Shown: positions 1 to 29,753 of the stretch, piece by piece | Layout: every line of letters begins with the position of its first letter | Position numbering within the stretch: position 1 is the stretch's first letter | Assembly: GCA_027061995.1 (NCBI GenBank) | Contig: JAMOUT010000081.1 | Location: forward strand, 1-29,753 | Source of the DNA: Candidatus Aminicenantota bacterium | Lineage (GTDB): Bacteria > Acidobacteriota > Aminicenantia > JAMOAD01 | Reading direction: 5' to 3' | Length of the DNA: 29,753 nucleotides | Position numbers and translations under genes: made by a program | Notes under the pieces: model-generated | Told to the model about the DNA's origin: nothing | Databases searched by the model: none | Seen by the model: the letters and a program-made list of their open reading frames with translations, nothing else

Positions 1-112
1 CATTATGACTTTTACAAGCCGAAAACAAGAATAACAAAAACAATATTAATAATACGGGATAAGCAATCTGTTTTACTCCGAAATTTCTAATCCCCGATTC
101 TCCGTTCTCCAT
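1..112 (-). CDS. N-terminal fragment of a lipoprotein (runs off left edge)
   Basis: Reading leftwards, an AAAGGAG ribosome binding site (124..118) precedes an ATG at 112..110. The 37 visible codons stay open to the window edge. The product has a polar N-terminus of about 15 residues (MENGESG...), then a hydrophobic stretch rich in Leu and Phe, ending in a lipobox LFSAC at residues 29-33 followed by KSHN. This is a type II (lipoprotein) signal, though the n-region is longer than usual. Nothing of the mature protein is visible, so the function cannot be inferred. The export signal and the RBS make a real gene likely. Confidence 0.7.
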   Translation of the reverse strand, partial: MENGESGIRNFGVKQIAYPVLLILFLLFLFSACKSHN

Positions 113-120
113 AATGTCTC

Positions 121-510
121 CTTTATAAAAGCTTCAAAGCTTAAAGCCAAGAGCCTCAGGGCAGCTTTCTGGGCTCAAATAGCTATTGGAGCCCAAAGCA
201 TAGAACCTCGAAGCTTCAAAGCCACAAGCTCTTTTAAAGCTTTTTTTAAAATATACATCAGCATAAGCTGAGTGCTTTATTAATATTATTTATACAATAT
301 TAAAGAGATTTTTGCAAGAGATTTAAAAAAGCCTCCAAGCCTCGGAGCATCGGAGCCTCGAAGCATCAAAGCTTTTTAAAACCGTGCAAGCTTTTGCAAG
401 AGCTTTATGCTTTAATAGCTTTAAGCCCAAAGAGCTGCCAAAAAATGTTTTTAGCTCCGAGGCTTTATGCTTTTGGCTTCTTCTTCGGCTTCGAGGCTCT
501 AATTTACTGC
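121..510. repeat. AGC-periodic degenerate repeat region, both orientations
   Basis: This gene-free stretch is filled with short variants of an octamer close to C-R-R-A-G-C-M-T. At 335-374 five units lie in tandem: CCAAGCCT, CGGAGCAT, CGGAGCCT, CGAAGCAT, CAAAGCTT. Similar strings lie at 129-160 and 206-235. The complement appears at 453-500, so the 12-mer GAGCCTCGAAGC (353-364) has an exact inverted copy at 488-499. A near-perfect 26-nt palindrome built on TGGGCTC...GAGCCCA lies at 170-195, a hairpin TCAGC-ATAA-GCTGA at 258-271, and an inverted repeat TAATATT/AATATTA at 281-302. Related sequence recurs at 24361-24455. The stretch 511-754 is AT-rich and shows nothing I can name. The open frame at 384-608 looks like repeat sequence rather than a gene. 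Confidence 0.7.
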
Positions 511-754
511 TCGGCTGCTTGACTTTTCAGACAACATCTTTGGGCTTCAATTCTTGGAAATTTTTTCTTCTCTGTTTCGGGGTTATCTTTCATATCTTAA
601 ATCAATAGGTATGAAATTTTAAAATATTAAATTTTAAATCTTTGTTAAATTCCGAGCTTCTCTTTCAGACTATTGTCCAAACTGTTTTTATTAATCATTA
701 TCTCAATTGTTTTAAGTTTGAAATATGCTTCCGAAATATAATAATATCTCTTTT

Positions 755-1519
755 CTATTTAGTTTTTTTTCCCCTCGAACCTAAAGAATCGAGTCGGGCT
801 CTTATTGCCTTAACTTCATCCAAGTTTGTTGATATATAGTTGTATTCGGGAAGAGTTTCATCACTTCTGAATGTTATATCAAGGTTAATTTTTCCGGACG
901 GGTCAAATTCAATATTAGGGAAAGCATCGTGAACCTGTGTGCATCCCGTCTTTTTAACAAAATCTTTTACACTGTCTTTATTTAATCCTACCGCCGGTAA
1001 AATCTCAATCCTCCCGTCACTTTTGTCTATCAGTTTTTTTATTGTTTCAGCCCCCTCTATTGCGGAAGGTTTTTGACCTGATGTCAGAATTCTTTTAACC
1101 CCGAGATCAATGCAGATTTCCAGGGCTTCAAAAGGGTCGGGGGTAAGATCAAAAGCTCTGTGAAAAACTATATCTTTTCCCTCCGTCTTTTTAAACAATT
1201 TTTTGCATTTTTTGACATCGATTTTCCCTTTCTCATTCAATATCCCTATTGCATACCCGTCGATATCATATTTTCCCGCTTCTTCCATATCTCTTTCCAT
1301 AATATCAATTTCATGGGAATTATAAACAAATCCTCCCGCTCTCGGTCTTATCATTGTGATGATAGGGATGGAGATTTTTTTCTTTGCTTCGATTATTGTT
1401 CCTATTGAGGGGGTTAAACCTCCGAGAGAGCAGGATGAATTAAGCTCTATCCTATCCGCTCCCCCTTTTTCCGCAATTATTCCTCCGAGAACAGAACCTA
1501 CACACACCTCTAATTTCAT
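755..1519 (-). CDS. cutC: CutC family protein
   Basis: A 254-residue protein collinear with CutC, a TIM-barrel family traditionally called copper homeostasis protein; its true biochemical role is unsettled. Family signatures are visible: LEVCVGS at the N-terminus, GADRIEL (about 20-26), GGLTPSIG (33-40), MIRPRAGGFVY (56-66), TFHRAFD-like VFHRAFDLT (about 118-126) and ILTSGQKPSA (144-153). GGAGG five bases before the ATG fixes the start. The tail after about residue 230 (LDSLGSRGKKTK) is basic and probably unstructured. It is a single gene, divergent from the next gene to the right, and has no functional neighbour here. No hairpin terminator is obvious downstream, where the repeat region begins. 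Confidence 0.93.
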   Translation of the reverse strand: MKLEVCVGSVLGGIIAEKGGADRIELNSSCSLGGLTPSIGTIIEAKKKISIPIITMIRPRAGGFVYNSHEIDIMERDMEEAGKYDIDGYAIGILNEKGKIDVKKCKKLFKKTEGKDIVFHRAFDLTPDPFEALEICIDLGVKRILTSGQKPSAIEGAETIKKLIDKSDGRIEILPAVGLNKDSVKDFVKKTGCTQVHDAFPNIEFDPSGKINLDITFRSDETLPEYNYISTNLDEVKAIRARLDSLGSRGKKTK

Positions 1520-1643
1520 AATAACCTCCGAAAAGAATTTATTAAAATATCATATTAAGCTGTTTTCGGCAATTATCGGTAAAACAGATTCTTAGGGAAA
1601 GCAATACTTGAGGGTTTCAAAAATGGATTTTTTTTTATTCTTG

Positions 1644-1652
1644 TGATATTAT
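1644..1652 (+). promoter_or_regulatory. Extended -10 promoter element
   Basis: The sequence TG-A-TATTAT matches an extended -10 box and lies 8 bases before the RBS AAAGGAGG (1660-1667) of the following ORF. No good -35 is visible. Similar TGnTATxxT boxes precede three other genes in this window. Confidence 0.4.
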
Positions 1653-1681
1653 ATTTTTTAAAGGAGGTTAAAACGGGTGAG

Positions 1682-2221
1682 TTGATTGATTATTCGATGA
1701 AAACTGATTTTCGGTATATGATAAATCATGGATGGAAAAATTTCGGATTATGTTTAATCGGTTTGAAACAAATTATTTCGCAAATTATTCCCGTTTTCTT
1801 CGGAAAATTAAAAATAAAAGATAGGCATAGGGTAATCGAAAGCGTAAAGAATATTACAGGGGAAATTATTATATATAATCTTTTGTTTCTGTTTAAGGAT
1901 GAAATAAAAGATGAAAACCTTGATATGAATTTCAACGGATTGTTTTTTAATTCGGAGTCTGTTGGTTATAATTGTTTTAAAAGCTATTATATTGGCGAGA
2001 TGGTAGCAAAGAAGATAGTTTTAATAATTTTACTTATAATCTTTGGGATATTAAAACAAAAGGGTGATAAATCTGTTGTATCCGTCAAAATTAATTTTTT
2101 GTCTGATGGTGATAGAAGCATATTTAATGGTGTTAACGGTTTTTGTTTAAATAATCTTAACAATTATTCGGAAATAGGAAATAGAGATGTTCTAAGGAAT
2201 TTAATTGGTAGAATGTTTTGA
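1682..2221 (+). CDS. Unrecognised hypothetical protein
   Basis: An open frame of about 179 codons that I do not recognise. It is rich in Ile, Asn, Phe and Lys. One strongly hydrophobic segment (VAKKIVLIILLIIFGIL, about residues 107-123) could be a membrane helix. The C-terminal part is polar and Asn-rich. A strong AAAGGAGG lies at 1660-1667, but the start is unclear. GTG at 1677 gives only two codons before a stop; TTG at 1682 is 14 bases from the RBS; ATG at 1697 is 29 bases away. The frame is open further upstream to 1643, but that overlaps the probable -10 box. The mismatch between RBS and start could mean reinitiation, a recent frameshift or a decayed gene. Confidence 0.4.
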   Translation: MIDYSMKTDFRYMINHGWKNFGLCLIGLKQIISQIIPVFFGKLKIKDRHRVIESVKNITGEIIIYNLLFLFKDEIKDENLDMNFNGLFFNSESVGYNCFKSYYIGEMVAKKIVLIILLIIFGILKQKGDKSVVSVKINFLSDGDRSIFNGVNGFCLNNLNNYSEIGNRDVLRNLIGRMF

Positions 2222-2251
2222 AAAAGGATAAAAATAATTTTAATTACAGCT

Positions 2252-2274
2252 TGGTATAATACTATTATAGGAGG
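2252..2274 (+). promoter_or_regulatory. Extended -10 promoter and RBS of the 57-aa membrane protein
   Basis: TG-G-TATAAT (2252-2260) is a full extended -10 box, followed by AGGAGG at 2269-2274 and an ATG at 2282. Transcription would begin near 2266-2268, giving a leader of about 15 nt that is little more than the ribosome binding site. Confidence 0.6.
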
Positions 2275-2281
2275 AAAAAGA

Positions 2282-2455
2282 ATGAGGTTAAATGCTCCGA
2301 AAAAGATAGTGTGGATACTATCTTTTATCTTTGCAGTTGTTAGTTTGGTCGGTAATTTTGTTGCACTTCCCTTAATTAATGGAGTTTTAGTATATTGGTC
2401 TATGTTTGTGGCATGGCTATTATTATTCCTTGCGACCTTTCTTAAAGGGATGTAA
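2282..2455 (+). CDS. Small two-helix membrane protein
   Basis: A 57-residue protein beginning MRLNAPKKIVW. It has two hydrophobic segments, about 9-32 and 37-54, joined by a short turn around PLINGV, and ends FLKGM. AGGAGG lies 7 bases upstream and a perfect TATAAT further up, so expression is well supported. Short proteins with an xxxPKKIVW start and a C-terminal TFLKG-like end are common in anaerobic bacteria and have no assigned function as far as I know. It probably sits in the cytoplasmic membrane with both ends on the same side. No neighbour suggests a role. Confidence 0.75.
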   Translation: MRLNAPKKIVWILSFIFAVVSLVGNFVALPLINGVLVYWSMFVAWLLLFLATFLKGM

Positions 2456-2464
2456 TCAATAATT

Positions 2465-2656
2465 ATTAACCCTAAAAAAACAAAGTAATCTTTTAAAAAA
2501 TGTTGATTGTTTAAAAAAAGAGAGGGGAAGTTTGCGTATCTTTTGATAAAAGCAATGCTTTTATTGGAATTTTAATTATTATTTTATTAAGGGTTAAATC
2601 AAAATACCGCTAATAAGCGGTTAAAGGATTTCTTCCCCTTTTCCGTTTGATTTAAC
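2465..2656 (+). ncRNA. Putative structured RNA or cis-regulatory element upstream of rex
   Basis: This gene-free stretch carries unusually many complementary segments. AGAGGGGAAG (2521-2530) pairs with CTTCCCCTTT (2632-2641). ATAAAAGC-AAT-GCTTTTAT (2546-2564) and ACCGCT-AATA-AGCGGT (2606-2621) are simple hairpins. GTTAAATCAAA (2593-2603) is the exact complement of TTTGATTTAAC (2646-2656). TTAACCCT (2466-2473) can pair with AGGGTTAA (2590-2597). The last two pairings compete for the same bases, and the 11-bp stem crosses the 10-bp one, giving either a pseudoknot or alternative folds. I do not recognise a known RNA class (no SRP, RNase P or tmRNA core motif seen), and strand is assumed from the flanking genes. 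From 2657 to 2811 I see only AT-rich spacer. Confidence 0.4.
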
Positions 2657-2811
2657 ATGATAATTGCTTTATTTGTGTTTGTGAACTAAGACAAGGAATG
2701 TTGTGATATTATTTGGAAACTATCATTATGCTTTAGAGTAGAATCTGTCAATCATAAGTTTCTTTGTTTGAAAAATAATTGAAAAAAAATATTTAATTTG
2801 TTCTGATTTTG

Positions 2812-2844
2812 TGCTATACTATGTGATTGTGAGAACAAGCACAT
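2812..2844 (+). promoter_or_regulatory. rex promoter with overlapping Rex-like operator
   Basis: TG-C-TATACT (2812-2820) is an extended -10 box. Seven bases later comes TTGTG-8 nt-CACAT (2827-2844), matching the Rex operator consensus TTGTGAANNNNTTCACAA in nine of ten outer positions with the right spacing. The inner spacer is less symmetric. The operator would begin about at the transcription start and ends on the AT of the rex start codon, so bound Rex would block initiation. The predicted leader is only about 16 nt with no clear Shine-Dalgarno. Autoregulation and NADH-responsive control of the whole downstream operon are inferred. Confidence 0.6.
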
Positions 2845-3487
2845 GAATAGGATGAATTTTATAAAACCTGCTATTCCCGAAACAACCCTGAGAAGATTAC
2901 TCTATTATATGAGATGTCTGAGAACTTACAAAAAAGACGGGGTTAAAACTGTTTTATCCGATAATATAGCAAAAAAATGCGGAGTTAAAAGTTCGGTAGT
3001 AAGAAAAGATCTCTCCTATTTCGGAGAATTCGGTGTCAGGGGAAAAGGTTATGATGTTGATGAATTGTGTCATAAACTTGATACTATGCTTAACAGTCTC
3101 GGTCCGATTAATACGATAGTTATAGGAGCGGGAAAACTCGGCACGGCTATAATAAATCACTCAAAAGAAAATTTTAAAACAAATATTATAGCCGCTTTTG
3201 ATAAAAACAGGGATAAAACAGGTAAAAATATAAATGGTGTTCCCGTGTATTCTTTGGATAAACTTGAAGATATAATAAAGGAAAATAATATTAAAATAGC
3301 GGTTATCGCAATTCCCCCCTGTGAGGTTCAACCAGTGGTTGACAGGCTTGTATCCGCCGGAATCAAATCCATATTAAGTTTGGCACTTCTTCCCATAAAT
3401 GTTCCCGAAGGGGTGGAAGTATCTTTTTTTGATGTATTGTCCGAAGTTGAATATCTGTTTTTAAAATTAAATTTTAAGGAGAGTTAA
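2843..3487 (+). CDS. rex: Redox-sensing transcriptional repressor Rex
   Basis: A 214-residue protein, the normal Rex length. The N-terminal winged helix (about 10-70) has IPETTLRRL and the diagnostic VRKDLSYFGEFG-VRGKGY block. A Rossmann domain follows with GAGKLG (95-100) and the dimer-swapping C-terminal helix (about 195-214). Rex binds DNA when NADH/NAD+ is low and releases it when NADH rises. ATG at 2843 keeps the family N-terminus; no strong Shine-Dalgarno precedes it. Its stop at 3485-3487 directly abuts the ATG of the mnhE-like gene, making rex the first gene of the respiratory operon rather than a remote regulator. A Rex-like operator covers its own start. Confidence 0.95.
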   Translation: MNRMNFIKPAIPETTLRRLLYYMRCLRTYKKDGVKTVLSDNIAKKCGVKSSVVRKDLSYFGEFGVRGKGYDVDELCHKLDTMLNSLGPINTIVIGAGKLGTAIINHSKENFKTNIIAAFDKNRDKTGKNINGVPVYSLDKLEDIIKENNIKIAVIAIPPCEVQPVVDRLVSAGIKSILSLALLPINVPEGVEVSFFDVLSEVEYLFLKLNFKES

Positions 3488-3976
3488 ATGAGGGTAATTA
3501 TTTCTACCTTTGTTTTATTTGTTATCTGGGTAATACTTACTCAGAGTTTTGATCCTCAGGAACTAATAACCGGTTTTATTGTAGCTTTCATAGTCAGTAT
3601 GATCTCTCCTGCCATAGCCGGCGAGAAAACCGGAAAATGGTTTCAGCCGAAAAGATATATCTATCTCATAGTATATCTTTTTTATTTTATATGGCAGATG
3701 ATAAAATCAAATATTGATGTTGCAAAAAGGGTGATAAGCCCTAAGCTTCCCATTAAACCGGGGATAGTGAAAGTTAAAACAAAGTTAAAGACAAATGCGG
3801 CAAAATTAGCGCTTGCAAATTCAATAACCCTGACTCCGGGTACTCTTACGGTTGATATAGTGGGAGATGAATTTTATATCCATTGGATTGATGTCGGAAA
3901 TTGTGATGATGTTCATAGAAATTGTCAGGAGATTGCTGAAGGTTTTGAAAAGTATTTGGAGGTGATCTTTGAGTAG
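3488..3976 (+). CDS. mnhE: MnhE/MrpE-like (MbhA-like) membrane subunit
   Basis: A 162-residue protein of the MrpE family. It starts with a hydrophobic region (VIISTFVLFVIWVILTQS, about 2-19), has a second about 24-42 and a third about 55-76 after a basic loop, then a soluble domain containing the family signature LANSITLTPGTLTVDI (about 100-115) and FYIHWIDV. In Mrp antiporters and in Mbh/Mbx complexes this subunit belongs to the ion-translocating membrane module. GGAG lies 6 bases before the ATG, and the gene abuts rex. Here it opens a run of Mrp-type genes in the order E, F, G, DUF4040, E/B, C, D, as in archaeal mbh/mbx clusters. Confidence 0.9.
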   Translation: MRVIISTFVLFVIWVILTQSFDPQELITGFIVAFIVSMISPAIAGEKTGKWFQPKRYIYLIVYLFYFIWQMIKSNIDVAKRVISPKLPIKPGIVKVKTKLKTNAAKLALANSITLTPGTLTVDIVGDEFYIHWIDVGNCDDVHRNCQEIAEGFEKYLEVIFE

Positions 3977-4226
3977 TATACTTATTATAGTTTTGTCTCT
4001 TGTTAGTTTGGCAACACTGTTGGCAACAATTAGAATAATTCAGGGGCCTACAATCCCCGACAGGGCTGTTGGGCTTGATACCGCGACCACTATTACAACA
4101 GCTATGATAGTTCTTTTTTCCCAAATATTTCATAGAGCAATCTATCTTGATATTGCACTTGTTTATGCTGTCCTTGCTTTTCTCGGTGTAATTGCGATTT
4201 CAAGATATCTCGAAGGGGGAATGTGA
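3969..4226 (+). CDS. mnhF: MnhF/MrpF-like (MbhB-like) membrane subunit
   Basis: An 85-residue, three-helix protein of the MrpF family, with the signature RIIQGPTIPDRAVGLD (about 22-37) between helix 1 and helix 2 and ALVYAVLAFLGVIAISRYLE at the end. A TTG start is chosen because GGAGGTGAT (3958-3966) sits immediately upstream and no in-frame ATG fits. The gene overlaps the end of the mnhE-like gene by 8 bases, implying translational coupling. It is a structural part of the Mrp half of the complex. Confidence 0.9.
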   Translation: MSSILIIVLSLVSLATLLATIRIIQGPTIPDRAVGLDTATTITTAMIVLFSQIFHRAIYLDIALVYAVLAFLGVIAISRYLEGGM

Positions 4227-4576
4227 TGCAATGGTATGAAATTATAGGCGTTGTAATGATTGTTACAGGAGCGTTTTTCTTGTTTCTCGGTGCTCTCGGT
4301 GTAATCAGAATGCCGGATGTTTACAATAGAATGCAAGCGGGAACAAAAGCAACCACTCTCGGTGCTTTGTCTCTGATTATGGGAGTTGGTGTTTATCATC
4401 CCGCTTGGTTTTTTAAGACGGGAATCATCTCCCTTTTTATCTTATTGACAAATCCGGTATCTTCAAATGCTCTTGCAAGAGCGGCTCATAATTCGGGCGT
4501 TCCTTTAATTGAGGAGAGTGTTGTTGATAAATATGCTGAAGATAAAGAGGAAATAAAGAAAGAGATGGAGAGTTAA
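4226..4576 (+). CDS. mnhG: MnhG/MrpG-like (MbhC-like) membrane subunit
   Basis: A 116-residue protein of the MrpG family. It has three hydrophobic segments and the family signature LGVIRMPDVYNRMQAGTKA (about 24-42), with the conserved P-D-x-Y/H-x-R-M motif. The C-terminal tail (about 95-116) is acidic and lysine-rich, longer than the core family needs. ATG at 4226 overlaps the previous stop as TGATG and has AGGGGGA five bases upstream; a GTG one codon earlier is less likely. Part of the cation-translocating membrane module. Confidence 0.9.
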   Translation: MQWYEIIGVVMIVTGAFFLFLGALGVIRMPDVYNRMQAGTKATTLGALSLIMGVGVYHPAWFFKTGIISLFILLTNPVSSNALARAAHNSGVPLIEESVVDKYAEDKEEIKKEMES

Positions 4577-4577
4577 A

Positions 4578-4829
4578 ATGGTTATTATATTGGAATATTT
4601 CATGATATTTCTTATTGTTTTAATGATAGCGCTTGCTCTTTTTGCGATAAAAACAAAAGATTTGTTATCCGCTGTAATAGCTTCCGGATTTATCTCGCTT
4701 GTTGCCTCAATTGTTTATCTGTATCTTCAAGCTCCCGATGTGGCGATGACAGAGGCTGCCATAGGAGCCGGTATTACGACTCTTATTTTTGTTGTAGCTG
4801 TTAGAAAAACCAAAGGGAGGGAAAAATGA
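4578..4829 (+). CDS. MbhD-like subunit (DUF4040)
   Basis: An 83-residue, three-helix protein corresponding to the DUF4040 segment that is part of MrpA in true Mrp antiporters but a separate subunit (MbhD) in Mbh/Mbx complexes. The core LYLQAPDVAMTEAAIGAG (about 48-65) is the family signature, including the conserved membrane Asp and Glu. GGAG precedes the ATG by 7 bases, and the stop overlaps the next start as ATGA. A separate MbhD instead of a full MrpA supports a respiratory complex rather than a simple antiporter. Confidence 0.85.
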   Translation: MVIILEYFMIFLIVLMIALALFAIKTKDLLSAVIASGFISLVASIVYLYLQAPDVAMTEAAIGAGITTLIFVVAVRKTKGREK

Positions 4830-5518
4830 GGAAAATCGTAGCAATTGTTTTTCTTGCTATCATCGGTTTTTATATTATCTCTATTTTTTCGGCTTTTCAA
4901 TTCGGAGATAAATATAAAGGTGTTTCAGAACATTATGTTAAAGAGGGAATTATTGAAAACAGAGGTGCGAATCTTGTAACTTCCATAGTTGTTAATTACA
5001 GAGGTTTTGATACTCTCGGGGAGGTTACCGTTCTTTTCCTTGCTGCAACCGGTTTATCCTTTCTCCTTTTTTCATGCAAATGTGAAAGAGAGTTTAAAAG
5101 GATAAAAAGTAGTCTCGTTTTGAGAACTGCAACGGATACGCTTTTCCCCATGATTCTGCTTTTCGGAGCATATATATTTATTCACGGACATCTGACACCG
5201 GGGGGAGGGTTTCAGGGAGGTTCTGTAATAGCTTCCGGAGTTATGCTATTGTTCCTGTCCTTTAGAAGTTTTCACCCGAATCATAAAACGCTTTCCACAA
5301 TCGAAGTTCTTGCGGGGATATCTTTCGCGGGGATAGGTCTTCTGGGGCTTGTCTATGCGAAAAGTTTTCTCGCTAATAGTGTCTTACCCCTCGGACAATG
5401 GAACAGATTAATTTCCGCCGGTGTTATCCCGTTGATATATATTGCGGTCGGTTTAAAGGTTGGTGCGGAACTTTCGGGTTTAATCTCCGATATGATTTCA
5501 ACAACGAAGGAGGATTGA
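4826..5518 (+). CDS. Fused MbhE- and MnhB/MbhF-like membrane subunit
   Basis: A 230-residue protein in two parts. Residues about 1-85 resemble MbhE: one helix, an external loop, then VTSIVVNYRGFDTLGEVTVLFLAATG, equivalent to the end of MrpA. Residues about 95-225 are the MnhB domain, with LILLFGAYIFIHGHLTPGGGFQGG-type residues (seen here as IFIHGHLTPGGGFQGGSV, about 116-133) and LIYIAVGLKVGAELS near the end. In Pyrococcus-type mbh clusters, as I recall, these are two genes, so this looks like a fusion. GGGAGG precedes the ATG, and the start overlaps the DUF4040 stop by 4 bases. Confidence 0.85.
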   Translation: MRKIVAIVFLAIIGFYIISIFSAFQFGDKYKGVSEHYVKEGIIENRGANLVTSIVVNYRGFDTLGEVTVLFLAATGLSFLLFSCKCEREFKRIKSSLVLRTATDTLFPMILLFGAYIFIHGHLTPGGGFQGGSVIASGVMLLFLSFRSFHPNHKTLSTIEVLAGISFAGIGLLGLVYAKSFLANSVLPLGQWNRLISAGVIPLIYIAVGLKVGAELSGLISDMISTTKED

Positions 5519-5519
5519 T

Positions 5520-5885
5520 ATGATATTTTTCGGTGCAAGTTTATTGTTGATACTTATAGGTTTATATGGTGCTCTTGTTAAAAGAAATCTGATTAAAATA
5601 ATAATAGGACTTTCCATAATGGATACGGGAATCAATATGCTGATAATATCACTCGGATTTGTTAAAGGGGGAACAGCCCCTATCATCAGTTTAAAATCAC
5701 TTTTTCAAAAAAACTCTCTTCTTGTTGATGTTTCAAAGATAGTTGATCCTCTTCCTCAGGCACTTGTTCTTACAGCTATTGTTATTGGTGTTGCGGTAAC
5801 AGCTATGGCTCTTTCGGTTGTTATAAGAATGTATTCTGTAAAAAAATCAATAGAAATAGATGATTTTAAGGAGTTAAAATGGTAA
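5520..5885 (+). CDS. mnhC: MnhC/NuoK-like (MbhG-like) membrane subunit
   Basis: A 121-residue, three-helix protein of the MnhC/NuoK family. It has LYGALVKRNLIKIIIGLSIMDTGINMLIISLG-type features (helix 1 to helix 2, shown in short as KRNLIKIIIGLSIMDTGIN) and the conserved end DPLPQALVLTAIVIGVAVTA (about 79-98). Residues 50-78 form a longer loop with GGTAP, as usual for MnhC rather than NuoK. AAGGAGG precedes the ATG. The stop overlaps the start of the antiporter gene by 7 bases. Confidence 0.9.
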   Translation: MIFFGASLLLILIGLYGALVKRNLIKIIIGLSIMDTGINMLIISLGFVKGGTAPIISLKSLFQKNSLLVDVSKIVDPLPQALVLTAIVIGVAVTAMALSVVIRMYSVKKSIEIDDFKELKW

Positions 5886-8800
5886 ATCCGGTAGTTATAA
5901 TAGCAATTACATTAATGGCCGCTTTTTCCATAGGAATTTTTCAATTTTTCGGAAAAAAATTTGTTCGCGGCGTGTTCTGGTTAACTATTCTTTTTGATTT
6001 TTCAGCTGTTTTAAGTATAGCATACGGTTTTCTGACAGGTAAAATAACAAAACCGATAATGGTTAAAATAGGTGGGTTTCCTCCGCCGATAGGGATTAAT
6101 CTTAGTGTTGATAGATTCGGAGCATATCTTGCTGTTGTTATTTTCTTTATCGGAGCTATGGCGGCATATCACTGGTTAAACAAAGGGATTGATGATCCCG
6201 AACCAAAAGCTCTTGTCTTAATGCTACTGCTTCTTCTCGGTTCAACAGGGATGATTTTTACCCAAGACTTTTTTAACCTTTTTGTTTTTATAGAGATTAC
6301 TTCGATAGCTTCTTACGGACTTGTGGCTTCCAATGTGGATTGGTCCTCTCTTGAAGCTTCCTTCAAATACATTGTTATAGGCTCCATCAGTTCAACTTTT
6401 GTTCTTCTCGGAGCTGTTCTTTTATATAAATTCGGTGGAAGTTTGAATATGCTTGATATATCATCAAAGATCACTCCTTCAAGATACGGCGGTGTTCTTA
6501 TGATTATAGCCATAATGTTCCTTTTCGGTTTATTGATAGAGCTTGAATTATTTCCCATGAACGGGTGGGCTCTTGATATTTATCAGGGGGCAAATCCCGC
6601 TGTTGTTGCAATTCTCGCAGGAGGCATTGTCAAAGGTTTTTATCTTGTATTCGTAAGGTCTGCAATCTATTTGAAATTTCCGTATATATTGAAAATAGGA
6701 TTGATTTTCGGACTTACAACTTATCTTGTAAGTCAGTTTTTTGCCTGGAAACAAAAAGATATCAGAAGGCTTTTCGGATATTCTTCCGTCGGACAGCTCG
6801 GACTTTTGGTTCTTGCCGCCGGTTTTTATGTAGGGGGCGGACTTCAGGGAATAGATAAAACTTATATGCTCCTTGCGATAGTGTTTTTTGTTTTAAATCA
6901 TAGTTTTTCAAAATCCACGCTATTTTTTATTACGGATTTGATAGAAGAAAAAGACATTGAAAAATGGAAAGGGGTTTTAAAAGGTAATAAATTATTAAAA
7001 ACTCTGTTTTCAACATCAGTTTTATCGATGGCGGGTGCTCCTCCGTTTATAGGATTTTGGGCGAAACTATTTTTCGTCCTTGCGATTCCGAAACAATACT
7101 TTTATGTGGTTGTTCTTGTTCTTCTCGGAGCTGTTGCGGAAATCATCTATTATTTTAATTTATATAGAATAACTTCTTCCGATTCTGAGAATTGTTTTGA
7201 GATCAAAGGCAGTATTGTTCCTGCAAGTATGAATACACTTGTTCTTCTCGGGCTTTCTTTTTTGAGCGGATACTATTTTTTCTTATATACAAGAATTTCC
7301 GTATCTACAAATCTTCTTATTATGATGGGGGCAGCTATAATTATATATATTTTCGGTTTTTCGAGGATTTTTCAATGGGTTTTATCCCTCGGGATTTTGA
7401 GCTATGCTTTGTATCTATTTAAAAATATTAATATAAATCTTCAAGGATTCTTTTTGCTTTTTATTCTTGTCGGCGGATTAATTCTTGTTTTCGCGACATA
7501 TCCGGTATCAAAAAAATATTCTTGGAGTTTTTACCCTCTTCTGATTTTTTCAGTTTTATCCATGGTAGGAATCGCTTTGGCAAAAGAGTGGATTTCCCTT
7601 TTTATTTTTTGGGAACTTATGTCATGGTCATCCTATCTTATAATAAATCAGGGGAGCAAAGCTAAAAAAGCATCATGGGTTTATTTGGTTATGAGTGCCA
7701 TAGGCGGTTATGCAATGCTGTCGGGAATAAAATTATTAACAAGCGGTCCGAATTTGGTTCCAGGATTTAATTCGACGGCTATGAGATATTCGACTCTTTC
7801 AGCTATTCTTATTTTTACAGCTTTTCTCATTAAAATGGCAACCGCTCCTGTTCATATTTGGGCAAGAGAAGCGTATGGAGAAAGTCCTGACGGATTTACC
7901 CCTATTCTTTCGGGAATTCTTTCCAAAATGGGTGTTTTCGGAGCTATTTTAACCGTCGTGTATCTTCTTCCCCATACTGCTCATTCTAGTGTAATCCTTT
8001 ACGGGTTGGCTCTTTTCGGAGCGTTAACCGCACTTTTTATGGCGCTTTTTGCTGCATTTCAGGAAAATGTGAAAAAAGTTCTCGCTTATTCTTCGGTTAG
8101 TCAAGTCGGATATATCTTGATAGGAATAGCTCTTGCATCCTCTCTCGGATATTCCGCCGCACTTTACCATACCGTTAATCATTTGATATTCAAAGGGCTA
8201 CTCTTTGTTGCGGTAGCCGGAATTATTTATAGAACCGGAACAAGTTATCTTCCCGAAATGGGAGGGCTTATAAGAAGAATGCCTGTTACATTCCTGGCTT
8301 TTCTAATGGGAATCATAACTCTTGCCGGGATTCCCCCTCTATCGGGGTTTGCAGGTAAATGGTTATTATATTCCGCACTTCTTGAGAAAAAATGGATGTT
8401 TATTCTTCTTATAGCCATGTTTGCATCTATTGTGGCTTTTATGTATTGTTATAAATTATTGCACACAATATTCTTGGGACAACTCAGAGATAAATATATA
8501 AAAGTAAAAGAGGTTCCTCTACCAATTGCTATCGTGGAGCTCGTTTTGGCAGGTTTAACTATGGCTGTGGGAATAAAACCATCCTTAATTCTTGATTTTT
8601 CAGATAAAGTTGTTAAATCTCTCGGATTTTATGGTCCGGGTTATGCTTATCAGGGAGCACACAGGATTGTCTCAAAATTCGGATATTGGAATGCTTATTT
8701 CATGGCTGTGTTTGCAATAGGTGCTTTTATTATTGCATTAGTTCTTTTCTTCTTGGTAAAAGCTAAAATAAGAAAAGTGGGACAGCTTGATATAGGTTAT

Positions 8801-9049
8801 TCGGGTGAAGTTCCAGATAGTCCAGAGAGTGTTCATTTCGGATATGATCTTTATGCTCATATGAGAAGAGCTGTTTCACCTTTTATCTCACCGATAATGG
8901 AAAATTCATATAAAAAAGTTTATAATGGAATTGCCGCTTTTGTTGATTATGCACGAAGATTTTATACGGGTGATTTGAATACATATGCTATGTGGGTGAT
9001 AATAACACTGAGCTTTATTTTTTATATATTTTATAAAGGAGTATTCTAA
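5879..9049 (+). CDS. Fused double antiporter subunit (MrpD/NuoM-like x2) with MbhI-like tail
   Basis: A 1056-residue membrane protein, about twice the length of one NuoL/M/N antiporter subunit. The first unit spans about 1-480, with helix-5 Glu139 (FIEITS), Lys252 (GGIVKGFYL) and KSTLFF around 345. The second spans about 485-920, with Glu579 (FWELMS), Lys652 (LIKMATAPVHIW) and NHLIFKG. In the first unit the usual helix-7 lysine, five residues before the P-x-x-x-W proline, is Glu221 (IELELFPMNGW). The last 130 residues have one helix, an amphipathic soluble stretch with YTGDLNTY, and a final helix; this may replace MbhI, which anchors the pump to the peripheral arm. Mbx/Mbs complexes carry two such antiporters as separate genes. 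An ion-pumping role is inferred. Confidence 0.88.
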   Translation: MVNPVVIIAITLMAAFSIGIFQFFGKKFVRGVFWLTILFDFSAVLSIAYGFLTGKITKPIMVKIGGFPPPIGINLSVDRFGAYLAVVIFFIGAMAAYHWLNKGIDDPEPKALVLMLLLLLGSTGMIFTQDFFNLFVFIEITSIASYGLVASNVDWSSLEASFKYIVIGSISSTFVLLGAVLLYKFGGSLNMLDISSKITPSRYGGVLMIIAIMFLFGLLIELELFPMNGWALDIYQGANPAVVAILAGGIVKGFYLVFVRSAIYLKFPYILKIGLIFGLTTYLVSQFFAWKQKDIRRLFGYSSVGQLGLLVLAAGFYVGGGLQGIDKTYMLLAIVFFVLNHSFSKSTLFFITDLIEEKDIEKWKGVLKGNKLLKTLFSTSVLSMAGAPPFIGFWAKLFFVLAIPKQYFYVVVLVLLGAVAEIIYYFNLYRITSSDSENCFEIKGSIVPASMNTLVLLGLSFLSGYYFFLYTRISVSTNLLIMMGAAIIIYIFGFSRIFQWVLSLGILSYALYLFKNININLQGFFLLFILVGGLILVFATYPVSKKYSWSFYPLLIFSVLSMVGIALAKEWISLFIFWELMSWSSYLIINQGSKAKKASWVYLVMSAIGGYAMLSGIKLLTSGPNLVPGFNSTAMRYSTLSAILIFTAFLIKMATAPVHIWAREAYGESPDGFTPILSGILSKMGVFGAILTVVYLLPHTAHSSVILYGLALFGALTALFMALFAAFQENVKKVLAYSSVSQVGYILIGIALASSLGYSAALYHTVNHLIFKGLLFVAVAGIIYRTGTSYLPEMGGLIRRMPVTFLAFLMGIITLAGIPPLSGFAGKWLLYSALLEKKWMFILLIAMFASIVAFMYCYKLLHTIFLGQLRDKYIKVKEVPLPIAIVELVLAGLTMAVGIKPSLILDFSDKVVKSLGFYGPGYAYQGAHRIVSKFGYWNAYFMAVFAIGAFIIALVLFFLVKAKIRKVGQLDIGYSGEVPDSPESVHFGYDLYAHMRRAVSPFISPIMENSYKKVYNGIAAFVDYARRFYTGDLNTYAMWVIITLSFIFYIFYKGVF

Positions 9050-9954
9050 TGTGGTATAAGATATTATACGGTTTACTCGTTGTAGTCGGCGGATTGGCTT
9101 ACGGTTTACTTCTCGGAGGGATTTCAAGAAAAATTACCGCGAGACTTCACGGAAGAAGAGGTCCTACGGTTTTTCAGAATTATATTGACTTAATTAAACT
9201 CATTAGGAAAAAAACCGCTATTTCACACGGAACAATGTTTTTCCTTGCTCCGATGTTCAGACTTCTCGGAGGAATAGGGGTTCTGCTCCTTGTTCCTATT
9301 GTTACTAAAAGTGCGATTCTCTCAAATTTTTCCTTCGGGGGAGATCTTATTGTTGTCCTTTATTTCATGGTCTTCGGATGTCTTGGGATGGCACTCGGTG
9401 CGGCGGATAGCGGTCATCCCCATTCTGCGCTTGCTCCCACAAGAGGGCTTGCCCAAATGGCCGGTTATGAACTTCCTTTTCTAATATCTGTCATAGGGCT
9501 TGCAATAGCTCATAATACGGTAAGTCTCGGGACGCTTGTTTCCGCTCAGCAGGGAGGAATTCTCCATTGGAATCTTTTCCAATATCCTTTCTTAAGCATC
9601 GCAGGTTTTATTGCTATGCTCGGTATGTATATGGCTTATCCGTTTTCAGTTGTTATGGCTCCTCAGGAAATAGCTGTTGGACCTCCTACTGAATACAGTT
9701 CCACTTTTCTATCTTTTATGTTTACCGGTAGAAGTCTTTTCGGAGTAGGGAAATATGTTCTGTTCATGGACTTGTTTCTCGGTGGTGCTACGAATCTTTT
9801 GGAAGCATTTGTTAAAACATTCGCTATCTTCCTTTTTGTTGTTTTTATCACCGGTGTATTCCCGAGATACAGAACAGAGCAAGCGGTTAAATTCTTTTGG
9901 ACATATCCTGTTGTAATCGGTTTAATAGATTTTATAAGAATCTTTATTAAGTGA
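9049..9954 (+). CDS. NuoH/MbhM-like membrane anchor subunit
   Basis: A 301-residue protein of the NuoH/HycD/MbhM family with about eight helices. Family signatures: GISRKITARLHGRRGPTVFQ (about 24-43), where the first cytoplasmic loop meets the peripheral arm; SGHPHSALAPTRGLAQMAGYELPF (about 121-144, the E-loop; quoted here as STRGLAQMAGYE-like); and AVGPPTEYSS (about 204-213). The last two are the acid-rich loops that link redox chemistry to proton or sodium movement. The start overlaps the antiporter stop as TAATG, and the end abuts the NuoB-like gene. It connects the Mrp-type pump to the electron-transfer arm. Confidence 0.92.
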   Translation: MWYKILYGLLVVVGGLAYGLLLGGISRKITARLHGRRGPTVFQNYIDLIKLIRKKTAISHGTMFFLAPMFRLLGGIGVLLLVPIVTKSAILSNFSFGGDLIVVLYFMVFGCLGMALGAADSGHPHSALAPTRGLAQMAGYELPFLISVIGLAIAHNTVSLGTLVSAQQGGILHWNLFQYPFLSIAGFIAMLGMYMAYPFSVVMAPQEIAVGPPTEYSSTFLSFMFTGRSLFGVGKYVLFMDLFLGGATNLLEAFVKTFAIFLFVVFITGVFPRYRTEQAVKFFWTYPVVIGLIDFIRIFIK

Positions 9955-9961
9955 GGTGAAA

Positions 9962-10537
9962 ATGAAAGATAATAAATATTTTTTGGATGATAGACCCGAA
10001 AAAATAAGTTATAGTGAGGTCTGGCAGAAATTTTTCAATTGGGCGAGAGCAAAATCCCTTTGGGTTGTCGCTTATGGAACAGGTTGCGGTTCAATTGAGA
10101 TTCCCCCTATGGTTACATCCAGATTTGATGCCGAAAGATTCGGAGTTAGTAATGTGGGAACTCCGAGGCAAGCTGATGTTCTTATTATAAGCGGATATCT
10201 TGCGGTTAAAACTCTTAAAAGGGTTATAAGAGTATATGAGCAGATGCAGAGCCCTAAATATGTTGTGGGTTTGGGTGCATGCACTGTAAACGGAGGGATG
10301 TATTATGATTCTTATAATACTGTAAATCTAGTAGATCAATATGTTCCCATAGATGTTTTCGTGGCAGGTTGTATGCCGAGGCCTGAGGCTATTCTTGCCG
10401 GGTTTGCGCAGTTGATGAAAAAAATAAAAGAGGGTAGAGCCGACGGATGGAAACAATATTTGGATAATCTTGATAAATACAGAAAAAATCAGGAAAAAGT
10501 TATAAAAAACTGGAAAATACCAAATTATAATTGGTGA
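9962..10537 (+). CDS. NuoB/MbxJ-like Fe-S subunit
   Basis: A 191-residue soluble protein of the NuoB/MbhJ family, which normally holds the [4Fe-4S] cluster nearest the catalytic site. Visible motifs: TGCGSIEIPP (about 41-50), TPRQADVLIISGY, GLGACTVNGGMYYDSY and VAGCMPRPEA. Complex I has a C-C-x-x-E pair at the first motif and hydrogenases have C-x-x-C-x-x-E; here only one Cys remains, with Gly next to it. From memory, archaeal MbxJ proteins share TGCG-x-x-E-x-PP...TSRFD-x-ERFG, so this supports an Mbx-type complex. The tail after about 155 is lysine-rich. ATG at 9962 is preferred over a GTG two codons earlier because GAGGTG sits just upstream. Confidence 0.9.
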   Translation: MKDNKYFLDDRPEKISYSEVWQKFFNWARAKSLWVVAYGTGCGSIEIPPMVTSRFDAERFGVSNVGTPRQADVLIISGYLAVKTLKRVIRVYEQMQSPKYVVGLGACTVNGGMYYDSYNTVNLVDQYVPIDVFVAGCMPRPEAILAGFAQLMKKIKEGRADGWKQYLDNLDKYRKNQEKVIKNWKIPNYNW

Positions 10538-10545
10538 GGTATATT

Positions 10546-11085
10546 ATGGAACAAACAATAAAAAAACTGGAAAATATTTTTAAAATAGTTAAGAAAGAGA
10601 AAGGTAAAAGGGAAAATCTTAATATTCTGGAGGTTGAAAAAGATTCTCTTCATGCTGTTTTAAGTTATCTTAGGGATAATGAATCTTTCAAACATCTTGC
10701 TCTTGTTTCCTGTGTGGATTGGATTGAAGATAATAAATTCCAATTATCATATATTTTATGGAGTTATCAGAGAAGGGTAAATCTTATCATTAAAATATTC
10801 ATTGACAGAGATAAACCCGAGTTTAAAACCATAATGAACCTTTTTCCGCAAGCTGAAGTTTATGAAAGAGAGATAAAAGAACTTTACGGAGTTAATTTTG
10901 AAGGTAATCCCACTCAGGATGAAGAATTTGTTCTTGAGGATTGGGATCAGATTCCTCCGATGAGAAGGGATTTTGATACTCTAAAATACTCAAATGAGAT
11001 GTTCGGAGACAGAGATTCGGAAGTTAAAAAAACAAATATTAGGAAAATTATCTCCGATTATACGGATGAATGGAGAAGAAAATGA
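10546..11085 (+). CDS. NuoC/MbxK-like subunit (30 kDa)
   Basis: A 179-residue soluble protein of the NuoC/MbhK family. The C-terminal signature is clear: FPQAEVYEREIKELYGVNFEGNP (about 103-125; core YEREIKELYGV) followed by LEDWDQIPPMRRDFD. The N-terminal 95 residues form the usual alpha/beta fold with LVSCVDWIEDN. It bridges the NuoB- and NuoD-like subunits. GTGAGGT lies before the ATG at 10546; an upstream in-frame TTG would place this motif inside the gene. Its stop overlaps the NuoD-like start by 4 bases (ATGA). Confidence 0.9.
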   Translation: MEQTIKKLENIFKIVKKEKGKRENLNILEVEKDSLHAVLSYLRDNESFKHLALVSCVDWIEDNKFQLSYILWSYQRRVNLIIKIFIDRDKPEFKTIMNLFPQAEVYEREIKELYGVNFEGNPTQDEEFVLEDWDQIPPMRRDFDTLKYSNEMFGDRDSEVKKTNIRKIISDYTDEWRRK

Positions 11086-12200
11086 AGGAATTTAAAAGAG
11101 AAGATAGAGAAGTAAAACTTTTTGTTGGTCCTCAACATCCGGGTGTTACGGGAAATATGAGTTTTGAGATTACTCTTGAAGGAGATACTCTGACAAGCGT
11201 TAAAACGCATGTCGGTTATTTGCATAGGGCATTTGAAAAACTTATGGAGAGAAGATTGTATATACAGAATTTCCCCCTTGTTTGCCGAATCTGTGTTCCC
11301 GAGTCTGATACGAATGAAGAAAATTATGCAAGAGCACTTGAAGAACTTGCGGGTATTGAAGTGCCGGAAAGAGCGAAATGGATACGAACACTTGTTCTTG
11401 AATTATCAAGACTACAGATGTTTATAAGGTGGATGGGCGGAATTGCCGGAACAATGGGACTTTCAACCGCACCTCAATGGGCGATAGGAGATAGGGATTA
11501 TATTCTTGACCTTTTTGAGGAACTTACCGGTGGAAGAATTTATCATATCTATATTTTACCGGGTGGTGTCAGAAGAGATATTCCCGAAGGGTTTGAGGAG
11601 AGAGTTCTAAAAGTTATGGATTATATTGAGAAAAAATTGCCCGATTATGATGATTTGATTTTTGAAAACAGTGTTTTTAAGAAAAGATTGATAGGACTTT
11701 CCAAACTTGATCCCGCTTGGGTTGAAGAGATAGGTGTTACAGGCCCTGTTGCAAGAGCATGCGGTTTTCCTTTTGATGTCAGAAAAGAGCAACCTTATGA
11801 GATATATGATAAACTTGATTTTGATATTATAACTGAAACAGGTTGCGATATGTATTCGATGGCACTTGTCAGAAGAAGAGAGATAGATTTGAGTATTAAT
11901 CTCATAAGACAGATAATAGATAAAATGCCGAAAGGTGAAGTTTGGACACCACTACCAAATGTTCTTTATTGGAAAATTCCCGCCGGTGAGACTTATGTTA
12001 AAACAGAGGCGACAAGAGGAGAGTTCGGATACTATGTTGTAACCGATGGCTCTGATAAACCGCGAAGAATTCATGTCAGAGGGGTTTCAACTCCTCATGC
12101 CTATACTCTTCTTGAAAGACTTGTTCCCGGAATGAATATTTCGGATTTTTCTGTAACAATAGTGGGGCTTCAAACATGCCCGCCGGAAATTGAAAGATAA
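11082..12200 (+). CDS. NuoD/MbxL-like catalytic subunit lacking the [NiFe] cysteine set
   Basis: A 372-residue member of the NuoD / [NiFe]-hydrogenase large-subunit superfamily. It starts with VGPQHPGVTG (about 15-24), continues with LHRAFEKLMERR, and later has GARGEFGYYVV-like TRGEFGYYVVTDGS. Hydrogenases bind NiFe through R-x-C-G-x-C near the N-terminus and D-P-C-x-x-C at the C-terminus. Here these read R69-I-C71-V-P-E74 and T-C366-P-P-E369, five residues from the end; in both, the second cysteine is Glu. It is therefore not an H2-forming enzyme of the usual kind and fits Mbx/Mbs. The start at 11082 is chosen for GGAG six bases upstream and the ATGA overlap with the NuoC-like gene. Confidence 0.9.
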   Translation: MKEFKREDREVKLFVGPQHPGVTGNMSFEITLEGDTLTSVKTHVGYLHRAFEKLMERRLYIQNFPLVCRICVPESDTNEENYARALEELAGIEVPERAKWIRTLVLELSRLQMFIRWMGGIAGTMGLSTAPQWAIGDRDYILDLFEELTGGRIYHIYILPGGVRRDIPEGFEERVLKVMDYIEKKLPDYDDLIFENSVFKKRLIGLSKLDPAWVEEIGVTGPVARACGFPFDVRKEQPYEIYDKLDFDIITETGCDMYSMALVRRREIDLSINLIRQIIDKMPKGEVWTPLPNVLYWKIPAGETYVKTEATRGEFGYYVVTDGSDKPRRIHVRGVSTPHAYTLLERLVPGMNISDFSVTIVGLQTCPPEIER

Positions 12201-12210
12201 GGAGGATGTA

Positions 12211-13983
12211 ATGGATATAAAAGGGATCTTAAAACCTTTAACAGCGTGGAAAAGAGCTTTTAAGCCGCCTCATACGATAGAGGTTCCCAATAAAGTAACA
12301 AGGGAAGGTGCGGAAAGATACAGAGGTTTTCATGTTAATGATATGGATAAATGTATAGGCTGCGGAACTTGTGCCGCAATATGTGAAAACGAGGCTATTA
12401 AAATGATTCCGATTAATGATCCTGATAAAGGGAACTCTGGATACAGACCGAGAATTGATTATGGTAGATGTTGCTGGTGTGCATTATGTGTTGATATATG
12501 TCCGACAGGTTCTCTTGAGATGACAAATGAATATACTTGGGTAAGAGAAACCGGAGATGAATTCATATTTACTCCCGGAATTGATATTATCGGTCATGAG
12601 GATAAAAAGGATAAAGGGTTTAAAAAAGATGATAAACTGAATTTTCTCCATCTTGAAAGGGTGCCTATGAGAGAACTTGATCCTAAGGAGAGAACACAAA
12701 CATTTGCCGAAGCCGTGCTCGGTTATTCCGAAGAAGAGGCCAGAGCCGAGGCTGAAAGATGTGTTGGTTGCGGACTTTGTATTTCCGGCTGTCCGGACAG
12801 AATGCATATCCCCGATTATATAAGAGCTATAGCCGAGGGAAATGATCAAAAATCGCTGAATATTATCTATGAAAATAACCCGCTTCCCGAGATGTGCGGT
12901 AAAGTATGCACAAGAAGATGCGAATTCGAGTGTTCTTTGGGTCATCTTGGTGAACCTGTTGCCATAAGGTGGTTGAAGAGATATGTTGTAGAGCAGTTTG
13001 ATGATTTGAAAAAATATGTTGATGCTAAACCCGAACCTCTTAACGGAAAGAAAGTTGGTATAATAGGGGCAGGTCCCGCCGGATTAACGGCTGCATATTA
13101 TTTAAGACTTAAAGGTTATGAAACCGAAATTTTCGAAGCTGCACCAAAAGCCGGAGGAATGACTTTTCTCGGTATCCCCAAATACAGATTCCCGATACCA
13201 TCTCTTGATAAACAAGTTGAATTAATTGAATCCGTAGGTGTTAAAATAAATTATAATTCCCCCGTTGACAGTAAAAAATTCAAAAAAATATATGATAAAT
13301 ATGATGCCGTATTCATAGCAACCGGAGCTCCCAAGGGGATGTCCATGAGGATAGACGGAGAAGATCATCCCAAAGTTCTCGCTGCGATAGATTTTCTTAA
13401 AACTATTAATCTTGGAGGAACCGTTGATATAGGTAAAGAGGTTGTTGTTGTAGGTGGTGGAAATGTTGCTATTGATGCTGTCAGAGTATCAAAAAGACTT
13501 GGTGCAAATTCTTATATAGCGTATAGAAGAAGAGTCGTGGATATGCCGGCTGACGAAGAAGAGATTGAAGCGACAGAAGCTGAAGGAATCCCGATTTATA
13601 CACAGATTATACCTTTGAGAGTGGAAGACGGGCCGAAAGGAAAAGTAAAACTTATCTATGGTAAAGCTAAGATGGTTCAGGAAAAAGAGGGTGCAAGGCC
13701 AAGACCTGTCTTAATCGAAGGAAAAGAGTATGAATATGTGGTTGATTCAATAATAGTAGCTATAGGTCAAAGACCTGATCTTGATTTTATCCCCGAAGAT
13801 ATCAGAAATAAACTGGAAATGGAAAAGAGAATAATAAAGGTGGATAAGAGACAGATGACAAATATTGATAAAGTATTTGCCGGAGGAGATCTTGCGAATT
13901 GGACAGCGGATGCTATATCAGCCATTGCGGATGGTTTAAGAGCTGTAAAAGGTATAGAGCTTTATCTCTCTTCTAAGAAATAG
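12211..13983 (+). CDS. NuoI-like ferredoxin fused to GltD/NfnB-type NADPH flavoprotein
   Basis: A 590-residue fusion. Residues about 35-105 form a NuoI-like double [4Fe-4S] domain (Cys48/51/54/58 and 87/90/93/97). Residues about 170-250 are the GltD N-terminal Fe-S domain (CVGCGLCISGCPD from 184, and Cys229/233/237/241). Then comes an FAD-binding fold (GAGPAG about 286) and an NAD(P)H-binding insert (VVGGGNVAID about 413) with YRRR at 438-441, typical of NADPH-preferring enzymes, ending at FAGGDLANW...AIADG. It would join the MbxN-type subunit of the complex to NADP(H) chemistry. GGAGG at 12201-12205 sets the ATG at 12211; an upstream TTG would put the RBS inside the gene. Substrate specificity is inferred. 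Confidence 0.88.
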   Translation: MDIKGILKPLTAWKRAFKPPHTIEVPNKVTREGAERYRGFHVNDMDKCIGCGTCAAICENEAIKMIPINDPDKGNSGYRPRIDYGRCCWCALCVDICPTGSLEMTNEYTWVRETGDEFIFTPGIDIIGHEDKKDKGFKKDDKLNFLHLERVPMRELDPKERTQTFAEAVLGYSEEEARAEAERCVGCGLCISGCPDRMHIPDYIRAIAEGNDQKSLNIIYENNPLPEMCGKVCTRRCEFECSLGHLGEPVAIRWLKRYVVEQFDDLKKYVDAKPEPLNGKKVGIIGAGPAGLTAAYYLRLKGYETEIFEAAPKAGGMTFLGIPKYRFPIPSLDKQVELIESVGVKINYNSPVDSKKFKKIYDKYDAVFIATGAPKGMSMRIDGEDHPKVLAAIDFLKTINLGGTVDIGKEVVVVGGGNVAIDAVRVSKRLGANSYIAYRRRVVDMPADEEEIEATEAEGIPIYTQIIPLRVEDGPKGKVKLIYGKAKMVQEKEGARPRPVLIEGKEYEYVVDSIIVAIGQRPDLDFIPEDIRNKLEMEKRIIKVDKRQMTNIDKVFAGGDLANWTADAISAIADGLRAVKGIELYLSSKK

Positions 13984-14018
13984 GGATGAACATATTATAT
14001 AATGAATAAGGAGGTATT

Positions 14019-14765
14019 ATGAAAGTTTTGGTTGCCGGGATGTCTAACCTTGAACATCAAGGTCAGCAAGGTGTGATTGATAGTATAACCTCTCTTTTGA
14101 AAAAAATGGGGGTTGATTATCAGATATTTACGGATGAGGTTAAATGTTGGGAAGCAACACTTAATCTCGGATTTGAAGATATAAGCGAAAAAGTATCAAA
14201 AGAGTTTAAAGAGAAAGCGGAAGCAACGGGGGCGGATCTCATAATCTCCTCTTTTGCTGCCGGTGTTCAAAAATGGAGAACCGAATTACCCAATCAATAC
14301 GGGTTAGAATTGGGAATCCCCTATATTCATGTTTCACAATTTATTGCGGATGAGTTTAAAAAGAGTTCACCCGATCTTGCTCCATTTCCGCATAAATATT
14401 TTGTGCAACACGGATGCACGCTCGGAAGGAAGATGAAAGGGTTTCAAGCAATAAGAGATGTTTTATCTTATGTTCCCGAGATAGAGGTTCTTGAGGAGGA
14501 ACATCCGACTGCAGAACTTGAGAAGATGGATAAAGCCGAGTTTAATACATGCCCGGGTTCATGGTTAAATTTCACACAACCCGAACTCGGAGATTATATT
14601 AAAGAAAACTATGTTCTTTCGGTTCTTGCTCCCGCCAATCCCGATTATGCGGGATCAACTTGTGCAAACGGCCATTATGGAATAGTTCAGGGGCTTGAAA
14701 TAGCGGAAATCGAGGATATAAAACCCCTTTATTTTACCGAACTTTTAGATAGGATTTGGAGGTAA
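14019..14765 (+). CDS. LutA/HdrB-like protein with degenerate CCG domains
   Basis: A 248-residue protein with the two-domain layout of the CCG family (LutA, GlpC C-terminus, HdrB). Domain 1: KCWEATLNLGFEDISEK then GADLIISSFAAGVQKW and LELGIPYIHVSQFI. Domain 2: QHGCTLGRKMKG, NTCPGS and STCANG. In the family these sites are CCG, C-x-x-C, H-x-x-C-x-L-G-R, CCG and C-x-x-C. Only Cys43, 133, 178 and 215 remain, so non-cubane clusters probably cannot form in domain 1 and are doubtful in domain 2. AAGGAGG lies 6 bases before the ATG. The gene follows the NuoI/NfnB-like fusion by 35 bases and overlaps nothing, but its RBS and spacing suggest the same operon. It pairs with the LutB-like gene next to it. 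Confidence 0.7.
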   Translation: MKVLVAGMSNLEHQGQQGVIDSITSLLKKMGVDYQIFTDEVKCWEATLNLGFEDISEKVSKEFKEKAEATGADLIISSFAAGVQKWRTELPNQYGLELGIPYIHVSQFIADEFKKSSPDLAPFPHKYFVQHGCTLGRKMKGFQAIRDVLSYVPEIEVLEEEHPTAELEKMDKAEFNTCPGSWLNFTQPELGDYIKENYVLSVLAPANPDYAGSTCANGHYGIVQGLEIAEIEDIKPLYFTELLDRIWR

Positions 14766-14767
14766 AA

Positions 14768-16039
14768 ATGAGTGAAAAAGAGAAAGAGATACAGAAAATT
14801 TTTAATGATTATATGGCTGAGATAATAGCTGACGGAGCTGAAAATGAAACACTTCGAGTGGCTCTTAAAAGAGCTGTTAATTCTTACAGAGGAAACCTTA
14901 AAAAAGCTCTTGAACTGTTTCCCGATTCAATAGATTATAAAGAAAAAGCAAGAAAGATTAAAGAGTATTCAATCGATCATCTTGAAGAGCTTATTGACCA
15001 AACAAAAAAAGCTGTTGAAAGAAATCACGGGGTTTTTCATTTTGCCAAAGATGCGGATGAAGCTAATGAAATAATAGCTGATATAGTCGGAAAACCTAAA
15101 AAAACGATTGTTAAAGGTAAAAGTTTGACTACCGAAGAGACAGAATTAAGACAGTATCTGCAAGAGAAAGGGCATGAAGTGTGGGAAACCGATCTCGGAG
15201 AATTTCTTGTTCAAATAAGAGATGGAAGACCTATGCATATGTTAGCTCCCTCGGTTGATTTAACAAGAGAAGAAGCGGCTGAACTCATTTCAAAGATTAC
15301 GGGTAAAGATTTGCCGAAAGACAGAATTGATACATCGGTTGAAGCGGTCAGAGAATTTTTAAGAGATAAATTTACAAAAGCAGACACAGGTATTTCAGGT
15401 GCCAATGTGATTGCCGCTGAAACAGGAACTCTGTTTATTATTGAGAATGAGGGTAATATTAAAGTAGCGGCATCGTGTCCCGATAAATATGTTGCTCTTG
15501 TAGGGGTTGAGAAAATAGTTCCCACTCTTGAGGATGCAATGCATCTTGTTAAAACAACTTGGAGATTTGCAAATTATGTTGTTCCATCTTATGTTCATAT
15601 GATTTCAGGACCATCAAAGACCGGAGATATTGAAAAAACAACGACCTACGGAGCTCACGGACCGAGAGAATTTCATATGGTGCTTCTTGATAATGGCAGA
15701 CTTGATGTTGCTAAAAACGATGATTTTAAGGAGCTCTTGTATTGTATGAAATGCGGAGCATGTATGTATGAGTGTCCGGTTTTTTGGGTAACAGCAGGTC
15801 ATTTCGGGAAAAAGTATCCGGGAGGAATAGGCGCATTATGGGATGCTTTTGTTGCAACAGGCATGGAAGAAGCCGCTCCCTCGGTATATAGTTGCGCAAT
15901 ATGCGGAAGATGTAAAACAAGATGTCCTCTCAATATTGATACTGATAAAATGATTAAAAAATTGAGAAAAATTCTATATAAGAAAGGTTATACACCTGCA
16001 ATATTAAAGGAGATGAAAGATACCTTTTTCAAGGGATAA
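14768..16039 (+). CDS. LutB-like LUD-domain iron-sulfur protein
   Basis: A 423-residue protein resembling LutB, the Fe-S subunit of the LutABC lactate-oxidation system. Residues about 20-290 carry the LUD (DUF162) domain: KSLTTEET-like GKSLTTEETELRQYL, WETDLGEFLVQI, ISGANVIAAETGT and PSKTGDIE. The ferredoxin part follows: Cys326/329/332/336 (CMKCGACMYECP) and Cys376/379/382/386 (CAICGRCKTRCP), giving two [4Fe-4S] clusters. It lacks the long C-terminal tail of Bacillus LutB. GGAGG at 14758-14762 sets the ATG at 14768; the RBS lies inside the end of the LutA-like gene. It is the last gene of the operon. Lactate or another 2-hydroxyacid as substrate is possible, but no LutC or dehydrogenase is adjacent. 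Confidence 0.8.
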   Translation: MSEKEKEIQKIFNDYMAEIIADGAENETLRVALKRAVNSYRGNLKKALELFPDSIDYKEKARKIKEYSIDHLEELIDQTKKAVERNHGVFHFAKDADEANEIIADIVGKPKKTIVKGKSLTTEETELRQYLQEKGHEVWETDLGEFLVQIRDGRPMHMLAPSVDLTREEAAELISKITGKDLPKDRIDTSVEAVREFLRDKFTKADTGISGANVIAAETGTLFIIENEGNIKVAASCPDKYVALVGVEKIVPTLEDAMHLVKTTWRFANYVVPSYVHMISGPSKTGDIEKTTTYGAHGPREFHMVLLDNGRLDVAKNDDFKELLYCMKCGACMYECPVFWVTAGHFGKKYPGGIGALWDAFVATGMEEAAPSVYSCAICGRCKTRCPLNIDTDKMIKKLRKILYKKGYTPAILKEMKDTFFKG

Positions 16040-16112
16040 ACTCATATAAAGAGACAACTATAGTTTTAAAGATAGATATCTTTTGTTGGCAATGATTTAA
16101 AGAAATTCTTTT

Positions 16113-17144
16113 TTAGAGGGAAAATCTGTCTATAATCCCACCCCCTATAAGGTTATCCTCTATATAAAAGCTTGCAAGTTGTCCGGGAGTTATTGCTTTT
16201 ATACGCTCCGTCAGATTTATTCTGATTTTATTATTGCTGTTTTCAATTGATTTTACCTTGGTAAGTTTACCATTGTATCTTGTTCTAACTAAAAAAGATT
16301 CATTTTCCGAAGGGGGGTAAAACCAATTCGGGTTTTTTATAAAAAAATAATCCTTATAAAGGTTTTCCTCTTTACCTACGAAAACAATATTGTGTATAGG
16401 ATCAGTATCATAAACATAGATTCTTTCTCCCCGAGCTATCCTTAATCCTCTTCTTTGTCCGATTGTGTATTTGTAAAAACCCGAATGATTTCCGAGAATC
16501 TCCCCTTTCTCATTCTTAAAAATCCCTTTTCTACCTTTTTCTTTTATCTTTCTTCTTATAAAATTATAGTATTTAACATCTTTTATAAAACAGATTTCAA
16601 AACTCTCTTTTTCCCGATTAAATATTTCGGAGAATTCAGAAAGCATTATTTTTTTTACCGAGTTTTTGTCATAATCAGCAAGAGGGAAGAGAAGATGATT
16701 GAGCGAGTCTTTATTTATCAGAGAGAGAAAATATGTTTGCGATTTAAGTTTATCACTATGCTCTTTTAATACAAGTGTGTTTTTGTATTCCCCTTTTTTA
16801 ACATAATGTCCTGATGCATAATAATCAAATCTCCTATATTTTATTATTTTATTAATAAAGATATCTGATTTTATTATTCTATTGCAAACAGCACAAGGAT
16901 TCGGAGTGTATCCTTTAAGGTAACTTTTGACAAAATAATCGATTATCTTATTGTTAAATTCTTTACTGATATCTATAATATGATGTTTTATCCCGAGGAT
17001 TTCCGCAACATAGGCAGCTCTTTCAGTATTAAAAATATTATCTGCTTTAAAAGTAAAAGCCTCCACATGATTACCATCCTCTTTGAGTTTGTATGCCGCA
17101 AAAGAGGAATCAACTCCTCCGCTTAAAGCTATAGCTATATTCAT
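16113..17144 (-). CDS. mnmA: tRNA-specific 2-thiouridylase MnmA
   Basis: Makes 2-thiouridine at position 34 of Lys, Glu and Gln tRNAs, using ATP and a relayed persulfide. The protein has about 343 residues from the preferred start. ALSGGVDSSFAA is the PP-loop ATP site. TPNPCAVCNRIIK holds the first catalytic Cys, GHY follows, SFEICFI holds the second catalytic Cys, and GQRRGL with a C-terminal beta-barrel complete the enzyme. An in-frame ATG five codons further up (17159) exists, but the family begins just before the SGGVDS motif; neither start has a clear Shine-Dalgarno. It converges on the respiratory operon and ends the minus-strand block that begins with the rlpA-like gene. Confidence 0.92.
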   Translation of the reverse strand: MNIAIALSGGVDSSFAAYKLKEDGNHVEAFTFKADNIFNTERAAYVAEILGIKHHIIDISKEFNNKIIDYFVKSYLKGYTPNPCAVCNRIIKSDIFINKIIKYRRFDYYASGHYVKKGEYKNTLVLKEHSDKLKSQTYFLSLINKDSLNHLLFPLADYDKNSVKKIMLSEFSEIFNREKESFEICFIKDVKYYNFIRRKIKEKGRKGIFKNEKGEILGNHSGFYKYTIGQRRGLRIARGERIYVYDTDPIHNIVFVGKEENLYKDYFFIKNPNWFYPPSENESFLVRTRYNGKLTKVKSIENSNNKIRINLTERIKAITPGQLASFYIEDNLIGGGIIDRFSL

Positions 17145-17185
17145 ATTGAATTTTATCATAAGCTTGTGTTTTAACCAAAGAAAGG

Positions 17186-18058
17186 TTAAAGGTAGATGAT
17201 GAGCACTATACTAACTCCCCAAAGGAATAGGTCCAAAAGGAGGGGGATATCTTTTACCAGTATCTTTGTGGGATCTCCGTAAGTATCCTCTTTGTAAATT
17301 ATAAAAAGATATCTGAAGATACCATAGATTACAAACGGGATGGACAGATAAAAATAATCTGTTTTAAAATATTCTTTTACCTTATCCGAGAGAGTGTATA
17401 TTATATAAGAGAGTAGTGTTGTGGAAGTTAAGATTGGTATTATTTGGTCAAGAAGAGGCAATGAATAGTAATCCAATACCTTTTTGTGTTGTTCCGCATG
17501 AGAAAGTTTCAGAAGTTCCTGTCTTCTTTTTGTGGCTGCAAGAAAAAGTGCGAGCAGAAAAAGGTCCACTATTAACCATTGGGACAAAGTTACATTAATT
17601 GCAACAGCTCCCGCCATAGCTCTTAAATCAAAGCCTATTGCAATTGTTATTATATCTATGATTACAATCTTTTTGAGAAAAGTTGAATACATAAATATTA
17701 ATAAAAAATATGTGATACTGACGAAAAAAACCTTAATATTAACCATTATATTTATTAATACTCCGAGAGAAAAGGTTAAACAAAACAGGATAATTGCTTC
17801 CGTTATTGTAATTCTTCCCGAAGGTAGAGGTCTGTTCTTTTTTTCGGGATGATGTTTATCTTTACCTTTGTCAAGAATATCATTTAATATGTATGATGAG
17901 GAAGCAATCATGGAGAATCCGAAAAAAGTTAAAACAATAAGCTTCCAATCATTTATATTAAGAAAATTTTTTGAAAAAACGAGAGGGGAGAACACAAACA
18001 TATTTTTTATCCATTGTCGGACTCTTATAAGACTTCCATAATCTTTAATTTTGTTCAT
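17186..18058 (-). CDS. UbiA-family prenyltransferase, DPPR-synthase type
   Basis: A 290-residue protein with about eight to nine membrane helices. RVRQWIKNMFVFSPLVFS near the N-terminus and the Asp motif NDILDKGKDKHHPEKKNRPLPSG (about 59-81; metal and diphosphate binding) are typical of decaprenyl-phosphate phosphoribosyltransferase-like UbiA proteins (Rv3806c family), rather than UbiA or MenA. The second motif is YSTFLKKIVIIDIITIAIGFDLRA, with D-x-x-x-x-x-x-G-F-x-L-R. TKRRQEL lies in the loop after helix 5. Outside actinobacteria these proteins are uncharacterised; moving a ribose-phosphate or similar group onto a polyprenyl carrier is an inference. The start lies 14 bases inside the methyltransferase gene upstream. 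Confidence 0.85.
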   Translation of the reverse strand: MNKIKDYGSLIRVRQWIKNMFVFSPLVFSKNFLNINDWKLIVLTFFGFSMIASSSYILNDILDKGKDKHHPEKKNRPLPSGRITITEAIILFCLTFSLGVLINIMVNIKVFFVSITYFLLIFMYSTFLKKIVIIDIITIAIGFDLRAMAGAVAINVTLSQWLIVDLFLLALFLAATKRRQELLKLSHAEQHKKVLDYYSLPLLDQIIPILTSTTLLSYIIYTLSDKVKEYFKTDYFYLSIPFVIYGIFRYLFIIYKEDTYGDPTKILVKDIPLLLDLFLWGVSIVLIIYL

Positions 18059-18731
18059 TTTCTTTCCCTTTTTCCATTATAAAGTATCTTGCCAAATTAA
18101 ATGACAGATTCAAATATCTAATATTATCAAACTCATGAGTTTTTAACAATGATTTGAAATTTTTCACATTGTAGAATTTTTTTATTGAAAAACAGAGATA
18201 TTTTATGTCTTGAGAGTTTCCTCCGAAAATTTTATATATAAAAGGTAAAAGATGGCCTAAATATATGGAAAAGAACAGGGATAACAGATGATTTTCGGGC
18301 CAAAAAAACTCAAGAATTATTAGTTTCTCCCCTTCTTTTAACACTCTTTTAATTTCCGAAAGAGTTCTATTAATATTCTTCAGATTTCTAAAAACAAAAG
18401 CTGATATAATAAAATCAAAAGAGTTATCTTTAAAAGGGAGGTTTTCTCCATAACCGTTTATAAACTTTAAATTATATTTTCTCTGTTTCCCTATTTTTAA
18501 CATTTTAATCGCAGGATCGATTCCGAAAACTGAACAATTGTCATTTATAATTGTTTTAGAGAACTGCCCGCTTCCGCATCCAAGATCCAAAATATTTCCC
18601 TTTGGTATAAAGAGTGTTTTTATCCTTCTTCTCCAGCTTTTTTCTATTCCGAAACTTGCAAAAATATTGAATGTATCATAATGTTTAGCTATTTTATTGA
18701 AAAGAGGAGCCGAATCTTTTTTATCTCTCAT
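18045..18731 (-). CDS. UbiE/MenG-like SAM-dependent methyltransferase
   Basis: A 228-residue class I methyltransferase. LFNKIAKHYDTFNIFASFGIEKSWRR at the N-terminus and ILDLGCGSGQFS (motif I, about 47-58) are followed by GIDPAIKML, FRNLKN and EIKRVLKEGEKLIILEF. The IAxxYDxxN, FRN and LP-x-x-Y...S...F landmarks are those of UbiE/MenG, which methylates the quinone ring after prenylation. Sitting next to a UbiA-type gene makes a quinone or other prenyl-lipid substrate plausible. However, the UbiA neighbour is of the DPPR type, so a different lipid is equally possible. It overlaps the rlpA-like gene upstream by 11 bases and the prenyltransferase gene downstream by 14. Confidence 0.8.
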   Translation of the reverse strand: MRDKKDSAPLFNKIAKHYDTFNIFASFGIEKSWRRRIKTLFIPKGNILDLGCGSGQFSKTIINDNCSVFGIDPAIKMLKIGKQRKYNLKFINGYGENLPFKDNSFDFIISAFVFRNLKNINRTLSEIKRVLKEGEKLIILEFFWPENHLLSLFFSIYLGHLLPFIYKIFGGNSQDIKYLCFSIKKFYNVKNFKSLLKTHEFDNIRYLNLSFNLARYFIMEKGKENEQN

Positions 18732-19590
18732 TCTTTTCTATTGTATCCGACTTGAAGGTCTTTCTAACTATATAATCTATATTCTTTTGTTTTAGAATTT
18801 TCGTATATTTTATAATTTCTCCAAAAGATTTTGTTGTATCTGAAACAACTATATTAAGATTTTTTGAAAAAATTATATGAAAATTAGCCGAAGGTATAAG
18901 ATTATTTAACTTGTTAATGGTTGATAATGCGTTTTGTTTTATTTTAAAAGCTCCCGCTTGAATATAAAAATATGCCGTTTGTTGTAAATCAGGTGCTCTT
19001 TTTTTATAAACAAGATTATGATTTCTTTTCCTATATTTTATCGGTTTCGGACTTTTTATTATTGAGATGCTTACCTTTGCGGTTCCTTTATTCCTGAACC
19101 CGAGCTGTTTTGCAGCTTCTTCCGAAAGATCTATGATTCTCCCTTTAACGAATGGTCCTCTGTCATTTATTTTCAGTGTAAGTTCTCTTCCGTTTTCCAG
19201 ATTTTTAACCTTAACAATTGTTCCGAAAGGGAGTGTTTTATGAGCCGCCGATATCTCGTTTTTATCATAGACCTCACCGCTTGCAGTATCTCTTCCGTGA
19301 AAATATCCTCCGTACCATGAGGCAATTCCTGTTTGATATATTGGCTCTTCTTTTTTTGAGTTATTAACGATATGTCCCTCTTTTTTTTGATTCTCAGGTT
19401 TAATTTTTCCTGTTTCCGAAATAATGGCTTCTTGTTGATTTTGTATTTCATCCTTTTGTCGGTTATCTTTTTGCTTTACTAAATCAGTATTTTCCTTAGG
19501 GGGGATAACCTCTACAAAATTTATCTTTTTTTTACAAAAAGAAAATAATATTAGCAGTATTAACAAAAGATATATATTTTTATTCTTCAT
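18721..19590 (-). CDS. rlpA: RlpA-like lipoprotein (double-psi barrel plus SPOR)
   Basis: A 289-residue envelope protein. It has a lipoprotein signal with LFSFC at residues 15-19; Phe before the Cys is atypical, so processing is less certain. A Lys/Glu/Gln-rich linker runs to about 85. The RlpA double-psi barrel follows (TGIASWYGGYFHGRDTASGE, then THKTLPFG-like AAHKTLPFGTIVKV and INDRGPFVKGRIIDLS, about 87-180). A C-terminal SPOR domain (YFYIQAGAF to the end, about 205-280) binds denuded glycan strands. RlpA acts on peptidoglycan at division sites and poles, and in some bacteria is a lytic transglycosylase. No Shine-Dalgarno is evident. TATAAT (19628..19623, minus) lies 33 bases upstream. Confidence 0.88.
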   Translation of the reverse strand: MKNKNIYLLLILLILFSFCKKKINFVEVIPPKENTDLVKQKDNRQKDEIQNQQEAIISETGKIKPENQKKEGHIVNNSKKEEPIYQTGIASWYGGYFHGRDTASGEVYDKNEISAAHKTLPFGTIVKVKNLENGRELTLKINDRGPFVKGRIIDLSEEAAKQLGFRNKGTAKVSISIIKSPKPIKYRKRNHNLVYKKRAPDLQQTAYFYIQAGAFKIKQNALSTINKLNNLIPSANFHIIFSKNLNIVVSDTTKSFGEIIKYTKILKQKNIDYIVRKTFKSDTIEKNER

Positions 19591-19680
19591 CTTTTATGAA
19601 AAAATTGATATGGTTTAATACAATTATACGAAATGATGATAAAAAGGTTCTTTTTTCCATTATTGTAAATAATTTTATGT

Positions 19681-19698
19681 TTAATTAATATTAATTAA
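19681..19698. repeat. 18-bp AT-only perfect palindrome downstream of the TrmJ-like gene
   Basis: TTAATTAATATTAATTAA is its own reverse complement and begins three bases after the stop of the methyltransferase gene (minus strand). It contains no G or C and lacks a following T-run, so it is a poor intrinsic terminator. It may be a weak stop signal, a protein site or chance in AT-rich DNA. Confidence 0.4.
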
Positions 19699-19701
19699 CG
19701 A

Positions 19702-20445
19702 TTATTTTGTATTGATATTCTCTATATATTGCTCTATATGTTTTAAAAAAGCATCAAAGGTTGCTATATCTTTTGTTTCCCATTCCGTTCTTGAAAAAAT
19801 ACGACTCAAAGAACGGGAAAATTTTGTTTCAAATCCCTTAGAAATTTTAAACTCATTATTCATTAAACTCATTATTCTGTCAAACAGTCTATTATATTCA
19901 TCATGAGATGCTTTCTTTAATTTGTAGGAATAAGGTGTTAATGAATTATCTCTCATAAAAGCTCTGTAAAGTTCGTAAACGAATATCATAACCGCTTGAG
20001 AAATATTTAAAGAGGGGTAATCAACCGCTGTGGGAATTTCACTTGCATATTCACATTTTATAACTTCATCATTCGTTAATCCTGTTTTCTCTGTTCCGAA
20101 AATTATACCGATTTTATTTATTTTCATTTTTTCCAATATGATTTCGGAGATTGTCTCGGGAGGTTCAAATCTTTCTCTCCATTTCCCCTTTCTTCTTGTA
20201 GTTGCAACAGCTATATCTATCATTGATAAAGCTTCGTCAAAAGAGGGAACAATTGTTGCTTGCTCGATGATATCATAAGAGGAGTATGCAAGTTTTTTCG
20301 CTTCTTCAGCTTGAAGGTCGGGCGGGTTTATAAGAACCATGTTTTTCAAACCCATGTTTTTCATAGCTCTTGCGGCTGAACCTATATTTCCGGGGTTCTC
20401 TATTGAGTGTAAGATAATATATATATTTTTAAAATCAGGTATCAT
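19702..20445 (-). CDS. TrmH/SpoU-family RNA 2'-O-methyltransferase, TrmJ-like
   Basis: A 247-residue SPOUT enzyme. ENPGNIGSAARAMKNMG (motif 1, near residue 17), IIFGTEKTGLTNDE (motif 2) and IPTAVDYPSLNISQAVMIFVYEL (motif 3, with the SLN-x-x-Q-A knot residues) are all intact. ATTRRKGKWRE matches the R-x-x-x-R region of TrmJ, which methylates the ribose at position 32 of tRNAs. The C-terminal 90 residues are helical. An ATG at 20463 would add MTRRYF, but CCGGAG lies between it and the ATG at 20445, so the later start is chosen. That ATG overlaps the end of the PqqD-like gene by 11 bases. The exact RNA target is inferred from family resemblance. Confidence 0.82.
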   Translation of the reverse strand: MIPDFKNIYIILHSIENPGNIGSAARAMKNMGLKNMVLINPPDLQAEEAKKLAYSSYDIIEQATIVPSFDEALSMIDIAVATTRRKGKWRERFEPPETISEIILEKMKINKIGIIFGTEKTGLTNDEVIKCEYASEIPTAVDYPSLNISQAVMIFVYELYRAFMRDNSLTPYSYKLKKASHDEYNRLFDRIMSLMNNEFKISKGFETKFSRSLSRIFSRTEWETKDIATFDAFLKHIEQYIENINTK

Positions 20446-20809
20446 GAAGTATCTCCGGGTCATCTATGTTTTTATATTTTATAAATTTGCTTTTTTCAAG
20501 TTCCCTGAGAAATAATCTTAATCTGTTTATATATGATTTATCATCTCCCAAAACATCATTCATCCTCTTTAAAATCTCATGATTATCGGTTTTCCCGTCT
20601 ATTTGTTTCCATACAAAACTCCCTGTTTTATCAAGATGAATGTAAAAATATTGAGATTTTCTAAAAAAATTGATAATGGATTTTAACAAAGGATTTTTTG
20701 TTTTTTCCAAGATCAGAGTTATTTTACCTTCCTCTTCCTCTCTGTAATCTATAGTTTTTTCGGGGATGAGTTTGAGAAAATTGATTTTTTTTCTATCTTT
20801 TTTATTCAT
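20435..20809 (-). CDS. PqqD-like protein
   Basis: A 124-residue protein whose central part (about 50-110) matches PqqD: FYIHLDKTGSFVWKQIDGKT, then EILKRMNDVLG and RLRLFLRELEKSKFI. PqqD proteins are winged-helix-like and bind precursor peptides for radical SAM enzymes. Stand-alone forms with a basic N-terminal extension, as here, are common in genomes without PQQ and have no known partner. No radical SAM gene or candidate precursor peptide is visible nearby; the gene is instead coupled to an RNA methyltransferase. An extended -10 box lies so close to the ATG that the transcript may be leaderless. Confidence 0.75.
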   Translation of the reverse strand: MNKKDRKKINFLKLIPEKTIDYREEEEGKITLILEKTKNPLLKSIINFFRKSQYFYIHLDKTGSFVWKQIDGKTDNHEILKRMNDVLGDDKSYINRLRLFLRELEKSKFIKYKNIDDPEILHDT

Positions 20810-20814
20810 CTATT

Positions 20815-20823
20815 ATTATATCA
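20815..20823 (-). promoter_or_regulatory. Extended -10 promoter of the PqqD-like gene
   Basis: On the minus strand TG-A-TATAAT ends five bases before the ATG. Transcription normally starts about 6-8 bases after the box, that is at the start codon, which predicts a leaderless mRNA. No Shine-Dalgarno is present between the box and the ATG. Confidence 0.5.
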
Positions 20824-20930
20824 GAAATAAAACCGATTAAAAATGATAAACACTATCCCTCATATTTTATCTTTTCTTTTAATAAAATCAGGAAGAATAT
20901 TTTGATTTATCAGATTCTTTTGTCTTAATA

Positions 20931-20959
20931 TTGTCTATTTCTATTAATTAGGGTATTAT
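20931..20959 (+). promoter_or_regulatory. Promoter of the glycosyltransferase gene
   Basis: TTGTCT (20931-20936) and TATTAT (20954-20959) are 17 bases apart, a standard housekeeping arrangement. An RBS AAAGGAGG follows 7 bases before the ATG at 20988. An overlapping TATAAT at 20957-20962 would have a 20-base spacer and is less likely. Confidence 0.5.
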
Positions 20960-20987
20960 AATTTATTGGAAAAAAAGGAGGAAAAAG

Positions 20988-22193
20988 ATGAAAATAACCA
21001 TGGTTATCCCTACATACTGGGGAAGAAAAAAAGCGGAGGGGTGGAAAGAGGGAGATGCAATATATGATCATCCAACCCCCCTTGATGAACAGGGAACACT
21101 CAAAAGAGCCATAGAGAGTATAAATATTCTTGAAAATAAAAATTTTAATCTTGCGATTATAGCAGCGGCAACCGCTCCCGATATAGAGGAGCAGGTGGAG
21201 AAAAAGGTCAGGGAGATTGTTTCCTCCGTTAATACGGGAGTCAAAACCGAAGTTTTTTCTCATTCGGATTTAAGAAAAATTCATGATTTTTTCAAACTTA
21301 ATTCAATGCCTGAATATAATGAACTCTTAAAGTTAAGAGGATACTCAAATATAAGAAATCTTTGCCTTTTTATCCCTCATATGCAAGATTCCGATATCTC
21401 AATATTGATAGATGATGATGAGATATTCGAAGATCCGAAGTTTATGGATAAAGCAGGGGAATTTATAGGAAAAAAAATTGAAAATAATATCATTCATGGG
21501 ATAGCGGGTTATTATATTCAGGAAGAAAATGATTTCCTTGTTAATAAAGAGTTAAAACCATATATGGTTTATTGGGATAAATTTGACAAGATGAACAAAG
21601 GGTTTAAAGAGATTATAGGAAGTGAACCGCGAGTGAAAAAGACCCCTTTTGTTTTCGGGGGTAATATGGTTATAGATAAACATCTGTTTAAAAAAATTCC
21701 GTTTGATCCTTTTGTCACAAGAGGTGAAGATATAGATTATCTTATGAATGCGAAAATGTTCGGATATCAGTTTTATCTTGACAACAAACTTTCGATAAAA
21801 CATCTTCCTCCTCCGAAACCTCATCCCACATGGAGAAGGGTAAGGGAAGATATCTATCGCTTTATGTATGAGAGGGAAAAAATAAGAGCTCAGAAAAAGA
21901 CAGAGGGGATGATAAAAGTATCGGCTGAAGATTTTGATCCTTATCCGGGAGAATTTTTAAAAGATAATCTTGAAGAAAAAATAATTAAAACAAGTGAGAT
22001 TCTCGCATTGGAATATCTTTCTGAAAATAAACCCGAAGATGCGAAAGAATCTTTAAATAATATGTTGATAGATCCAGAAACTCTGAATTTTGAAGATCCT
22101 TTTTCCAATTATCTTAAGATTCAAGAAAAATGGGAAAAGATGATGAATATTATTGAAAAAGATAATTTGAAAGAAAAAATCAATAATTTATAG
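20988..22193 (+). CDS. GT-A-type glycosyltransferase
   Basis: A 401-residue cytosolic protein with a glycosyltransferase family 2-like fold. MKITMVIPTYWG opens the nucleotide-sugar domain, and SILIDDDEIFEDP (about 138-150) has the acidic metal-binding cluster. FGGNMVIDKHLF, then TRGEDIDYLMNAKMFGYQFY and the HLPPP stretch, form the acceptor/catalytic region; the Glu-Asp pair in RGEDID is the likely catalytic base. The last 110 residues are charged and helical, with an ALEYLSENKPEDAKESLNNM stretch like a tetratricopeptide helix pair. A strong RBS precedes it. The substrate is unknown; it stands alone, so its product could be a cell-surface glycan, a glycolipid or a protein. Confidence 0.78.
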   Translation: MKITMVIPTYWGRKKAEGWKEGDAIYDHPTPLDEQGTLKRAIESINILENKNFNLAIIAAATAPDIEEQVEKKVREIVSSVNTGVKTEVFSHSDLRKIHDFFKLNSMPEYNELLKLRGYSNIRNLCLFIPHMQDSDISILIDDDEIFEDPKFMDKAGEFIGKKIENNIIHGIAGYYIQEENDFLVNKELKPYMVYWDKFDKMNKGFKEIIGSEPRVKKTPFVFGGNMVIDKHLFKKIPFDPFVTRGEDIDYLMNAKMFGYQFYLDNKLSIKHLPPPKPHPTWRRVREDIYRFMYEREKIRAQKKTEGMIKVSAEDFDPYPGEFLKDNLEEKIIKTSEILALEYLSENKPEDAKESLNNMLIDPETLNFEDPFSNYLKIQEKWEKMMNIIEKDNLKEKINNL

Positions 22194-22203
22194 TCTCTTA
22201 AAA

Positions 22204-22231
22204 AAAGGGGTGAGATTAATCTCACCCCTTT
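22204..22231. terminator. Bidirectional intrinsic terminator between glycosyltransferase and flgE
   Basis: A perfect 28-base palindrome with a GC-rich GGGGTGAG/CTCACCCC stem and a short AT loop. On the minus strand the stem is followed by a run of six T, a strong terminator for flgD-flgE. On the plus strand the T-tract is broken (TTTCATCTGTCTTTT), so it is weaker there. It lies midway between the two convergent stop codons. Confidence 0.9.
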
Positions 22232-22249
22232 CATCTGTCTTTTATTATG

Positions 22250-23524
22250 TTATCTTTTAATGGATAAAGCTTCCTGTATCATTTCATCGGATGTCCTAAT
22301 TGTTCTTGAATTTGCCTGATAGCCTCTTTCAAACTGCAACATACTGACAAATTCGGTCGCCATATCAACATTAGATGATTCAAGAGCACCACCGTTTATC
22401 GAGCCTCTTCCCGCTGTTTCAGGTGCTCCGAGAGAAGGAACCCCTGAAGCTGCTGTTTCACTGTAAGTGTTCAGTCCCATTCTTAAAAGTCCCTTGGGAT
22501 TATTAAATGTTGCCAAAGCGAGTTGGGCAAGTGGTTCTACTTGTCCGTTGGAAAATACTCCTTGAATAACCCCCTCCCTATTAATTATGATGGATGTTAG
22601 ATTTCCGGGAGGATAACCATTTTGGTTTGTGGAAGAAACACCCGAAGGTAAAGGATATCCTGTCATAGAGGCGACTCCATTATCATCCCATAAATCCCAA
22701 TTAATGGTTAAAGGATCCGCTCCATTTGTGAAAGCGGGGGTTGGTCCAACCGTTACATCGGCCGCAGGGGTATTTAAGCTTCCGTCAGCATTAAAAGTTA
22801 AAGTTCCTGTTGCGAGCGTGTAAGGGGTTCCGGGTGTTCCTCCTACAACATCCTCTCCGGGGATTGTGATTGTATATCCCCATGAATCGGGAAGACCCGC
22901 ATTATGGGTATATGTTGTCGTTAGTGTGTGTTGTGCTCCTTTTGAATCATATACGATGACGGACGAGGTTGCCGTTGTTCCTGCGGGGTCCCTGTTATCA
23001 AGGTTCATAAATGTTTGAAATGTTGTTGTAACACTTGGAGAACTGACAGTATTTGCAGGGAGAAAAATAGGGTTTAAGGCGCCTGAAGCAATAATTTCCC
23101 CTGTCGTAGGGTCTTTTTCAGTATAACCGAGAACCTGGTATCCGTTTGAATCAACAAGATATCCGCTATCATCAAAAGAAAAAGCTCCGTTTCTCGTATA
23201 AAATCTTTGTGAGCTATCTCTACCAACAATAAAAAATCCGTTCCCTTCTATTGCAACATTTGTTCCCTCCTGAGTAACCTGAATACTCCCTTGTGAGAAT
23301 ATCCCCGATACATCGGCGGGAAAACTACCCAAACCTATCTGCATGGGGTTCCCTGCTCCGTTTGCCGCTATTCCCCCGAAAGTTCTTGTAACCAAATCAT
23401 AAAAATTTATTGCCGAGGCTTTAAAACCGGGAGTATTGATATTCGCCAAATTATTACCTACGACATTTAATGCGGATGCATAAGCCGAAAGTCCCGATAA
23501 TCCCGAATAAAATGATGTTAACAT
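22250..23524 (-). CDS. flgE: Flagellar hook protein FlgE
   Basis: A 424-residue hook subunit. The N-terminal rod/hook domain (FYSGLSGLSAYASALNVVGNNLANINTPGFKAS) and the C-terminal LESSNVDMATEFVSMLQFERGYQANSRTI...MIQEAL are canonical. Between them lie the central FlgE core domains, with IEGNGFFIV, a Thr/Gly/Pro-rich surface region, and LGLNTYSETAASG-like MGLNTYSETAASG. It polymerises outside the cell after export by the flagellar type III system. No cysteine is present, so the lysinoalanine cross-link reported for spirochaete hooks is not possible. AGGAGG precedes the ATG; it lies 10 bases after flgD. G+C is visibly higher than in its neighbours, as for many abundant proteins. Confidence 0.95.
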   Translation of the reverse strand: MLTSFYSGLSGLSAYASALNVVGNNLANINTPGFKASAINFYDLVTRTFGGIAANGAGNPMQIGLGSFPADVSGIFSQGSIQVTQEGTNVAIEGNGFFIVGRDSSQRFYTRNGAFSFDDSGYLVDSNGYQVLGYTEKDPTTGEIIASGALNPIFLPANTVSSPSVTTTFQTFMNLDNRDPAGTTATSSVIVYDSKGAQHTLTTTYTHNAGLPDSWGYTITIPGEDVVGGTPGTPYTLATGTLTFNADGSLNTPAADVTVGPTPAFTNGADPLTINWDLWDDNGVASMTGYPLPSGVSSTNQNGYPPGNLTSIIINREGVIQGVFSNGQVEPLAQLALATFNNPKGLLRMGLNTYSETAASGVPSLGAPETAGRGSINGGALESSNVDMATEFVSMLQFERGYQANSRTIRTSDEMIQEALSIKR

Positions 23525-23534
23525 ATGTTACCTC

Positions 23535-24209
23535 CTATATAATAACTTCTATAACTTCGGGTAAACCAATCTCCATATCACCCGATTTTAATATTACAGC
23601 ACCATCCTTAAAACTTATTCCGTCAACCAAATTTATTGAATATGTTGTTGTATCAATCTCGTCACTCCCTTGATGAGCTTTTATCTCATACTTGTATTTC
23701 CCCGGGGAAACACTATTACCATTCATATCTTTACCATCCCAAGTGATGGAGTGGGTTCCCGGAAGCATTGAGCCGAGAGATTTTACATCTATTATATTTC
23801 CTTCTTCATCATAGATTACCATTGAAACTTCCGTCGCACTTTTATCAATATCGAACATTGCTCTTCCTTCCGAATTTCCCGCTGTTATATTTATGCTATT
23901 TCCTTCTGATACAACGAATTTATTTAAGAGATTAACAGCCTGAGCATTGGAAGAAGCCCCTTGGGATAGAAGCATAGTCTGTAAAGTGGTTTTCATTGTT
24001 CTTAATTCTTCAAGTTGAGTAAATTGTGTTACCTGTGAGATAAAAGTAGTGTCATCCATGGGGTTTAAAGGGTCCTGATGTTCAAGTTTGGCAATTAAAA
24101 GATTAAAAAAATCTTCAGCTCCCATGTTTCCGAAAGAATTGCCATTATCATTTACAGCTTGGGTGTTTTTACTTGCATATACATCTTCCAAACCTATCTG
24201 ATCTATCAT
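23535..24209 (-). CDS. flgD: Flagellar hook assembly scaffold FlgD
   Basis: A 224-residue hook-capping protein. The N-terminal export region contains the family motif MGAEDFFNLLIAKLEHQDPLNPMDDTTFISQVTQFTQLEEL (about 29-70; core LEHQDPLNPMDD). A FlgD Ig-like/Tudor pair follows, with GTHSITWDGKDMNGNSVSPGKYKYEI (about 149-175). FlgD caps the growing hook and is lost when the hook is complete. GAGGAGG precedes the ATG. The gene is followed by flgE with 10 bases between, and preceded by a sigma-54-like site, downstream of a sigma-54 activator gene. Confidence 0.93.
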   Translation of the reverse strand: MIDQIGLEDVYASKNTQAVNDNGNSFGNMGAEDFFNLLIAKLEHQDPLNPMDDTTFISQVTQFTQLEELRTMKTTLQTMLLSQGASSNAQAVNLLNKFVVSEGNSINITAGNSEGRAMFDIDKSATEVSMVIYDEEGNIIDVKSLGSMLPGTHSITWDGKDMNGNSVSPGKYKYEIKAHQGSDEIDTTTYSINLVDGISFKDGAVILKSGDMEIGLPEVIEVII

Positions 24210-24243
24210 AATAACCTAACCTCCTCAAACAGTAAAATAATCA

Positions 24244-24259
24244 ATCAAGAATTATGCCA
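24244..24259 (-). promoter_or_regulatory. Candidate sigma-54 promoter of flgD-flgE
   Basis: On the minus strand TGGCATAATTCTTGAT fits the -24/-12 consensus TGGCACG-N4-TTGCW at ten of twelve or so informative positions, with exact GG-to-G spacing; the -12 C is replaced by A. Initiation would fall near 24235, giving a leader of about 26 bases that just contains the RBS. The neighbouring sigma-54 activator supports it. Confidence 0.5.
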
Positions 24260-24360
24260 TTATGAAGACAGTTGCATTATAAGGGTTTACATAAAAGCAT
24301 TTTATTGCGGTAAGGAAAAATTTTCTATGTTTGCGGAAATTTATACCGATTTATTAAATA

Positions 24361-24455
24361 GCTTTGAGGCTTCGAAGCTCGGAGGATTATTGAATAACAC
24401 GGTTTTAAATGGTTGGTTGGCACAGCTTTTAAAATGGGTTGCACGGCTGCTTTAG
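24361..24455 (+). repeat. Second copy of the AGC-periodic repeat, with tandem CAC units
   Basis: GCTTTGAGGCTTCGAAGCTC (24361-24380) resembles the complement of 353-373, and CACGGTTTTAAA (24398-24409) is the exact complement of TTTAAAACCGTG near 376-387, in the same order. Three imperfect units start with CAC(G/A)G at 24398, 24421 and 24442, each followed by a TTTTAAA-like or GCTTT tract. The copy fills the gap between the sigma-54 activator stop and flgD promoter. Confidence 0.6.
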
Positions 24456-24457
24456 GT

Positions 24458-25822
24458 TCATATTCCCAGTTGTTCTATTTTATATCTTAAAACTCGCTCG
24501 CTGATTCCCAATACTTTTGCCGCAGCTGTTTTAACCCCTCCGGATTTATTAAGAGCTTCCTTTATAAGTTTAATCTCGATTTGTTTTATTGTTTCCGGTA
24601 AGGAATTTTCAAGGTAAGCGGAGGACAAAATATTGAAATCTCCTTCGATAGACATAAACGGAGCAACATCCTCTTTCTCAATATAATCGGAACCAGCGAG
24701 TATTACCCCCCTCTCTATTATATTCTCAAGTTCTCTGATATTGCCGGGGAATTCATATCTGCTTAATAGTTTAATTACCTCTCTTGTTGCCCCTTTAATA
24801 GCCTTGTTCTCCCTTTTATTATACTTTCTTATAAAAAAATCAATTAAATAAGGGATCTCCTCTTTTCTTTCCCTTAAAGGGGGGATTTCTATTTTGATTA
24901 CATTAAGACGGTAAAAAAGATCATTTCTGAATTGCTTATCGTGAACCATGGTTTCGAGATCTTTATTTGTTGCCGTAATTATTCTAACATCAGTATCTAT
25001 CGGTATGGAAGACCCTAATCTGATAATTTTTTTATCCTGAATAACCCTTAGCAATTTTGTTTGTGTGAGGAGGGGAATTTCAGCTATCTCATCAAGAAAA
25101 ATACTTCCCCCGTTTGCGGCTTCAAACTTTCCTATCATCCTTTTGTTAGCACCTGTATATGCCCCTTTTTCCGCTCCGAAAAGTTCTGATTCTATCAATG
25201 TATCGGGTAAAGCCGCTATATTAACTTTTACCAAAGGGTAATTTGCTCTCTGTGAAGAATAGTGTATAATCTCTGCGATTCTCTCTTTTCCTGTTCCGGT
25301 TTCACCTGTAATCAAAATATTAGCATTGCTTTTTGCAATTTTAAGAGATAGTTTAACAAGGTTTTCCATCTTTTTTGATTTATACACAAACTCTTTAATA
25401 TCGCCCTTTTCCTCCATATCCTCTTTTAACTTTTTTAATTCACGATTAAGAGCCAGAAATTCTGTCGCCTTTTTTAATCTTATTATTAACTCATCTTTTT
25501 TGATAGGTTTTTTTAAGAAGTCGAAAGCTCCGTTTTTCATTGCTTCAACCGCGATTTCCACTTCCGCAAAAGCTGTTATCATAATAATTTGTGTTATAGG
25601 CGATATTTTTTTCAATTCTTTTAGAATCTCCATCCCATCCATATCAGTTAATTTATAATCAAGAAGAACGATATCATAATCCTCTTTTTCATGAGCATCA
25701 AAAAAAGAGCTCGCATTTTCAAATGTGTCAAGGTTGTATCCTTCAATTGATAATATATCCCTTAATAATTCTCTTTGCAGTTTTTCATCTTCAACTATTG
25801 CTATTTTTACTTTTTTGTCCAT
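24458..25822 (-). CDS. Sigma-54-dependent response regulator (NtrC family)
   Basis: A 454-residue activator in three parts. A receiver domain (1-120) has the acidic pair ED near residue 11, phospho-acceptor Asp55 (LLDYKLTDMDG), and Thr and Lys at the usual places (MITAF, LKKP). The AAA+ domain (about 145-380) has GETGTGKE (Walker A), GAYTGA, a variant of the sigma-54-contacting GAFTGA loop, FLDEIAEI (Walker B) and the R-finger region FRNDLFYRL. A Fis-type helix-turn-helix (GGVKTAAAKVLGISERVLRYKI) ends the protein. Phosphorylation should drive ATP-dependent opening of sigma-54 promoters. It follows the kinase gene by one base. Its position before flgDE suggests a flagellar regulator like FlgR or FleR. 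Confidence 0.93.
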   Translation of the reverse strand: MDKKVKIAIVEDEKLQRELLRDILSIEGYNLDTFENASSFFDAHEKEDYDIVLLDYKLTDMDGMEILKELKKISPITQIIMITAFAEVEIAVEAMKNGAFDFLKKPIKKDELIIRLKKATEFLALNRELKKLKEDMEEKGDIKEFVYKSKKMENLVKLSLKIAKSNANILITGETGTGKERIAEIIHYSSQRANYPLVKVNIAALPDTLIESELFGAEKGAYTGANKRMIGKFEAANGGSIFLDEIAEIPLLTQTKLLRVIQDKKIIRLGSSIPIDTDVRIITATNKDLETMVHDKQFRNDLFYRLNVIKIEIPPLRERKEEIPYLIDFFIRKYNKRENKAIKGATREVIKLLSRYEFPGNIRELENIIERGVILAGSDYIEKEDVAPFMSIEGDFNILSSAYLENSLPETIKQIEIKLIKEALNKSGGVKTAAAKVLGISERVLRYKIEQLGI

Positions 25823-25823
25823 T

Positions 25824-27092
25824 TTATTCTTCTCCGAAATATAATTTTAAAATGGAGCCTAATTCATAATTATTAATTTTTAATCTCCAACTATGATATT
25901 CTACAATCTTTTTAGCAATAAATAAACCTATTCCCAAATGTCCCATTTTCTCGGAATTCAAGGATATGTTTTGAGATTCAAAATTATAACTGAATCCGCC
26001 TCCAGTATCTTTTATTTCTATGAAAATATTTTTCTCATCTTTATCTAAACAAATTTTAACAATTCCATTATCTCCCGATGCTTCACAACTGTTTTTTATT
26101 AAATTGGTTAACAGAATTAAAGTTAATTCTTTATTGCCGTATATAAGAGGTTCTTCCCCTAATTCATTGCATATTTGAATCTCCGTGATAAACTTTTTCT
26201 TTAAAGAATCAACACTTTCTTTGATTAGCTCCATAATATTAAAAGATTCTGTTTTCCATTTTGTTTTTTCTATTATTGTTTCCTCTTGCTCCACTAAAAG
26301 ATGCAAACTATTGATTACACGAAGAATTCGGTCAATCTCCTTTTTCCCCGCATCAATGTCTCTGTTTATTTTCTTATTTCCATAGGAAATTTCCAATTTT
26401 TCAAGAATAAGTGTTAATATGTTTAACGGATTTCTCAATTCATGAGAGATTCCGAGGGATAGGACGGATAAAGCTTTAAAATATTCCTTCTCCTTTTTCT
26501 CTTTTTCAATATGTTTTTCTTTATTTATTACGGATTCATTATAATTAACGATTTTCCTATAATACAAAAAAGAGAATAATGCTATTAAAATATCCAATAT
26601 CAAAAGATATCTGAGATAAATTTTCTCCGCAATATATCGATAAGGTTGTTTTATTCCGAGGGTTAAAGTGTTTTTTCCGTTTCCACTTTTGTATCTGATA
26701 TTTAATTCAAATATGACTCCCACAGGTGTTTTTACCTTTCTTAAACTTATATCTTTTTCCGGATAAAAATCAAAAATAGGTAAAAACCCCTCATACTTAG
26801 TTCCCCAAGCTATAAGCTCATCCTTGGCTTTTCTAACTGCAAAATAGACAACTTCTTTGGAATTGAAAAAACTTTCTTCTATTATTTTTATTGAGTTTTT
26901 TTCTTCTGTTTTAACAATGTTTATTAGTGCTCTTCTATAGATGTTTCCGAGATGCAATATGTTAACTGAAGTTCTTTCCTCAAAACTTTTTTTTAAAAAA
27001 TTGTTGTTTAGTTTATATATTGAATAAGAAAATATTAGAAAAACTATATAAGGAACAAGAAAAAACATCAGAAAAACTTTTTTTTTACTCAT
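25824..27092 (-). CDS. Membrane sensor histidine kinase
   Basis: A 422-residue kinase. Helix 1 (about 6-26) and helix 2 (about 161-178) flank an extracytoplasmic sensor of about 130 residues with no recognised fold, unusually rich in Lys, Phe and Ile. A coiled, charged linker (about 180-207) leads to the HisKA domain with His217 (GISHELRNPLNIL). The ATPase part has NLIKNSCEAS (N box), DTGGGFS (G1), LGIGLFIAKKIVEYH (G2) and a short end. The closest layouts are the ZraS/NtrB-like kinases that partner sigma-54 activators, and its response regulator lies immediately downstream. The signal is unknown. It begins six bases after the small exported protein gene. Confidence 0.92.
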   Translation of the reverse strand: MSKKKVFLMFFLVPYIVFLIFSYSIYKLNNNFLKKSFEERTSVNILHLGNIYRRALINIVKTEEKNSIKIIEESFFNSKEVVYFAVRKAKDELIAWGTKYEGFLPIFDFYPEKDISLRKVKTPVGVIFELNIRYKSGNGKNTLTLGIKQPYRYIAEKIYLRYLLILDILIALFSFLYYRKIVNYNESVINKEKHIEKEKKEKEYFKALSVLSLGISHELRNPLNILTLILEKLEISYGNKKINRDIDAGKKEIDRILRVINSLHLLVEQEETIIEKTKWKTESFNIMELIKESVDSLKKKFITEIQICNELGEEPLIYGNKELTLILLTNLIKNSCEASGDNGIVKICLDKDEKNIFIEIKDTGGGFSYNFESQNISLNSEKMGHLGIGLFIAKKIVEYHSWRLKINNYELGSILKLYFGEE

Positions 27093-27098
27093 TATATT

Positions 27099-27491
27099 TT
27101 ATTTTAAAGGAACTCTCCATAAAGGAAATCCCTGTTTTGTCCTTAATGAAATTGTCTGTGATTCATAAGATATCTCTCGAACTAATATCCAATTTTTTTT
27201 ACCTATGGACAATGCTCCGGTAATATTAATGATTTGCCCCGGAGAGATAGATCTGAAAAAATCCTTTTTTAAAAACCACCTTGGAGCGATTTCAAGTGTG
27301 TAAAGTTTTTTATCGCTCAGGTTTATCCCCTTCATTGTAACAAAATCTTTCTGTCCGTATATATTTGATTCATAGATTAGAACAACTCTGAGTTTTATAT
27401 TTATCTCTTTTTGGGGATTATATATTTGAGAAAATAGATTTATTGATAATAATATTAAAAAAAATATAATAATCTTTTTTTGTAATTTCAT
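27099..27491 (-). CDS. Small exported protein, possible OB-like fold
   Basis: A 130-residue protein with an N-terminal signal (MKLQKKIIIFFLILLSINLFS). The mature part alternates short hydrophobic strands, with SPGQIINITGALSIGKKNWILVREI and LRTKQGFPLWR at the end; G-x-x-x-x-x-x-G, RE and GFPLW recur in small periplasmic beta proteins of unknown function I have seen, and suggest a compact beta-barrel of OB type. The fold is my inference. It is the first gene of a three-gene unit with the histidine kinase and sigma-54 activator, so it may be a periplasmic partner of the sensor, or simply co-transcribed. No clear Shine-Dalgarno is seen before its ATG. Confidence 0.65.
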   Translation of the reverse strand: MKLQKKIIIFFLILLSINLFSQIYNPQKEINIKLRVVLIYESNIYGQKDFVTMKGINLSDKKLYTLEIAPRWFLKKDFFRSISPGQIINITGALSIGKKNWILVREISYESQTISLRTKQGFPLWRVPLK

Positions 27492-27571
27492 ATAAAATAT
27501 CTATAAAAAATCATACCATTAAAAAGAATCATAGTTTAAGGGATTCTCATACATTATCTTTTTAAATGAAG

Positions 27572-27604
27572 GACAAATTTGTCGACAAAATAACATTATT
27601 GTCG
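27572..27604. promoter_or_regulatory. Overlapping operator-like palindromes
   Basis: Between the divergent genes, GACAAATTTGTC (27572-27583) and TTTGTCGACAAA (27578-27589) are perfect 12-bp palindromes sharing six bases, and a fourth TTGTCG half-site lies at 27599-27604. This is the arrangement of an operator array for a dimeric regulator; which regulator is unknown. An AAGGAG-like site followed by ATG-ACC-TAA (27645-27669) lies further right. Confidence 0.5.
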
Positions 27605-27754
27605 TTAAGAAAGAAACAATTCTTATAAATGTTTTTTAATATAAAAAGGAGCTTATAATAATGACCTAATAATTTATATTTTAATTGTTTTAATTTGTAA
27701 TGGAATAAAAATTGATAACAAATTATTATTAACAATAAAAGATGGAGTGATTCA

Positions 27755-29626
27755 ATGAAAAAAAATTTATCAATTTTTTTACTATTGTTTTTACCTTTTT
27801 TATCTTATTCAATTACTTTTACTCATACGGAGCTTACCTCTTTTACCATGGGGGAGACTCTTAATTTAAAGTTACAGGTGGGGGAAAAAATTAATATTGC
27901 TTTAATTTTTTACAAAACGGGGGATAATAAGCAATACCAAGTTAGGAAAATGAAGAAGACGGATGAGCAGCAGTTTTATTATGCGATTAACAGCAAATAT
28001 TTTACTGCTAAGAAACTATCTTATCATTTTGTTGTTTTAAAAAACAAAGAATACACGAGATATCCCGAGTCCGATATTGTTGTTGTCGGAACCGGTAATC
28101 TTATTAAGCTTCCTGAAGTTACAACGACCCAAAAGCCTTTTCCCATATCTATTTCGGGGAATTTTCAAGGAACATGGGCGGTTTATTCAAAAGAGCCATT
28201 GCAGGATTATGAAAAATCTTCTAAGAATGGAAATCTGTCGATAAACGGGAATTTCGCAGGGCAAAACAGCACATTTGCTTTTTCAACAACGGGAACATAC
28301 ACCCCTTCTCAATCCACAACTGAAAAAACAAAAGAATATAATATTTCAACCGTTTCGATGGACTATCAGGCCGGAAGTCATACTCTTAAAGCGGGAGATC
28401 TCTCTTTTCAAGCGCCTGATTTAGCTCTTTCGGCTTATGGTAAGAGGGGGATGTATTATAAATTTGAAAAATCAAATATCGGATTAAATATCTTCTCTCT
28501 CAGTTCTCAACAGATATCAGGGCTCGGTCTTCCAAAGAAAAATTCCATGATAACAGGTGGAAAGCTCAATTATAAACTCGGTCCCGTTGAACTTTATACT
28601 TTGTATCTTTCGGGGAAAGATGATCCTACTGCGGGACAAAACAGCAGTTACAGTTTTACAAATGTTAGAGAGGGTTCGATCTTAGCTTCGGGATTTACGG
28701 CAACTCTCTTTAATTATGCGGTAAACTTAAATGCGGCATATTTCATATCAAATTATACGAAAGATGCTTTAAAAGAGGGAAAAATAAAAGATCACGCGCT
28801 CTCTTCTTCGGCGTCTTTGTCCTACAAAGGTTTATCTCTCTCATCTCAATATAGGGAGATTGGTGCTAATTATAATTCAGTCGGAACAAGTTATCTGAGT
28901 AATAACCAAAGAACAATCAACAATTCCTTAAGTTATTCATTTTCAAAAATAACACTATCATCTTCCTATGCATATATGAAAAGTAATATTGCCGGGTTGG
29001 AGAATATCCCCGAGAGCACAACAAACAATCTTAATACAAGTATTTCATTAAATTTGGGAAAATTTTCACTTGGGGTGGGATACCAGAATAATAAACAAAA
29101 AACCGAGGTTGAAGAAGATTTAGGGCTTGCGAGCGAGATAGATGCAAGCCAATATACTCTAAATCTTTCCATCATGCCATCGTCTCATTTTTCTTTAACC
29201 CTAAGCGGGGGTAAATCTCTAAACTATTCTATTGATGATCAAGTTTCATATTCTTTTAATGGAAGTATGTCAATAAGCATAGGAACTGTATTTAGTCTTT
29301 CCCCCTCTATGACATATCTTCAAACAGAGAAAAACGGAGAAACGACTAAAAATATAACTTCCTATATTAATTATCAGATAGTGTTTTTCCCGAAATTTTT
29401 CACTATCAGTGGTAATGCATCGTATCAAAAAGGGGATTCTCCCGGAGATGCCTTAGATTCCGAAAGTTTAAGTGTATCCACGAGAGTATCTTTCTTGTTC
29501 GGATGGATTTGGCAAAGATTGGGACAAAGTTCATTTTATATAGAGGGTAGTTATTTGAAAAACAGATATGCGAGTGTTGAAACAGATAATATAAAGGTTT
29601 TTGCAAGCCTTGTAATATCATTTTAA
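27755..29626 (+). CDS. Probable outer-membrane beta-barrel protein with N-terminal Ig-like domain
   Basis: A 623-residue exported protein. The signal peptide is MKKNLSIFLLLFLPFLSYS. Residues about 20-115 look like an Ig/fibronectin-type domain (IALIFYKTGDNKQYQVRKM, then YYAIN and HFVVLKNKEYTRYPESD), after which a Pro/Thr linker leads into about 480 residues of alternating, Ser/Thr/Asn/Gly-rich amphipathic strands (for example LSISGNF, LSSSASLSYKGLSLSSQYRE), ending in VISF. A C-terminal Phe is the usual outer-membrane assembly signal. No TonB box or plug is visible, so it is not a TonB-dependent receptor. The function is unknown; related barrels are often structural or porin-like. GGAG lies 7 bases before the ATG. 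Confidence 0.75.
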   Translation: MKKNLSIFLLLFLPFLSYSITFTHTELTSFTMGETLNLKLQVGEKINIALIFYKTGDNKQYQVRKMKKTDEQQFYYAINSKYFTAKKLSYHFVVLKNKEYTRYPESDIVVVGTGNLIKLPEVTTTQKPFPISISGNFQGTWAVYSKEPLQDYEKSSKNGNLSINGNFAGQNSTFAFSTTGTYTPSQSTTEKTKEYNISTVSMDYQAGSHTLKAGDLSFQAPDLALSAYGKRGMYYKFEKSNIGLNIFSLSSQQISGLGLPKKNSMITGGKLNYKLGPVELYTLYLSGKDDPTAGQNSSYSFTNVREGSILASGFTATLFNYAVNLNAAYFISNYTKDALKEGKIKDHALSSSASLSYKGLSLSSQYREIGANYNSVGTSYLSNNQRTINNSLSYSFSKITLSSSYAYMKSNIAGLENIPESTTNNLNTSISLNLGKFSLGVGYQNNKQKTEVEEDLGLASEIDASQYTLNLSIMPSSHFSLTLSGGKSLNYSIDDQVSYSFNGSMSISIGTVFSLSPSMTYLQTEKNGETTKNITSYINYQIVFFPKFFTISGNASYQKGDSPGDALDSESLSVSTRVSFLFGWIWQRLGQSSFYIEGSYLKNRYASVETDNIKVFASLVISF

Positions 29627-29637
29627 TAGTGTAAAAA

Positions 29638-29753
29638 ATGAAGAAAAAGATAATAATATTAATAATGTTTGTTTTTGTGAGTGCGTATGGGATGGCGATA
29701 ACATACACACCGTCAAATCCGGCGGTGGGAACAAATATAAGTTTTCAGGTATC
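29638..29753 (+). CDS. N-terminal fragment of an exported protein, possible PKD/Ig domain (runs off right edge)
   Basis: An ATG at 29638, 11 bases after the preceding stop, opens a frame to the window end (38 codons). It begins MKKKIIILIMFVFVSAYG, a clear signal peptide. The mature start, ITYTPSNPAVGTNISFQV, has the P-x-N-P-x-V-G-x-x-x-x-F pattern common at the first strand of PKD or Ig-like domains. There is no strong Shine-Dalgarno, which suggests coupling to the barrel gene. Only the start is visible, so the call is tentative. Confidence 0.6.
   Translation, partial: MKKKIIILIMFVFVSAYGMAITYTPSNPAVGTNISFQV

Follow-up and report, generated by a model that had tools for sequence, protein, structure and literature searches.

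What does a gene run that opens with a redox-sensing repressor, continues as an ion-pumping Mbx-type complex and is trailed by a Lut-like pair do, and where does the system end? I analyzed a 29,753-nucleotide stretch of DNA from Candidatus Aminicenantota bacterium (contig JAMOUT010000081.1), here called the window. In the program-made ORF list of the window, 15 ORFs lie on the + strand from 2843 to 16039. From rex (2843) to the end of a NuoI::GltD fusion gene (13983), 13 genes run in a single direction, and their junctions are 1–16 nt overlaps or 0–1 nt gaps. Thus, the tightly packed, same-direction run described in an earlier note on this DNA was borne out. The features are as follows.

2790–2842, + strand: promoter-like region (TATACT −10 box) upstream of rex, with an operator-like palindrome, TTGTGAGAACAA, at 2827–2838 (putative Rex binding)
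2843–3487, + strand: rex, redox-sensing repressor (NCBIfam NF003995; Pfam CoA_binding and Put_DNA-bind_N)
3488–3976, + strand: mbxA, MrpE-like (PF01899, MNHE)
3969–4226, + strand: mbxB, MrpF-like (PF04066, MrpF)
4223–4576, + strand: mbxC, MrpG-like (PF03334, MrpG)
4578–4829, + strand: mbxD (PF13244, MbhD)
4826–5518, + strand: mbxE, MbhE and MnhB domains in a single protein, as in MbsE (PF20501 and PF04039)
5520–5885, + strand: mbxG, NuoK/MrpC-like (PF00420)
5879–9049, + strand: mbxH::mbxH' fusion, 1056 aa, two antiporter-like pumps (two Proton_antipo_M domains; MbsH/MbsH' matches)
9049–9954, + strand: mbxM, NuoH-like membrane anchor (PF00146)
9956–10537, + strand: mbxJ, NuoB-like, three-cysteine proximal [4Fe-4S] site C44/C109/C139 (MbsJ match)
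10531–11085, + strand: mbxK, NuoC-like (PF00329)
11070–12200, + strand: mbxL, NuoD-like, C75 and C370 kept (MbsL match)
12190–13983, + strand: mbxN, NuoI-like, fused to a GltD/NfnL-type NADPH flavoprotein; likely start ATG 12211 (NF010590; NuoI and NfnL/GltD chains)
14019–14765, + strand: lutA-like, degenerate CCG protein, a neighbour probably outside the complex (weak Pfam CCG match; fold match 9a6l_A)
14756–16039, + strand: lutB-like, LUD and two [4Fe-4S], a neighbour; likely start ATG 14768 (PF02589 and PF13183, Fer4_8; TIGR00273)

The locus encodes 13 MBS/Mbx subunit equivalents in the mbx order; H and H' form one protein, and the NuoI-like subunit is joined to an NADPH-type flavoprotein. 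An mbx set has an E subunit with MbhE and MnhB domains and two antiporter-like subunits (PMC7684303), and both are matched here. The closest solved relative is the membrane-bound sulfane reductase (MBS) of Pyrococcus furiosus, in which J, L, H, and H' have their best-matching chains. The subunit set, its order, and the MBS-type residues described below support the proposed Mbx-type complex. Relatives were surveyed within Acidobacteriota. The order of the 12-gene complex is kept across several families of this phylum, which exceeds chance, and the flavoprotein fusion forms the 3′ end of the operon in all 16 relatives that have the complex. The rex-to-fusion operon at 2843–13983 is genuine.

Is Rex a regular part of it? 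The protein scores 204 bits against NF003995 (the NCBIfam Rex subfamily), above the cut-off, and has both the winged-helix DNA-binding N-terminus (PF06971) and the Rossmann domain (PF02629). In two Aminicenantes families (f1 and f4), rex comes first in 6/6 relatives' loci whose assembled 5′ end was read, and also in G020 as judged by coordinates. The cis-encoded Rex pointed out earlier is therefore a feature kept in two families. The promoter and a palindrome before rex are conserved in the same two families; G001 and G003 have an identical −10 box followed by CTTGTGATAACAAG, while G011 has a 24-bp near-palindrome, CTTGTGAAAGTTAGAACTTTAACAAG, with variants in the remaining f4 genomes. The palindrome is a putative Rex operator. 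The classical Rex operator is an 18-bp site, from which the putative operator differs in spacing. A wider Rex regulon defined by the motif TTGTGANAACAA was rejected; the motif has 6 matches genome-wide versus 4 in the reversed control, and of these matches the one before rex alone is located at a promoter. This Rex paralog would likely repress its own operon until NADH/NAD+ rises.

Does the Lut-like pair belong to the system, as the earlier note supposed? The complex recurs in related genomes, and in none of these 16 relatives does lutAB stand behind it; only this genome has the pair there. In the f24, f52, and f5 loci the complex is present with no lutAB alongside. LutB orthologs with 70–80% identity are found at unlinked loci; the lutAB orthologs adjoin citrate synthase/aconitase in G001, G003, and G004 and aconitase/isocitrate dehydrogenase (ICDH) in G011, and in the present genome the TCA operon has no lutAB. 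DsrE/DsrC genes near lutAB in f4 are merely convergent neighbours. Given this synteny, I rejected the idea that lutAB belonged to the ancestral operon. Since the pair trails the operon only here and is unlinked elsewhere, lutAB is probably a chance neighbour of mbx and not a subunit, and it probably moved behind mbx in this lineage.

The proteins themselves are divergent. The LutA-like protein has a fold match to LutA (9a6l_A, TM 0.71), while a sequence search of the PDB gave no match; despite the fold, the two CCG cysteine motifs expected of LutA were not found, and only four cysteines (C43, C133, C178, and C215) are invariant. A LutA scan of the genome collection gave matches in Aminicenantes only. 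The LutB-like protein scores 333 bits against TIGR00273, below the cut-off of 444.8; its predicted structure (pLDDT 39.5) was set aside. No LutC-like gene adjoins lutAB in the window or in the relatives' loci that were read. Probably, the two genes encode an iron-sulfur oxidoreductase of their own, which in some relatives is linked with the oxidative branch of the TCA cycle.

It is very improbable that the pair are true accessory subunits of Mbx through which a 2-hydroxy acid would feed in additional electrons, given the 16 relatives and the orthologs elsewhere. Such a role would suit the shared strand and the short gap upstream of lutA (35 nt, 13984–14018; lutA and lutB overlap by 10 nt), in which neither a terminator-like nor a + strand promoter-like match was found by a scan that performs no better than on shuffled sequence. 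It would also suit the complex of LutA and LutB modelled for another bacterium, according to the title of 9a6l. The lutAB genes may be co-transcribed with the mbx operon. With the genus represented by one genome, lutAB may yet be a lineage-specific accessory.

Which electron acceptor does the complex use? MbxJ matches MbsJ with 222 bits versus 147 for the next best chain. It has exactly three cysteines, C44, C109, and C139, aligned to MbsJ C28/C93/C123, and the fourth ligand is absent; the tandem cysteines of NuoB in respiratory complex I are also absent from MbxJ, where TGCG replaces ACC. The MBS-type active-site signature, this three-cysteine proximal cluster together with the lack of quinone and NiFe ligands, is intact in 17 genomes, although the cluster could be retained for structural reasons. 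MbxL matches MbsL with 334 bits versus 226 for Nqo4. Its C75 and C370 are the equivalents of MbsL C85/C385, two of the four NiFe-ligand cysteines; the full set of group 4 [NiFe] hydrogenase (MBH) is not found, the second cysteine of each CxxC being missing (RICVPE, TCPPE). The quinone residues Nqo4 H38 and Y87 are replaced by T and V in MbxL, while they are retained in a separate complex I of the same genome. Electrons would run along the [4Fe-4S] chain as far as MbxJ and its open three-cysteine cluster; the most likely acceptor there would be sulfane sulfur (polysulfide).

In the MbxH::H' fusion, the N-terminal half best matches MbsH (6u8y_H) and the C-terminal half MbsH' (6u8y_X). E139, E221, H341, K396, E579, K652, K683, H768, and K827 are invariant in 9 genomes. 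The redox step would power H and H' as H+ pumps, and the Mrp-type module would exchange H+ for Na+.

Where do the electrons enter? MbxN combines NuoI, Fer4_20, and Pyr_redox_2 domains (Pfam), and its best PDB matches are NuoI chains and NfnL/GltD chains, including NfnA and the large Nfn subunit. It matches NF010590 (PRK13984) over residues 8–596 of 597 with a score of 626, below the curated cut-off of 946. Since the relatives' alignment also begins at residue 8, ATG 12211 is a more likely start than TTG 12190. Sixteen cysteines with spacing for four [4Fe-4S] clusters are invariant in 10 genomes, and a YRR motif is located after the second GGGNVAID Rossmann motif. An in-frame TAG inside the fusion of some relatives was considered as readthrough and rejected; it is the stop codon of the preceding nuoD. 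The fusion of NuoI to an NADPH-type flavoprotein, as first read from this locus, is present in six families of Acidobacteriota. In electron exchange, NADP(H) would be the partner of the FAD domain, and ferredoxin that of the NuoI-type clusters.

Taken together, I favour, at about even confidence, a Rex-led pump of the MBS/Mbx group in which NADPH and/or ferredoxin would supply the electrons, sulfane sulfur would take them up at the MBS-type site, and this flow would be coupled to the pumping of ions. The MBS activity, ferredoxin-dependent sulfane sulfur reduction with coupled ion pumping, is predicted here. The 4.4-fold rise of Thermotoga maritima mbxA with sulfur, as given in PMC9431562, was counted for this model; no sulfur genes lie within the operon. 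For reducing sulfane sulfur, NADPH is a weak donor; therefore, unless most electrons came from ferredoxin, each electron pair would bring little gain.

The earlier note had instead proposed an ion-pumping ferredoxin:NADP+ oxidoreductase, with entry at the NuoI clusters and NADP+ reduced at the GltD domain. I now regard it as somewhat unlikely. The NADPH flavoprotein fused to the ferredoxin-accepting subunit speaks for it, and ferredoxin:NAD(P)+ activity was formerly proposed for mbx clusters in the account of PMC3608648. However, entry and exit would then lie on a single polypeptide, by-passing the MbxJ/MbxL site that drives pumping in the superfamily, and this site retains its MBS form in the 17 genomes. 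The earlier proposal for P. furiosus was superseded by sulfane reductase (PMC7684303), and Rnf supplies ferredoxin:NAD+ pumping in the same genome. The complete rnfCDGEAB, complex I, and [FeFe]-hydrogenase found there also refute the suggestion that Mbx replaces Rnf, and a replacement of hydrogenase was likewise rejected.

A more specific form of the favoured model, rather unlikely in all its parts, is a complex-I-family pump in which NADPH would feed a fused NfnL-type, possibly bifurcating FAD and then sulfane sulfur, tying the anabolic NADP(H) pool directly to an ion gradient across the membrane, under its own Rex control. Bifurcation or confurcation as such, where the FAD would either divide the electrons of NADPH, some for ferredoxin and some for the MBS-type site, or bring electrons of ferredoxin and NADPH together at that site, is improbable: the Nfn chains among the top matches and the retention of all eight cluster cysteines in the Fer4_20 part agree with it, whereas many non-bifurcating enzymes carry GltD-type domains and the operon has no partner NfnS subunit.

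Two roles are considered for bacterial Mbx, ferredoxin:NAD(P)+ oxidoreductase and sulfane reductase. The present complex bears on both, as a conserved assembly that carries an NADPH module on its input subunit and has kept the MBS-type catalytic site. It would give Aminicenantes and other Acidobacteriota an added option for energy conservation. The literature search found no paper naming both Aminicenantes and Mbx, and no biochemical work on a bacterial Mbx with a GltD fusion.

Thus, the complex is a variant of the known MBS/Mbx ion pump that probably couples NADPH or ferredoxin to sulfur reduction. It resembles P. furiosus MBS (formerly Mbx; PDB 6u8y) in its subunit equivalents in the order A-B-C-D-E-G-H-H'-M-J-K-L-N, the three-cysteine proximal cluster, the two kept MbxL cysteines, and the lost quinone residues; it differs in the H::H' fusion, the NADPH-type flavoprotein fused to N, the Rex in the operon, and the bacterial host. 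The Mbx of the fermenting bacteria T. maritima and Thermoanaerobacter clade 3 is likewise encoded by a cluster of 13 genes (PMC9431562, PMC3608648), while the cis-encoded Rex and the subunit fusions set the present locus apart from them as they are described there. NfnL/GltD-type flavoproteins and PRK13984 proteins share the FAD/NADPH domain and the two N-terminal [4Fe-4S] clusters; here the domain is a subunit of an ion-pump operon and scores below the curated cut-off. The neighbouring pair resembles LutABC of lactate utilisation in having a LUD and Fer4_8 LutB-like protein with a partner of LutA fold, but it has no LutC, its LutA-like protein keeps only four cysteines, and its LutB-like protein falls under the TIGR00273 cut-off.

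Fifteen ORFs share the plus strand, the first being rex (start at 2843) and the last the lutB-like gene (end at 16039), and the domain assignments agree with the domain list that the earlier note had drawn up for this run. Up to position 13983, where the mbx operon ends, neighboring ORFs overlap by 1-16 nt or are spaced by 0-1 nt; 35 nt then separates the lutA-like gene. A 1056-aa protein consists of two fused antiporter-like subunits, whose N-terminal half best matches MbsH and whose C-terminal half best matches MbsH' of the Pyrococcus furiosus membrane-bound sulfane reductase (MBS). The final subunit of the complex is a NuoI fused to a GltD/NfnL-type flavoprotein. In the family f24, the NuoI::GltD fusion is present, while H and H' are encoded by separate genes. 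Thus, NuoI::GltD is the more widespread fusion. The window, contig C81, belongs to a MAG of 2.36 Mb (completeness 95%), and it was compared with numbered genomes from the same class and phylum; the genome collection contains three named relatives, each a Candidatus Aminicenantes MAG. Elsewhere in the window, flagellar hook genes lie near the mbx operon (22250-27092: FlgE, FlgD, and a sigma-54 response regulator/histidine kinase pair), and a gene for a UbiE-type methyltransferase is overlapped by one for a UbiA-type prenyltransferase (17186-18731), possibly for quinone or lipid synthesis.

The closest solved relatives of the complex are the MBS chains. The NuoD-like subunit (MbxL) matches MbsL with 334 bits versus 226 for Nqo4, and the NuoB-like subunit (MbxJ) matches MbsJ with 222 bits versus 147. 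The defining features of MBS are that its proximal [4Fe-4S] cluster has three cysteine ligands, that MbsL retains two NiFe-ligand cysteines, and that the quinone residues H38 and Y87 of Nqo4 are missing (PMC7684303). All three hold in the window complex: the NuoB-like subunit has exactly three cysteines at the positions of MbsJ C28, C93, and C123, while the NuoD-like subunit retains the two cysteines as C75 and C370 and has T for H38 and V for Y87. In contrast, complex I of the same genome carries the tandem cysteines, and neither quinone residue is missing there. The MBS-type site residues are invariant across ten Aminicenantes loci (the H38 motif is unread in G021, one of the relatives), and they also hold at seven loci from other Acidobacteriota families. 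The known pump residues of MbsH/MbsH' are kept as well: nine genomes share E139, E221, H341, K396, E579, K652, K683, H768, and K827 without exception. The window also has K252, but this residue varies between genomes.

The order from rex through mbxA to the mbxN::GltD fusion is identical in the families f1 (that of the window) and f4 wherever a contig spans it. The rex-first order was read at six relatives' loci with a complete 5' end, and G020 is consistent by coordinates. Immediately 5' of the rex start codon, a conserved -10 box is found together with TTGTGAKAACAA at the f1 loci, and a 24-bp near-palindrome, such as CTTGTGAAAGTTAGAACTTTAACAAG, at the f4 loci. Rex would control the operon from such a position. 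A second rex-like gene was found elsewhere in 8 of the 9 genomes checked, so in most cases the operon Rex has one paralog in the same genome; G021 has no rex at its mbx locus. Upstream of rex in the window lies a 57-aa ORF (2283-2456) with hydrophobic stretches resembling a membrane protein. Outside f1 and f4, rex is absent from the loci of the complex in f5, f24, and f52; the f15 contig stops short of the mbx 5' end. In f52, an ArsR-type regulator gene takes the place upstream of the mbx genes where f1 and f4 carry rex:

L147 (f52 locus), 13935-14288: ArsR-family regulator directly upstream of mbx
L148 (f52 locus), 14163-14522: ArsR-family regulator directly upstream of mbx

It had been proposed that the complex replaces Rnf. 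However, the same genome has rnfCDGEAB in a single run, as well as NuoA-I of complex I. A role in place of hydrogenase was also rejected, since an [FeFe]-hydrogenase adjoining a NuoF::GltD fusion is encoded in this genome:

L043 (contig C20 of the window's genome), 6177-13141, minus strand: [FeFe]-hydrogenase operon including a 1029-aa NuoF::GltD

Thus, Mbx replaces neither Rnf nor the hydrogenase. The hydrogenase operon encodes a second redox complex of this genome with a fused NADPH-type module.

The LutA-like protein has a LutA/HdrB fold (match to 9a6l_A, TM 0.71) with only four invariant cysteines, and the LutB-like protein has a LUD domain and two [4Fe-4S] domains. Orthologs of the pair were found in nine relatives, with identities of 44-64% for LutA and 70-80% for LutB, and in none of the nine does the pair lie beside mbx, which argues against the earlier suggestion that it serves the mbx system as an extra electron entry. 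In G001, G003, and G004, lutAB is upstream of the citrate synthase and aconitase genes, and in G011 it follows the genes for aconitase, isocitrate dehydrogenase, and a TPR protein. The window's own genome has a citrate synthase-aconitase-ICDH-TPR-malate dehydrogenase operon with no lutAB inside. The simplest reading of these gene orders is that lutAB departed from the TCA operon and arrived behind mbx in the window lineage. Alternatively, the adjacency may come from a chimeric contig, the genus being represented by one genome. Transcription from mbx into lutAB is possible, because no terminator-like hit was found in the gap before lutA (the scan was no better than for shuffled sequence). In genus g6 of f4 (loci L038-L041), genes for DsrE-like and DsrC/TusE-like proteins face lutAB convergently where the contig shows the region. 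In G017, repeated ORF translations (VAIPYEAGHGFG) upstream of lutA (L040, 1-2400) suggest a CRISPR-like array.

Complexes of this superfamily pump ions with the energy of the redox step that takes place where J and L meet (PMC7684303). The path from ferredoxin to NADP+ assumed in the earlier note is less favoured, since within the N::GltD chain it would skip this site. On the route I favour, electrons would instead enter from NADPH via the FAD domain and/or from ferredoxin via the NuoI clusters, and sulfane sulfur would accept them at the open cluster of MbxJ. The anatomy of the complex, its residues and their conservation are shown by the sequences, while donor, acceptor, pumped ion, and control by Rex are inferred. 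Mbx of Thermotogales presumably adjoins a glutamate-synthase-like gene. Sulfur induces mbxA of Thermotoga maritima (PMC9431562), which fits the reduction of sulfane sulfur by the window complex, although this bacterium belongs to another phylum.

What the first reader, a model, noticed from the sequence alone, without database searches (positions are those of the whole stretch)
11082..12200. Both [NiFe] cysteine pairs changed to C-x-x-E in the NuoD-like subunit
The N-terminal motif reads C71-V-P-E74 and the C-terminal one C366-P-P-E369. Matching Cys-to-Glu changes at the same place in both motifs are unlikely to be chance. They suggest a site with two Cys and two Glu facing each other, which may bind a different metal or act as an acid pair. 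Hydrogenases need four Cys, and complex I NuoD has none of them.
Basis: partly seen in the sequence, partly recalled or inferred. Interest (0 to 1): 0.7.

Follow-up and report, generated by a model that had tools for sequence, protein, structure and literature searches.

The report
Sulfur-reductase subunit with vestigial hydrogenase pocket
The gene encodes the complex-I-like subunit of a bacterial relative of the archaeal membrane-bound sulfur reductase, and the C-x-x-E changes are the normal signature of that known family, in which a hydrogenase ancestor lost its nickel-iron centre, rather than a new metal site.

Summary
The subunit at 11082-12200 (+) reads C71-V-P-E74 and C366-P-P-E369, and both Glu fall in the columns of the second Cys of each [NiFe] CxxC motif of E. 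coli HycE. It is not a private change. The published P. furiosus MbsL structure (6U8Y) already reads CVPE and CPPD, and 80 of 80 related bacterial loci keep an acid at position 74. The C-terminal acid is also present in ordinary complex I NuoD, so only E74 is special to the MBS type.

The two Cys are not the constrained part. In one subclade C366 becomes Tyr and C71 often becomes Ala while both acids stay, and P. furiosus MbsL C85A/C385A keeps its activity. That speaks against a Cys2Glu2 metal site and leaves a pocket acid pair possible but unproven.

The operon is a complete MBS/MBX-type complex with Mrp-like membrane subunits, a NuoB-like subunit with only three cluster Cys (as in MBS), and a NuoI-NfnL fusion suggesting NAD(P)H as donor. 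The organism is near Candidatus Aminicenantes. New member of a known kind, low to moderate interest. Pocket geometry stayed unresolved: the model is unreliable at residues 18-24 and 367-372.

The parts
11082..12200 (+). NuoD/MbsL-like large subunit, 372 aa, ends at R372
   Evidence: best PDB sequence match 6u8y_L E 1.8e-98, best fold match 6u8y_L TM 0.93
11292..11303 (+). codons of C71-V72-P73-E74, N-terminal ex-[NiFe] motif
12177..12188 (+). codons of C366-P367-P368-E369, C-terminal ex-[NiFe] motif
12015..12017 (+). codon of R312, column of hydrogenase active-site Arg (HycE R478); Lys in complex I and P. furiosus MbsL
11283..11285 (+). codon of C68, a further Cys three residues before C71, conserved in 68 of 80 relatives but not in P. 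furiosus
9956..10537 (+). NuoB/MbsJ-like subunit; only three Cys (C44, C109, C139), all at proximal-cluster ligand columns
10531..11085 (+). NuoC-like (30 kDa) subunit
12190..13983 (+). fusion of NuoI/MbsN-like ferredoxin domain with NfnL/GltD-like FAD-NAD(P) domain
9049..9954 (+). NuoH/MbsM-like membrane anchor
5879..9049 (+). 1056-aa fusion of two antiporter-like subunits (NuoN-like and NuoM-like; probable MbsH and MbsH' counterparts)
3488..3976 (+). MrpE-like
3969..4226 (+). MrpF-like
4223..4576 (+). MrpG-like
4578..4829 (+). MbhD-like
4826..5518 (+). MrpB-like
5520..5885 (+). MrpC/NuoK-like

Best explanation
The gene is the large peripheral-arm subunit (MbsL type) of a bacterial MBS/MBX (energy-converting hydrogenase-related) complex. 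Shown: the sequence columns, the family-wide conservation, the MBS-type three-Cys NuoB subunit and the complete operon. Inferred: NAD(P)H, or ferredoxin, feeds electrons through the NfnL-NuoI fusion to the proximal [4Fe-4S] cluster in the NuoB-like subunit; the open iron site of that cluster reduces a sulfane-sulfur (polysulfide-like) substrate in the pocket where a hydrogenase would hold Ni-Fe; and the energy drives ion pumping by the Mrp-like membrane arm. E74 and E369 stand where the two metal-bridging Cys were before the Ni-Fe site was lost; they most likely keep the pocket's fold and charge, perhaps against R312, and do not hold a metal. C71 and C366 are remnants of the terminal Ni ligands.
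For: MbsL is the closest solved relative by sequence and fold and carries the same motifs, CVPE and CPPD. Acids at 74 and 369 are universal in 80 and 78 relatives while both Cys are replaceable. The NuoB-like subunit has a single Cys in the loop where complex I has two adjacent Cys and MBH has two spaced ones, as expected for the three-Cys cluster of MBS, and this is conserved across the family. Complex I quinone residues H38 and Y87 are T23 and V72 here. The operon order is conserved across many phyla. MbsL C85A/C385A is active and catalysis is assigned to the three-Cys cluster (PMC7684303).
Against: No substrate evidence exists for this bacterial clade; sulfur reduction is carried over from P. 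furiosus at 43-44% identity. Unlike P. furiosus MbsL, most of this clade has R312, no Asp at 364 and C68, and Gly instead of MbsJ C25, so the substrate may differ. The role of R312 is a guess; the model is unreliable at residues 18-24 and 367-372.
Confidence: 0.75

Rival explanations
1. The two Cys and two Glu form a new metal site (for example Zn or Fe) in the old Ni-Fe pocket.
For: All four residues fall at the four former ligand columns, and Cys2Glu2 is a plausible ligand set.
Against: Cys are lost in many relatives with both acids kept; the P. furiosus double Cys mutant is active and only three [4Fe-4S] clusters are described for MBS (PMC7684303).
Confidence: 0.05
2. E74 and E369 form a functional acid pair that shuttles protons or orients the substrate, coupling chemistry in the pocket to the membrane arm.
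For: Acids at both positions are invariant apart from conservative Asp, even where both Cys are gone; they stand at the former bridging-ligand columns.
Against: The published MBS mechanism is proposed to need no protons in the pocket (PMC7684303); the 369 acid is also in complex I; geometry unresolved.
Confidence: 0.3
3. The complex is a ferredoxin:NAD(P)+ oxidoreductase as in the older Mbx proposal, and the pocket is not catalytic.
For: An NfnL-like NAD(P)-binding domain is fused to the NuoI-like subunit in the window and lies next to it in most relatives; older literature calls Mbx a ferredoxin:NADP oxidoreductase (PMC4596419).
Against: The open-site NuoB cluster motif is conserved; several relatives (Chromatiaceae, Campylobacterota) lack the NfnL domain beside the operon; the P. 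furiosus complex was later shown to be a sulfane reductase (PMC7684303).
Confidence: 0.15
4. The protein is a canonical quinone-reducing complex I NuoD with accidental Cys.
For: The NCBIfam NuoD equivalog model passes its cut-off.
Against: The quinone-site His and Tyr are replaced; a separate canonical-type NuoD is in the same genome at C52; the tree sets the group apart from NuoD.
Confidence: 0.03

Closest known systems
P. furiosus membrane-bound sulfane reductase MBS (formerly MBX), subunit MbsL, PDB 6U8Y
   Same: Sequence (43-44% identity) and fold (TM 0.93); N-terminal CVPE identical; C-terminal CPP followed by an acid; quinone residues absent; partner NuoB-like subunit with a three-Cys cluster motif; Mrp-like membrane arm.
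   Different: C-terminal Glu for Asp; R312 for Lys; C68 present; MbsJ C25 replaced by Gly; the two antiporter-like subunits fused; NuoI subunit fused to an NfnL-like domain.
Thermotoga maritima and other bacterial MBX/MBS complexes
   Same: Bacterial MBS homologues in 13-gene clusters, induced by sulfur in T. maritima (PMC9431562) and in strain 3DAC (PMC10356935).
   Different: Not compared by sequence here.
Group 4 [NiFe] hydrogenases (E. coli HycE, P. furiosus MbhL)
   Same: Homologous large subunit; C71 and C366 retained at terminal Ni-ligand columns; ends at the HycE R537 column.
   Different: Both second Cys are Glu, so the Ni-Fe site cannot form as in hydrogenases.
Complex I NuoD / Nqo4
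   Same: Homologous; shares Glu at the 369 column.
   Different: Has Asp at 71, Ser/Ala/Gly at 74 and Val at 366, and the quinone His and Tyr that are absent here.

Membership tests
MBS (membrane-bound sulfane reductase) / MBX | MbsL-type subunit with two of four hydrogenase Cys kept (C85, C385) and the other two absent | tested here: met
   C71 and C366 kept, E74 and E369 at the other columns
MBS (membrane-bound sulfane reductase) / MBX | Proximal cluster held by three Cys of MbsJ, one iron open | tested here: met
   Sequence only: C44, C109, C139 are the only Cys in the NuoB-like subunit; the cluster itself was not observed
MBS (membrane-bound sulfane reductase) / MBX | Complete Mrp-like membrane arm with two antiporter-like subunits | tested here: met
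   Operon 3488-9954, antiporter subunits fused
MBS (membrane-bound sulfane reductase) / MBX | Quinone residues H38 and Y87 of complex I absent | tested here: met
   T23 and V72
MBS (membrane-bound sulfane reductase) / MBX | Reduces sulfane sulfur with reduced ferredoxin | not testable with these tools
   Needs biochemistry; the NfnL fusion suggests NAD(P)H as donor
Group 4 [NiFe] hydrogenase | Four Cys in two CxxC motifs | tested here: not met
   CxxE and CxxE
Complex I NuoD | Quinone headgroup residues His38 and Tyr87 (Nqo4 numbering) | tested here: not met
   T23 and V72

The most novel reading that the evidence does not exclude
The invariant acid pair E74/E369, together with R312, is a functional element of the sulfane-reductase pocket (proton relay or substrate-orienting site), kept in bacterial relatives even after both remaining hydrogenase Cys are gone.
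Probability: 0.25. Interest if true: 0.5.

Novelty: new member of a known kind. Interest (0 to 1): 0.25.

Why it matters
MBS sits between hydrogenases and complex I. The survey suggests that what MBS-type subunits conserve in the emptied Ni-Fe pocket are the two acids, not the two remaining Cys, and it shows natural intermediates (Cys/Cys, Cys/Tyr, Ala/Tyr). That gives simple mutants to test which old ligand positions still matter. The window also adds an NfnL-fused version found across many bacterial phyla, though bacterial MBS complexes as such are already reported.

Tried and rejected
The AlphaFold2 model could not decide whether E74 and E369 face each other, because residues 18-24 and 367-372 have pLDDT under 50. 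Library searches for Yarrowia 49-kDa mutants at the equivalent positions and for bacterial NfnL-fused MBS found nothing that settled the point. An unbiased phylum search around a Bacteroidales relative gave only two hits in 198 genomes. An apparent in-frame stop in L047 and L049 lies just before the start codon. PMC9123182 uses mbsl for metres below sea level and is unrelated. A chance origin of the double Glu was rejected because of family-wide conservation.

Full report
What is there. The frame 11082-12200 (+) encodes 372 residues with C71-V-P-E74 and C366-P-P-E369 and ends at R372. Pfam and NCBIfam file it as complex I 49-kDa/NuoD, but the closest solved chain is P. furiosus MbsL, 6u8y_L (E 1.8e-98), and the closest fold is also 6u8y_L (TM 0.93).

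Are the Glu at the cysteine columns? Yes. In alignment with E. coli HycE (sequence), C71 falls on C241, E74 on C244, C366 on C531, E369 on C534, and R372 on R537. R537 is, from established knowledge, the residue after which HycE is cut on maturation, so this protein ends where a mature hydrogenase ends. The retained Cys are at the terminal Ni-ligand columns and the Glu at the bridging ones (established knowledge of [NiFe] sites).

Is it new? The P. furiosus structure reads RICVPE and CPPDIDR. Yu et al. 2020 (PMC7684303) already state that MbsL keeps C85 and C385 and lacks the other two, that C85A/C385A is active, and that catalysis is at a proximal [4Fe-4S] cluster with three Cys. The passages read do not mention the acids.

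Survey. One scan of genome contigs gave 80 relatives, from Aminicenantes, Fermentibacterota, Bacteroidota, Spirochaetota, Cloacimonadota, Pseudomonadota, Campylobacterota and others. The nearest, 92% identical, is a Candidatus Aminicenantes MAG. One of the two scan patterns contains RICVPE, so conservation was checked separately on the 44 loci that do not match that pattern: acid at 74 in 44 of 44 and at 369 in 43 of 43. Over all, position 74 is E in 75 and D in 5 of 80; 369 is E in 75 and D in 3 of 78; 71 is C in 68, A in 11, S in 1; 366 is C in 53 and Y in 25 of 78. All Tyr-366 members lie in one well-supported clade, and Ala-71 or Ser-71 occurs only with Tyr-366. The tree has long branches for HycE and MbsL, so deep placements are unsure. 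The limit of 80 best loci means more distant relatives were not sampled.

Complex I. At the 369 column NuoD also has Glu, in 17 of 17 aligned sequences that reach it, within V-L-G-E-[VI]-D-R; at 71 it has Asp and at 74 Ser, Ala or Gly. So the C-terminal acid belongs to the whole non-hydrogenase branch as sampled, and only E74 is particular to MBS-type subunits. I recall from memory that Yarrowia 49-kDa mutants were made at these columns; the library search did not find the paper.

Neighbouring subunits. The NuoB-like protein has only C44, C109 and C139, with GTGCG where MbsJ has CTGCG and complex I has adjacent Cys (PMC7684303). The single Cys at this place, without an adjacent one, is universal in the relatives whose sequence covers it. 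This is the MBS pattern, and MbsJ C25, which does not bind the cluster in P. furiosus, is simply gone. The operon holds MrpE, F, G, MbhD, MrpB, MrpC, a fused pair of antiporter-like subunits, NuoH, B, C, D and a NuoI-NfnL fusion. The order is kept in most relatives; Chromatiaceae of one group and Campylobacterota members show no NfnL part beside NuoI and carry MrpE downstream.

Two subfamilies. P. furiosus and a small bacterial group (Caldifarciminota, some Spirochaetota) have Lys at 312, Asp at 364, CTGC in NuoB and Asp at one or both acid positions. The rest, with the window, have Arg at 312, no Asp at 364, mostly GTGC and Glu at both. R312 is the column of HycE R478, described as a conserved hydrogenase arginine (PMC9474812). 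This is one split on the tree, so it is a lineage marker, not repeated evidence of a functional link.

Mechanism. Shown: columns, conservation, operon, three-Cys motif. Inferred: NAD(P)H or ferredoxin input through the NuoI-NfnL fusion, sulfane reduction at the open cluster, ion pumping by the membrane arm. The acids probably fill and balance the emptied pocket; a catalytic or proton role is possible. A Cys2Glu2 metal site is unlikely. The AlphaFold2 model (mean pLDDT 88.8) is poor at 18-24 and 367-372, and no coordinates were at hand, so the geometry is open.

Verdict. Observation confirmed, interpretation partly supported, new member of a known kind.

Noticed in passing
window 11283-11285: C68, three residues before C71, is conserved in 68 of 80 bacterial relatives, and 74 of 80 have a Cys at 67 or 68, but P. 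furiosus MbsL has none there; it often stays when C71 is Ala.
   Followed up: partly
window 12190-13983: NuoI-like ferredoxin domain fused to an NfnL/GltD-like FAD-NAD(P) domain; the two lie side by side after the MBS-type subunits in most relatives across phyla.
   Followed up: partly
window 14019-16039: Two genes just after the operon resemble a CCG-domain protein and LutB/LldF (LUD plus Fer4); no counterpart was found next to the operon in the 80 related loci, many of which are cut short.
   Followed up: no
window 2843-3487: A Rex-type redox-sensing repressor gene lies directly before the operon, as in a few relatives (L034, L036, L038, L039, L090).
   Followed up: no
L072:953-1951 and similar loci: A dihydroorotate-dehydrogenase-like gene lies just upstream of the operon in many Bacteroidales relatives, and rubrerythrin-like genes lie directly downstream in several others (L037, L062, L064, L078, L086, L101; Pfam checked on L064 and L078 only).
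   Followed up: partly
window 1643-2221, 20988-22193, 27755-29626: Three sizeable ORFs without any Pfam match at E 0.001.
   Followed up: no
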